Shown here: in pieces, positions 1 to 47,156 of the stretch
How positions within the stretch are numbered: position 1 is the stretch's first letter
Layout: each line of letters opens with the position of its first letter
Virus record (IMG/VR): IMGVR_UViG_3300042905_006745
Location: 1 to 47,156 of that record
Direction: 5' to 3' (one strand)
DNA from: a virus
Length of the DNA stretch: 47,156 nt
Made by a program: the position numbers and the translations under genes
Notes under the pieces: model-generated
Seen by the model: the letters and a program-made list of their open reading frames with translations, nothing else
What the model was told of the DNA's origin: nothing
Databases searched by the model: none

Positions 1-227
1 ACTATTTCGAGCAACAGAAGCGTTGGTGCAAATCCCCAGAAGATCTGATCCAGATCCTGGAGGAGTACATGGAGAACCTTCAGGAGACAACTCCTGTGGT
101 GGCATCATCTAACGACAAGCCAGCCAAGCGTGTGAACAAAGCTGCCGCTGAACCACTGGCAGAAGAGCCAGTCGATGCTCAAACCGAAGAGGATCTGTCC
201 AAGGCTTTTAACGAAGCCGGGTTCTGA
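1..227 (+). CDS. C-terminal fragment, possible ssDNA-binding protein
   Basis: The window opens inside this gene (codons start at base 3; TGA at 225-227), leaving about 74 residues. The visible part begins with a helical stretch (KRWCKSPEDLIQILEEYM), then a linker rich in Ala, Pro, Lys and Glu, and ends in an acidic tail closing with FNEAGF. An acidic disordered tail ending in an aromatic residue is typical of phage ssDNA-binding proteins such as T7 gp2.5, and the next + strand gene is a RecA recombinase, a usual partner. The DNA-binding domain lies outside the window, so the assignment is inference from tail and context. Any replication protein with an acidic tail would look the same. Confidence 0.35.
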   Translation, partial: YFEQQKRWCKSPEDLIQILEEYMENLQETTPVVASSNDKPAKRVNKAAAEPLAEEPVDAQTEEDLSKAFNEAGF

Positions 228-247
228 TAATCGAGCAGCCCACGGCG

Positions 248-439
248 CTAGTTTAACCTGCTAGCAATCCCGCCCACACCCCAGAACATCAAGACCAACA
301 CAATCCAGGAGACAATGGCTAGCTCGGAAGAGAACCAGCCGCCGTCTCCTGCTTTGTTATCTGAGTCGACGTCCAGAACGACCGGCAACGGGTCCTTTTC
401 ACTACCATCTAGCTCACATCCAGACGACTTGACGATCAT
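248..439 (-). CDS. Candidate small membrane protein, reverse strand
   Basis: This 63-residue reverse-strand frame fills most of the gap before recA. Residues about 1-38 are acidic and polar; residues about 39-58 form one hydrophobic segment (LAIVSWIVLVLMFWGVGG) followed by a short tail containing an Arg, so a single-pass C-terminal membrane anchor is plausible. On the reverse strand an AGGA lies 4 bases before the ATG. A promoter-like pair TTGGAA (490-495) and TATATT (466-471) with 18 bases between them lies upstream, inside the recA 5' end. I recognise no family. A gene this short and opposite to nearly all its neighbours could be chance, but the hydrophobic segment, ribosome site and promoter agree. 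Confidence 0.4.
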   Translation of the reverse strand: MIVKSSGCELDGSEKDPLPVVLDVDSDNKAGDGGWFSSELAIVSWIVLVLMFWGVGGIASRLN

Positions 440-457
440 AATATCCTGTGATAACTT
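429..457 (+). promoter_or_regulatory. Early-type promoter for recA
   Basis: TTGACG (429-434), 17-base spacer, TAACTT (452-457). The start of transcription would be near 464, leaving a leader of about 15 bases with AGG at 471-473 before the recA ATG at 479. It belongs to the TTGAC(A/G)-N17/18 set seen at five other genes in the first 12.5 kb. Confidence 0.5.
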
Positions 458-478
458 CTAGGATCAATATAGGTCGCA

Positions 479-2368
479 ATGATAGCTAATTCCAAAAAGA
501 ACACCAAACAACAACAGCAAACACCACCCGCAGCAGCCAAGCCATCAGCCACAGCTTCAACCGTCAAGAAGCCCGCAGCGGAGGCTGCGGCAAAGCAACA
601 ACAGCAATCTAACGTCTCAGCAAGTCCTGAAGATTTCAACTTCGTCAAGGAGCTGATTCGTGACACAAACAAGGAAGCTGGCGAGAAGATTGCCTTCAAC
701 CTTGCAGAAGACTCTGCTCCAACCAATGTGAAGCGCTGGATTCCCACGGGGTCGCGGCAGCTCAACTACATCATCGCCAACAGACGCGGTGGCGGATATC
801 CAGAAGGTCGTGTGATTGAGATCCAAGGGCCACAAGCCAACGGCAAATCCCACCTTGCCATCGAAGCCTCCAGAGCAACCCAGAGGATGGGCGGGATTGT
901 TGTTTATATCGACGCTGAGAACGCAACCAGCCTCGACAACCTCAAGAGCCTAGGTTTGGACGTTGGTAAGCGCTTTGTCTATGTCCAAGAGACTTGCATG
1001 GAAAAGATATTCACGGTCATTGAGAACGTGATCATCAAGGCCAGGAACATGAAGAATGATCTGCCTATTCTCGTGATCTGGGACTCTGTTGCGGCAAGCT
1101 CACCAAAGGCAGAGCTGGAAGGTGACTATGAACAGAACACCATCGGCCTCGCCGCCAGAGTCCTGAGCAAAGGATTCAGAAAGATCACTCACCTGATCGG
1201 CGACAAGAACGTCTGTCTGCTACTGATCAATCAACAAAGAATGAAGATTGGCTGCGTTAATCCATATACAACAACAATTCGCGTCTCGTCATTGGCCGAT
1301 CCGTGCGACGGTGGAGAATTTGGCTCCGTTGAGTATACCGTTGCCGAATTCTTCAGTAAGCTAGGCCACGAGTTCAATACTATGGCAGTAGGGCAAGCCG
1401 TTGATGTTTCCGGCTGGAAAGTCAGAACAATCAACACAGATACTGGCAAGGTCGTCTGGAGCAATGTAACAAAGATTATTCGCAAGCCCGAAGCCAGAGC
1501 CTATCGTTTGGCTACTTCAACTTTGCCGTACGAGTTGCAAGGGTCTGGCGATCACAAAGTATTCGTGAAGAATATCAAAGACGAGTCATACCACTATGCA
1601 ACGCTCGAACAACTTTTTGGCAAAGAAGAGAATTATCGAGTGCGCACAGAGAATGGCTATGACATGTTTGAGGTTGGCCGCGCCGATTCAAGGCTCTATC
1701 CGAAGACGATGATTGATATTGCGGACATTGAGGTGGAAGGTGAGCATTCATACGTAAGTAACGGAATTCTCTCGCATAATACACTTTACGGTGACCCAAC
1801 AACTACACCCGGAGGCAATGCAATTCCATATCACGCTAGTTTGCGGCTGAAACTCTCTGGAGGCCAACAGATCAAGAGAACGGTCAATGGTAGAGAGATT
1901 GTGGTTGGCATCGCTGTCGATGTCAAAGTCATCAAGAACAAGGTGGCACGTCCATGGCGTCAGTGCTCATTTGAGATTCACTTCGGCAAAGGCATCGTAG
2001 AGTCTGAGCAGCTCTTTGATGAGCTCAGGCAGTTCTGCGAGAAGTCTGGCAAGGCATTGGTTGACGGAAAATATATCAGCGTCTCGGGTACTCAAGCTTG
2101 GAAAACGTTTGAGGTGTCCGATGCCGAGTCTGGTGAGGTTCTGCATGAAATCAAGTTCCAGAAAAGCACGTTCCAGGAGTTGGTGATCGACAATCCTTTG
2201 GTGCAGAAATATTTCGACGACCTTGTTGATGCCGCATTCATCATCGGTACCGGCGATGAACACGCCACCTTCGCTTCCATCGACCTGGACTCGCACGAAG
2301 AAGTTGCTGCCGCAAAACTCGCCGCAGAATCAGGCGACAAGGTCACGGCAATCCTCCTCAACGACTGA
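479..2368 (+). CDS. recA: RecA/UvsX-type recombinase interrupted by a mini-intein
   Basis: This 629-residue precursor becomes a recombinase of about 453 residues after intein removal. It should form ATP-dependent filaments on ssDNA for strand exchange and recombination-dependent replication. Residues 1-50 are a Gln/Ala/Lys-rich extension. Walker A is GPQANGKS (117-124); YIDAENA matches the RecA segment with the catalytic Glu; Walker B is LVIWDS with Asp202. NQQRMKIG at about 251-258 is followed by the intein (259-434), and the protein resumes with TLYGDPTTTPGGNA, the conserved L2-loop region. The C-terminal part is acidic. The start has AGG five bases upstream and its own promoter. The ssDNA-binding candidate upstream and the Cas4-like nuclease at 10974 suggest a shared recombination role. 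Family assignment is firm; whether it is closer to RecA or UvsX is less so. Confidence 0.93.
   Translation: MIANSKKNTKQQQQTPPAAAKPSATASTVKKPAAEAAAKQQQQSNVSASPEDFNFVKELIRDTNKEAGEKIAFNLAEDSAPTNVKRWIPTGSRQLNYIIANRRGGGYPEGRVIEIQGPQANGKSHLAIEASRATQRMGGIVVYIDAENATSLDNLKSLGLDVGKRFVYVQETCMEKIFTVIENVIIKARNMKNDLPILVIWDSVAASSPKAELEGDYEQNTIGLAARVLSKGFRKITHLIGDKNVCLLLINQQRMKIGCVNPYTTTIRVSSLADPCDGGEFGSVEYTVAEFFSKLGHEFNTMAVGQAVDVSGWKVRTINTDTGKVVWSNVTKIIRKPEARAYRLATSTLPYELQGSGDHKVFVKNIKDESYHYATLEQLFGKEENYRVRTENGYDMFEVGRADSRLYPKTMIDIADIEVEGEHSYVSNGILSHNTLYGDPTTTPGGNAIPYHASLRLKLSGGQQIKRTVNGREIVVGIAVDVKVIKNKVARPWRQCSFEIHFGKGIVESEQLFDELRQFCEKSGKALVDGKYISVSGTQAWKTFEVSDAESGEVLHEIKFQKSTFQELVIDNPLVQKYFDDLVDAAFIIGTGDEHATFASIDLDSHEEVAAAKLAAESGDKVTAILLND
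1253..1780 (+). other. Mini-intein (176 residues) inside recA
   Basis: The element is translated in frame and starts with Cys259 right after RMKIG. It ends with HSYVSNGILSHN (residues 423-434) before Thr435. Splicing features seen: N-terminal Cys, a block-B-like segment with His359 (SGDHKVF), a block F (DIADIEVEGEHSYV) and the terminal His-Asn pair. The +1 residue is Thr, which can act as the splicing nucleophile. Only some 75 residues separate block B from the C-terminus, so no homing endonuclease domain fits. The insertion site is the conserved loop L2 region, where an intact enzyme requires removal of the element. Confidence 0.9.
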
Positions 2369-2413
2369 TCCCGCCCACCTAGCCCCCTTCTTCACGCCAC
2401 CTCGCTTTTCTAC

Positions 2414-2442
2414 TTGACACCCACCAGAAGGTGTTGTAAGCT
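2414..2442 (+). promoter_or_regulatory. Early-type promoter
   Basis: TTGACA (2414-2419), 17-base spacer, TAAGCT (2437-2442). The leader to the ATG at 2538 would be about 90 bases and ends in a purine-rich stretch. An 8-base inverted repeat, CCAGAAGG (2424-2431) and CCTTCTGG (2479-2486), has its left arm in the promoter spacer and its right arm in the leader; it could be an operator pair or chance. Confidence 0.5.
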
Positions 2443-2537
2443 CACTCACCTCACCACGTAAGAGCACCAAGCTCCGCGCCTTCTGGGCTGCTAGTTAACG
2501 ACAACTACAGGAAACAGAAAAGAAGAAGAACAAGATA

Positions 2538-4160
2538 ATGAGCACCACCCCACAGAAGAATGCCATTCGCGAGAAGATTGATGCCATGGTCAAGCGTGCC
2601 ATTGTGAAGACGCTCTTTGAGGCAGCACCAAACCCTTTTGCAAAGAAGTCAGACAACAACACCATCTACGCCTCGACCGACTACTCCAGCATCTGGGATC
2701 AGCTCCCTCCTGGCGAGGAATCGGAACGCCCCTCGGCATATGCTACTCAGGCCGACTTCAAGCGCTGGTTCATGAAGCACTATATCGAGTCAAACACTTC
2801 GCCGCTTCGGTTTGAGACTGAGCCGGTCGATGAGCGCATGCAATACGTCGAGATGTTTGATCAGATGACACCAGACCAGATGGTTGAGTGGATCAATGCC
2901 AACCAGAACGATGTCTTTGCATTCTCTCCATATGATGGGAACAGCATGGCTCTGACGGATATTCTTCGCAACTATGTTGATGGCAAGAACGCAAGGATCA
3001 AGGTCCTGAACAAGTCTGACGAGATTGACGCGATTGATGCGGCAAACACTGAGCGGGAGAAGCTGGCCGCGGCCTCTGGGAAAACTCGTGTGACCCAGGG
3101 CGAGCGTGAAGACACCCTCCAGACGATCCAGGATCTTGTTGCAACAGATCCCACCGAGCAACTCAACAGCCGCGAAGCTGTTCGTGTTCGTATTCGTAGT
3201 GGTCTTGGCAAACTTCTTCGTTCAGAGGAGGCAAAGGAGATCATGCGTCTGCTCTTTGACAAGAATGCAGACACCAACATGCAGAATGCAATGATGGAGA
3301 TGATCGACAGGCTCCATGACCGGATCTCGGAGATCACTGCTGACTATACCGACATGTTCACTGACTCCATGTTTGAGTCATTTGCAACTGTGGGTCTTCC
3401 AGAGGAAGGTGAAGTGAATCCGGCCGAGGAATCATTCAACCAGCAGAACATCCTGAACCAAGTGCTGTCCAGCGTGGCTCCTGGTGCGTCGTCAAATGAC
3501 GTGGCAATTCTGAAGCGCGCAGTCCTTGCTCCTATGGGCGATGGCACGAACGTTCTGGAAACGATCATGAACAAGTCTGCCAGCGACCCAGGTGTTCTTG
3601 ATGCAGTGACAAAGACGATCATGGACACTCTGGAGACTTCGGATCTGGAAATGGAGTTCCGTGGCGCAGAAGATGCTGCTGACATTGGCGCCTCGACCAA
3701 GGCATACGAGGATTTCGTTCGCCGGTTTGTTTCTGAGTTGTTTGACGCCTTCACCGAGGAAGGCCCAGAGCTCCAGCAGGCGTTCGCCGAGGGCGTTGCA
3801 GATTTTGCAGCAAAGCTCAAGGCGGCCGGTGTTCGCCGCGGAGTTGGTTCGCCAGAGCTCACAGTCTTCGAGTCGATCCTGATGACTGACGTTGATGGAA
3901 CGAAACGCGTCGTGGATCTGCTACTCAATGGTGACGCGGAAGATCCTGTGGCATACGACGAGGTCTGGCAGGCTGCGTACGAGAAGTTCCGCAGCGAAAA
4001 TGACAAGCAGACCCTGTTCAACTCCCTAGGAGACTATATTGATATCCAGCCAGATATCAAAGAGCTCCGCGACGAGGTCTTCGACACGGTCCGTGCGCTC
4101 TCGAAGGACGAGGTTGAGAACATCAACAACGTCATGCAATCCATCCCAGGCCAGAGCTGA
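2538..4160 (+). CDS. Unknown acidic helical protein, 540 aa
   Basis: I do not recognise this protein. It is strongly acidic and predicted mostly helical, with no signal peptide, membrane segment or nucleotide-binding motif. Residues about 1-30 are basic (IREKIDAMVKRAIVKTLFEA); the rest carries many short Glu/Asp-rich helices. The start follows a purine-rich leader (AGAAGAAGAAC) and a clear TTGACA-type promoter, so it probably opens a transcription unit with the genes to 5852. Size and composition would suit a soluble scaffold or an abundant early protein, but nothing in the sequence decides this. Coding is secure: one long open frame with normal spacing to both neighbours. Confidence 0.85.
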   Translation: MSTTPQKNAIREKIDAMVKRAIVKTLFEAAPNPFAKKSDNNTIYASTDYSSIWDQLPPGEESERPSAYATQADFKRWFMKHYIESNTSPLRFETEPVDERMQYVEMFDQMTPDQMVEWINANQNDVFAFSPYDGNSMALTDILRNYVDGKNARIKVLNKSDEIDAIDAANTEREKLAAASGKTRVTQGEREDTLQTIQDLVATDPTEQLNSREAVRVRIRSGLGKLLRSEEAKEIMRLLFDKNADTNMQNAMMEMIDRLHDRISEITADYTDMFTDSMFESFATVGLPEEGEVNPAEESFNQQNILNQVLSSVAPGASSNDVAILKRAVLAPMGDGTNVLETIMNKSASDPGVLDAVTKTIMDTLETSDLEMEFRGAEDAADIGASTKAYEDFVRRFVSELFDAFTEEGPELQQAFAEGVADFAAKLKAAGVRRGVGSPELTVFESILMTDVDGTKRVVDLLLNGDAEDPVAYDEVWQAAYEKFRSENDKQTLFNSLGDYIDIQPDIKELRDEVFDTVRALSKDEVENINNVMQSIPGQS

Positions 4161-4181
4161 TCACCATCTAGCCTTTCCTCT

Positions 4182-4487
4182 ATGAACCCTCCAAAAGCTA
4201 TGACTGACGACGAGCCTCCATTATCGGCTGGGCCTGTTTGTCAGTTGGAAATAGTTCCACAAAGATCCGAAGATCGTTTCCAGTTGATGCAAGATCTCCT
4301 TGCGATATCACACGAGGATGACACCATCACACTTTCAGTGAAGATTCGCCGCGGGACTTCCTCGCTGGAAGTGGCCGTGTATCTTAGATCAAACACCCAT
4401 CAGGCACATGACACCTTGAGCGAATGCCATTCCAAGACCGTTGGAATTGCTAGCAAGTATCATGCGGCAGTAAAGCAGGTATCATGA
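4182..4487 (+). CDS. Unknown small protein, 101 aa
   Basis: A 101-residue soluble protein with no family I recognise. The N-terminal 20 residues are Pro-rich; residues about 45-70 look like beta strands (TITLSVKIRRGTSSLEVAVYL). Two starts are possible, ATG 4182 or in-frame ATG 4200, and neither has a Shine-Dalgarno. It lies 21 bases after the 540-residue gene and is probably cotranscribed with it. Its stop TGA (4485-4487) lies in the left arm of the inverted repeat at 4482-4509. Confidence 0.65.
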   Translation: MNPPKAMTDDEPPLSAGPVCQLEIVPQRSEDRFQLMQDLLAISHEDDTITLSVKIRRGTSSLEVAVYLRSNTHQAHDTLSECHSKTVGIASKYHAAVKQVS

Positions 4488-4509
4488 CGCGTATTTAGAT
4501 GTGTCATGA
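4482..4509 (+). promoter_or_regulatory. Inverted repeat enclosing the start codon at 4506
   Basis: TCATGAC (4482-4488) and GTCATGA (4503-4509) are perfect 7-base complements around a 14-base loop. The left arm covers the stop codon of the upstream gene and the right arm contains the ATG of the downstream gene. If folded in mRNA it would hide the start until ribosomes finishing the upstream gene open it. TCATGA is itself a palindrome, which raises the chance of coincidence. Confidence 0.35.
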
Positions 4510-5027
4510 CCAAGCAAAAGAAGAAACCAACAGCCCAACCTAGCGATCTTAGATCCACAATGCGAGCAATCGCTCTCTATCGTGGGCTTTCAATCATCAA
4601 TGAGCAGATGGATGCCATGGCTCCAACCGGTGACGCCACTGCCACCCCTCCACCACCAGTCTCAACTAATCCAGCCGCACCAGCACCAACTGGCGACGTT
4701 GCTCCACCCCCACCCGCTGATGGCGCACCAGCACAGAACACTGCCGAATCTTTGGTGAAGATATTCAACGAGATCAGGGCTGGGAGGAGCTTCGATGACC
4801 CTGCCGTGTTCAATGCATTCACTACGTATTTCAACGCCACCCCCGAACCCACCCGTGCCATGCTCGACACAGAGCTTCGCAAGATCGCCGAAGTGGTTAA
4901 ACCTCAGAATGCTGCACAACCAGAATCTGCCGCACCTCCACCAGCAGCACCTCCACCAGCAGCACCCGCAGCGCCACCAACTCCTGCGCAGCCAGCCCCT
5001 GGTGCCCCACCGGTACCAACTATCTGA
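4506..5027 (+). CDS. Pro/Ala-rich protein of unknown function, 173 aa
   Basis: A basic N-terminus (residues 1-40) leads into a Pro/Ala/Thr-rich linker (45-80), a short ordered segment (about 82-135, with AESLVKIFNEIRAGRSF and TRAMLDTELRKIAEVV), and a second Pro/Ala tail to the end. This small-module-between-linkers design suits a tether or adaptor, but no function can be read. The tail contains a perfect tandem 15-base DNA repeat at 4932-4961. No Shine-Dalgarno is present; the start lies in an inverted repeat. Confidence 0.7.
   Translation: MTKQKKKPTAQPSDLRSTMRAIALYRGLSIINEQMDAMAPTGDATATPPPPVSTNPAAPAPTGDVAPPPPADGAPAQNTAESLVKIFNEIRAGRSFDDPAVFNAFTTYFNATPEPTRAMLDTELRKIAEVVKPQNAAQPESAAPPPAAPPPAAPAAPPTPAQPAPGAPPVPTI
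4932..4961 (+). repeat. Tandem 15-base repeat, two copies
   Basis: GCACCTCCACCAGCA occurs twice back to back (4932-4946, 4947-4961), encoding the five-residue unit APPPA twice in the Pro/Ala tail. Unit length is a multiple of three, so copy-number changes would lengthen or shorten the linker without breaking the frame. Confidence 0.9.
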
Positions 5028-5032
5028 AATAA

Positions 5033-5482
5033 ATGAAAGGCTCAACAACAACAACAACAATGACCACGTCAAAAGAAAATGAGGCCAGTGACCTCCCGTT
5101 GCTTGAGCAGTTGATCTATGAGCAGCGATCTGCAACCAACAAGTTGCCATCATCACAGTTTCGCCGCGACTACTACGAGAAGCCTGTCCAACCAAGAACA
5201 AAGGCTCTGACACAGGAGGAGCAGTTCCTCTCAGATTTCGATCCCGCAAAGTATGGTCTAGAGGCAGAACCATCAAGCAAGAAGGTCAAACTCTCATCAA
5301 AAGCTCACATCTCCCAGCTCAAGAAGACAATTGCTCACCTGGAGCACCTCAAATCCGTGTTCAAAGCAGGGACAGCCAACAGAATGGTCGTCTCACAAGC
5401 TTGTGGCAAGCTCAAGCACCTTCTCAGACGCCTAGAATCAAAGGCTCCACCGCCCGCAGTTGACACAACTCCTCAGCCCTGA
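5033..5482 (+). CDS. Unknown basic helical protein, 149 aa
   Basis: A Lys-rich soluble protein of unknown family. Residues about 25-70 are polar (EASDLPLLEQLIYEQRSA, RRDYYEKPVQPRT); residues about 88-137 form a likely helical hairpin (AHISQLKKTIAHLEHL, ACGKLKHLLRRLES). Two starts compete: ATG 5033, giving a poly-Thr N-terminus coded by a (CAA)6 run (5043-5060), or ATG 5060, placing that run in the leader as a start-enhancing A/C-rich stretch. Neither has a Shine-Dalgarno. The gap from the previous gene is five bases, so cotranscription is likely. Confidence 0.7.
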   Translation: MKGSTTTTTMTTSKENEASDLPLLEQLIYEQRSATNKLPSSQFRRDYYEKPVQPRTKALTQEEQFLSDFDPAKYGLEAEPSSKKVKLSSKAHISQLKKTIAHLEHLKSVFKAGTANRMVVSQACGKLKHLLRRLESKAPPPAVDTTPQP

Positions 5483-5522
5483 TACTCTTCAGTCCACAGA
5501 GAGACAAGGAACAAAGAAGAAA

Positions 5523-5852
5523 ATGAAAGAGCTAGTACAAAAAGTCAAGGATGCATACCGCGAGTTTGTTGCGTCACGCACCCGGGTTGCCATCGTGTTT
5601 GCAGTGGTCGCGGCATTGGTTGGAGCAGTCCTCCTGCTTCCGCCTCCAAGATCAGCCGGAGAGCTCGTGGCAGGACCAGTGGTGCAAACCGTGACCTCAG
5701 ATGCAGGCGCCTCCGTTGCAACCGATACTGATGACGCAACCGTGGTGATCGATCTGCCCGCCCCTGCTGCCGATGCTACCGTGACAACTCCTGCGGCAAC
5801 CACCGATGCCAATGTCACTGCTCCAACCGAGGAAGTTACCTGCTCGCAGTGA
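5523..5852 (+). CDS. Single-pass membrane-anchored protein, 109 aa
   Basis: A basic N-terminus (MKELVQKVKDAYREFVASRTR) precedes one hydrophobic segment at about residues 22-39 (VAIVFAVVAALVGAVLLL), then a low-complexity Ala/Thr/Val/Asp tail to the end. The positive-inside rule puts the N-terminus in the cytoplasm and the disordered tail outside the inner membrane. It could be a spanin-like or exclusion protein, but no motif supports either; the single Cys is three residues from the C-terminus. I chose ATG 5523 over an upstream non-ATG start because purine-rich AAGGAACAAAGAAGA precedes it. It is the last gene before the terminator at 5891. Confidence 0.7.
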   Translation: MKELVQKVKDAYREFVASRTRVAIVFAVVAALVGAVLLLPPPRSAGELVAGPVVQTVTSDAGASVATDTDDATVVIDLPAPAADATVTTPAATTDANVTAPTEEVTCSQ

Positions 5853-5890
5853 CCATCTGACGACCTGACATTCTACCGCCAATGAGAGAA

Positions 5891-5930
5891 GGCTGTTCTG
5901 GCTTGGTTGCTGGAGCAGCCTTTTCCTTTT
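5891..5930 (+). terminator. Rho-independent terminator
   Basis: GGCTGTTCTGGC (5891-5902) pairs with GCTGGAGCAGCC (5909-5920) through 12 base pairs, three of them G-U, around a 6-base loop, followed by TTTTCCTTTT. It ends the upstream unit and lies 8 bases before the mnmA promoter. Confidence 0.88.
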
Positions 5931-5938
5931 CATGACAC

Positions 5939-5967
5939 TTGACAGCCTTAGCGAATCTTGCTAAGCA
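5939..5967 (+). promoter_or_regulatory. Early-type promoter for mnmA
   Basis: TTGACA (5939-5944), 17-base spacer, TAAGCA (5962-5967). The ATG lies at 5978, only 10 bases beyond the -10 box, so the leader would be a few bases long. No ribosome-binding sequence lies in between, so the message would be leaderless or nearly so. Confidence 0.55.
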
Positions 5968-5977
5968 CTGAACCACG

Positions 5978-6985
5978 ATGAATAACACAGTAGCAGCCAA
6001 GGTTCGCGTGGTCGTTGGCATGTCTGGCGGCGTTGACAGTTTTGCTGCGGCAAAGGCTCTGGTCGATGCGGGCTATGACGTTGTTGGTTTGACTATCAAG
6101 CTTCACCAATACGCCGATGACGATGCTGGTGGCTGTTGCACCTTCAATGACATTCGTGATGCCTCGCTGTGTTGTGAGCGTCTGGGAATCGAGCATCACG
6201 TTGTCCCGATGCTCAAGCCTTTCCGGGAGAATGTTGTCGATAAGTTCTTAGATGCAGAGAGGAATGGCGTGCACATCAACCCTTGTGTTGGTTGCAACTC
6301 TGATATCAAGTTCCCATTCTTCTATCAAGCTGCCATGGCTCTCAAGGCGGATTACATTGCCACTGGGCACTATGTTCAGAAGGTTGAACTTCCTGACGGT
6401 ACGGTGGCACCTGGGATTGGGTCAACAAAGGACCAGAGCTATTTTCTCTGGGATGTGAACAGGGATATCCTGAAGCGTACGTTGTTTCCACTTGGCGAGA
6501 TCTCAAGCAAGGATCAGACGCGTGAGATGGTGCAGGACGTCTTTGCGCGGGTTGCCAAGAAGAAGGACTCGACGGACCTTTGTTTCCTGAATGGCAAGTC
6601 TCGAAAGGAGTATCTGGCAGAGAATGGCGTGACGGCACTGCCAAGCATTGGCCAGAAGATCAATGGAAAGTATTATCTTGGAGTCGTTGGAAGTTTCGCC
6701 GCGAACTCCTCAGATCCCCAGCTATACTCGGACAAGATCTCCTGCAACAGTTTGAAGATCCATTGCACCACTGAGCTGTTTGATCGGCTCATGAACGATG
6801 GTGACCTGTACGTCGTGACTCGATCATCAAGCTCAACAAGGGACGACGTTGCACTCAAGGGCTATGACCGCTTGACAAACGACATGATCCTTGCTACACC
6901 TACTAAGCGCACTTCACCCGGTCAGGCAGCCGTGGTTTATAGCCGCAAGTATCGTGCAGTTGTGGCTGGCGGTTTGATCGTATAA
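5978..6985 (+). CDS. mnmA: tRNA-specific 2-thiouridylase MnmA
   Basis: MnmA makes 2-thiouridine at wobble position 34 of tRNAs for Lys, Glu and Gln, using ATP and a relayed persulfide. The PP-loop is SGGVDS (residues 16-21). The nucleophile Cys103 lies in NPCVGCN and the partner Cys202 in STDLCFL, matching the Cys102/Cys199 pair of the E. coli enzyme. KDQSYFL (151-157), ATGHY and the C-terminal SPGQAAVVY of the beta-barrel domain are all present. At 335 residues it is slightly short of bacterial enzymes but has all domains, so it should be active. It is bounded by a terminator and its own promoter upstream. Sulfur delivery must come from the host, since no relay genes are seen here. It may keep the phage's translation going or resist anticodon nucleases (inference). 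Confidence 0.92.
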   Translation: MNNTVAAKVRVVVGMSGGVDSFAAAKALVDAGYDVVGLTIKLHQYADDDAGGCCTFNDIRDASLCCERLGIEHHVVPMLKPFRENVVDKFLDAERNGVHINPCVGCNSDIKFPFFYQAAMALKADYIATGHYVQKVELPDGTVAPGIGSTKDQSYFLWDVNRDILKRTLFPLGEISSKDQTREMVQDVFARVAKKKDSTDLCFLNGKSRKEYLAENGVTALPSIGQKINGKYYLGVVGSFAANSSDPQLYSDKISCNSLKIHCTTELFDRLMNDGDLYVVTRSSSSTRDDVALKGYDRLTNDMILATPTKRTSPGQAAVVYSRKYRAVVAGGLIV

Positions 6986-7011
6986 CCCATACGGAGAAAG
7001 AACAAAACAAA

Positions 7012-7392
7012 TTGAGTAAGAACAGTGGTGGCGGCCCCAACAGACGCAAGAAGACGAAGTCAACAGCAAAGTTTGAACCGGGCGCCAAGTATCTGATCAT
7101 CAAGATGCCAGACAAGCCTGTCACTGCATTTGGTTCGCAGGTGCTGACTCAGGAACGCATCATGTTTTCGCCGCAAACACATGACGAAGCCGTTGCCTTC
7201 TTTCGTACGGTGATTGCTTCGACACAGTCAAACGCTGGCATCAAAGAGAAGATGCTCTCTCTTCCAATTGATGACTTCATGAAAGAGTTCTCAGATTCAT
7301 TCAACGGCACTTTCGTCCCATTTCATTCAACCAGCTCTTTTGTCGAGAAGATGATTGAGCTTGAGATCTTCAGAAAGGCAGTTCTCCAGTGA
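7012..7392 (+). CDS. Unknown protein, 126 aa, TTG start
   Basis: No family recognised. The N-terminus is basic (SKNSGGGPNRRKKTKS), followed by a mixed alpha/beta region and a helical C-terminal half. The likely start is TTG 7012, with GGAG about 14 bases upstream; the first in-frame ATG (7105) would remove the basic tail. The opening SKN is shared with the GTG-started nuclease at 10974. Its stop overlaps the GTG of the next gene by four bases, so the two are translationally coupled and may act together. Confidence 0.7.
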   Translation: MSKNSGGGPNRRKKTKSTAKFEPGAKYLIIKMPDKPVTAFGSQVLTQERIMFSPQTHDEAVAFFRTVIASTQSNAGIKEKMLSLPIDDFMKEFSDSFNGTFVPFHSTSSFVEKMIELEIFRKAVLQ

Positions 7393-7934
7393 CAGACACC
7401 GCAGCAACACCAAAGAAGACCGTCACTTTCCGCCGTGGCCAACATTCCCGTCAGAAGTTCTATGGCGGCGGGCTCACCTTCGATCACAATGATGCCTTCA
7501 CCAACGTTGTCCTTGAAGATGACTCGGCCTTTGAAGACACAAAGAACGATGAGCTCGCGGCCTTCTTCTCCAGCCTCCAGCCAGGAGACATTGTCGGCGT
7601 GATTGGCGATCTTCTCGTCGTTCCGGAGGACTACAACTTTTCACCCGCAGTCGACCGGGTCATCCTAAACGAGTTCACTGGAGGGACGATCAAGAAGCCA
7701 CAGGCCAAGGACAAGGCAGAGATCATCTGGAAGAACAACGCCGAGCTCGGGATCTATTACCGAGCAGGATTCGTTGAGCATCTCTATCGTGACGGTGTAG
7801 CAACCGATGGTGGCCAGACCATGGAGATTGACGAGGAAGCACTCAAGGAGTCGCTCAAGCGCTCAATCGAACAAGCAAAGGCCGCGCAGACTTCCGCGGC
7901 AAACCCACAACCATCCCAGACAACGACTCCCTGA
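7389..7934 (+). CDS. Unknown protein, 181 aa, GTG start
   Basis: The start GTG (7389) overlaps the previous stop in GTGA. Residues 1-30 are basic; the middle (about 55-110) has beta-rich segments (PGDIVGVIGDLLVVPEDY); the C-terminus holds an acidic helix (EIDEEALKESLKRSIEQA) and a disordered Gln/Thr tail. I recognise no family. The helix resembles a protein-docking or ubiquitin-interacting-like short helix, but that is only a visual similarity. Coupling to the 126-residue gene suggests a pair. Confidence 0.75.
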   Translation: MTDTAATPKKTVTFRRGQHSRQKFYGGGLTFDHNDAFTNVVLEDDSAFEDTKNDELAAFFSSLQPGDIVGVIGDLLVVPEDYNFSPAVDRVILNEFTGGTIKKPQAKDKAEIIWKNNAELGIYYRAGFVEHLYRDGVATDGGQTMEIDEEALKESLKRSIEQAKAAQTSAANPQPSQTTTP

Positions 7935-7959
7935 GATCCCCAATATCTCACCATAAACA

Positions 7960-8919
7960 ATGGCATCATCACCTCCTCCCACCGTGTTCAGCAATCTCCC
8001 AAGAGAATACTCAATACCACGCCTAGCTGAATTTGTGTGGGTCGAGGACTTCTTCGTCGAGGAAATACTTGGTGGAGCAGAGCTGACCTCTGATGCGATT
8101 ATACGGGGCCTTAACGCACCACAACGTATCAAGCATATTCATTCCCAGTCTCTGACAGAAACTCTGGTCAAGATCAACAAACACAAGACATGGATCTTTG
8201 GTAACCAGACGCAGGTACCTTTCCATATCCTGGATCTATTCCTGTCATTGGGTATCAGGTACTACTTCTTCGAGTACGACTACAAACCTTGTATCTATCG
8301 CTCGATCAAGAAACATGAGCTATCTTCTGGCAAGCCATGCGACTGTCACCTGAACAGTTATGGAATGTTTCAGGCGCAGTGGATGGCAGGCGCTCAGAAG
8401 ATCTTCTGGTGCTCAACAGGCCAGAAGAATCAGTTCTATAGAATCTACCCGGAGTTGTTGGAAGACAGAGATCCTAGCAGGGATGTGATCCAGTGGAGCA
8501 CCTTCTATCCGGAATCAATCTTGAAGATGAGAGAACTCAGAGAAGCACGTCAGAGAGGAGAGGTGGAAGTGCAGGACAGGTGGATTGTTCTAGATTCTGA
8601 TAGCTGGATCAAAGGGACAGAAGACTCGGTTAAGTTTTGCCGCGAAAACAACATGAACTTCCAGCTAGTGAAAGGTGTGAGCAATGACGAGTTCCTCAGA
8701 CTCCTCAACACCAGCAAAGGCATGGTTTTCAGACCTTTGGATATAGACGTTGGATCGAGGACAGCACAAGAATGTTTGCTTGTTGGCGCTGAACCTATCT
8801 TGAATAGCAACGTTTTGCCAGTCCATGAAGAGCTTTATCGCCGCGGAAACGTAGTAGAATTGGAACAATGGCACTTGGATGGCCCCGTAAGGTTCTGGAG
8901 AAGTGTTGAAGGCTACTAG
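7960..8919 (+). CDS. Glycosyltransferase-like protein (GT-B type)
   Basis: A 319-residue protein with the outline of a GT-B glycosyltransferase. The N-terminal half has VEDFFVEEILGGAELTSDAI, a gly-rich segment common near the start of GT4-type enzymes, and WIFGNQTQVP. A four-Cys-containing middle (PCDCH, FWCSTG) is unusual. The C-terminal half has the donor-side pattern FLRLLNTSKGMVFRPLDIDVGSRTAQECLLVGAEPI, where the Glu of AQECLL would hold the nucleotide sugar. It would move a sugar from a nucleotide donor to an unknown acceptor. It stands apart from the main cassette at 12231-18532, after two unknown genes, and converges with the reverse-strand metallopeptidase, overlapping it by four bases at the stops. 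Confidence 0.65.
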   Translation: MASSPPPTVFSNLPREYSIPRLAEFVWVEDFFVEEILGGAELTSDAIIRGLNAPQRIKHIHSQSLTETLVKINKHKTWIFGNQTQVPFHILDLFLSLGIRYYFFEYDYKPCIYRSIKKHELSSGKPCDCHLNSYGMFQAQWMAGAQKIFWCSTGQKNQFYRIYPELLEDRDPSRDVIQWSTFYPESILKMRELREARQRGEVEVQDRWIVLDSDSWIKGTEDSVKFCRENNMNFQLVKGVSNDEFLRLLNTSKGMVFRPLDIDVGSRTAQECLLVGAEPILNSNVLPVHEELYRRGNVVELEQWHLDGPVRFWRSVEGY

Positions 8920-9287
8920 GCTAGATCCGAGTAGATTTCTCTATGTTTCCTGCCATGGAAGCGCACAAGGCGGCCTGCCATGAGGTTAGCCATATCCTCA
9001 AATTCCTGCAATCCCTCATCATCTTCCGGAAACACAACCCCATCCTCCATCTGTTTGCAGTGAGTCAACTCATGCGCAAGCGTCCGACAGACATCGGCAA
9101 TAGCTCTGTTCTTTGCACAGACAAAGATCCGGTTGTTGGTTAGGTCATAGTATCCTGCCGTTGGTTGCGAGCTGAACGGTTCTGTGCTCAAGGTGACCTT
9201 TGCCGGGTTTCTTATTCCCAGTTCCTTGACACAATGCTGAGCGAACTCCGTCACAATTCGCACTATTTCCTTGTCGCTCAGGTCCAT
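8916..9287 (-). CDS. HExxH zinc metallopeptidase-like protein (SprT/IrrE-like)
   Basis: A 123-residue protein with the zinc-binding signature HELTH (His72, Glu73, His76) and a downstream acidic segment EFEDMAN (95-101), where Glu95 or Glu97 could be the third metal ligand. This is the minimal gluzincin core found in SprT-like and IrrE/ImmA-like proteins and in many small phage proteins. No membrane segment or export signal is seen, so action in the cytoplasm is likely. It might cleave a repressor or a DNA-bound protein, or be structural. It is one of only two reverse-strand genes; its stop overlaps the stop of the + strand gene at 8919 (CTAG). I see no clear promoter or Shine-Dalgarno. Confidence 0.75.
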   Translation of the reverse strand: MDLSDKEIVRIVTEFAQHCVKELGIRNPAKVTLSTEPFSSQPTAGYYDLTNNRIFVCAKNRAIADVCRTLAHELTHCKQMEDGVVFPEDDEGLQEFEDMANLMAGRLVRFHGRKHREIYSDLA

Positions 9288-9329
9288 GTCGTGTTTTCGT
9301 TCTTTGTTTAACTACTGCACCAAGGGTTC

Positions 9330-9359
9330 TTGACATCTCATGCGAACACGTGCTTCAAT
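9330..9359 (+). promoter_or_regulatory. Early-type promoter for guaC
   Basis: TTGACA (9330-9335), 18-base spacer, TTCAAT (9354-9359). The predicted start is near 9366, just before ATG 9369. The -10 box is weak, so this is the poorest of the set after the one at 12195. Confidence 0.35.
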
Positions 9360-9368
9360 CAGGTCTAT

Positions 9369-10439
9369 ATGAACTCCGAACTGATGGACCGCTACTTCCC
9401 TAAACGAGTAAAATATCTTGACTATGCCAATGTTGCGATCATCCCGCAGCACTCCGACATAGCCACCCGCGCTGACGTGCGCACTGATGGGATGTTCATG
9501 AGAAATCAGGACGTCAACACCAAGTTAGAGTGGGATGTGCCAATCATCCCTGCGAACATGGATTCAATCGTCGGTATCGACCTTGTGAAGAACGTGATCA
9601 ATGCTGGGGGGATTGCATCGATGCATCGGTTCTCTACCCTAGAGCAGTTAGAAACCGACCTTGCAGCACTAGCACAGTCAAAGATCGGCCGCGACTCTTG
9701 GAAGCCGCGACTGTTTGGGTCGCTTGGTCTGCTCACAAAGGATATAGAGCAACGTCGTGCAGCACTGCTCTTTAGGCACGGGGTGCGCAACTTCATGATT
9801 GACATTGCACACGGCCATAGCAAAGACATGGTCAAATCGATTCAGTGGCTGCGTAAAACATTTGGCCAAAGAATCAATATTGGCGTTGGTAACGTCGGCA
9901 CCGCCCGGGCAGTTCAAGATTTGCACAGTGTTGGTGCAGATATCATCAAGGTTGGGATTGCTGGCGGGAAGGTGTGTCGGACAAGGAATGTGACTGGCGT
10001 GTACACTCCAATGTTCAGCACTGTCCTGGAGTGTGCCAACCTTGACTGTGTTCGGAATGGGGAGGTTCTTCTCATTGCTGATGGTGGTGTTCGCGAGTAT
10101 GGTGATGTTGCCAAAGCAATTGGTGCTGGGGCGCGTTTGGTCATGGCCGGATATCTCTTCGCTGGATGTACCGACGCAAACATGCCAACCATCTACCGAG
10201 GAATGGCTAGCAACGAGGTCGCCTACAGTGCCTATGAGCTTGGGTTGCGTGAGGATAAGCCAACTGCTGCCGCCGAGGGAGTACAGATCACCATTGCAGA
10301 GTCAAAGAAGAGTTCGGCGGACATAGTGACGGAGCTTGGTGCTGCTCTTCGCAGTGCATATTCTTATGTCGGCGCAAGAAACACCGCAGAGTTCCAAGAG
10401 TCTGTGCAGTTCGTCGAGATCGATCCAAGCCAGCGTTGA
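9369..10439 (+). CDS. guaC: GMP reductase (IMPDH/GMPR family)
   Basis: GMP reductase turns GMP into IMP with NADPH, feeding guanine back to the adenine side of purine pools. The 356-residue length matches GMPR (about 347) rather than IMP dehydrogenase, which normally carries CBS domains that are absent here. Catalytic Cys203 lies in AGGKVCRTR, followed by TGVYTPMFSTVLECA, closest to the GMPR pattern (TGVGYPQLSAV). IADGGVREYGDVAKAIGAGA is the phosphate-binding stretch. ATG 9369 is chosen over an upstream TTG (9330): it has AGG five bases upstream, and the TTG lies in the promoter's -35. A truncated IMP dehydrogenase is the alternative. Together with the nucleotide-sugar genes it may help shape nucleotide pools. 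Confidence 0.85.
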   Translation: MNSELMDRYFPKRVKYLDYANVAIIPQHSDIATRADVRTDGMFMRNQDVNTKLEWDVPIIPANMDSIVGIDLVKNVINAGGIASMHRFSTLEQLETDLAALAQSKIGRDSWKPRLFGSLGLLTKDIEQRRAALLFRHGVRNFMIDIAHGHSKDMVKSIQWLRKTFGQRINIGVGNVGTARAVQDLHSVGADIIKVGIAGGKVCRTRNVTGVYTPMFSTVLECANLDCVRNGEVLLIADGGVREYGDVAKAIGAGARLVMAGYLFAGCTDANMPTIYRGMASNEVAYSAYELGLREDKPTAAAEGVQITIAESKKSSADIVTELGAALRSAYSYVGARNTAEFQESVQFVEIDPSQR

Positions 10440-10452
10440 ACGTAAAGAAACT

Positions 10453-10941
10453 ATGCTAACACTCACCACAAACACTCAACACCCACAAAAACAGCAAGAA
10501 AAGGCCAAGACAGCAAAAGACGGCGGCAAACGAGCCGTGAAGAAGCCACAAGAGAAGGCGAACTCTCTCTCCTACATGGTCGATTGCGGTACGGACCACC
10601 ACCATCACCACAGCCAAACAGCCGTGACAGAGCCAAATCAGACACAAACATTAATCTCACCTCCAGCAGCAACAACCGAGGAAAAAGATCTAAGACGCGT
10701 TCTAGAGGCTGGCCTGATGATAAATGGTCTGAAGGTTCTGCTAGTCACTGCTGCGGAGAAGATTGACCTTCACGTCAGCCATAACGCGATCACGCCGGGA
10801 TTGCTTCAAGAGCTGGATGATATTGCTAAGGCAATCACGCTCACTACAAAGAAGCTCAACAGCATCAAATCTCCATGTTGCGACCTCTATGCACGTGTGC
10901 CAACAGCAGATGACAACGACGTTGGCGACTCAGACGATTGA
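10453..10941 (+). CDS. Unknown protein, 162 aa
   Basis: Residues 1-65 are low-complexity: Lys/Gln-rich, with a natural five-His run (DHHHHH). Residues about 75-140 form a helical domain (EEKDLRRVLEAGLMINGLKVLLVTAAEKIDL, LLQELDDIAKAITLTTKKL), followed by an acidic tail. The repeated hydrophobic spacing suggests a two-helix hairpin able to self-associate. No family recognised. ATG 10453 is 13 bases after guaC and in frame with a longer reading that would overlap guaC; the shorter start is preferred because AAAGAAA precedes it. Confidence 0.65.
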   Translation: MLTLTTNTQHPQKQQEKAKTAKDGGKRAVKKPQEKANSLSYMVDCGTDHHHHHSQTAVTEPNQTQTLISPPAATTEEKDLRRVLEAGLMINGLKVLLVTAAEKIDLHVSHNAITPGLLQELDDIAKAITLTTKKLNSIKSPCCDLYARVPTADDNDVGDSDD

Positions 10942-10966
10942 CATGTGTCATGATCGCGGCCATACT
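10938..10966 (+). promoter_or_regulatory. Early-type promoter for the Cas4-like nuclease
   Basis: TTGACA (10938-10943) overlaps the stop of the previous gene; 17-base spacer; CATACT (10961-10966). The start GTG at 10974 is 7 bases past the -10 box, so transcription would begin on or beside the start codon. The spacer includes ATGTGTCATGA, repeated at 4499-4509. Confidence 0.5.
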
Positions 10967-10973
10967 CTAGCTT

Positions 10974-12002
10974 GTGAGTAAAAACAGCAACAAGTTGAGA
11001 TTGGCCGTTCTCAACAACATTGAGAAATATAAAGCCAACCTACTGACCCAGCAGGCAACCCCGCCACAAGAGCCCACACCACCTCAGTCGACCTTCATGG
11101 AAGATATGATGTTCCTTCTGAATCCAAAGAAGCAGAACATCATCAATGCATCCTTGAACGATGGCGACATTCTGAAGAAAGATCTGGATAAGGTCAGAGA
11201 GACAGTTTCATACACCGAGCTCTCCAACTGGGTCGAGTGTCAGTGGCGCCATAAGTTGAAGTATCTAGAGGGCATCGAGCTCGAAGAGGATGGCCCATCG
11301 ATCCATACTGAGTTTGGACAGATCGGCCACGACGCCCTGGAATATTACCTAAAAGAGCGGAAGTTCGAGTCATACGACAAGATCCGCGGCGATCTCAAGG
11401 AGGCCCTCGACGTCCTTTCTGAATCTGCCCTGAAGAACCAAGACAAGCAAAGCTTCATCGACTCGCTAGAGCCAGTCCTCCAGCAGATCCCAGATTTCAT
11501 GGACCAAGCCTTTGGCAAAGATTGGAAGTTCTACGCAGCAGAGCTCCCTCTCTTTGAAACCATCGAAGGGGAACCAGACAAGGTCTTCAAAGGATTTGTT
11601 GATGCAATGTTCACGGTTCCCAAACCGGAAGGGTCGACCACCATCAAGCGCAACCCCGAGACGCTCTGGATCGTTGACTGGAAATGGAGTGGTAGCTTCT
11701 GGAGCCCCATGAAGGTCAAGGACAAGCAGCTCCAGCTCGTTCTCTACAAGCACTATGTCTCGAAGAAGTTTGACATTGACCCAAGAGACATCCGGACCGG
11801 TTTCGTTGTCTTGAAGCGTGGAACAAAGCCGTCAAAGTCTGGGAACATCAGGCTTGAGGAAGTGAATATCACAGCAAAGACCACAGAGCTAGCTATCCAG
11901 CAGCTTTCCAGGTTTTTTGGTAGCGTCCGGAAAGGGTTCTTCACGAAGAACAGGGACAGTTGCAAATACTGTGTCTACAAAGGCACCAGACACTGCACAT
12001 GA
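10974..12002 (+). CDS. PD-(D/E)XK nuclease with probable Fe-S cluster (Cas4/RecB-like)
   Basis: A 342-residue exonuclease-type protein. YTELSNWVECQWRHKL opens the domain with Cys89; the metal site is Asp210 (GFVDAMF) with Asp235 and Lys237 in VDWKWS; QLQLVLYKHYV matches the QxxxY motif of RecB-family nucleases; the C-terminus has Cys330, Cys333 and Cys341 (CKYC, RHC). One upstream Cys plus a CxxC-x7-C cluster is the iron-staple arrangement of Cas4 and AddB, holding a 4Fe-4S cluster. It probably resects DNA ends for the phage RecA or degrades host DNA. No CRISPR genes are nearby, so Cas4 here means fold only. The start codon is GTG. The last four bases overlap the next gene. Confidence 0.85.
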   Translation: MSKNSNKLRLAVLNNIEKYKANLLTQQATPPQEPTPPQSTFMEDMMFLLNPKKQNIINASLNDGDILKKDLDKVRETVSYTELSNWVECQWRHKLKYLEGIELEEDGPSIHTEFGQIGHDALEYYLKERKFESYDKIRGDLKEALDVLSESALKNQDKQSFIDSLEPVLQQIPDFMDQAFGKDWKFYAAELPLFETIEGEPDKVFKGFVDAMFTVPKPEGSTTIKRNPETLWIVDWKWSGSFWSPMKVKDKQLQLVLYKHYVSKKFDIDPRDIRTGFVVLKRGTKPSKSGNIRLEEVNITAKTTELAIQQLSRFFGSVRKGFFTKNRDSCKYCVYKGTRHCT

Positions 12003-12193
12003 ACTTTTCTACCTGGACTGTTGTGGTTAGAAGGGGCAATCCCGAACAGATCCGCGAGTTTATTCGTGCGGCTCTTGATTACTACTGGGCACCAAATCCG
12101 ACAATGATAAGACTGTTCGATCATGATCACAAATACCAAGAAGCTCGCGATTTTTGTGAGTTGGCCGACCTAGTTTCAGACCAGACCGAGTAG
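11999..12193 (+). CDS. Unknown small protein, 64 aa, coupled to the nuclease
   Basis: The ATG overlaps the nuclease stop (ATGA at 11999-12002), so translation is coupled. The protein has a beta-strand start (WTVVVRRG), a helix and an acidic end. Its C-terminal part (RLFDHDHKY, then RDFCELADLVSDQTE) resembles the end of the 74-residue protein at 13226, and the two may be paralogues. No function is evident. Confidence 0.65.
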   Translation: MNFSTWTVVVRRGNPEQIREFIRAALDYYWAPNPTMIRLFDHDHKYQEARDFCELADLVSDQTE

Positions 12194-12194
12194 T

Positions 12195-12224
12195 TTGACA
12201 CGGCCACCTGATGTGTGTTAGGGT
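12195..12224 (+). promoter_or_regulatory. Possible early-type promoter for the epimerase
   Basis: TTGACA (12195-12200), 18-base spacer, TAGGGT (12219-12224), with the ATG at 12231. The -10 box is weak (three of six consensus bases), but distance and -35 match the other members. Transcription would start on the A of the start codon. Confidence 0.4.
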
Positions 12225-12230
12225 CGTGCC

Positions 12231-13199
12231 ATGACGACTGCACAAGAAGAGGCAACGGCAAACACTAAGAGGAAAAAGATTGTGGTAACTGGGGGTGCCG
12301 GTTTCATCGGGTCGCACCTTGTCGACAAACTTTGCATGAACACGGACAACGACGTCCATGTGATCGACAACTACTCATCCTATGACTACGCTACAGCAAA
12401 GGTTTACGAAAATCCTGCGGCAACATACCACCGCAAAGATATTGTTGTGTCTGAGCTGGGACAGGTCCTGTATGGAGCGAAGGTGATCTACCACCTCGCG
12501 GCCGAAGCCAGGATTCAGGCCAGTTTTGATCGGCCAGAATGCAGTCTCAATACCAACGTGATTGGCACCATGGCTCTGCTCACCCAAGCATATGCAGCCA
12601 ACAAAGACCGCTGCGAACTACCACGGATTGTTTTCACTTCGACCAGCTCTCTCCATGCAGACGGTGTGGCCGTGAAGAAGACGGCAAACATCTTGGACAA
12701 CGTGGCGCCAAAGACACCGTACTCGATTGGTAAACTAGCCGCCGAGAAGTTGATCGAACAATACTGGGGAGCTCAGTGTGGAGGCTCTTGGGTGATTGCT
12801 CGTCTTTTCAACGTATATGGACCACGTCAACCGATCACTGGGAAGTATGCAACCGTGGTTGGGTTGTTTGAGCAGCAGCTTCTGAACGAAAAGCACTGCA
12901 CCATCGTCGGCAACGGCAAACAAACACGTGATTTCACATATGTTTTCGACGTTGTTGACGTGTTGGCTCTGCTGCAAGATCCTAGATATAGCAACGTTCA
13001 CAACCTAGCGTCTGGGTCCTCGATCAACATGTTTGACCTAGTCAACCTCCTGGTTCAACATCACAAGCTCCAGACGTACGGGTTCACACACCTCCCAGCC
13101 CGCAAAGGGGAGTCTAAGTCTGTAGTTGCATCGTCAAGTTATTCTTCCGCGATTCGAACAATTCAATGGGTCTTGCGCCCCATTGAAAACAGCGAATAA
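12231..13199 (+). CDS. NAD-dependent sugar-nucleotide epimerase/dehydratase
   Basis: An extended short-chain dehydrogenase acting on nucleotide sugars. The NAD site is GGAGFIGS (residues 21-28); HLAAEA follows as expected; the catalytic pair is Tyr164 and Lys168 in YSIGK with a STSS stretch before it; ARLFNVYGPRQ and GNGKQTRDFTYVFDVVD are typical of UDP-glucose 4-epimerase-like enzymes. Length (322) is normal. It would make or convert the activated sugar used by the glycosyltransferases that follow at 13464-18532. The exact substrate (epimerase, dehydratase or decarboxylase) cannot be told. A 9-base hairpin lies in its last codons (13162-13187). Confidence 0.9.
   Translation: MTTAQEEATANTKRKKIVVTGGAGFIGSHLVDKLCMNTDNDVHVIDNYSSYDYATAKVYENPAATYHRKDIVVSELGQVLYGAKVIYHLAAEARIQASFDRPECSLNTNVIGTMALLTQAYAANKDRCELPRIVFTSTSSLHADGVAVKKTANILDNVAPKTPYSIGKLAAEKLIEQYWGAQCGGSWVIARLFNVYGPRQPITGKYATVVGLFEQQLLNEKHCTIVGNGKQTRDFTYVFDVVDVLALLQDPRYSNVHNLASGSSINMFDLVNLLVQHHKLQTYGFTHLPARKGESKSVVASSSYSSAIRTIQWVLRPIENSE
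13162..13187 (+). repeat. Inverted repeat at the epimerase 3' end
   Basis: TTCAATGGG (13162-13170) and CCCATTGAA (13179-13187) are perfect 9-base complements around the 8-base loop TCTTGCGC, inside the last codons of the epimerase. No T-run follows, so it is not a standard terminator. It may act as an RNA-stability or processing hairpin that separates epimerase and glycosyltransferase expression. Confidence 0.5.
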
Positions 13200-13225
13200 T
13201 AAAGGCGATTTGTGTTGCAAGAACA

Positions 13226-13450
13226 ATGAGAATAATCGTGTATTACACAAAGATAGAGGCCACTTTTGGCCCAAGTAATCCAATACCGGCCGGATTAGTT
13301 TATGCCATTGGTGACATGGTTGAAAACCGTCTATTTGGCCATGCGAAGCCTCATCCAGAATATGACGACAGACTCAGAGATATTCGTTGGTTGTTGGATT
13401 TGGCTGACATTGCCGGTCTTCTACAAACAGACGATGGTTCATCATCATGA
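13226..13450 (+). CDS. Unknown small protein, 74 aa
   Basis: Starts with a beta strand (MRIIVYYTKIEATF), then a helix-rich half ending RLFGHAKPHPEYDDRLRDIRW and LDLADIAGLLQTDDG. The pattern RLF-x-H, Tyr, Arg-Asp, Leu-Ala-Asp and Gln-Thr-acidic is also seen at the end of the 64-residue protein before the epimerase. It sits between the epimerase and the first glycosyltransferase. No signal peptide or known domain. Coding is supported by position and this likely paralogue. Confidence 0.6.
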   Translation: MRIIVYYTKIEATFGPSNPIPAGLVYAIGDMVENRLFGHAKPHPEYDDRLRDIRWLLDLADIAGLLQTDDGSSS

Positions 13451-13463
13451 TAGCTGACAAGCA

Positions 13464-14186
13464 ATGAACATCCTCATCAAGTTCCCAACTCGTGGCCGAC
13501 CAGAAAAGTTCTTTGATGTTCTGCACAGGTACATGGCTGGGATCAAGGTTCGAGACAAGGTTCAATTTCTCGTGACGATTGACAGCGACGATCAGAGCAT
13601 GAACAATTCCGCGGCGATCTCCAAGCTCAACTCATATTCGAACCTGTCCTATGGGTTTGGCATGTCAAGATCAAAGATTGATGCTTGTAACAGAGATCTC
13701 AACGACTACCTCAAGACAGCCACAGTCCAGCCAGACATCATCCTGCTAGCCTCTGATGACATGATTCCTCAAGAGCGTGGCTATGATGAGATCATCAGGT
13801 CTGACATGGCGAAGCATTTCCCAGACACCGATGGTTGCCTTTGGTATAGCGATGGTTACAGGAAAGACTTCTGCACCCTGAGCATCCTTGGCAGAAGGTA
13901 CTACGACCGGTTCAACTATCTCTATCACCCTTCCTACAAGTCATTCTACTGTGACAATGAGTTCACAGAGGTTGCACAGTCGGCAGGGAAGATCAGGTAC
14001 ATTGAGAAAGTGATCATCAAGCACCTCCACCCAGACTGGATTCAGACTGATCCAAACGCACAAAGGATGCAAGAGACTTTGTTTGGAGGAACACAGCTAC
14101 ATGACCAGACGTTCATGCGCAACTCCCCATACGTGCAGACAGACAAGATGAACTACGAGAAAAGAAAAGCCGCGGGGTTTCCATAG
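13464..14186 (+). CDS. Glycosyltransferase, GT-A/GT2-like
   Basis: A 240-residue GT-A-type protein. The start NILIKFPTRGRPEKF is the usual first strand and Arg-rich turn of this group; IDSDDQS (near residue 39) and LLASDDMIP (near 97) supply Asp pairs for the metal and nucleotide sugar; the C-terminal half has DGYRKDF and a His-Pro-Asp motif (HLHPDW), common in GT2 folds. No membrane segment, so it works in the cytoplasm, before assembly if it modifies virion proteins, or on DNA. It is followed two bases later by the next transferase. Donor and acceptor are unknown. Confidence 0.75.
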   Translation: MNILIKFPTRGRPEKFFDVLHRYMAGIKVRDKVQFLVTIDSDDQSMNNSAAISKLNSYSNLSYGFGMSRSKIDACNRDLNDYLKTATVQPDIILLASDDMIPQERGYDEIIRSDMAKHFPDTDGCLWYSDGYRKDFCTLSILGRRYYDRFNYLYHPSYKSFYCDNEFTEVAQSAGKIRYIEKVIIKHLHPDWIQTDPNAQRMQETLFGGTQLHDQTFMRNSPYVQTDKMNYEKRKAAGFP

Positions 14187-14188
14187 CC

Positions 14189-14956
14189 ATGAAGATGCCA
14201 TCATTCCTTAAGCCATCAGAAGACAACAAGAAACACCCTCGCAGAGTCATCTCATATTCGCTCTGGGGCAACAATCCGAAATACGTGATCGGAGCCATTG
14301 AGAATGCCAAACAGGCCCCAGAATATTATCCTGGATGGGATACGAGGTTCTATATCGGAAAGAACACGGACTCATCAATTGTAAATCATCTGTCGCGGGT
14401 GGGGTCGCACGTTGATATACGCATGATGCCAGATGACGAGCCGAGCTGGTCAGGAACGTTCTGGCGATTCTATCCCATAGACGAACCAGACACTGTCTTT
14501 ATATCGCGAGATTGTGACTCAAGGCTTTCTGAACGTGAATCACTGGCCGTACATCAATGGCTGGAGACTGACAAGACATATCACATCATGCGCGATCATC
14601 CGGCGCACGACATTGAGATCCTTGCTGGGATGTGGGGAGCAAAGCCAAAGGAAGGCCGCAAGCCTGTGAAAGACCTGATCGATCTATGGTTGCAAACCAA
14701 GGCAAAGAAGGACTACTGGCAGGTTGATCAGGATTTTCTCAAGGATGTTTTCTGGCGCAGGTACAACGTTGCCAACGATTCAGTGGCCCATGACGAGTTC
14801 TTCACTAAGTTCACTCATTCCATCACCCTTCCATTCCCTTCGCAGAGGGTCGACTATGAGTTTGTTGGTGATGTGTTTGATGCAGCAAACAGGCGTCATC
14901 CGGAATATTGGAAGAAGGTTGCTGAAGTGATCTTGCAAGGAGGGAAGGTTAGATAG
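14189..14956 (+). CDS. Glycosyltransferase-like protein with a DxD motif
   Basis: A 255-residue protein with the classic metal site RDCDSRLSERE (107-117), where DCD is the DxD motif, and IEILAGMWGAK, a segment usual in Och1-like and related GT-A enzymes near the acceptor site. The N-terminus SYSLWGNNPKYVIGA also fits this group. Start ATG 14189 comes two bases after the previous stop. The gene ends directly against the next ATG, so the set is tightly linked. The alternative is a catalytically different sugar-binding relative, but the intact DxD argues for activity. Confidence 0.75.
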   Translation: MKMPSFLKPSEDNKKHPRRVISYSLWGNNPKYVIGAIENAKQAPEYYPGWDTRFYIGKNTDSSIVNHLSRVGSHVDIRMMPDDEPSWSGTFWRFYPIDEPDTVFISRDCDSRLSERESLAVHQWLETDKTYHIMRDHPAHDIEILAGMWGAKPKEGRKPVKDLIDLWLQTKAKKDYWQVDQDFLKDVFWRRYNVANDSVAHDEFFTKFTHSITLPFPSQRVDYEFVGDVFDAANRRHPEYWKKVAEVILQGGKVR

Positions 14957-15880
14957 ATGGCATACAAGGTACTGATCGTCCAAGAGCACGGGCGCCACAA
15001 AGAGAATGAGGAGTTCAGAGAGAGTGAGTGTCTCAAGCGTGCATTCAAACGAATTGAAGGTGTTGACTCTGAGATCTGGGGATTGAACTACCCGAACTTC
15101 GACGCAGGCAACCCAGAGCAATCTTACAACAAAGCCATAGAGTCCTCAGATGTTGCCTTGGTCCTTGAGAACTACGATCAGCAAGGATGGCTGCCAGACT
15201 TCTCTAAGACAAAGAAGCCAAAGGCTTTCTGGAGCATCGACTCGCACTGTGCACTGGGCAAACATGTCTGGTTTGCCAAGCAGTCCAAGTTTGACATTCA
15301 CTTCAACAGCACACCTGAGTATCTGAAACAGTTTGCAGCACATTCCCAGAAGACTCTCTGGCTTCCTAACGCATTTCCAGCAGATCTGTTCGCGGCAGAC
15401 TGTGTTCAGGACTTTGGCCAACAGAAACATCAGGTTGGATTCTGTGGAAGCATGATCGCAGACAGGGCACAGTGGCTAGATTCAGTCGACAAGTTGATCG
15501 TGCACACACCAAACCTCACAGGAAGAGTGCGCCGCGACATTTTTGTTCTCGGCCAGAACATGATCAACGCCCTGAGTTCCTATCAGATCAGCTTGAACAA
15601 GTCCATCGCCACTGATATCAACTACCGGGTCTTCGAGTCCATGGCGACAGGAGCGCTCCTTCTTACCAACTCAGACCCACCAGCCTTGAAAGAACTGTTC
15701 ACCGACGGCAAACACCTCCTGACCTACACTTCAACCCAGGATTTGGCCGACAAGATCAGATGGGCTTTCGGAAACCAAGAACAGGCCAAGTTCATTGCTG
15801 CAACTGGCTGCTTGGAGACAAGGTTCAAGCATTCATACGACAACAGAGCTAGAACAATTCTAGACGCATTCCGCTCCTAA
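14957..15880 (+). CDS. Glycosyltransferase, GT-B type (CgeB-like)
   Basis: A 307-residue protein. Its C-terminal half holds VFESMATGALLLTNSDPPALKELFTDGKHLL, the donor-binding region of GT4/CgeB-like enzymes with Glu in FESMA. The N-terminal half has KAFWSIDSH and FNSTPEYLKQF, also typical of CgeB-like proteins. One of the best ribosome sites in the window, AAGGAGGG, lies about 12 bases before the start, which abuts the previous stop. A 64-base gap with a hairpin follows before the next transferase. Confidence 0.78.
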   Translation: MAYKVLIVQEHGRHKENEEFRESECLKRAFKRIEGVDSEIWGLNYPNFDAGNPEQSYNKAIESSDVALVLENYDQQGWLPDFSKTKKPKAFWSIDSHCALGKHVWFAKQSKFDIHFNSTPEYLKQFAAHSQKTLWLPNAFPADLFAADCVQDFGQQKHQVGFCGSMIADRAQWLDSVDKLIVHTPNLTGRVRRDIFVLGQNMINALSSYQISLNKSIATDINYRVFESMATGALLLTNSDPPALKELFTDGKHLLTYTSTQDLADKIRWAFGNQEQAKFIAATGCLETRFKHSYDNRARTILDAFRS

Positions 15881-15902
15881 CGCAACCAGCGTATACAACA
15901 AA

Positions 15903-15942
15903 TTACTGCGGTCTGTAATATCTTTTACTACAGAAGCAGTAA
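15903..15942 (+). promoter_or_regulatory. Hairpin and -10-like box directly before a glycosyltransferase start
   Basis: TTACTGC (15903-15909) pairs with GCAGTAA (15936-15942), and TCTGTA (15912-15917) with TACAGA (15929-15934), giving a 7+6 base-pair stem with a small internal bulge and an 11-base A/T-rich loop. The ATG is at 15945. The box TAATATC (15916-15922), a possible late -10, overlaps it. The structure may control translation or be an operator. Confidence 0.5.
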
Positions 15943-15944
15943 GT

Positions 15945-17225
15945 ATGTCCTCCACCCCAAACATCACCCAAAAAAAGCAAAAGATTCTCTTCATTTCGGA
16001 TCACCAACTCTCTACCTCGGGTGTAGGAACTCAGAGTCGGTTTCTTATCCAAGGTCTTTTGCAGACTGGTCGATACACTTTTAGGTGTTTTGGCGGCGCG
16101 GTGAAGCATCCTGACTATCGCACGATCATGGTCAACGAGGATTTCATCATCAAGCCTGTGGATGGGTTTGGGAACAGGGAAGTTCTGCGTGCAACTTTGA
16201 TCAACGAGCAACCTGATGCTGTGATCATCTTCACGGATCCACGCCAGTTCATGTGGCTCTGGGAGATGGAGGATGAGATTCGTCAGTTCTGTCCAATTCT
16301 TTACTGGCACGTCTGGGACAATGATCCATATCCTACCTTCAATGATGTCTGGTATCGTTCCACTGACACGATCAACTGTCTTTCCTGGAAGACGTATGAG
16401 CTTTTGAAGCCAAACCATCCAGAGAAAGTTGCGTATATCCCTCATGCATTTCCAAAGGAGGTCATGCATCCACTCCCAGCCGAACAGGTGAAGGCCATCA
16501 GGGCTCAGAACTTCGGTGCAAGGGCTGACTGGCTCATGGGCCTTTGGGTCAACAGGAATGCAACCAGGAAGATGCCAAATGATGTGCTCAACGCATGGAA
16601 GGAATTCCTCGACAACCTGGAAGTCAAGGAAGGTCACCGCAAAGCTCTGATGGTCATGCACACAGACCCGGTTGATCCAGAAGGGCCAAACCTTTACGCA
16701 GTGGTAGATCAGTTGGGGATTCGTGACAACGTTGTGTTCTCGACCAACAAGCTTGAGTTCCAGGACATGAACGGCCTCTACAATTGCGCAGATTTTGTCG
16801 TCAACATTTCGAAGGCAGAGGGTTTTGGGCTTTCTCTACTCTCAGCGCTCATGATTGGTAAGCCAATTGTTGGACTTAAGACTGGCGGGATGACAAGGCA
16901 ACTCGTCAACCACGAGACAGGCTTTGTGCACGGTGTTGCGATTGAACCCGCGGCTAGGACTATGGTTGGATCGCAGGTTGTTCCATTCATTTATGATGAC
17001 CATGCGAACTATCACGACGTTTCGAAAGCTTACATGGATATCTATGAGTTGGTCAAACGCAACCCTGCAAAGCTCAAGGAGCTTTCTGAGAATGCGATGG
17101 CATATGCGGCCAAGGAGTTCAACTACGAAACTGTTCTGCAAGCATGGGATGAGTCGATCATGCAGAGCATCAAGACGTTCAGCGAAACAAAAGGTAGTGG
17201 CAGGTTCACAGTAGAGACTGTTTGA
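15945..17225 (+). CDS. Glycosyltransferase family 4-like protein
   Basis: A 426-residue GT-B enzyme. KILFISDHQLSTSGVGTQSRFL is the N-terminal Gly-rich acceptor-domain start; KAEGFGLSLLSALMIGKPIVG (291-311) is the C-terminal donor site, with the first Glu of the usual E-x7-E pair kept and the second replaced by Ser. NRNATRKMPNDVLNAW and DHANY are also present. Whether the missing Glu lowers activity cannot be judged by eye. It is preceded by a hairpin and -10-like box, so it may begin its own late unit, with the following transferase as partner. Confidence 0.85.
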   Translation: MSSTPNITQKKQKILFISDHQLSTSGVGTQSRFLIQGLLQTGRYTFRCFGGAVKHPDYRTIMVNEDFIIKPVDGFGNREVLRATLINEQPDAVIIFTDPRQFMWLWEMEDEIRQFCPILYWHVWDNDPYPTFNDVWYRSTDTINCLSWKTYELLKPNHPEKVAYIPHAFPKEVMHPLPAEQVKAIRAQNFGARADWLMGLWVNRNATRKMPNDVLNAWKEFLDNLEVKEGHRKALMVMHTDPVDPEGPNLYAVVDQLGIRDNVVFSTNKLEFQDMNGLYNCADFVVNISKAEGFGLSLLSALMIGKPIVGLKTGGMTRQLVNHETGFVHGVAIEPAARTMVGSQVVPFIYDDHANYHDVSKAYMDIYELVKRNPAKLKELSENAMAYAAKEFNYETVLQAWDESIMQSIKTFSETKGSGRFTVETV

Positions 17226-17263
17226 GATAAGTGAATCTGAGAGAGAAAGAAAGACACAAACAC

Positions 17264-18532
17264 ATGACAACGCAACTGCAAACACCAACTTCAATCCTTC
17301 TCCGCGGACCTCTGCTCTCGATCAGCGGGTACGGTACGCATGCCAGACAGTTTGCAAGATTCCTGCAAATCCTCGAAGAAACCTCAACCCCAGGTTCTCT
17401 GAAAATTGTCTTTGAGATCCTGCCTTGGGGAATGACGCACTTCATGCTCGATCCCACCCTGGAGGACGGGCTGATTGGATATATTCTAGACAAGGCAGCG
17501 AAGACCAAAGTAGGCACTGGAGAGCATCAGTTCTTTGACTATACACTTCAGGTACAACTCCCAGACGAATGGAGCGTCTTTCTTGGGAACTATAACATTG
17601 GCATCACTGCTGGGGTTGAGACGACGAAATGCAATCCGGCATGGGTTGAATGTATCAACAGAATGGATCTGGTGATTGTTCCGTCGGAGTTCACCAAGAC
17701 CTGTTTTACCAACACTGGAACTGTAACCACAAAGGTCGAGGTTGTTCCGGAGCATTACCCGGACTCTTTCTGGTATCCTGCAAACACCCCAGCGAGAGGC
17801 CGATTTGACAAGCAACTGGCTGACACGCACACGAACTTCCTGTTCGTTGGTCAGTTCACTGGAAACAATGTAGATAATGACCGCAAGAACATCCCATTCA
17901 TGATCAAGTGGTTGAGCGAGTGTCTGGCCGATAAAGAAGGAGTTGGCGTAGTGTTGAAGCTCAACTCTGGTGCTGCGACTGAGCTCGACAAGCAACAGGT
18001 CAAGAGGATCGTTGGTGACATTCTTCGGGAGGTCAGACCAGCGGGCCAAGTTTGGCCAAAGTTCACCCTGGTTCACGGCCACCTAAATGATCAGGAGATG
18101 ATTGAGCTCTATACTCACGAGAAGATCAAGGCCATGGTCAGTCTGACTCACGGTGAGGGCTATGGTTTGCCACTGCTTGAACAGGCAGTTTGCGCAAAAC
18201 CAATCATTGCCACGAACTGGTCCGGACATACTGAGTTTCTAGGCAAAGGAAAGTGGCTGCCAGTAGAGCACCGGCTTGGAACGATCCACCAGACACGCGT
18301 GGACAACAAGATCTTCATGCCAGATGCACAGTGGGCTTTCCCACTTGAGCAGGCGTTCAAGAAACGTGTTCTTAAGTTCTTGGAATCACCAGAGCTGCCC
18401 ACTCAGTGGGCCTCCGATCTGGCCAAGAAACTGATTGAAGAATACTCGTCTGAGTCATGCTTCGCAAAACTGTCGGCTGTGTTGCCAGAGCAGCTTAAAC
18501 TGTCGATCAAGTCACATAAGTATTCTCCATGA
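17264..18532 (+). CDS. Glycosyltransferase family 4 protein
   Basis: A 422-residue GT-B enzyme with SISGYGTHARQF near the N-terminus and the full E-x7-E donor site HGEGYGLPLLEQ (296-307), followed by AKPIIATNWSGHTEFL. Start ATG 17264 is preferred over GTG 17231, as the 39 bases before it form a purine-rich leader (GAGAGAAAGAAAGA). Its stop overlaps the next start (ATGA, 18529-18532). The similar fold and adjacent position suggest it descends with the 426-residue gene from a duplication and may act on the same glycan. Confidence 0.85.
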   Translation: MTTQLQTPTSILLRGPLLSISGYGTHARQFARFLQILEETSTPGSLKIVFEILPWGMTHFMLDPTLEDGLIGYILDKAAKTKVGTGEHQFFDYTLQVQLPDEWSVFLGNYNIGITAGVETTKCNPAWVECINRMDLVIVPSEFTKTCFTNTGTVTTKVEVVPEHYPDSFWYPANTPARGRFDKQLADTHTNFLFVGQFTGNNVDNDRKNIPFMIKWLSECLADKEGVGVVLKLNSGAATELDKQQVKRIVGDILREVRPAGQVWPKFTLVHGHLNDQEMIELYTHEKIKAMVSLTHGEGYGLPLLEQAVCAKPIIATNWSGHTEFLGKGKWLPVEHRLGTIHQTRVDNKIFMPDAQWAFPLEQAFKKRVLKFLESPELPTQWASDLAKKLIEEYSSESCFAKLSAVLPEQLKLSIKSHKYSP

Positions 18533-18882
18533 TTATTGCCGTCTTGTCGACCTTGTGCATACTCTTGATCATTGGTCTTTATTTCAGTCTCAAATATATG
18601 CTGAAGTTTGCCAGGATCATCATGATGCTGGAGGATGACCTGTCGGACGCATCAGAAACGCACAAGCAGGCATCGGAAGTGATGAATCGATTCAGTGAGT
18701 TACAGGTTTACACTGACAGCCCTGAGATCGCGCGAAAACTTCAGCAGTGCAGGGAAGAGTTGCAGCTAAGCGCGATGGCCATAGAGAAGTTGGCCAATAC
18801 ATTGACGGCACGTAGCAAACAGAAATATATTCGTTTCGAAGAGGAAGAACGTACGCCGGTTCTCCCAGCAGACACTGACTGA
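18529..18882 (+). CDS. N-terminally membrane-anchored coiled-coil protein, 117 aa
   Basis: Residues 2-24 are a hydrophobic segment (IIAVLSTLCILLIIGLYFSL) at the very N-terminus, followed by a Lys-containing start of the cytoplasmic part and about 75 residues with heptad-like helices (RIIMMLEDDLSDA, MNRFSELQVYTDSPEIARKLQQCREELQL). The end is acidic. It is coupled by ATGA to the transferase upstream and precedes the sigma gene. A small scaffold at the inner membrane is a reasonable guess; no function can be named. Confidence 0.7.
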   Translation: MIIAVLSTLCILLIIGLYFSLKYMLKFARIIMMLEDDLSDASETHKQASEVMNRFSELQVYTDSPEIARKLQQCREELQLSAMAIEKLANTLTARSKQKYIRFEEEERTPVLPADTD

Positions 18883-18914
18883 TAAAAGAAAAGCACAGAA
18901 CCACGCACAACACC

Positions 18915-19709
18915 ATGACAACTACAACAATCGCACTAGAGACACCGGCAACAAAGCCAGCAAAACCCGCAAAGCTTAAGAAGAAGACCATCAAACGCAA
19001 GCTGGTTGGTGGTGCAACACCTGAGCAGTTCTATTTCAACGCAGGGACTCAGGATGCCATCATGGAGTTCAAGGCCGAGACTGACAAGCTTAAGCGCGAC
19101 AAGATCTATGTGCAACGCATCCTCCCAGCATTTGAGAAGTTGGCCGAGAACCTGATCAACGTGTATCGGTTCCAGGTCGCATATTCAACCAAGGGAGAGT
19201 TGCAGTCAGCATGTGTGAATTTTCTCTATGACACCATTCCGAAGTTTGATGCTGCTAGAGGTTCAAGAGCTTTTGGATATTTCAACGTGATTGCCAAACA
19301 CTGGCTGATCGTTGAGTGCAAGAAATCGGCCAAGCAACAGCGTGTCTTGTGTTATATTGACGATCATGATGGCCTCTCAACCTCCGAGAGTGACCAGATC
19401 GAGAACTATAAATCAGTTCTGTCGCCAGAAGATCAATGTATCAACCATGAGTCCAAGCTCAAGGCTGGAATGATCATGACAGAGCTGGGTGGTAGTTTGC
19501 AAACAGAGGACGAGCGCAAATTCTTCGAGCACATCAAGAGCATTCTTGCTTCTGCCGAGGATCTAGATTTTCATAACAAACGTGCCGTGATGGCTTATCT
19601 GCGCGAGATGACGCATGCCCAGCCAAAGAAGCTCTCGACCATGTTGTCAAACATGAAACGTTACTACAAAGTTGCCAAGAAGAACGTCGAGGTTCAGCTC
19701 TATGAGTGA
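18915..19709 (+). CDS. 55: gp55-like late sigma factor
   Basis: T4 gp55 is a small sigma-70 relative that, with a sliding clamp and gp33, directs RNA polymerase to late promoters that lack a -35. This 264-residue protein has a Lys/Pro-rich N-terminal tail (about 40 residues) and then EQFYFNAGTQDAIMEF and RAFGYFNVIAKHWLI (about 118-132), the sigma region-2 helix that melts the -10 region and is well kept in T4-like gp55. The C-terminal half is helical and basic. It is longer than T4 gp55 (185) because of the tail and an extended C-terminus. It lies directly before the baseplate block, and the late-type -10 boxes found from 15.9 kb onward agree with it. A bacterial-type sigma is the less likely alternative. 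Confidence 0.75.
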   Translation: MTTTTIALETPATKPAKPAKLKKKTIKRKLVGGATPEQFYFNAGTQDAIMEFKAETDKLKRDKIYVQRILPAFEKLAENLINVYRFQVAYSTKGELQSACVNFLYDTIPKFDAARGSRAFGYFNVIAKHWLIVECKKSAKQQRVLCYIDDHDGLSTSESDQIENYKSVLSPEDQCINHESKLKAGMIMTELGGSLQTEDERKFFEHIKSILASAEDLDFHNKRAVMAYLREMTHAQPKKLSTMLSNMKRYYKVAKKNVEVQLYE

Positions 19710-20244
19710 AGACCTTGACACTAGTGCATCGGCGGCTGATATTCGTTTGCAGATGATCAATTCGGTCGCTGCTTCGCCAATAGTCGATCCGGACCGACCA
19801 GACATAGAATCCGAACTCTCGGCCAGAGAAAATACCGACGACGAGCTCAAGGATCAGTTTGGGAAATTGATGCAAACAGCCGTCCATGCAGATCCAAAGC
19901 ACAAGTTCCTCTGGCACCGGATCTTCCGGAACGCGCTAGATGATCGCCGTGTTGCCAGCATCTTGCTCATGGACCTCTACATGGCAACGATCCAGTCATC
20001 AGACAAACACGTGATGCACGGCGACCTTCTCTCGAAATACATGGAGCGGATGGAGAAAGCCAATGCCCAGATCATCAAGCTGTCTGAGATGATTCAGAAG
20101 AGCATTGACATGGCTCCAAAACCACCGGACGAAGAGGAAAAGAGTCTTCTCGGCCTTGATATCTATGATGTCCTTGAGAAGAACGTTGGCAAGCAACAAA
20201 ACTCATCGTCATCGGGCGGCAAATCTAAATCAAACGGCAAGTAA
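19702..20244 (+). CDS. Unknown protein overlapping the sigma gene, 180 aa
   Basis: Starts eight bases inside the sigma stop region (ATG 19702; TGA 19707-19709), preceded by GAGG, so translation is coupled. It is acidic in the first half and helical in the middle (LLSKYMERMEKANAQIIKLSEMIQKS), with a Ser/Gly-rich basic tail. Such a helix could bind another protein. Candidates are a late-transcription accessory factor (the role of T4 gp33) or a small terminase or baseplate helper; the sequence does not decide. Its tight linkage to the sigma factor is the best clue. Confidence 0.75.
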   Translation: MSEDLDTSASAADIRLQMINSVAASPIVDPDRPDIESELSARENTDDELKDQFGKLMQTAVHADPKHKFLWHRIFRNALDDRRVASILLMDLYMATIQSSDKHVMHGDLLSKYMERMEKANAQIIKLSEMIQKSIDMAPKPPDEEEKSLLGLDIYDVLEKNVGKQQNSSSSGGKSKSNGK

Positions 20245-20253
20245 CCTAAGCCA

Positions 20254-22119
20254 ATGACAGAGAACATCAACGTCAACCGCGTCCTAACTGGCGCCACTTA
20301 TCCCGGCGAATTGCCAATTGAGAGGATGGCCATTGGGAACAGTCTCAGCGGCAATCCTCCAATAATCTACAGGGCCGTTGTCGAGAGGGTGCTAGAGAAC
20401 CCGCGTAGTTTGTCTCAGGATGAGCTCTTGGCCATATGCAATTCAGTTGCCAATCCAAACTCAGTCTCCACGAGCCTCGCCGAGAACAGCGTCATTGCGA
20501 TCATTGTTTCCGATGGCGTTAGCAACGCAATCCCCACCAGACTCTTGGTGACACCGTTGCATTCGTCGCACCTGATGTTGCCAATAACTCCGGGGGAACA
20601 TGTCCAAGTTATCTTCGACGACTTCTTTCGCTATGGATTTGCTGGGAATGCGCGTTGGGTTTCTAGAGTGCCAGAGTCGGTATACGTCGAAGATCTTGGC
20701 TTCACCCACTCAGACAGACGTTTCTATCCTGAGTTTGCCGCAGTTCGCAGCATTGCCGCCAACTCGGCTCGGGAACAGCAGGCCAGACGTCCGGACTACC
20801 TTTTCCCAAACGGCGGCGAAACACCACCAACTCTGACCCTTCCAGCAGGGTCTGGCATCAGTCCCGGATCTCAAGCTTCAACTTCCCTGGCCGTCAATCC
20901 ATACCAAGCGATCTATCTACAAGCCTCTGGGAGCCAGATCAAAACTTTTGAAATTGTTCCACGCTGGGCAAAACGTGCCGGTGAGATGGTTCTTCAAGGA
21001 ACTTCTAATGCTCTGATCGTGATTGGCAAAGACAGATCCAGTCCAACTGGCCTGAGTGGTTCATATGACCAGCCAAGCTACTCTGGCACTGTTGATATCG
21101 TTGTTGGTCGTGGAAGGTATAGACGTTCACCAAGCAACCTGGAAGGCTCTACAAATTCCGCCAGCGACCAACAAGGCGTTGAGTGCTATCTAACCTCACC
21201 GACCGTTGTAACGAATTCTAGGGGTCTTCTTGAGGCTTCCCATTCACCATTTGAGCAAGCTGCCAACGCCAACGACGGCAATCCTGACTTTGGTCGTGAT
21301 GCCGCAAGGATCTACATGTCTCAAAGAACCCCTGGAGACTTTGTCTTCAGGCTTCAACCGACATCTGCTGGAAATGCTGGGGATGCGATGCAGTCGGAAG
21401 GTCTGAACTATTCAACAGGATCCTTGCATCCATTGCCTCAGCGATTTGTTTCGGCAACAAACAACACGGTGGCAGAACACGGCAACAGCTATATCGTTGC
21501 AAAGGCAGACAACCTACGTCTGGTCGCCAGAAGGTCGCTGCCAACAGACCAGAGGATCCAGGCGAACAACGTGCCGGAATTTAGCGGTTCAATACTTCTT
21601 CTCAAGGAAGGAAAGAACCGGTCGCCAGAGGATCTGAACGCCCAGACTGCTGCCGCCGATCATATGGCCTATCTTTTCATTTCTCCGGAAGGTCGAGTGC
21701 AGATCGATGGCATGCAGATCTTCTTGGGCGGCGCGGCTTCGGCCAAGGGACAGTTTCCGGCGCCTGATATGCCAAGCTCCACAGAAGGGTTTTCAGCGAC
21801 GGCACTGTCTCCTGGTTCATCAAACAATTTTGCAGGGCCTGAGCCGTACATCAAGTGGTCTGAGTTCAAAAAGGTCGTTGAGGGCCTGCAAAATCAGATA
21901 AACAATCTTCACGATGCGCTCTCTTCCGTTTCTGACGCGATCAGTGTCGCATCGAACAGCTCTCTGTGTCCGCCAAACGGTCCGGACGCTGCATGGGCCG
22001 TGTTGAAATCTCGCTGCGACCAGATCATGCAGACAGCCGAGACATCAGTGGAAAGTTCGCGCAGCCGAACAAATGCTGCGGTTTATCGTTCCCGCAGCGC
22101 CAGGATCTTTGGTTGTTAA
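20254..22119 (+). CDS. Baseplate hub/spike-like structural protein with OB-like domain
   Basis: A 621-residue protein opening the baseplate block. Residues about 85-150 (IPTRLLVTPLHSSHLMLPITPGEHVQVIFDDFFRYGFAG, read in parts) look like the gp5/gpV OB fold of the central spike, followed by RVPESVYVEDLGF. The C-terminal region (about 400-520) has repeated short beta strands (SYIVAKADNLRLVA, GRVQIDGMQIFLGG) like the spike needle, then helices. No lysozyme motif is seen, unlike T4 gp5. gp25-like and gp6-like genes follow soon after. The fold call rests on pattern and position; structure prediction would settle it. Confidence 0.6.
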   Translation: MTENINVNRVLTGATYPGELPIERMAIGNSLSGNPPIIYRAVVERVLENPRSLSQDELLAICNSVANPNSVSTSLAENSVIAIIVSDGVSNAIPTRLLVTPLHSSHLMLPITPGEHVQVIFDDFFRYGFAGNARWVSRVPESVYVEDLGFTHSDRRFYPEFAAVRSIAANSAREQQARRPDYLFPNGGETPPTLTLPAGSGISPGSQASTSLAVNPYQAIYLQASGSQIKTFEIVPRWAKRAGEMVLQGTSNALIVIGKDRSSPTGLSGSYDQPSYSGTVDIVVGRGRYRRSPSNLEGSTNSASDQQGVECYLTSPTVVTNSRGLLEASHSPFEQAANANDGNPDFGRDAARIYMSQRTPGDFVFRLQPTSAGNAGDAMQSEGLNYSTGSLHPLPQRFVSATNNTVAEHGNSYIVAKADNLRLVARRSLPTDQRIQANNVPEFSGSILLLKEGKNRSPEDLNAQTAAADHMAYLFISPEGRVQIDGMQIFLGGAASAKGQFPAPDMPSSTEGFSATALSPGSSNNFAGPEPYIKWSEFKKVVEGLQNQINNLHDALSSVSDAISVASNSSLCPPNGPDAAWAVLKSRCDQIMQTAETSVESSRSRTNAAVYRSRSARIFGC

Positions 22120-22123
22120 GCCC

Positions 22124-22831
22124 ATGACAACACCGGCAGAACAGAGAAGAGCCTCCCGTGCTGCGTCCGAAGGAGAGACGGCGGCAAGAAACAGTTCGAA
22201 CGTTGCTGCGAACACTGCTGCAAACGCAGGAGCCAGTGCCTTGCTGGCCGGGCTTCCTGGGCCGCTGTCTGGTGCGGCCACGGCTCTGTCAGAGGGTATT
22301 TCGGCCGCGATCAAAGCCAGTAGTTCTCAGGCTAGGCCAGTTCCTCCGACGGCTCCACCACTAGCTGATCCAACAAAGCTTTTCGCGGCTCAGTTGGCGC
22401 TGGCAATCATAACGGCAATATGGTGCTTCATCAAATCCATACTAAATCCGCTTCCGATCATTGGAATGTTCTTTCCGCTATGCTCCGACGAAGACAGAGC
22501 CGCCAACAGGTCGCTGCTAGCAACTCCAACATCCACACAGCCGGTCGAGCCGGTTCAGCCTGTCACGTTGCCGACTAGCCAGCAAGGCACGGACAATGTT
22601 TCGGCCGGAATAACGTTTCAGGAGTTCTTGTCGCAACAACAGTCGGTTCCATCAACATTCGCTGCGCCCCCGCGACAGCAGCCGCCTCAGCAACAAACCA
22701 TCAACGCCGCACCGGCCCAGCAAGTTGGCACCGGCCAGATTGGCGCTATCGTTGAAGTGTCGGCTGGATCTGGTCCAAAGCTAGCCCAGCCAATGTCAGG
22801 AGATGACGTGCGCAAGCTGTTCGGACTGTAA
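22124..22831 (+). CDS. Unknown Ala-rich protein with hydrophobic core, 235 aa
   Basis: Residues 1-45 are Ala/Ser-rich helices; about 45-70 are hydrophobic and small (ASALLAGLPGPLSGAATAL); about 88-125 hold a long hydrophobic stretch (FAAQLALAIITAIWCFIKSI, then PLPIIGMFFPLC), followed by a Pro/Gln-rich tail. It lies between the spike-like and gp25-like genes. A protein with a membrane-like segment there might be carried in the baseplate hub and meet the host membrane on injection (inference). The first usable start is ATG 22124. Confidence 0.75.
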   Translation: MTTPAEQRRASRAASEGETAARNSSNVAANTAANAGASALLAGLPGPLSGAATALSEGISAAIKASSSQARPVPPTAPPLADPTKLFAAQLALAIITAIWCFIKSILNPLPIIGMFFPLCSDEDRAANRSLLATPTSTQPVEPVQPVTLPTSQQGTDNVSAGITFQEFLSQQQSVPSTFAAPPRQQPPQQQTINAAPAQQVGTGQIGAIVEVSAGSGPKLAQPMSGDDVRKLFGL

Positions 22832-22839
22832 TTAAAGCC

Positions 22840-23352
22840 ATGACAACAAGAAGTTTTCGCAGCGTTGGACTCAGGGCCGCAGAGGTGCAGGCTTCTCTTG
22901 ATTCCGTCGAGCGCACTCCTGTCACCATAGGCATCAAAACTCCTCTGAGGCCCGCAGTTGATAGTGCCGATCTGGTTGAGATGACAACGGACGTAGGCGA
23001 GCAGTTGGTGAACAACTTCAGAGATCTCCTGATGACAAACCACGGCGAGAGGGTTGGACGGTTTGACTACGGTGCGAACCTGGGGCCACTAGTAACAGAA
23101 TATGAGCTGGGGCGTGAAGCCTTTGAAAACCAGGCAATGGAGCGCATCACCGTTGCGACAGAGAAGTATATGTCGTATGTGGAGCTCTACGATTTCCAGA
23201 GCAACTTTGGTGACACGCCAACAGCCTCGCCATCAACCAATCAGTCGGTGATCGGGAATGGGCTGGGATTTGTTGCTGTTGACGTCTCGTTTGCCATCCC
23301 TAGAGCTTCAGTGCCAAAGCGCTGGTTGAGACTTTATTTCGCGCTAGCGTGA
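22840..23352 (+). CDS. 25: Baseplate wedge protein gp25-like
   Basis: gp25 (GPW/gp25 family) is a small wedge component of contractile baseplates that sits near the tube-sheath junction. The diagnostic segment is LLMTNHGERVGRFDYGANLG (residues 64-83, the family core, which in T4 reads similarly with GERV and a Gly-Asn-Leu). The 170-residue length is slightly above T4 gp25 (132), with an N-terminal extension. The gp6-like gene follows, a normal order. Family call is firm. Confidence 0.85.
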   Translation: MTTRSFRSVGLRAAEVQASLDSVERTPVTIGIKTPLRPAVDSADLVEMTTDVGEQLVNNFRDLLMTNHGERVGRFDYGANLGPLVTEYELGREAFENQAMERITVATEKYMSYVELYDFQSNFGDTPTASPSTNQSVIGNGLGFVAVDVSFAIPRASVPKRWLRLYFALA

Positions 23353-23387
23353 TTAACTTCTGAAGCAGTTATAGTATCACAAACATC
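23352..23387 (+). promoter_or_regulatory. Possible late -10 box before the gp6-like gene
   Basis: TATAGTATC at 23370-23378, 12 bases before the ATG at 23388. TATAGT matches five of six bases of a -10 box, and there is no TTGACA upstream. It resembles the TTATTATC boxes at 35655 and 37882. Confidence 0.3.
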
Positions 23388-25286
23388 ATGGCAATTCCCA
23401 ACTCAACAACAAACAGTGTCCGGACCAGAGCAAACGCTGTCAGGTTCCTGAACAGAGACTTTGAATCGTTCAGGCCACAACTTGAGGAATATGCACGGAC
23501 GTTCTTCCCGAACAAACCAACAGATTTCACGACAAACGGCTTTGGTGGTTTGCTTCTGGACTTGGCTAGCTGGATTGGCGACAACAACTCGTTCTACCTA
23601 GATCACCAGTTCTCAGAGCTCAATGCAGAAACCGCGGTGGAGCCACAGAACGTCGAAAGGCTCTTGAGAGAGGCTGGTGTGCAGATCATTGGTGCAGCGC
23701 CAGCCGTCCTGGAGAACAATGCCATATTTTATATCCGAATTCCCGGGAACGGTTCTGGGAGTTTTGACAGAACAGCGCTGCCGGTCATTCGTGGTGAAGG
23801 GAATACGACTGCGATTGCTAGCAATGGTGTTGAGTTTCAATTGCTTGAGGACGTCGACTTCACCTTGACCAAATCGGCAGATGGTACGCCCGTTGAGACG
23901 ATCACTTACACACCAGGAGATCTTGATGCAAGCACCAACCTACCACTGAACTATATCTTCAGTAAGGCAGGTACCTGCATCAGCTCTCAGACGGCTGTTG
24001 AGACGTTTGAGGTTACAGGTTTTGAGCCGTTCAAGAGAGTCACCCTCCAGAACAGAGACGTTACAGAGATCGTGTCAGTTACTGACTCTGATGGAAACGC
24101 GTACTATGAGGTCGAGTTCCTGACCCAAGGGACAGTGTTCAGGTCGACTGATCTTTCAAACATCGGTGTCACCTCATCGTTTGATGCTACCGGGCAACCC
24201 ATTGTCAAATCCGTTCTGGAAGTCGTCCCTGCCCCTTACCGGTTCTTTAAATCCACCAGCCTCGACACACGGTTCACAACCTTGACATTTGGCGGCGCAA
24301 CTGGTGATGCTGTCGACAACGACTTGATTCCTGATCCAAGCGAGGTTGCTTTGCCACTATACGGAAAACAATCATTCTCGCGGTTCGCTATCGACCCAAA
24401 CAACCTTTTCCGGACCTCGACACTCGGAGTGATTGCTGCAAATGTTACCTTGACGGTTACGTATCGCCACGGGGGTGGCTCTAGCCACAACATAGGTCCA
24501 TCAAGCCTTGCTGAGATCTCATCGCTTACAATGGATTTCCCAAACAACCCATCCCCTGCTGTAGCGTCGGCTGTCAGGCTATCTGCCGACGTCAACAACA
24601 CAGGCTGGGCTCGTGGCGGCGATGATGCGCCCACCGTAGACGATCTCAGACTGCAAATACCAACAGCAAGGGCAGCACAGGCCAGAATAGTTTCTAAGCC
24701 AGACCTCCTTGCTCGGGTTTACGGACTCCCAGCAAACTTTGGCCGGGTATACAGGGTGGCCACACACAGCAACCCAACAAATCCAAACTCATCTCTTGTT
24801 TATGTCTTGGCAAAGAGCGCCGACGGCACCTTGACAGTGGCTCCAGACCTTCTCAAGAAGAGTTTGGCAACGTACCTAAACGAGTTTCGTATGGTTGGTG
24901 AAGGCATTGATATCTTGGATGGGCAGATCATCAACCTGAAGCTCAACTACCAGATCACATGCGACACGACAACCAACCGCCAGTCTGTGTTGCAGAACTG
25001 TCAGGCCAAACTAGCAACGTTCTTCTCACAGAAGAATTTTTACATGGACCAACCGATTGCGGTTGACGATGTGAGGAACCTGATCTTCAATACCCCAGGA
25101 GTTATCGGCGTTAGAGCTCTGGAGTTTCAGAACATCACAGGCACTGTTTCTGGTCGCGAATACAGCGGCAGTCGTTTTGACGTCAACAGCAACACAGTCA
25201 ACGGCTCTTTCATTGTCCCTCCTCCTGGCGGGATTTTCGAGGTCAAGTACAAGTTTTTCGACATCGTTGGCAGGACTTCAGCTTGA
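23388..25286 (+). CDS. 6: Baseplate wedge protein gp6/baseplate-J-like
   Basis: A 632-residue protein beginning FLNRDFESFRPQLEEYARTFFP, with GGLLLDLASWIGDNNSFYLDHQFSELNAETAVEPQNVERL, the characteristic start of T4 gp6-type and baseplate_J proteins (two stretches quoted separately). The middle is beta-rich and the C-terminal part has QSVLQNCQAKLATFFSQKNFYMDQPIAVDDVRNLIF in pieces, again typical. T4 gp6 (660 residues) links wedges in a ring. It follows the gp25-like gene. Family call is firm. Confidence 0.85.
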   Translation: MAIPNSTTNSVRTRANAVRFLNRDFESFRPQLEEYARTFFPNKPTDFTTNGFGGLLLDLASWIGDNNSFYLDHQFSELNAETAVEPQNVERLLREAGVQIIGAAPAVLENNAIFYIRIPGNGSGSFDRTALPVIRGEGNTTAIASNGVEFQLLEDVDFTLTKSADGTPVETITYTPGDLDASTNLPLNYIFSKAGTCISSQTAVETFEVTGFEPFKRVTLQNRDVTEIVSVTDSDGNAYYEVEFLTQGTVFRSTDLSNIGVTSSFDATGQPIVKSVLEVVPAPYRFFKSTSLDTRFTTLTFGGATGDAVDNDLIPDPSEVALPLYGKQSFSRFAIDPNNLFRTSTLGVIAANVTLTVTYRHGGGSSHNIGPSSLAEISSLTMDFPNNPSPAVASAVRLSADVNNTGWARGGDDAPTVDDLRLQIPTARAAQARIVSKPDLLARVYGLPANFGRVYRVATHSNPTNPNSSLVYVLAKSADGTLTVAPDLLKKSLATYLNEFRMVGEGIDILDGQIINLKLNYQITCDTTTNRQSVLQNCQAKLATFFSQKNFYMDQPIAVDDVRNLIFNTPGVIGVRALEFQNITGTVSGREYSGSRFDVNSNTVNGSFIVPPPGGIFEVKYKFFDIVGRTSA

Positions 25287-25295
25287 CGGAAAGGG

Positions 25296-25324
25296 CATGA
25301 CAGCACTTTTTATAGGCTGTCATG
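25296..25324 (+). promoter_or_regulatory. 9-bp inverted repeat holding the start codon at 25322
   Basis: CATGACAGC (25296-25304) and GCTGTCATG (25316-25324) are perfect complements around the 11-base loop ACTTTTTATAG. The right arm ends with the ATG of the next gene. If folded in mRNA the start would be sealed. No Shine-Dalgarno lies outside the stem, and the loop has TATAG, which could also be a late -10 box. Confidence 0.55.
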
Positions 25325-26923
25325 TATCGAATCCTACGACCAACAGCCGACAGCTATATCACCAACAAGCTAATTCTCGGCTCTAGACCTGGAACAACGA
25401 GCTCAACTGATGCGAACGTTGGAATGGCTGGGACCATCGATCTGTTCAAGCTCTACAACGAAACAACGTTGCCATCAGGCTCTTCGGGCGTCGAGCTTTC
25501 CAGAGGCTTGGTCAAGTTTGATCTGAGCGAAGCCAGTTTCGTCACAGGATCAACGAATTTCAAAGCCTATTTCAAGATGAGCTCGGTATATGGCGGCCAG
25601 ACAACCCCATCGAACTTCAGCCTCGCAGTCTCTCCATTGGCCAAAGACTTTTCTGAAGGTGTTGGCTTTGATGTCGTCGCTTATCGCGACCTTGACGCGG
25701 TGAACTGGGTGACAGCGAGTATCAATGGTTCGACCATCACCGCGTGGACATCTGGCGGCTGTGGCTATGGTGGCGATGCGACCTCGTCGAGCCTGGACTA
25801 TATCACCTCGCTCGGCTCTGGGTCTGTTAACATGACATTCTCTCAGAGCTTTGCCACTGGGAGAGAAGATATGTTCCTCGATGTCACCCCGTATGTTTCG
25901 GCGGCAATTCACAACCAGTTAACTGATCGCGGCCTTCGTATCAGCTTCAGTGGTTCGCAAGAGACAGACACCGTCACCAGATTTGTTAAAAGGTTCAGCT
26001 CAAGACAAGCAAAGGATGCATCGAAACACCCAGCGTTGATCATTCAGTGCGAGGATTCATTCATCGACAACCAAGCGGATGCCTACCTTGACTATCCAAA
26101 CACAATAGGCGCCTACAACAACCCATTTAGCAATGCCAGGAACTTCGTTTCCGGTTCAGTTGCTGCAATTGGATCAGGCTCGGTGATCTTGGATCTGGTA
26201 GCTAGCAAGAGCGTGTACGTAACGGCGACAACCTACAGCATTTCGCACAGCGCTTCAATAACCTACTATTCATCTTCGTGGACTTACTTCTCCCAGTCTT
26301 TCACTGGCTCACAGATCACCTTTGACAATGGCAGTAGCTATCAGACTGGTTCTTACTTTGCTGATGTTTATGTGAACTCTAGAACCACTGGGCTGTCTGG
26401 CATTGCAAATGATGATGGCAGCGTGACGTTCATTCCTAAGTGGCGTCATCCATTGACGGCCTCATTTGTTTATGCAACTGGCAGTGCCATAACGATGAGG
26501 CCAGCCAACTTGGCCTTGCCTGCCTTTGGATCGACCTCCAGGAATGTTGTGGTAAACATCACGAACCTGAAGCCTGCTTACCAGCCTACTGACGTCGCCA
26601 GGATGCGTGTCTTCTTCTACGACTACGACTCGGAGCTCAGCGCGCAATACGTCAAAACTCCTCCAAAACCTAGGATATTTCCGAGCGTTGCCTGGAGTGT
26701 TATCGATTCCAACTCACAAACCACCATCATACCATTTGATGCAACATACACAAAGCTGTCATCGGACGGGGCTGGGATGTATTTCGATCTCTACATGAAA
26801 GATCTGCCGAAAAATACACCACTGGCCATCAAACTACAGGTCAGCGAAAACGTTACCGGTGGAGTCTGGTATGCGCCACAGCCACACTTTGTGCAGTTCA
26901 TCTTCAAGGTGACAGACAGATGA
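25322..26923 (+). CDS. Baseplate/tail protein with DNRLRE domain
   Basis: A 533-residue protein. Residues about 1-75 show the DNRLRE pattern: ADSYI near the start, an NVG turn (DANVGMAG), and RGLVKFDLSEA. DNRLRE domains are beta-rich modules in bacterial surface and phage structural proteins, often associated with carbohydrate contacts. The rest is beta-rich and Ser/Thr-rich. It overlaps the next gene by four bases (ATGA at 26920). The start codon lies in the hairpin at 25296-25324. A role in the baseplate or in tail fibre attachment is likely; no T4 counterpart was recognised. Confidence 0.75.
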   Translation: MYRILRPTADSYITNKLILGSRPGTTSSTDANVGMAGTIDLFKLYNETTLPSGSSGVELSRGLVKFDLSEASFVTGSTNFKAYFKMSSVYGGQTTPSNFSLAVSPLAKDFSEGVGFDVVAYRDLDAVNWVTASINGSTITAWTSGGCGYGGDATSSSLDYITSLGSGSVNMTFSQSFATGREDMFLDVTPYVSAAIHNQLTDRGLRISFSGSQETDTVTRFVKRFSSRQAKDASKHPALIIQCEDSFIDNQADAYLDYPNTIGAYNNPFSNARNFVSGSVAAIGSGSVILDLVASKSVYVTATTYSISHSASITYYSSSWTYFSQSFTGSQITFDNGSSYQTGSYFADVYVNSRTTGLSGIANDDGSVTFIPKWRHPLTASFVYATGSAITMRPANLALPAFGSTSRNVVVNITNLKPAYQPTDVARMRVFFYDYDSELSAQYVKTPPKPRIFPSVAWSVIDSNSQTTIIPFDATYTKLSSDGAGMYFDLYMKDLPKNTPLAIKLQVSENVTGGVWYAPQPHFVQFIFKVTDR

Positions 26924-29900
26924 CAACCCCTTTCTTTTCCACGACAGCGCCGTTCACATCGCCGCAAAGGCCCTCTATATTCCCAGCAGCGGTCGTCAGA
27001 GGGATCACAAGGCCAGACGGCGGACTGTCTTCCGTTGACACTCAGAACGCCCTAGATGTTTTTAACATGGCAATCGGGGAGACTGGATCCTTCAGGTACG
27101 ATGAACCTTCCCAGGGCTTGAAGAGTACGCAACAGCTAAACGTAGACTGGTCAGATTTTTCCCAGCACGTGTTCTTCAACAGCGCACAGGTCAAAGTCAA
27201 CACTGCCATCACGAAGGTCATTGACAGTTTTCCGTTCGACGGAACAAGGAAAGAGCTTGAGCTGTTCCTTGACGGCCTGACCGGATATGAACGCTATGTG
27301 CTAGAACGGTTTCCGAAGAACAAAGGATATCTTTGGTTTGTTGGATCGACATCATCACCATCACCTGTGACCGAAGGCACGTATGTCACTGTGTTGGATA
27401 GGGCAGGTTTGTCTTATCCATTGCTCACACCAAACCCCAACGGAACTTCGCGACTAGACCCTCTCAGCAGCTCGTGCACATTTCAGTTCTGGATCTGGCC
27501 AGCTTCTGGATCGGCTAATAGCGTTGTTTTTCAGAGGCTAGGAAACAACGGAACTTCTGGCGACTCGTATGGGTTTGGTTGCAACATCAGCGCCAGTGTC
27601 GGTTCAACGACCACCAACCTTCAGTTCTATGTGATCTCGGGCTCAGCAAACAATGCCATGTCAGCATCTGTCGTTGTCGACAAGATGGCATGGAGCAACG
27701 TTGCCTTTGTCTGGGATAGGGACGTGTCAGAGCTCCGGACGTATCTCAGCGGAAACCTGTATGCCTCATCGTCGACAAACATTGATATCAACAACTTGGG
27801 CCTAACAGCCAGCCTCTTGATGGGTTCTGGCAGTTCAGTGACAGCTCTGGGATTCGCGCCAGCTTCAACACTGTCCGGTGCGATTGATGATTTCAGATAT
27901 TTCAAGACTGCGCTGCCAATGGTTTCGCTGCGAGCAAACCTGAGAACAAACATATATCCGGCGTATAGCTTTGTCAGCAGTTCAGCTACCGTTGAAGAAC
28001 GTACCCTGTCTAGTGTTCCTGATGACAAGCTCAGCTTGTATTTCAAACTCAATGAGCCAGTGAGCACCTCGAACCCTGTCGTGATCGATAGCAGCGGTCA
28101 AGGTATGCATGGCTATCTCAACACCTACGCGTTTGCTACAGCCAGTGTTCGAAACTATCAAACAGCAAGTTTGCCATCCGGCGAGTCACCTATGCTCTAT
28201 GAGCGTACTGGATCTTGTCCAGTCCTTTTCCCAGATCACCCAGACGTTGTTTCGCTGCGCACTGAACTCCTCACAGATGCAGTTTCATATGATGCAGAGA
28301 ATCCAAGTCATATTGTCAAGTTGATCCCCGCACAGTATCTGCAATATGGCAAGACATTGTTCGCTCTAGAAACTGAAGAGGGCGAACTCAATGATCTCTC
28401 TTACGGAACAACTCCTAGGACTGCGGAGCTTGGCTCGACACAAACCATTCTGAGCGTTCTGTACCTTTGGGCTAGCTTTTTCGACGAGTTGAAGCTGTAC
28501 ATTGACGCATTCTCTTCTCTGAGATATGTCGACTACAACGACTCAGACACAACCCCAGATATTTTCTTGCAATCGTTGGCATCGCATTATGGCATTGAAC
28601 TGCCAGCCATCTTTGCCGGTTCGAACCTTGATCAGTTCATCAATGGAAACAACCTGGACCCGGATCTGATCGATTCTCCTCTGAGTCTCAAATCCATTCA
28701 GAACATGATCTGGAAAAGGATCTTGATCAACGTCAACGATATTTTGAAAAGCAAAGGCACAATCCACTCTCTTCGAAGTGCTTTGGCGGCGGTTGGTATT
28801 GACAGCTCAAACATCTTCCGGTTCAGAGAGCATGGAGGTCCAACGCGGATTAACTTGCTCCAGGCAGAGGACAAACTGCGAGAGTCTAGATCTGAGATTG
28901 CTACAATGGTTGACTTTGTCAGTGGCGGTTACTTCCAGAGCGTGCCACTTAGCGCTAGCCGTATAGAACCTGGGATTCCATCGATGAGTGGCAGCTTTGT
29001 CGTTGATTCGCTTGGAAGAAATGTTGGCACAACAGCAGTTTCCGATGCATCTCTGGTCAGCGGATCATGGACGGTCGAAGCTACCTGGAGATTCCCAAGG
29101 TCCGTACGGACGCCAGTCAGCCAGAGTTTGATCAGGCTAGAAACAAGCGCCTCGAACAACACACACAACATTCTTTGCAACCTGTTTGCTGTCTCAGGCT
29201 CTGCGCAGGCCGGGAACAAGCTTGTTCTGTTCGCTCAGCCATGTTCTGGTGCTGGTACCACAACAGCTTTGACAATGTCCATTGATGGCGTTGATGTGTT
29301 TGATGGACAGCAATGGAACGTGTCATTTGGCCGCGAGAGGTTTGATCTGACGCCAGATCCTTCATATTCAGGAGTTTCTAGCTCGTGGTTTCTTCGCGTG
29401 GCCAGAGCGAACATGGGGAACATCATCCAATCCGAAGTAACGTCAAGCTATTTCTTCGACACTTCAGGTGTGTATTGCGGCTTGCAGTCAACCTCGTCCT
29501 TGAACAACATCAACAATGGATGTTTCCTGGCCTTTGGTGATCCTGCTGGAGATGTCAATTTTAACAGCGCATATCTGTTCGCTAACCAGACCGTTTCCAG
29601 CTCGCTGAGCTGTTCGGCCAAGATGGGACAGCTAAGGTTCTGGAGCAAAGCTTTGGCCGAGGAGGAATGGTATGAGCACGTGCGAAACTTCAAGTCGCTC
29701 GGCGTGATCGATCCGACGCGAAACTTCAACTTTGTTTCTTCATCGTCCGGATCATTCGCAAGGGTTCGCGCGGATTGGTCGACCGATCAGATCGTGACGC
29801 GGTCTGCTGTGGATGGTAGGATTGATCTGTTTGACTTTAGCGGCAACAACCTAGTGGCCTCTGGCTCCAACTTCCCAGTGGATTTCCAGGTGATCAAGCC

Positions 29901-30504
29901 CGAGCGTTTCTTCTACACGTTCATCACGCCAAATTATGACGAGAGCGTGACGTCTCAGAAGGTCCGCGTGAGAAGTTTCACAGATCCTGAGCAGTTCATA
30001 TACTCTGACGATACAGACGTGGCGTTGGCGCCTGTCACGCAACTGGTCGGCGAACAGTCACCAAAGGACGATGCCTACTTCAGCATCGACTTCAGTCTCG
30101 TTGATGCCTTGAACCAGGACATGATGAGCATGTTCTCCACGTATGATTCAATCAACAATGCGATAGGTGCGCCGAACACAATGTTTGCCCAGAGCTATCC
30201 GGACATGGACACCTTGCAGGAGGTGTATTTCAACAGGCTGACAAACAAGGTCAATGTGCGTGGCTATTTCCAGTTCTACAAGTGGTTTAACACCAACATC
30301 AGCGGATTGGTGTACCAGCTAATTCCTTTCCGGACAAAGTTCGACGGGATCAACTACGTGATCGAGCCACACATGCTGGAGCGGGCAAAGGTTGATTATC
30401 GTTTCGAAGACATGTACGTCAGATATGCCGACAACAATTCGCCGCTGAAAAACAATGGCGCAATTGCTTTGCAACAGTTCCGCGGACTTCTTAGGAGATA
30501 CTGA
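26920..30504 (+). CDS. Large tail/baseplate protein with two lectin-like domains
   Basis: A 1194-residue protein. Near residue 100 it has FPFDGTRKELELFLDGLTGYER, a segment I associate with large phage tail proteins. Residues about 187-332 form a ConA/LamG-like domain (FQFWIWPASG, WSNVAFVWD, IDDFRYFKTAL). Around 595-628, WKRILINVNDILKSKGTIHSLRSALAAVGI resembles the phage tail protein I pattern. A second ConA-like domain covers about 714-905 (WTVEATWRF to GQLRFWSKAL). A baseplate scaffold with sugar-binding modules is likely; no enzyme motif is visible. AAGGTG precedes the coupled start. Confidence 0.75.
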   Translation: MTTPFFSTTAPFTSPQRPSIFPAAVVRGITRPDGGLSSVDTQNALDVFNMAIGETGSFRYDEPSQGLKSTQQLNVDWSDFSQHVFFNSAQVKVNTAITKVIDSFPFDGTRKELELFLDGLTGYERYVLERFPKNKGYLWFVGSTSSPSPVTEGTYVTVLDRAGLSYPLLTPNPNGTSRLDPLSSSCTFQFWIWPASGSANSVVFQRLGNNGTSGDSYGFGCNISASVGSTTTNLQFYVISGSANNAMSASVVVDKMAWSNVAFVWDRDVSELRTYLSGNLYASSSTNIDINNLGLTASLLMGSGSSVTALGFAPASTLSGAIDDFRYFKTALPMVSLRANLRTNIYPAYSFVSSSATVEERTLSSVPDDKLSLYFKLNEPVSTSNPVVIDSSGQGMHGYLNTYAFATASVRNYQTASLPSGESPMLYERTGSCPVLFPDHPDVVSLRTELLTDAVSYDAENPSHIVKLIPAQYLQYGKTLFALETEEGELNDLSYGTTPRTAELGSTQTILSVLYLWASFFDELKLYIDAFSSLRYVDYNDSDTTPDIFLQSLASHYGIELPAIFAGSNLDQFINGNNLDPDLIDSPLSLKSIQNMIWKRILINVNDILKSKGTIHSLRSALAAVGIDSSNIFRFREHGGPTRINLLQAEDKLRESRSEIATMVDFVSGGYFQSVPLSASRIEPGIPSMSGSFVVDSLGRNVGTTAVSDASLVSGSWTVEATWRFPRSVRTPVSQSLIRLETSASNNTHNILCNLFAVSGSAQAGNKLVLFAQPCSGAGTTTALTMSIDGVDVFDGQQWNVSFGRERFDLTPDPSYSGVSSSWFLRVARANMGNIIQSEVTSSYFFDTSGVYCGLQSTSSLNNINNGCFLAFGDPAGDVNFNSAYLFANQTVSSSLSCSAKMGQLRFWSKALAEEEWYEHVRNFKSLGVIDPTRNFNFVSSSSGSFARVRADWSTDQIVTRSAVDGRIDLFDFSGNNLVASGSNFPVDFQVIKPERFFYTFITPNYDESVTSQKVRVRSFTDPEQFIYSDDTDVALAPVTQLVGEQSPKDDAYFSIDFSLVDALNQDMMSMFSTYDSINNAIGAPNTMFAQSYPDMDTLQEVYFNRLTNKVNVRGYFQFYKWFNTNISGLVYQLIPFRTKFDGINYVIEPHMLERAKVDYRFEDMYVRYADNNSPLKNNGAIALQQFRGLLRRY

Positions 30505-30510
30505 ACGGAC

Positions 30511-31611
30511 ATGACAACCAACAACTCATCACTTATCCAGCCGTTCAATGACCTTCAGGATCAGTTCTATGGAATCGTTCAGAACAGGCCACAAGATAAC
30601 AGCTACTACACCGGCTCCATCAACACGCTGGAGTTTGACAACTATCGCGATGGCCTCTATCTCCGGACTGTCAATGACTATTTCAAGAGCGATCAAGTAA
30701 AACTAACCGTTCTTCCAACGGTTTTAGGGTTTGTCGACGAGCCCAATGGCAACATCAACCACTCGCATGCAGAATGGGAGATCCTTGGCGTGTCATCTGT
30801 GCACAGCTACGCTGTCAACGGTGACTCTGTTGCGTTCCCAGACCAGATTCAAGGAGTTGACCAACATGAATACACCGGCAGCGTCAACATTCCTGGCACA
30901 GTCAGATATCTTCAGCAAAGCACACTAGTCCAGTCAGAAGTTATCACTGCAATCACAGTCTATCCATTCTTTGTTGATTCTCAGAACAGGCCAGAGTTCA
31001 ATGGCTATGTGATCGAGCCCTTTCCACTTTACACTGGCTTTTTGAGGTTTGTTTTGAATCCTCTGGCGGCACAGACGGGAATTCGCGGGAGCACCTTTCT
31101 GGGCTTGGACAATGCAGAAGATGCCAACCCACTTGGCTCGCTGGGAGTTGGGTTTGGTGCACAGAGGAATGCAGGGTCAGTTGCCGAATATCAAACCATC
31201 GAGCCCAGGCCATTCGTCGATTCTGGTGCCGACATGATCATCGTCAAATCAGATGGCATGTTTGTTGGAAAAACGACACAGAGGGACAACGACGTCCTTT
31301 CTCCAGTCTCGTGCAGCCATCTCGCCCCGTGGCGTGATGAATATTCAGGCAAATCCTTCGTGGACATCTTGGCAGGAGATCGCCGCGAATCCCTTCTAGC
31401 ACTCCTAGGCAAATCACTGCCTTCCTCACACAACCCAGACGTTTCGCTGCCATACTATGCAGCCGCTGGTTACGAATTTGGTGACGATCTAAACATGGAA
31501 CAAACTCGTGATTCAAGGTCATTCTCATCGGGCTGGACAAGTGATCTGAGCTATAATCAGAACAGCCTCTATGGAACCGATTCCGTTGCATATTCTGGGT
31601 ATATGAGATGA
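30511..31611 (+). CDS. Structural protein of unknown type, 366 aa
   Basis: A beta-rich protein with many Ser, Asn and aromatic residues and no enzyme or membrane motif. AGGAG lies about 12 bases before its start. It is tightly packed with neighbours (six-base gap, then a four-base ATGA overlap), so it belongs to the baseplate/tail operon. The C-terminal 60 residues are Ser/Tyr-rich and probably flexible. No family recognised. Confidence 0.85.
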   Translation: MTTNNSSLIQPFNDLQDQFYGIVQNRPQDNSYYTGSINTLEFDNYRDGLYLRTVNDYFKSDQVKLTVLPTVLGFVDEPNGNINHSHAEWEILGVSSVHSYAVNGDSVAFPDQIQGVDQHEYTGSVNIPGTVRYLQQSTLVQSEVITAITVYPFFVDSQNRPEFNGYVIEPFPLYTGFLRFVLNPLAAQTGIRGSTFLGLDNAEDANPLGSLGVGFGAQRNAGSVAEYQTIEPRPFVDSGADMIIVKSDGMFVGKTTQRDNDVLSPVSCSHLAPWRDEYSGKSFVDILAGDRRESLLALLGKSLPSSHNPDVSLPYYAAAGYEFGDDLNMEQTRDSRSFSSGWTSDLSYNQNSLYGTDSVAYSGYMR

Positions 31612-33305
31612 GCACCAAGAACACCAAGAACTCACGTCTTCGAGGTTTGCCAGCGAAGTTGTCGGCGAATGAACTGGCCAACATGTCAGGCAGTTTCCCA
31701 ACGATTGCTCGCACCGTACTAGATAATCGTAACGGCAAAGCGCCAGTGATCTTCAGCGACGACAGGACAGAGCGCATCTTGCCAGTTGGCCAGAGCCGCA
31801 GGATTGTTTATCCTCTTGGAATGACGCCAGAAGCTATCAGTTCGAGCATTGATGCTGGGCTGAGAGCCGTTCTTATTCCAGAGGGCTCAATCAGTGTTGT
31901 TGTGCCGGAACAGTCGATGGAGTTTGGAACAACGGATTTCTTTGTCCAACCAAGCTATTCTGCCCCTTCACAGAATCTTGAGCCATGGTCCGACTGCGCC
32001 AATCCAGAGAGCGATCAAGGCTCGTTTGAGAATCGATTCTATGCCACTGGTTCTGCCGTGTCTGACATTGGCTTTGGGTTCACGTCGCCTCTGAGAAGCA
32101 AGACAAAGATCGAAATTGATCTCACCCCCTCAGCCGTGCACAGTGTTTCCTGCCTGACGACCTCCGGGGCCGTGAACAACGTGAACCATCCAATGTCCTA
32201 TTGGAACAATGACAGGAAATTGTTTGAGGGGATTGGTACAGGCAAGGCACTGTACAGCTATCCAAACACCCTGAACGGTTTGCGGTCATTTCTCGACGAA
32301 CAAACGCTTGGTTTTGCAGCGTCGATTGACAATGCTAGCAGCATCACAGGTTTCGCGGCGGGCCAATACAACCTCTATGGGAGAGTGTTTGATGACGCTG
32401 GTTTTCCATTCCATCCTAAGTTCATCCCCACCTCTTCTCAGTGCATTTCCCTTTCAGACAGGATCACAGAGCCGTTCCTTCTAGAAAAAGTTGTGTATGA
32501 GTTTTCTGGATCGTTGAAGGTCGACACCGGCAATTCGAATACCGCAATATGGACATGGTTCTTGCTCAACAAAAGGCCGTTCCTCTCCGGATCAGTCACC
32601 AAGGCTCAGACGGTCGATTATCTCGTTGGCGGTGCTGGTACTGTTAGCTCTTTCACGACCTCCAGCTTCACTGGTCAGCACTATGTTGATATCATCGACT
32701 ATGCCCAGGTCGCCGTGAGTGCCAGTGGAGACACGAGCAATTACCTTTGCCGCGAATCAACGGTGCTGACACCATGGCCTTCGATCTGGACAGGTACTGC
32801 CAGTGCAAAGCAGCTAATACTCAGTAGCTCATGCAAAAACCCTGTCTCTTATGACGCCGGTTTGCTCACATCATTCTCCGGAGCTCTGGGCGGCTATCGC
32901 GCCTTTGTCCCGACATTGGATCGATCAGGGCGGAATGCTGGTTTGACCGACTCCAATGGCCGTGAATGGCTGAACTCCAACGCCAAATCAACAGTTGCAG
33001 GCACTGGGTCATACTCGATTGGGGCTGGGACGGTTACGTTTGAGATCAACGACTTCTATTCGAAGATCAATCCCTATGTCTTGATGCCGGGCGATCAACT
33101 TACGGTCGGTTTTCAGTTGCCGTGGGATCGATTTGGCGGAATGACATCAACTAGCTTTGAATTTGCTGCGTCAGGGATCAACAAGGTCATCCTGTATGGT
33201 AGCTTGCTTCGTTTTGATCCGACCTCAGGGCAGTTGGTCGAAGCTGACGATGGTTTAAACCAAAACCTGACCAGCAACGCTATTCACGAGGAGATTGTTA
33301 GCTAA
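31608..33305 (+). CDS. Structural protein of unknown type, 565 aa
   Basis: Translation is coupled to the gene upstream by ATGA (31608-31611). Residues 1-60 are basic (KNTKNSRLRGLPAKL), followed by beta-rich sequence. Distinct segments are PFLLEKVVYEFSGSL (about 295) and, near the C-terminus, PYVLMPGDQLTVGFQLPWDRF and GINKVILYGSLLRF, a pattern that I have the impression recurs in virion proteins of large phages. A beta-sandwich baseplate or fibre-anchor protein is likely; no exact role can be given. Confidence 0.8.
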   Translation: MSTKNTKNSRLRGLPAKLSANELANMSGSFPTIARTVLDNRNGKAPVIFSDDRTERILPVGQSRRIVYPLGMTPEAISSSIDAGLRAVLIPEGSISVVVPEQSMEFGTTDFFVQPSYSAPSQNLEPWSDCANPESDQGSFENRFYATGSAVSDIGFGFTSPLRSKTKIEIDLTPSAVHSVSCLTTSGAVNNVNHPMSYWNNDRKLFEGIGTGKALYSYPNTLNGLRSFLDEQTLGFAASIDNASSITGFAAGQYNLYGRVFDDAGFPFHPKFIPTSSQCISLSDRITEPFLLEKVVYEFSGSLKVDTGNSNTAIWTWFLLNKRPFLSGSVTKAQTVDYLVGGAGTVSSFTTSSFTGQHYVDIIDYAQVAVSASGDTSNYLCRESTVLTPWPSIWTGTASAKQLILSSSCKNPVSYDAGLLTSFSGALGGYRAFVPTLDRSGRNAGLTDSNGREWLNSNAKSTVAGTGSYSIGAGTVTFEINDFYSKINPYVLMPGDQLTVGFQLPWDRFGGMTSTSFEFAASGINKVILYGSLLRFDPTSGQLVEADDGLNQNLTSNAIHEEIVS

Positions 33306-33312
33306 CAAAACC

Positions 33313-34545
33313 ATGAGCTTAGGATCACCAATCATATTCTTGAACGAGGATTCAAACTCCTACTACGAAGCATATACGGATGGCGTCTATGTCGGCAATC
33401 CAGGCGTCACGTTCGAAGACCCAACAGCCTGGGGGCGTAAGCGGCTTGGTTCAAAGGTCAAAGCAACCAGCACAGCTTGGGAGGAATCGCTCCTACTCAG
33501 CGAATACGTGGAGGGCGATCTGCGCACGGCAGAGATCTATGGCGGCAATCCTAGGTTTGCCAAAGCGTTTGACAACAGGTTCTTTTACAAAGACTCAACA
33601 GCACCAGACGTGGCCAAGATCTTTGCAACAGGCTCGTTTGGATCGGGTAGTGCATGTTATCCAGATGAGAATGGAGTAGATTTCAATGACCTGATAGGGA
33701 ACGAGAGATATTTCAGTGTCTTCTTTTCTACGAACGGATATCTTACCTCCAGCAACAATGGCCAGAGGATATCGAACACGGAATGGCAGTTTAGCTATCC
33801 TTTTGAAAAGAAATACCTCCAGCTCGGTCGCGGCGAAACCTATGCGACCTCTGGCTTGTTCGGCAGTATAAACGATCTGAATTTCAAGTACAACACTGAT
33901 TTTATCGTTGCGATTCCAAGAGACAAGGTCAATATCATCTTTGTTTCTGGCAGTTTGGCTAATTCCCAGCTCGGCGTGAAGACCTACACATTCTTCACGC
34001 AAAGAACTCGGGTTGTTCCGATTGGCGGGTTCGGCGATATTGTTCCGACAAAGAATGAAGCTGATAGTAGCTTGGCGGCCAAGATAGTTTTCGGCATCAA
34101 ACCGGTTGGCGCCTCAAATCTCACATATACACCAATTGCTAGCAGCGGCGACACATATGTCTTTGCCTCTGGTGCCTTTATTGAGGGTTGGCGGTACGGG
34201 TTGCAGTCTGGGATTCAGAACAGCCCATATGCCGTGTTTTTGCCGGATAGGTTTGGACAGCCATATCACATGGTTCACAGCTCTTTGCAAAGCGCGCTGG
34301 TGCCAAGCTCCGGCTCTTCGCTGTTCTCGTCCGATTCCGGCCCTCTGTCTGTCAATGGCGGCGTCTCCTTTGTTTCTGGTGCTGCATTGGCCGGGGAACA
34401 GGACATGTGGCTCACAGCAAGTATCTATGCGGGCACGAACGTGGCTTCAGCATATGCGGTGAATCCTAAATGTTCTGGTATCTATGACCGATACTCTCGG
34501 TGTGGGATGCCATGGTTTGATAACGATGAGAGGTTGAATAGCTGA
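33313..34545 (+). CDS. Structural protein of unknown type, 410 aa
   Basis: Start ATG 33313 lies seven bases after the upstream stop; a TTG at 33295 would overlap that gene and is not preferred. The protein is rich in Gly, Ser and aromatic residues and predicted mostly beta. No domain recognised. It is followed two bases later by the next structural gene. Likely a baseplate or fibre-associated component by context. Confidence 0.8.
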   Translation: MSLGSPIIFLNEDSNSYYEAYTDGVYVGNPGVTFEDPTAWGRKRLGSKVKATSTAWEESLLLSEYVEGDLRTAEIYGGNPRFAKAFDNRFFYKDSTAPDVAKIFATGSFGSGSACYPDENGVDFNDLIGNERYFSVFFSTNGYLTSSNNGQRISNTEWQFSYPFEKKYLQLGRGETYATSGLFGSINDLNFKYNTDFIVAIPRDKVNIIFVSGSLANSQLGVKTYTFFTQRTRVVPIGGFGDIVPTKNEADSSLAAKIVFGIKPVGASNLTYTPIASSGDTYVFASGAFIEGWRYGLQSGIQNSPYAVFLPDRFGQPYHMVHSSLQSALVPSSGSSLFSSDSGPLSVNGGVSFVSGAALAGEQDMWLTASIYAGTNVASAYAVNPKCSGIYDRYSRCGMPWFDNDERLNS

Positions 34546-34546
34546 G

Positions 34547-35644
34547 ATGCTGGATCCAAAGAAACGTTTAGTTGACACGATCATCACCGAGGAGGGGAAG
34601 CGGCAATTGGCCGCGGGCACCTTCAAGCCGGTCTTTTATTCGTTCAGTGATGTGAGCGCCGTTTATTCACGATCCGACACGGAAGTGTCTGGAAGTTCTC
34701 CGGAACAGAACTTGGCCACCCTGGTGGCTTTCGAGGCCACGAGTCTTCCGCAGGATCAGGTGGCGTTCGAGTCAGATGATGCTGGGAACCTTGCCGTGTT
34801 CAATAGCAAGAACAACTATTTCCAAGTGCCGTCTGATATAACCACAGACCTCTCCCAGAGCGTCCTGCGGATTATTGGCGGCAGTCTGGTTCAGGGATGG
34901 AACTTGGAGCAACCAAGCTCTGTGACGGCCTCAGTTCTTTTTTCTAGCCTAGCAAACAGCATCCTCTCTGGCTCGTACGATAACTTCAGGCGGCTAGGTC
35001 TGCTTCAGAGTCCGGACTTGCTGTACCCAGACAGAAACCAGTTCCGTGTCAGCACTGGCTCTGTGTCTTTCACGGTTGACGATCAGTTGGCAGGCAAGAT
35101 GTTCCGCGGCGGGATGCAGACGGGAACGCTCGAAGCCACTCCGGACATGTACGCTGACAAGCATCTATCACATGCCGACGCGTTCCAGTTTCTGCCACCA
35201 GTCAATAAGCTCCCGGCCACAGGAAACGTTTCAGGCGTGACACTTGGGAACTATTTCGCCGCCATCCCAGGTCTGACAAAGATCGAATCAGTTTCAGATC
35301 TTGTTCGCGAGTTCAACCAGCCAAACGGCCCAGGAGTCCTTCCGCGAGAAACCATTGTTTTTTCCGAGACAACGACCACCAATCAGCTCATGTGTCAAGT
35401 GTTTGAGGTCGGGAATGCAAAGTTATCAAAGCTTGACGTGATCGATTTTGGCGTTTTCAACATTCTCAGGTCCAATGAGCCGACAGCCAACATCTTTCCA
35501 GAGGCCGTACCACAGTCGATCAGCCCTGATGCGGCCGAGTCGATTCGTCGCATCCAGGTGTACTTCGTCGGAAAGGTATACAAGGACATGATCACAGGCG
35601 CCAACAAGTTTGTTAACATTGCCACCTTGGTTTTCCAAGACTGA
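34547..35644 (+). CDS. Structural protein with GRxxLAxGxF-type N-terminal motif, 365 aa
   Basis: Residues 3-36 (DPKKRLVDTIITEEG, KRQLAAGTFKPVFYSFSD) match the N-terminus of the 233-residue protein at 43619, where the same motif reads VLTDIGRQKLAQGSFNVIKWAACDD. The two share this module but differ after it. The C-terminus has IQVYFVGKVYKDMI and FVNIATLVFQD, both beta strands. Probably a tail or baseplate subunit whose common N-terminal piece docks to a shared partner (inference). Confidence 0.8.
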   Translation: MLDPKKRLVDTIITEEGKRQLAAGTFKPVFYSFSDVSAVYSRSDTEVSGSSPEQNLATLVAFEATSLPQDQVAFESDDAGNLAVFNSKNNYFQVPSDITTDLSQSVLRIIGGSLVQGWNLEQPSSVTASVLFSSLANSILSGSYDNFRRLGLLQSPDLLYPDRNQFRVSTGSVSFTVDDQLAGKMFRGGMQTGTLEATPDMYADKHLSHADAFQFLPPVNKLPATGNVSGVTLGNYFAAIPGLTKIESVSDLVREFNQPNGPGVLPRETIVFSETTTTNQLMCQVFEVGNAKLSKLDVIDFGVFNILRSNEPTANIFPEAVPQSISPDAAESIRRIQVYFVGKVYKDMITGANKFVNIATLVFQD

Positions 35645-35652
35645 GAATGTCA

Positions 35653-35661
35653 GTTATTATC
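35653..35661 (+). promoter_or_regulatory. Possible late -10 box GTTATTATC
   Basis: GTTATTATC is identical to bases 37880-37888. TATTAT (35655-35660) is a five-of-six -10 match; the ATG at 35667 lies six bases beyond, so the message would be leaderless. No -35 is seen. Confidence 0.35.
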
Positions 35662-35666
35662 CGGAT

Positions 35667-37850
35667 ATGATCATCACAAAACTGCCACTGGCTCAGGATC
35701 GATCCGGCAGAGTAATTGAGTTTGACGGGAGATACGCGATGCCAGTCAGGCTAGCTGCGCTTGTCGATGATACCGCAACGTTCACTGTTTTTCTGAACAG
35801 AGAGTCCGTTGACCAAGCAACAGGCGTTGTAGCCAGTGTAGCGATCTCGTGCACAGCTTCAGGTTCTGGCGAGGTCTTTGCAAGATCAAACGTTCTTCCT
35901 CCCGGCTTCCTGTCATCTAGGAACATCGCATCCACGATTCAATCGTCTTCAACGCTGGCGTTTGGCTCTGCTTCGGCATACATGGCCGCAAGCCTGCTCA
36001 GTGTCAAATTTTCCATGGAGGTGTTGCAGTCGAGACTCAGTGCCGCCAGTGTTCAGTACGTTTTGCCGAAAAATCCGAACAAGCAAGACAAGCAAGGTTT
36101 CTATGATTCTGTCTTCATTGAAGGAAAGGATCCTGGCTCAGTTGAGGACTATGCCCAACTGAACGAGCTGTTGGCAGATACTTCTTCGTTGACGCTGCTG
36201 GAGTCTAAGCTGGAAAGTTATAGCGCACTGCCTGAATGGATATTTTTCAAACTAACGTCCTATGACGGAAATGGGTCTTACCTAGGTGCGGCCGGTGTTC
36301 GCATCAATACCAAGACGCTCCTGCAAGAGTATCAGATAACTCAACAGCGCACCCAGCTCCCTCCTCTGATAACAGCATCATCCCCAAACAGCAACAAAGG
36401 CACTGTTGGCATCGTGGTGCGCGCAGAAAAACCAGCAAGGCTATATTCTGTGCCGGTTGAGGCCGGGTCTTTACTCCAGGACACTGGCAAAACAAATGCA
36501 GAATTTATTGGACTGTCGCAACCCAGCGGCGTCCTCGCAAGCTTTCGCGCAAAACATCTAGCCGAGTCGGAAGATAATCTAAGTATTTACAGGGCCATGG
36601 ATTCGCTGGGTAGGTTCACCGGCCAGCTTGTGGGCGGCAAACTGAATACAACTTGCAACCAAGCATCGTTGTCACTTTCCAGAACGAATGACGGCATTTT
36701 GGTCGAACTTCTCAACATCCCGGCCAACATTAGTTTTGTTCGGATATACAGAAGAAGTGGTACAATCGACCAAGCGTTCAATGCTGAGACTGATGGCACG
36801 TTGATACTCTCCAAACAGACCACCGGATCGCCAGTTGATGTTTCAGTCACAGACTTGCTTGACCAGTCAATCAGTGTCGTTGCAAGGTCAATGTACTACA
36901 CCTACTATGCGGAGTGCATTGATCGTAACGGCAATGTCTACACGACGCGTGAAACGACAATCTTGATTGAGCCATCGTCCGATGCGTTGGGTTTTGCAAA
37001 GCCAACAGTCTCAGCACTGGCGACTGCGTTCAATCCACAGACAAAAAAATTCAGCATGTCCTTCCAGCTTGTTTTTGAGATCGCTCAAGACACAGTCACA
37101 ACCGAGCTGGTCAAAGTATTAACGGCGCAGGGCCTGATCCAATATTATTCTGACGAGATCGATCCCGCCAAGCTAACCCAGATGATCACTGCCAAGGTAA
37201 CGTTGCGCAACATGGTGACCGGCGAAGAGACTTACTTGGGTGTGCACGGCACTGGGGCGACGATATCGACAGCGGATCTGGTGCCCGGGTACTATAAACT
37301 TGAGTTGATCACGACCATCCGGAAGGCTGAGACATCAATCGATTCATATACGGAGAACGGCCTTTCGACGCCAAGGCCAGGGACTGGCGAAAGAATGACC
37401 TATCAATATTACCCATCCGTTTCTGCAAACCCAAATGGGCTTCTAGGTGGAAACCTTGTGCCATCCGGATCTGTGCAGCCAAACACCATGTATCAGATGT
37501 TCACTGGCAACAGTGGCTTGATCGGATACTTCGTTGATGCCACCTATATCCCAGTCGACCTGTTCGCCGCAACGAAACCGTCAATTGTCCAGAAGCAAAC
37601 AGCCGCCGTGGCAATATCACCTGTTCTGGTGCGTGTCAGTTGGCAGATTGACAAGGCTGACTCGGCCAGCTCGATCTCACATTTCATGATTTACCGTTCA
37701 GGCCAGCTTCGTGGCATAATGGCTGGCAGTGCCAGCAACAACACCACATATGTCTTCTATGACACGCCAGAGGCCAGTGCGCCAGCCGAGCGATATAAAA
37801 TCGTTGGTTTTCTGTTTGACGGCACTGTTGTTGCTGGCAGCGACACATGA
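35667..37850 (+). CDS. Large structural protein with FN3-like modules, 727 aa
   Basis: ATG 35667 is chosen over TTG 35610, which would overlap the previous gene. Residues about 357-420 (FVRIYRRSG to YYAECIDRNGNVYTTRET) and 656-727 (VRVSWQIDKAD, ISHFMIYRSG, RYKIVGFLFDG) show the fibronectin type III strand pattern with a core Trp and Tyr. The rest is beta-rich. Such modules decorate phage tails and often bind surface glycans weakly. No T4 homologue recognised. The stop is followed by a 70-base gap holding a late-type box. Confidence 0.7.
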   Translation: MIITKLPLAQDRSGRVIEFDGRYAMPVRLAALVDDTATFTVFLNRESVDQATGVVASVAISCTASGSGEVFARSNVLPPGFLSSRNIASTIQSSSTLAFGSASAYMAASLLSVKFSMEVLQSRLSAASVQYVLPKNPNKQDKQGFYDSVFIEGKDPGSVEDYAQLNELLADTSSLTLLESKLESYSALPEWIFFKLTSYDGNGSYLGAAGVRINTKTLLQEYQITQQRTQLPPLITASSPNSNKGTVGIVVRAEKPARLYSVPVEAGSLLQDTGKTNAEFIGLSQPSGVLASFRAKHLAESEDNLSIYRAMDSLGRFTGQLVGGKLNTTCNQASLSLSRTNDGILVELLNIPANISFVRIYRRSGTIDQAFNAETDGTLILSKQTTGSPVDVSVTDLLDQSISVVARSMYYTYYAECIDRNGNVYTTRETTILIEPSSDALGFAKPTVSALATAFNPQTKKFSMSFQLVFEIAQDTVTTELVKVLTAQGLIQYYSDEIDPAKLTQMITAKVTLRNMVTGEETYLGVHGTGATISTADLVPGYYKLELITTIRKAETSIDSYTENGLSTPRPGTGERMTYQYYPSVSANPNGLLGGNLVPSGSVQPNTMYQMFTGNSGLIGYFVDATYIPVDLFAATKPSIVQKQTAAVAISPVLVRVSWQIDKADSASSISHFMIYRSGQLRGIMAGSASNNTTYVFYDTPEASAPAERYKIVGFLFDGTVVAGSDT

Positions 37851-37879
37851 TCGGTTGGCCAACAACTTCACACTAGGCT

Positions 37880-37907
37880 GTTATTATCATGATACTGCGA
37901 GGCAGTG
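37880..37907 (+). promoter_or_regulatory. Possible late promoter and dyad elements before the 1210-aa gene
   Basis: GTTATTATC (37880-37888) repeats the box at 35653. It overlaps the 10-base palindrome TATCATGATA (37885-37894), and ACTGC-GAG-GCAGT (stem 37894-37898 / 37902-37906) follows. The ATG is 33 bases past the -10 core. The 71-base gap also starts with the palindrome GTTGGCCAAC. Confidence 0.35.
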
Positions 37908-37920
37908 AGCATACACCCCA

Positions 37921-40900
37921 ATGGCTGGACCTACAAACAACAGAAATGCCAACACCAACGGCAACGTTTTCAACATCAGGCCAGTCAACAACATCGGCTT
38001 GATACCTCAACCTGCGCCCACAACATTCTCTCAGGTCACAGAAGCCCCCCTGACGCTAACATCAAACCCTCAGCAAACTGGCGGCGGTGTGAACGGTCAG
38101 TTTCAGATTCAGTCTGACGCTGTGAGACAGCAAACAGTCAACATCTACACAGAAGTTTCCCCCGGCTCTTCTTCGCCGCTATCCCCCCTGTCAATCCCGT
38201 CAAATGTCTCAGGCAGAACAAATGTCATGGAAGCGATGGAGGGCATCTCTTCTCAGCCGCCTAGAGCTCCAAACTCCTCCGTTGGGCTATCACCCAACCC
38301 TATCCAGATACTGACAGCAAACGACTTGGGCGAAGACACGTATGGATTGCCTCAAGACGTTGTCGGGGCTAGCGCTGAGCCAACAGCAAACCTGCCGTCA
38401 TCTCTTCGGCCAGACATAGTTGCTTGCTGCAAAGTCAACACGTCTTATGCTCTGGGTGGCGCCAACAACACCACCAAGGCCACATCGATCCTTTCGTACA
38501 TGGATGATGTGTATAAGCTAAGTTTGGCACAAGATACGTTGCGTCGTACGATCATTGCCAACAAACTTGCGGCAGAATCTGCAAACGGCTCGAACACGCT
38601 GCAAACAGCCCTGGAAAGCGTAGGCGACAATGTCGCATCAGACATGTCACGTGCTAGAGATGTACTAGCAGATCTATCGTCCCTCGTCGCCAAAACAACC
38701 AGGATCCGGAATGTCTTTGATGTCAAGAAACTCCTTGGCTCTGATCCGACAAATCCAAACACAGTGTTCAGAGCACCTCTGACCGATTTGCGCGATTTCG
38801 CAGTCACAAGACTGCTCTACAGTCCAGCATCATACACACAGGCATCGGACACGAAGCTGTTGTATCAGCTCATATCGGACACCGCCAACGTGCTCCGGAA
38901 ATGCAGCTTCAACTTGGTCGCTGGATTTGGCGACGATGATCGCGCCATCATTGCCGACGAACTGGTCGCTGGTTCACGTCGTTCCATGATCGATGCCGAG
39001 ACGTATGGAAACAATGCATTCTCGTACGTCCCAGCCTTGGTGACTGCAAAATATTTCGTCAACTCATCTGTCGGTGATGTGCCATCGTCTGCTGGCAGTT
39101 TGTCGCACACAGCATTCATTGGTTCATTGCCTGCGGATGCCAGTTCTCGGGTTCGATTCCTTGTGTGGTTCTTGACGAAGGAATTGCTCGTTTCGAAAGG
39201 TCTGGGTAAGTTGTTGCCGCAAGATGCAGCCCAGACCTTCGGCGGGATCGCCCCGGTTGGAAATCCGTTTGACAACATCCTAGGTGCAGTGCCTAGTGAT
39301 ATCTATTCAGTTCCTGCTGGGGCTGTCAGCCTAGCTGGCCTCTTCAACGTTGCCGCAGCGACAGACACGACAACAACCAGCCGCGCTCAGCGAATCCTGC
39401 CGTTTGAAAACTCCAACGTTGATCTCGTGTCATATTCACGCCCAACAGATGGTTTGAACAATGTGATCTCTGGAGAGTCTTTGTTCTTGTCGGAATATCT
39501 TGCCGGAACTCCGACACTGTTCAAGAACTACAGAAACTTGTTCACGACCCGGATTCAGTCGGCGATCAGCTTGTTTGATCGGTTTCTGCTGGCACAGCAA
39601 TCTTTTGATGCGACGTCCGACAGGATCACGACATCTGGGATGCTGGAGCTTGTTCAGACAAAGCTTGAAGCTATCGTCAGGAACTCTGTGCAGCTAGCGA
39701 CGATGTCACCCGTGAACACTATCCTAGCGCACATGATGCTGACTGCGCAAACATCACCAGAGCTAAGGTTTGAGCTTTATAAACTTCTGTGTTTGTGCTA
39801 CCTGTATGGTACCTCTGAAGGCGACAACACCAGATTTCGCACAATATTGTTTCAGGAGCTCAGCTCTTCTCCAATGGCGGGCGAAACCGACGGCCTTACG
39901 GTGGACAATCTGGCCACACTCACGGCCGGACAGTTGACAAAAACATTTGCAATCTACCAAGCCACCCTTCGACAGCAGCCTGACGGCCAGACTGGCTATT
40001 CCTTGCAGTATGATGTGCAATCGACACTGTTAGCGCAAGCGGCATTCACGGACGGCTCCGTGCAGAACATCTTGTATTCCGCTCAGCCAAATGCAGACAT
40101 GAACCCATTCGCGGCGATCATCTCACTGGCAAAAGAGCTGTTCTCTGCATGCTCGTCGACTGACGGTTTCCAGTATCAGCTAGTCCCAAACAGTTCGGTA
40201 ACACGGTACACTGGCCTGTCATCTTCTGGCATGGTCTTGGTGCTGTTTGAAATCATGAGTGGTTTGCTGGTTGAGCTGCTGGGATCTGGCACCGCTAGCT
40301 TGGACGATGACCTTGTGAGGGTGTCGCGAGGAGCTGATGGCGGATCTTATATCGTTTCCGTTAACCCATCCAGCCTGAACACCGTTGCAACGACTGGAAT
40401 ATCCAATACTATTCGTGATGTCAGGAATGCTGTGCTGAATGAAGAATATTTTGTTGCAAACGTTCTAGGGTTCTTGAGGCAGATAAGTGCTGGGATGGAG
40501 ACGGTGTCAGACCCATCGGAACAAGAGCTGGCGGCTATTGGCTATGTTAATGCGAATGGTGGCACAAATGCCAAGGTTACTTTCTCTTCGATCCGTACGG
40601 CGAGAAACAACCACAGGATCCTTGCGGCGAAACTTGCCAAGAACAACCCAAACAACCAAAGGCTCTTGAACTTCTACCTCGATGCCGACAATCCAGACAT
40701 CAGTGCGCTCGACTATTCGAAACTCAGAACTTTTGCAGCAAATCGGCTGCTCGCCACCCAGAACAACGACTCACTGAAGACTATTCTGACGGTTGGTGTT
40801 CCAAGAGGTCTTCTGGCCGCATCAAGTGACACGTCAAAAGATATCATCATAGTCAGGGTCCATCGCATCAACGTTCGGCGCGAAGATCTTGCCTACAAAC

Positions 40901-41553
40901 CACTTGACTTTGTGTTTGACATGAGCTTGTTTCCTGTTGGTTTCAAACCAACAACCAGCGACGACTTTGTATCGTGTGTTGATATCTCCGAGGCAGGCGC
41001 TGTTCCGGTTGAAATAAACAGCGTTGCTGATCTGGTGCGCATTGATCCTTTCTATTCCACTCGCCAACCCATAGCCAGAGCATGTCTCAAGAACCTCACA
41101 GAGAGCTATTTGTTGCGTTCATACATCAACATGATGACTGGCATCAACGTTGACGACTCTGGCCTGAAAGATATCGGCTCAGTAGCTGGGACAATCAAGG
41201 CAGGTTTCCAGACGCTGACTACGGACGGCCAAGCCTTGGTGCAAACTGTCCTCAAGAATATTCAGCCACGAACCTATGACGGCTTTCTTCAGGTGTTTCA
41301 AACGTACTACGGGGACGCCACAGCCCAAAATCTCCTCTTGCCGTTGACCAGGAACGTTTCAGACTTCATCTTTGCTTCTAGGCTCTATGACAGAGTCTTC
41401 AGTGTCGCCGTTGCTCCCAGTGACTTTATCGTTGAACGCGGAGAGATAGGATTGTCGCGAGAGTTGCGCAACAATATCTTGCAGCTCCGGACAGGTAACT
41501 CATCATCTGGAGTTGTTATCGACCAATACTTCGTGGAGATCATCACTAGATAA
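37921..41553 (+). CDS. Very large structural protein of unknown type, 1210 aa
   Basis: I do not recognise this protein. The N-terminal 140 residues are low-complexity (Asn/Pro/Ser/Gln-rich), then come long helical segments (SYMDDVYKLSLAQDTLRRTIIANKLA, SDMSRARDVLADLSSLVAKTT) mixed with beta stretches. No catalytic signature. Length and helix content are compatible with a baseplate or tail-wedge component; a tape measure is unlikely because the helices are broken. Start ATG 37921 has only a distant GAGG. It is followed seven bases later by the next structural gene. Confidence 0.85.
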   Translation: MAGPTNNRNANTNGNVFNIRPVNNIGLIPQPAPTTFSQVTEAPLTLTSNPQQTGGGVNGQFQIQSDAVRQQTVNIYTEVSPGSSSPLSPLSIPSNVSGRTNVMEAMEGISSQPPRAPNSSVGLSPNPIQILTANDLGEDTYGLPQDVVGASAEPTANLPSSLRPDIVACCKVNTSYALGGANNTTKATSILSYMDDVYKLSLAQDTLRRTIIANKLAAESANGSNTLQTALESVGDNVASDMSRARDVLADLSSLVAKTTRIRNVFDVKKLLGSDPTNPNTVFRAPLTDLRDFAVTRLLYSPASYTQASDTKLLYQLISDTANVLRKCSFNLVAGFGDDDRAIIADELVAGSRRSMIDAETYGNNAFSYVPALVTAKYFVNSSVGDVPSSAGSLSHTAFIGSLPADASSRVRFLVWFLTKELLVSKGLGKLLPQDAAQTFGGIAPVGNPFDNILGAVPSDIYSVPAGAVSLAGLFNVAAATDTTTTSRAQRILPFENSNVDLVSYSRPTDGLNNVISGESLFLSEYLAGTPTLFKNYRNLFTTRIQSAISLFDRFLLAQQSFDATSDRITTSGMLELVQTKLEAIVRNSVQLATMSPVNTILAHMMLTAQTSPELRFELYKLLCLCYLYGTSEGDNTRFRTILFQELSSSPMAGETDGLTVDNLATLTAGQLTKTFAIYQATLRQQPDGQTGYSLQYDVQSTLLAQAAFTDGSVQNILYSAQPNADMNPFAAIISLAKELFSACSSTDGFQYQLVPNSSVTRYTGLSSSGMVLVLFEIMSGLLVELLGSGTASLDDDLVRVSRGADGGSYIVSVNPSSLNTVATTGISNTIRDVRNAVLNEEYFVANVLGFLRQISAGMETVSDPSEQELAAIGYVNANGGTNAKVTFSSIRTARNNHRILAAKLAKNNPNNQRLLNFYLDADNPDISALDYSKLRTFAANRLLATQNNDSLKTILTVGVPRGLLAASSDTSKDIIIVRVHRINVRREDLAYKPLDFVFDMSLFPVGFKPTTSDDFVSCVDISEAGAVPVEINSVADLVRIDPFYSTRQPIARACLKNLTESYLLRSYINMMTGINVDDSGLKDIGSVAGTIKAGFQTLTTDGQALVQTVLKNIQPRTYDGFLQVFQTYYGDATAQNLLLPLTRNVSDFIFASRLYDRVFSVAVAPSDFIVERGEIGLSRELRNNILQLRTGNSSSGVVIDQYFVEIITR

Positions 41554-41559
41554 ACGGCC

Positions 41560-43590
41560 ATGCCAACACGTAACACACTCATAGGACGTCGGGTGGTCAC
41601 GATCTCCGATCAGATATCAGTCGAGGCTCAGATCCAATCCGAGTTCGGTCTGGCCAACTCGTCTTTGTCGGCCGTTTCACTCCCCAGCATGCCAGCGGTG
41701 GTTGTCGACACTCCAAATCCAGTTGCGCTCGGTGCAGAGTTTGTTTACAATTTCTTTGAGGCCGCGGAGCTTCAACTGCCAAGCAGCCCTCAGTCGGTTC
41801 AAAGTGTCCAGGCAGAAAAAATTCAGTCAATTCCGCGTCATGTCAAGTTGTCATGGTCCGGAGTCAACCAGAGCAACCTCACGACCGGTGGCCCAAACTC
41901 TGTGTTGGATGTTTCAATCTTTGAGAACAGAGACAAGCTCATGGCCGAGAATGACATAGCTGTGGCCAAGCTGTTCGTTGATTATTCGCAGCAAGAACTT
42001 GACTTTGTCGCAAACGTGCGCAGCATCCTGAGCAGGCTGAACACCGAGCTCACAGCCCTCAACAACGCACGCATTGAAACTGGCGACATCAAACCAGATA
42101 TTCAGTCGGCAATTGCTAGGCTTTACAATGCAACCCCAGAAGAAGTGAACCAAGCGTTCATTAGCAAATACATGAGCTACGGCTCGTCAGAGGTCATGGT
42201 TGGGCCACCAAGGCTCAACTCGCCATCACTCAACGAATCCCTAGAAACCGTATACCAGAACGAGGACGTTGGCATCAGCTTGACGCTGTCGAACACGGCG
42301 GCAGGAACTTTGCTGTCTTCAGGTTATTGTGCGGATCCGCTGTCTGATAAATCATCCGCCGCCGCGGATATGATTGCTAGGACCATTGGATTCCAGACGA
42401 CACTGGGATCCGTGCGTCCCAGGTTCAACCTGTCCCAGTATGGTATTGGAGATGCCATCGCAAACAACATCATCTCCTATGAGCAGCTTGATGATCAGGA
42501 CTCCTTGCCAGACAACTCACCAATGCCTCAGCTAAGCTTCAAATCTGTTGGCTATGTGATTGAGAAACGACTGTCAACAACTGGAACAACAGACCAACCA
42601 AATCCGACGCTGACAGTGAGCGCTCCGGAGCAGTTCTTCGTCGAGTCGCCAGATATCACAGAGTTGTATGATTCAAACGTCGCCTACAACCAAACCTACT
42701 ACTACTCAGTGAAATCTGTCACCGCCTTCAGAGCCTATGTGACCGACAAAGCAACCGGACTGAACTTCGCGGTGGTGTTCTTGGTTGCTAGCGAGCCAGC
42801 CAGGACGTTTGTGCAGTGTGTTGACATTGAACCGCCCGCGCCTCCCACCGACTTCTTTGTTGGTGTCGATCAGGTAACGAACAAGCCAATGCTGACATGG
42901 AACTTCCCGGTCGACACAAGAAGGCATGTGAAATATTTTCAAGTTTTCAAGAGGAAGAACAGAGGAAGATATAGGCCAGTCCAACTGCCGTTCGAACTGG
43001 TGGCTATGTATGACTTCAACGATCTCACAGGAGCCCAGGGTGTGGTCTATGACAAAGTTTTTGACCCGACGTATTTCAGGTTCTTGCTCCCAGGCACTGA
43101 GAATGCCATGAACAGATCAGCACTGATCGATCTGAGAGCGCCAGGAGCTAGGCTTGGAGGCACTGTCACATCAACATCCTTCATCGATCACGAGTTCAAA
43201 CCAGGAGACTACTGCATCTATTCCGTGGTGGCAGTTGATGCGCACGGGCAGTCGAGCTGCTACTCAAACCAGATCGGTGTGAGCTTTAGCCGCGAAAGAA
43301 ACACCATCGAGCGAACAGACATCTCACCCCCAGGTGCACCAAAGACCTATCCAAACCTTCTGGTCGACAAACAGGTGTTCCTGGACACAATCAAGAATGA
43401 GGGATACAGTCAGATGACCATTGTTTTCAATCCCGATTTCATGACGCTGAACAATGTTCGCGACGACGATCTCTCCTTGGTCAAAACCAAGGAATCTGGC
43501 GGCGAATACGTCATCAAGCTCATCAATCTAGACTTGCAAAAAGACCAAACCGTCAAGTTTGAGGTCTTAGACACCAGAACAGCCAGCTAA
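41560..43590 (+). CDS. Structural protein with FN3-like domain, 676 aa
   Basis: Residues about 425-577 form an FN3-like domain: PPAPPTDFFVGVDQ opens it, LTWNFPVDTRRHVKYFQVFKRKN carries the core Trp and Tyr-like positions, and YSVVAVDAHGQSSCYSNQI closes it. The N-terminal part is mixed and partly helical (ELDFVANVRSILSRLNTELTAL). A second Pro-rich turn (SPPGAPKTYP) starts a final beta-rich stretch. Likely a baseplate or fibre-base protein; substrate contacts cannot be inferred. Confidence 0.75.
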   Translation: MPTRNTLIGRRVVTISDQISVEAQIQSEFGLANSSLSAVSLPSMPAVVVDTPNPVALGAEFVYNFFEAAELQLPSSPQSVQSVQAEKIQSIPRHVKLSWSGVNQSNLTTGGPNSVLDVSIFENRDKLMAENDIAVAKLFVDYSQQELDFVANVRSILSRLNTELTALNNARIETGDIKPDIQSAIARLYNATPEEVNQAFISKYMSYGSSEVMVGPPRLNSPSLNESLETVYQNEDVGISLTLSNTAAGTLLSSGYCADPLSDKSSAAADMIARTIGFQTTLGSVRPRFNLSQYGIGDAIANNIISYEQLDDQDSLPDNSPMPQLSFKSVGYVIEKRLSTTGTTDQPNPTLTVSAPEQFFVESPDITELYDSNVAYNQTYYYSVKSVTAFRAYVTDKATGLNFAVVFLVASEPARTFVQCVDIEPPAPPTDFFVGVDQVTNKPMLTWNFPVDTRRHVKYFQVFKRKNRGRYRPVQLPFELVAMYDFNDLTGAQGVVYDKVFDPTYFRFLLPGTENAMNRSALIDLRAPGARLGGTVTSTSFIDHEFKPGDYCIYSVVAVDAHGQSSCYSNQIGVSFSRERNTIERTDISPPGAPKTYPNLLVDKQVFLDTIKNEGYSQMTIVFNPDFMTLNNVRDDDLSLVKTKESGGEYVIKLINLDLQKDQTVKFEVLDTRTAS

Positions 43591-43591
43591 C

Positions 43592-43597
43592 TAATAT
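43592..43597 (+). promoter_or_regulatory. Possible late -10 box TAATAT
   Basis: TAATAT at 43592-43597 lies 21 bases before the ATG at 43619; the TAATAT at 15916-15921 has a similar 23-base distance to its gene. No -35 is present. It is an A/T-rich hexamer and may be chance. Confidence 0.2.
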
Positions 43598-43618
43598 TCA
43601 AAGAAAGCAAACACCAAG

Positions 43619-44320
43619 ATGGGTTTCCTACCAAACGACACAACAAACATTTCAATCGACTCGGTGCTGACTGATATCGGCCGTCAGAAGCTGGCCCAGG
43701 GGAGCTTCAACGTGATCAAGTGGGCTGCGTGTGATGACGAGGTCGACTATGGGATGATCGTTCGCTATGGTCGCAGGGTTGGCCAGGAGAAGATCGAGAA
43801 GGGCACTCCGGTGTTTGAAGCTCTGACCAACAACAAGCTGGCCCTGGTTCATCCTCTGCTCTCACTCCCAGACCCGAACAGATACACGCTCACACAGTTG
43901 GCGCTAGGCGCTACTCAAGGTCTTTCTGGGACGACCCTTTCTCTTGGAACTGGCGCTAGCAACAGACAGACTGTTCTTGTCTCTCAGACGCTGTCGGCAG
44001 GAGAACTGGTACCACAAGAGCTGGTTGATAATCAGTTTCTTGTTGTGTGTGATGACCGGTTCTTGAGAGTGATTGGCGCCACAGGAACTGTTGATCGATC
44101 CAGGATGGCGACATATGCAGTTGCTCGGGACGGATCTCTGACGAGTCAGGGTGGCTCTGTGGTTACTCTGAACATTGGTGTGAAGTCGATCCCTGATGCA
44201 TCGTTTACCATCTATGGCCAACCAACCGACAAGACAGTGATCAGATCCGTTGTCAGGGTGACGGGAATGACCTCTGGTACGGTTCTAGAGTTCTATGCGC
44301 AGATCACAAAGAACGCCTGA
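43619..44320 (+). CDS. Structural protein with GRxxLAxGxF-type N-terminal motif, 233 aa
   Basis: Residues about 14-45 (SVLTDIGRQKLAQGSFN, then KWAACDDEVDYGMI) form the module shared with the 365-residue protein at 34547. The remaining residues are beta-rich, with short repeats of Thr and Gly. It is followed 24 bases later by the next structural gene. A short protein bearing only the module and a small beta domain may show the minimal form. Role unknown, probably in the tail or baseplate. Confidence 0.8.
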   Translation: MGFLPNDTTNISIDSVLTDIGRQKLAQGSFNVIKWAACDDEVDYGMIVRYGRRVGQEKIEKGTPVFEALTNNKLALVHPLLSLPDPNRYTLTQLALGATQGLSGTTLSLGTGASNRQTVLVSQTLSAGELVPQELVDNQFLVVCDDRFLRVIGATGTVDRSRMATYAVARDGSLTSQGGSVVTLNIGVKSIPDASFTIYGQPTDKTVIRSVVRVTGMTSGTVLEFYAQITKNA

Positions 44321-44344
44321 TAGAAGAAAAAGATAACAACAACC

Positions 44345-45517
44345 ATGGCAACATTCGAATTTTTCAGCCCACAAGATCGACGCACGGAATCAGGCGTGAT
44401 GGAGATGTTGTTTGACCTTGTTGGGTCAGATATCTCCTCTTCAGCGACGCGTAGGAAATACCAAGTCTGGGTCACCGGTTCAGGAACCAGCACTGGCGTG
44501 ACGTCGTCACTTTTCCAGACTGTGTACGATCAAGACTTCACTTTGCAAACGGCAAACCCTGTTCTAGACCTGACCGTTGGTTTGCATACCAGTTCGAACC
44601 TCGTGGCTCAAACCTTCACGACCTACGACAGTGTGAACAATCAATACTATTTCCCATCTTCTTCGATGCAGATGCGCGAGAAGATTGACATGTACAGAAC
44701 CTTTGCGCAACAACTACTTGGCGACAGCGACGCTCCATTCACCTTCATCACTGGATCATTGAACGGAACGGCAATCAAGGAAGCTTTGTTCATTGACTTC
44801 AAACGCCTGTTCGTTCGCGACCAGATCAAGCGTGAAACCTTTGCGATGAGGATGTTTGCAAGCGCTTCTGCCGAAAATATGACGGCGATTGGTAACGATG
44901 AGCAGTTCTACACAGACCTTGGCAGTTCCAGGAACGTCAACTACAGCTTCCCGGGCGGTTCTGTTGGTACGATTGTCAACACGACAAACACTGGATCTGT
45001 TGGGTTGATCTGGCACGACCAAGGAATTGCCGTGCTTGATGTGTCGCGAATCATGAACGTCACCCAGAGCATCTCTGGTACAATTGAGAGTGTTGTGACG
45101 TTGACGCAGCCATTCACGGGATCGATCCTTTCAAGCTCTGTCTGGGGAAACAGTGCACTGTTCTACAGCGCCTCCATGGACGACATCTTGGACACTGTTT
45201 GTCAGACACGGTTCACCGCATCAAATGACGTCGCTATAGCATTCAAGAACCAGACAGTGATCAACAGCTCTGTGTTTGTTTGCAACTTTGGCGCTGATCG
45301 TTTCAACTACAGCTCGAACCCAACATACACCGACAGCACTGGTAGGATTGTGGTGATTGATCCAGGCCAGGAAGACATCCAACGGAGCTTCACCTTCGTG
45401 ACCGGGATTGGTCTGTACGATGGCGATAACAACCTGCTGGCCGTTGCGAAACTTTCGCGGCCAGTCATGAAGGACAACCAACGTTCCTTCCCCGTCAAAG
45501 TTCAATTGAACTATTGA
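44345..45517 (+). CDS. Structural protein, 390 aa
   Basis: Its C-terminal 80 residues (RFNYSSNPTYTDSTG, FVTGIGLYDGDNNLLAVAKLSRPV) form a segment I recall in virion proteins of several large phages. The N-terminal part begins TFEFFSPQDRRTESGVMEML and is partly helical; the middle is beta-rich. No enzymatic motif. Context puts it in the tail/baseplate block. Confidence 0.78.
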   Translation: MATFEFFSPQDRRTESGVMEMLFDLVGSDISSSATRRKYQVWVTGSGTSTGVTSSLFQTVYDQDFTLQTANPVLDLTVGLHTSSNLVAQTFTTYDSVNNQYYFPSSSMQMREKIDMYRTFAQQLLGDSDAPFTFITGSLNGTAIKEALFIDFKRLFVRDQIKRETFAMRMFASASAENMTAIGNDEQFYTDLGSSRNVNYSFPGGSVGTIVNTTNTGSVGLIWHDQGIAVLDVSRIMNVTQSISGTIESVVTLTQPFTGSILSSSVWGNSALFYSASMDDILDTVCQTRFTASNDVAIAFKNQTVINSSVFVCNFGADRFNYSSNPTYTDSTGRIVVIDPGQEDIQRSFTFVTGIGLYDGDNNLLAVAKLSRPVMKDNQRSFPVKVQLNY

Positions 45518-45534
45518 TGTTGCTGTTGCGACAT

Positions 45535-45541
45535 CATTATC
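45535..45541 (+). promoter_or_regulatory. Possible late -10 box CATTATC
   Basis: CATTATC lies 12 bases before the ATG at 45554, four of six bases matching a -10 hexamer, with no -35 upstream. It resembles the stronger TTATTATC boxes. Confidence 0.25.
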
Positions 45542-45553
45542 CCAGTATTAATC

Positions 45554-47156
45554 ATGTCGCTGCAACCCTTCCGACCAGAAGACATAGAACTCTTCACCGT
45601 TCAAACAAATCCAGAGTCTCACTTCATCTCTTCATCTACCGGACCAACAGGAAGCGCATACGTCTATCCCCACGCTTCGAATCGCCTTAAAGATTTCTAT
45701 GTCAACTGGCACGCTACTGACTCAGCGCCGACCGGAGCTTTCGTTGCCAGTGCGGATATCACCGATATTTTGCAGCAAGCCAACCAGACAACGAACAACA
45801 CAGCCAGAACAAACCTCGTCAGAGAATATCTGACACTTGTCAAGACTCAGCCATCCAGCAGCAGGCTGAATGCCCGTCAAGATGTCGAGAGGTATACGCC
45901 CGGTGTCGACCTGTCACTCCCAATGACAACAAAGCTCGTGACAGCAAACAGGCTGATCCCAGAATATTCGACCAGGAGCACAAACTACGACTTCTCGTTC
46001 ACCAACTACAACTCCCTGAACTTCTTCTCTGGCTCTGACGTCCCAACCGGGTCTTGCTTACTGTATCCGTGCTCGGCAACCACTGGGAGTGCGAACGCGT
46101 TCGTAACGGCCTCCTATATTCCGTCTGGTGCCTTCACGTTCGATATGTGGATCAATCCACGTTATACCCCAGACAGGGCAACAGAATTAATCCCAGGCAC
46201 CATCCTGCACTACTCGGGTTGCTATGCTCTCAGTTTGATCACCGGGTCTTCTATCCAGCCAAACGGTTCCAAGAACAACTTCAGGCTGATGCTTCAGGTG
46301 AGCTCTGCTGCCGATATCTTGCCGCGAACAATTGACCCATCATCTCCACCCGCAATGGTCTTTGTTTCTGACGACAACCCGGTTATACTCCAACACAACA
46401 CCTGGAACCACGTCAGCATCTTCTGGGGAGGATCTTCTTATAACAGCTTTACTGGGTCGTTCCAGGTCAATGGTGTGAATGCTGGGAACTTTGTGTTCAC
46501 TGGGAGTACGATAGCGCCGAGACAGGAGAGCGGCAAAACTCTTCCAAAGATGTTGGCAGTTGGGAACTTCTATGATGGCGCCAGTACCACAGAGCGTGAC
46601 AAGTGGTTCTCCTCAACGGCTCAGTTGAGATATGGAGTGCCTGTCAGTGGCTCAGACTTCATCACCAGCACAGATGATGTCCCGGGCTCATACTTCAGCC
46701 TTTCTCATCCATTGCAAGCCGAAGTTCTGGACATCAAACTCTTCAACAGAGTTCTTGAGTTCGCAGAGCTTAGATTGCTGCAAAACTCAGGATCTTGCAG
46801 CGGCTCAATGCCAGGGATGATGCTCCAGATCCCTCCGATGTTCACTCCAAACTCACCAACGAGATCTGTTGACACCAATGGCGGCTGGGGCGGTGTGCTG
46901 GCTCATCCGTTTGTCAATGTTGATGGAACGACAAGGCATCCGTTCAACGTTGACATGTCATTTGATACCGGTGGCCACTACATCAACCTTGAGAACTGGA
47001 CACGTGAGTTTGTCCTTGGCAACTATCCGCGCCTAGTCTTCCTGACAGCCTCCGTGATCCAAGGCAACACAGGGCTAGCAACGGCCAATGAGTTTCTCTA
47101 TGCTACTGGTTCGGTGAGGAAGGCTAGCCTCACTGTCCTGCCATGTGACAATGGCC
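45554..47156 (+). CDS. Tail/baseplate protein with lectin-like domain, partial
   Basis: The frame from ATG 45554 stays open to the window edge for at least 534 residues; the stop lies outside. Residues about 195-415 form a ConA/LamG-like domain (FTFDMWINPRYT, WNHVSIFWGGSS, EVLDIKLFNRVLEFAELRLLQ), the third such domain in this block after the two in the protein at 26920. The N-terminal part is beta-rich and Asn/Ser-rich. It likely belongs to the adsorption apparatus. Confidence 0.8.
   Translation, partial: MSLQPFRPEDIELFTVQTNPESHFISSSTGPTGSAYVYPHASNRLKDFYVNWHATDSAPTGAFVASADITDILQQANQTTNNTARTNLVREYLTLVKTQPSSSRLNARQDVERYTPGVDLSLPMTTKLVTANRLIPEYSTRSTNYDFSFTNYNSLNFFSGSDVPTGSCLLYPCSATTGSANAFVTASYIPSGAFTFDMWINPRYTPDRATELIPGTILHYSGCYALSLITGSSIQPNGSKNNFRLMLQVSSAADILPRTIDPSSPPAMVFVSDDNPVILQHNTWNHVSIFWGGSSYNSFTGSFQVNGVNAGNFVFTGSTIAPRQESGKTLPKMLAVGNFYDGASTTERDKWFSSTAQLRYGVPVSGSDFITSTDDVPGSYFSLSHPLQAEVLDIKLFNRVLEFAELRLLQNSGSCSGSMPGMMLQIPPMFTPNSPTRSVDTNGGWGGVLAHPFVNVDGTTRHPFNVDMSFDTGGHYINLENWTREFVLGNYPRLVFLTASVIQGNTGLATANEFLYATGSVRKASLTVLPCDNG

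What the first reader, a model, noticed from the sequence alone, without database searches (positions are those of the whole stretch)
12231..18532. Phage-encoded glycan cassette: epimerase plus five glycosyltransferases, with a sixth apart
Seen: an epimerase (12231) and five transferase-like genes (13464, 14189, 14957, 15945, 17264) with at least three fold types (GT-A with DxD, CgeB-like GT-B, two GT4-like), packed with 0-64-base gaps apart from one small unknown ORF; a sixth transferase lies at 7960. Known: such enzymes build linear or branched sugars on DNA, proteins or surface glycans. Inference: the phage builds a multi-sugar glycan. Location directly before the late sigma factor and the baseplate block suggests either virion-protein glycosylation or modification of its DNA. 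Five different transferases for one product would be unusually many.
Basis: partly seen in the sequence, partly recalled or inferred. Interest (0 to 1): 0.72.

Follow-up and report, generated by a model that had tools for sequence, protein, structure and literature searches.

The report
Phage sugar-transferase pair with swappable cassette
An aquatic T4-like phage carries a very strongly conserved pair of sugar-transferase genes plus a swappable set of extra sugar enzymes, probably to coat its own particles with glycans, as algal giant viruses do; neither the glycan nor its target has been seen.

Summary
The epimerase and five glycosyltransferases are real; 14189, which has no Pfam match, is a confident GT-A model, and the sixth, 7960, a GT-B. 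But they are not one unit. The two GT4 genes (GT1, 15945-17225; GT2, 17264-18532) are a core pair of a large T4-like phage lineage: 48 of 49 loci collected by the late sigma factor alone carry both just upstream of it, and GT1 is the best conserved of seven genes compared in that block (60% mean identity; sigma 46%, baseplate wedge 46%). The epimerase and genes 13464/14189/14957 fill a slot between an exonuclease and GT1 that is usually empty, and that in near relatives also holds deoxy- and amino-sugar genes. No Wzx-type flippase, initiating sugar-phosphate transferase or O-acetylase was found in 26-27 related records, which argues against serotype-conversion-style host-surface modification. 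No base-hydroxymethylation or deazaguanine genes were found in the two nearest relatives (incomplete or of unknown completeness); the neighbouring 'QueC' is really MnmA-like. More distant relatives do carry dCMP-hydroxymethylase-like genes, so a DNA target stays possible. Best reading: a conserved core glycan with variable decoration on virion protein (0.5). The acceptor is untested.

The parts
15945..17225 (+). GT1, core GT4-type GT-B glycosyltransferase
   Evidence: PF00534 4e-10; best PDB match chlorovirus NY-2A B736L 3.1e-16; K209 and E292 identical in all 181 relatives, R204 in 179; second Glu of EX7E is Ser300 here, Glu in 168 of 181; highest mean identity of seven block genes
17264..18532 (+). 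GT2, core GT4-type glycosyltransferase (an alternative GTG start at 17231 is less likely)
   Evidence: PF00534 1.4e-8; directly 3' of GT1 within 300 bases, same strand, in 143 of 153 loci that carry both; median 4-base overlap
12231..13199 (+). NAD-dependent nucleotide-sugar epimerase (extended SDR); GxxGxxG and YxxxK present, no DE dehydratase motif, so probably a C4 epimerase
   Evidence: PF16363 1.6e-42; PDB epimerases from 3.3e-33; residues read from sequence
13226..13450 (+). small ORF of unknown function inside the insert
   Evidence: no family match
13464..14186 (+). GT-A-type glycosyltransferase
   Evidence: phrog_14945 5.4e-19; 55-56% identical genes in the same slot of L012 and G048
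14189..14956 (+). GT-A glycosyltransferase of a family shared with giant viruses
   Evidence: AF2 pLDDT 92.3; PDB fold hits GT8-like 2.6e-7; BFVD giant-virus hits TM up to 0.75; only meaningful PDB sequence hit PBCV-1 A064R domain 1, E=0.002
14957..15880 (+). CgeB-like GT-B glycosyltransferase
   Evidence: PF13524 6.4e-22
7960..8919 (+). sixth transferase, GT-B; relatives are mostly about 640 aa with a C-terminal GT2-like domain
   Evidence: AF2 pLDDT 92.4; Foldseek WaaG 1.5e-6; C-terminal extension read from the alignment; lengths and island neighbours
10974..12002 (+). PD-(D/E)XK/RecB-like exonuclease, conserved left border of the slot
   Evidence: phrog_69 1e-14; gap to GT1 median 55 bp, 300 bp or more in 8 of 55
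18529..18882 (+). small protein with an N-terminal hydrophobic helix between GT2 and sigma
   Evidence: hydropathy 2.71 over 19 residues; recognised in a minority of relatives
18915..19709 (+). T4 gp55-like late sigma factor, right neighbour of the pair
   Evidence: phrog_234 2.8e-5; 17-member alignment

Best explanation
GT1 and GT2 make the invariant inner part of a glycan, and the enzymes in the slot (epimerase, 13464, 14189, 14957) together with 7960 add strain-specific outer sugars. The glycan is made in the cytoplasm by soluble enzymes and is most probably attached to a virion protein during the late phase, giving a decorated particle with a conserved core and a variable surface, as in chlorovirus capsid glycans. 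Shown: the enzymes, the conserved pair, the variable slot, and no detected export, priming or O-acetylation machinery. Inferred: that GT1/GT2 act first, the virion acceptor, and late timing.
For: GT1-GT2 adjacency in 143/153 loci and presence in 48/49 sigma-anchored loci. Tight co-directional block nuclease-GT1-GT2-sigma-baseplate with median gaps of 55, -3, 293 and 8 bases. Pairwise distances of GT1/GT2 track gp6 and sigma (r 0.69-0.75). Slot content varies: empty in most, sugar-nucleotide and decorating genes in near relatives. No PF01943, PF02397, PF00953 or PF01757 match in 26-27 related records while bacterial controls rang. GT1's best solved relative is a chlorovirus GT, and 14189's family has its best fold matches in giant viruses. 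GT1 seen almost only on viral or virus-like contigs.
Against: No acceptor or glycan is observed. GT families do not reveal acceptors, and B736L's own acceptor is unresolved (PMC9614988). The A064R sequence match is weak (0.002). No T4-type late promoter excess was found, so late expression is unsupported. Some large relatives encode dCMP-hydroxymethylase-like enzymes. GT1 is so conserved that a conserved acceptor, including DNA, is not excluded. Several of the records searched are incomplete or of unknown completeness.
Confidence: 0.5

Rival explanations
1. DNA glycosylation: GT1 and GT2 put sugars on modified bases of phage DNA to block restriction, and the cassette extends them.
For: The pair usually sits beside a DNA exonuclease (nuclease found in 110 loci, GT1 in 137). 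In T4 the alpha-glucosyltransferase gene lies between genes 47 and 55. Eight large relatives carry thymidylate-synthase paralogues with Asn changed to Asp, as in T4 gp42, some beside a sugar epimerase. immuto has a full deazaguanine set.
Against: The two nearest relatives (G047 137 kb, G048 241 kb) have an ordinary ThyA with Asn and no hit to immuto Que/Dpd or T4 glucosyltransferases, although their completeness is not established. No PF00303 match in 15 contigs of the sigma-anchored clade. The window's QueC-like gene is MnmA-like. No sequence link of GT1/GT2 to T4 AGT or BGT. The T4 gene order is reversed. Amino- and deoxy-sugar genes are unusual for DNA (general knowledge).
Confidence: 0.22
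2. Host-surface modification: the enzymes alter LPS or capsule during infection and exclude competing phages, as proposed for pelagimyophages (PMC7029224).
For: Slot genes resemble O-antigen genes. GT8-like transferases are common in marine T4-like phages (PMC7029224).
Against: No Wzx flippase, WecA or WbaP initiators, or Oac-type acyltransferase in 26-27 records, no membrane segment in any transferase, and no GT1 homologue found on a contig that looks chromosomal. Transferases acting on host-made precursors at the inner membrane face would not need those genes, so this remains possible.
Confidence: 0.2
3. Another acceptor, such as tRNA, a small molecule or a host protein, with GT1/GT2 serving host takeover and the cassette being unrelated cargo.
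For: GT1's wider family includes enzymes acting on small molecules (BshA, TreT).
Against: The pair repeatedly keeps company with sugar-nucleotide genes.
Confidence: 0.08

Closest known systems
Autonomous capsid glycosylation of chloroviruses (PBCV-1/NY-2A: A064R, A111/114R, A075L; B736L/A546L)
   Same: Virus-encoded, mostly soluble cytosolic transferases; conserved core glycan with virus-specific outer sugars (PMC9614988); GT1's best PDB match is B736L (3.1e-16) and 14189's only meaningful one A064R domain 1 (0.002)
   Different: Tailed phage, not an algal giant virus; no capsid glycan observed; B736L's acceptor is itself unknown
Core glycosyltransferases of the moraphages (PMC12619734)
   Same: Large aquatic T4-related phages; four putative transferase orthogroups reported in the core genome
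   Different: Orthogroups not tested here against GT1/GT2; the text read gives no gene pair, order or slot
Virion glycosylation of mycobacteriophages (Freeman et al. 2023, cited in PMC12619734)
   Same: Phage-encoded transferases modifying capsid and tail proteins
   Different: Homology not tested here; the paper itself was not held and not read
T4 DNA glucosylation (AGT, BGT, gp42)
   Same: GT-B enzymes; alpha-gt lies between genes 47 and 55 in T4
   Different: No sequence link; no hydroxymethylase found in the nearest relatives
O-antigen-type glycosyltransferase islands of pelagimyophages (PMC7029224)
   Same: Variable transferase and deoxysugar genes in marine T4-like phages
   Different: There many lie in the host-recognition region with tail fibres; here a fixed pair with a slot beside it

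Membership tests
GT4 (retaining GT-B) for GT1 and GT2 | Glycos_transf_1 domain above curated cut-off | tested here: met
   39.9 and 34.9 bits against 26.4
GT4 (retaining GT-B) for GT1 and GT2 | R-x4-K and the first Glu of EX7E conserved | tested here: met
   GT1: K209 and E292 in 181/181, R204 in 179/181
GT4 (retaining GT-B) for GT1 and GT2 | Second Glu of EX7E | tested here: inconclusive
   GT1 of the window has Ser300, 168/181 relatives Glu; GT2 has Glu by sequence
Chlorovirus-type capsid glycosylation | Homologous transferases | tested here: inconclusive
   GT1-B736L 3.1e-16, but B736L's acceptor is unknown; 14189-A064R 0.002
Chlorovirus-type capsid glycosylation | Glycan on the capsid protein | not testable with these tools
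   needs virions
T4-type DNA glucosylation | Homology to AGT or BGT | tested here: not met
   hmmsearch of T4 AGT/BGT with GT1, GT2, 7960 and 14189 profiles: no score above 0.2 bits
T4-type DNA glucosylation | Pyrimidine hydroxymethylase in the genome | tested here: inconclusive
   nearest relatives: only ThyA with Asn in contigs of unproven completeness; Asp variants in eight distant ones; own genome incomplete
7-deazaguanine DNA modification | QueC and partners | tested here: not met
   5978-6985 is MnmA-like; no Que/Dpd hit in G047 or G048
Serotype-converting surface modification (Gtr/Oac/Wzx type) | Flippase, initiating transferase or membrane acyltransferase | tested here: not met
   0 of 26-27 records for four families, bacterial controls positive
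Mycobacteriophage-type virion glycosylation | Homologous transferases acting on capsid or tail tube | not tested
   no query run

The most novel reading that the evidence does not exclude
A whole, common lineage of aquatic T4-like phages depends on a virus-specific two-enzyme glycan core that is part of its late/baseplate gene block and is conserved more strongly than its late sigma factor, with decoration changed by gene swapping in one slot: a bacteriophage counterpart of the chlorovirus capsid-glycan system.
Probability: 0.38. Interest if true: 0.75.

Novelty: new variant of a known kind. Interest (0 to 1): 0.52.

Why it matters
Phage transferases are usually treated as accessory cargo. A pair found in 48 of 49 independently collected loci, with GT1 more conserved than the late sigma factor and a baseplate protein beside it, points to a basic function in a common aquatic phage lineage. 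Cultured phages with the pair exist (Flavobacterium phage immuto, Microcystis phage Mel-JY01, Rhodothermus phage RM378), so mass spectrometry of virions and DNA could settle the acceptor directly.

Tried and rejected
Deazaguanine link through 'QueC' at 5978: rejected, the protein is MnmA-like. T4 late promoter TATAAATA: no excess in the window (8 found, 7.8 expected) or upstream of orthologous genes. T4 synteny (alpha-gt near gene 55): real but reversed and without homology, kept only as a lead. Single-sequence scans of IMG/VR found nothing because the patterns were too strict; profile scans worked. Tet/JBP search: 0 of 37, but no control rang, so it proves nothing. 13226 as an epimerase remnant: weak match only, and the epimerase is full length; not pursued. 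Structure prediction of GT1/GT2 was not done: the two jobs went to the unclassified proteins. The conserved-pair claim was checked against ascertainment by a scan that used sigma only; the sigma profile itself was built from loci first found through GT1. The one sigma-anchored exception, L185, was not followed up. Whether accessory transferases occur in bacterial chromosomes was not scanned.
Full report
What is there. The window is an IMG/VR record of 47,156 bases from a T4-like myovirus, with a UvsX-like recombinase, late sigma factor, gp25- and gp6-like baseplate genes. No DNA-level relative was found in the phage collection. The epimerase and five transferases of the finding are present at the stated places. 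Two proteins had no family match: 14189 models as a GT-A (pLDDT 92; GT8/glycogenin-like matches, 2.6e-7) and 7960 as a GT-B (pLDDT 92; WaaG 1.5e-6). TM-scores to solved structures are moderate (about 0.35-0.55), so these assign the fold, not the activity.

Two parts with different histories. Blast and profile searches against related loci show that 15945 (GT1) and 17264 (GT2) are one unit: next to each other within 300 bases, in this order and on the same strand, in 143 of 153 loci that carry both, typically overlapping by four bases. They occur in Flavobacterium phage immuto, Microcystis phage Mel-JY01 (GT1 split in two frames) and, more distantly, Rhodothermus phage RM378; GT1 alone was recognised in huge phage LR756508. 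Because those loci were found through the transferases, I repeated the search with the late sigma factor alone: of 49 loci with at least 3.6 kb upstream, 48 carry GT1 and GT2 within 5.5 kb. Across 47 loci GT1 has the highest mean pairwise identity of seven block genes (0.60; sigma 0.46, gp6 0.46, GT2 0.45, nuclease 0.48), and GT1 and GT2 distances track those of gp6 and sigma (r 0.69-0.75). This fits vertical inheritance with the baseplate block rather than mobile cargo. Identity is a proxy; no selection test was run.

The slot. Between the PD-(D/E)XK exonuclease and GT1 the gap is a median 55 bases; it is 300 or more in 8 of 55 loci. In the window it is 3.9 kb and holds the epimerase, 13226, 13464, 14189 and 14957. 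In G048 (241 kb), which is syntenic with nearly the whole window from 8.9 kb on, the same enzymes are followed by further genes: a GT47-like protein, two DegT aminotransferases, a DXD transferase, a methyltransferase and a UDP-glucose/GDP-mannose dehydrogenase. In L012 the slot also holds WbqC, a methyltransferase, an epimerase and GDP-mannose 4,6-dehydratase; upstream of GT1 in L015 are a GT10 fucosyltransferase, a DegT aminotransferase and a nucleotidyltransferase. The lone transferase 7960 belongs to the same system: relatives sit directly 3' of GT2 (L040, L041, L048, L049, L382) or with 13464, 14189 and 14957 in islands (L329, L389, L399), mostly as proteins of about 640 residues with a GT2-like C-terminal extension that the window copy lacks.

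What the product may be attached to. Host surface: no Wzx flippase, WbaP- or WecA-type initiator, or membrane O-acyltransferase was detected in 26-27 related records, while bacterial controls rang, and the window transferases have no membrane segments. This argues against autonomous serotype conversion but not against action on host-made precursors. DNA: the two nearest relatives have an ordinary thymidylate synthase with the substrate-binding Asn, and no hit to deazaguanine genes or T4 glucosyltransferases; G047 is a fragment and the completeness of G048 was not established, so absence there is not proof. The window's 'QueC' is MnmA-like. However, eight larger relatives with GT1 encode Asp-type paralogues resembling dCMP hydroxymethylase, some beside an epimerase. 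GT1 occurs with and without them, so hydroxymethylcytosine is not its constant partner, but DNA remains a rival. Virion protein: favoured by elimination, by linkage to sigma and baseplate genes, and by resemblance to giant-virus enzymes: GT1 to chlorovirus B736L (3.1e-16 over most of its length) and 14189 to giant-virus proteins by fold and weakly to A064R domain 1 (0.002), a rhamnosyltransferase of the PBCV-1 capsid glycan (PMC9614988). The caveat is that B736L's acceptor is unresolved (PMC9614988), and homologous transferases often differ in acceptor.

Virus-specific family. In one genome for each of 84,980 species only 18 contigs encode a GT1 relative, all from metagenome-assembled genomes of mixed taxonomy. 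Most carry GT2 together with the nuclease or the phage sigma/baseplate block, a few carry GT2 only, and one (L437) shows GT1 alone. GT1 is therefore essentially a viral family, although the pattern scan is not exhaustive.

Prior knowledge. A 2015 study of uncultivated Far-T4 phages (neighbours of RM378) does not mention glycosyl genes (PMC4360716). The moraphage study reports four putative transferase orthogroups in the core genome without testing function (PMC12619734); whether two of them are GT1/GT2 was not tested. Pelagimyophage authors favour O-chain modification (PMC7029224). The new points here are the fixed pair, its conservation relative to sigma and baseplate genes, the slot, and the lack of detected export genes. 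Whether the window phage belongs to Far-T4 or moraphages was not tested by phylogeny.

Verdict. Confidence in a virion-protein target is 0.5; DNA 0.22; host surface 0.2; other 0.08.

Noticed in passing
window 5978-6985: Labelled QueC-like by PHROGs but matches tRNA 2-thiouridylase MnmA (NCBIfam 1.6e-66 over the N-terminal 206 positions, below that model's cut-off; PDB 8e-48), so a phage-encoded MnmA-like protein, possibly without the C-terminal part.
   Followed up: partly
L406-L413 (relatives G062, G056, G065, G054, G053, G059, G057, G050): Divergent thymidylate-synthase paralogues with Asn changed to Asp at the dUMP-binding site, as in T4 dCMP hydroxymethylase; next to a nucleotide-sugar epimerase, dCMP deaminase and thymidine kinase in L408. 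Candidates for hydroxymethylcytosine DNA.
   Followed up: partly
window 26920-30504: 1194-residue protein in the baseplate block with a concanavalin A-like lectin domain (PF13385 1.6e-12), possibly a sugar-binding tail protein.
   Followed up: no
window 8916-9287 (- strand): Small HExxH metalloprotease-like gene on the opposite strand between 7960 and the GMP reductase/IMP dehydrogenase-like gene; the same neighbour of that gene in G047 and G048.
   Followed up: no
window 9330-10439: GMP reductase/IMP dehydrogenase-like gene, also next to the nuclease in Mel-JY01 and several IMG/VR relatives.
   Followed up: no
L003 13489-14980 (Mel-JY01): The GT1 homologue is split into two adjacent frames, either a sequencing frameshift or real inactivation.
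   Followed up: no
L039 12319-15483, L042 12275-15463: GT2 homologues of more than 1050 residues, that is GT2 fused to further domains.
   Followed up: no
L185: The one sigma-anchored locus without the pair upstream; its other window homologues lie on the opposite strand.
   Followed up: no
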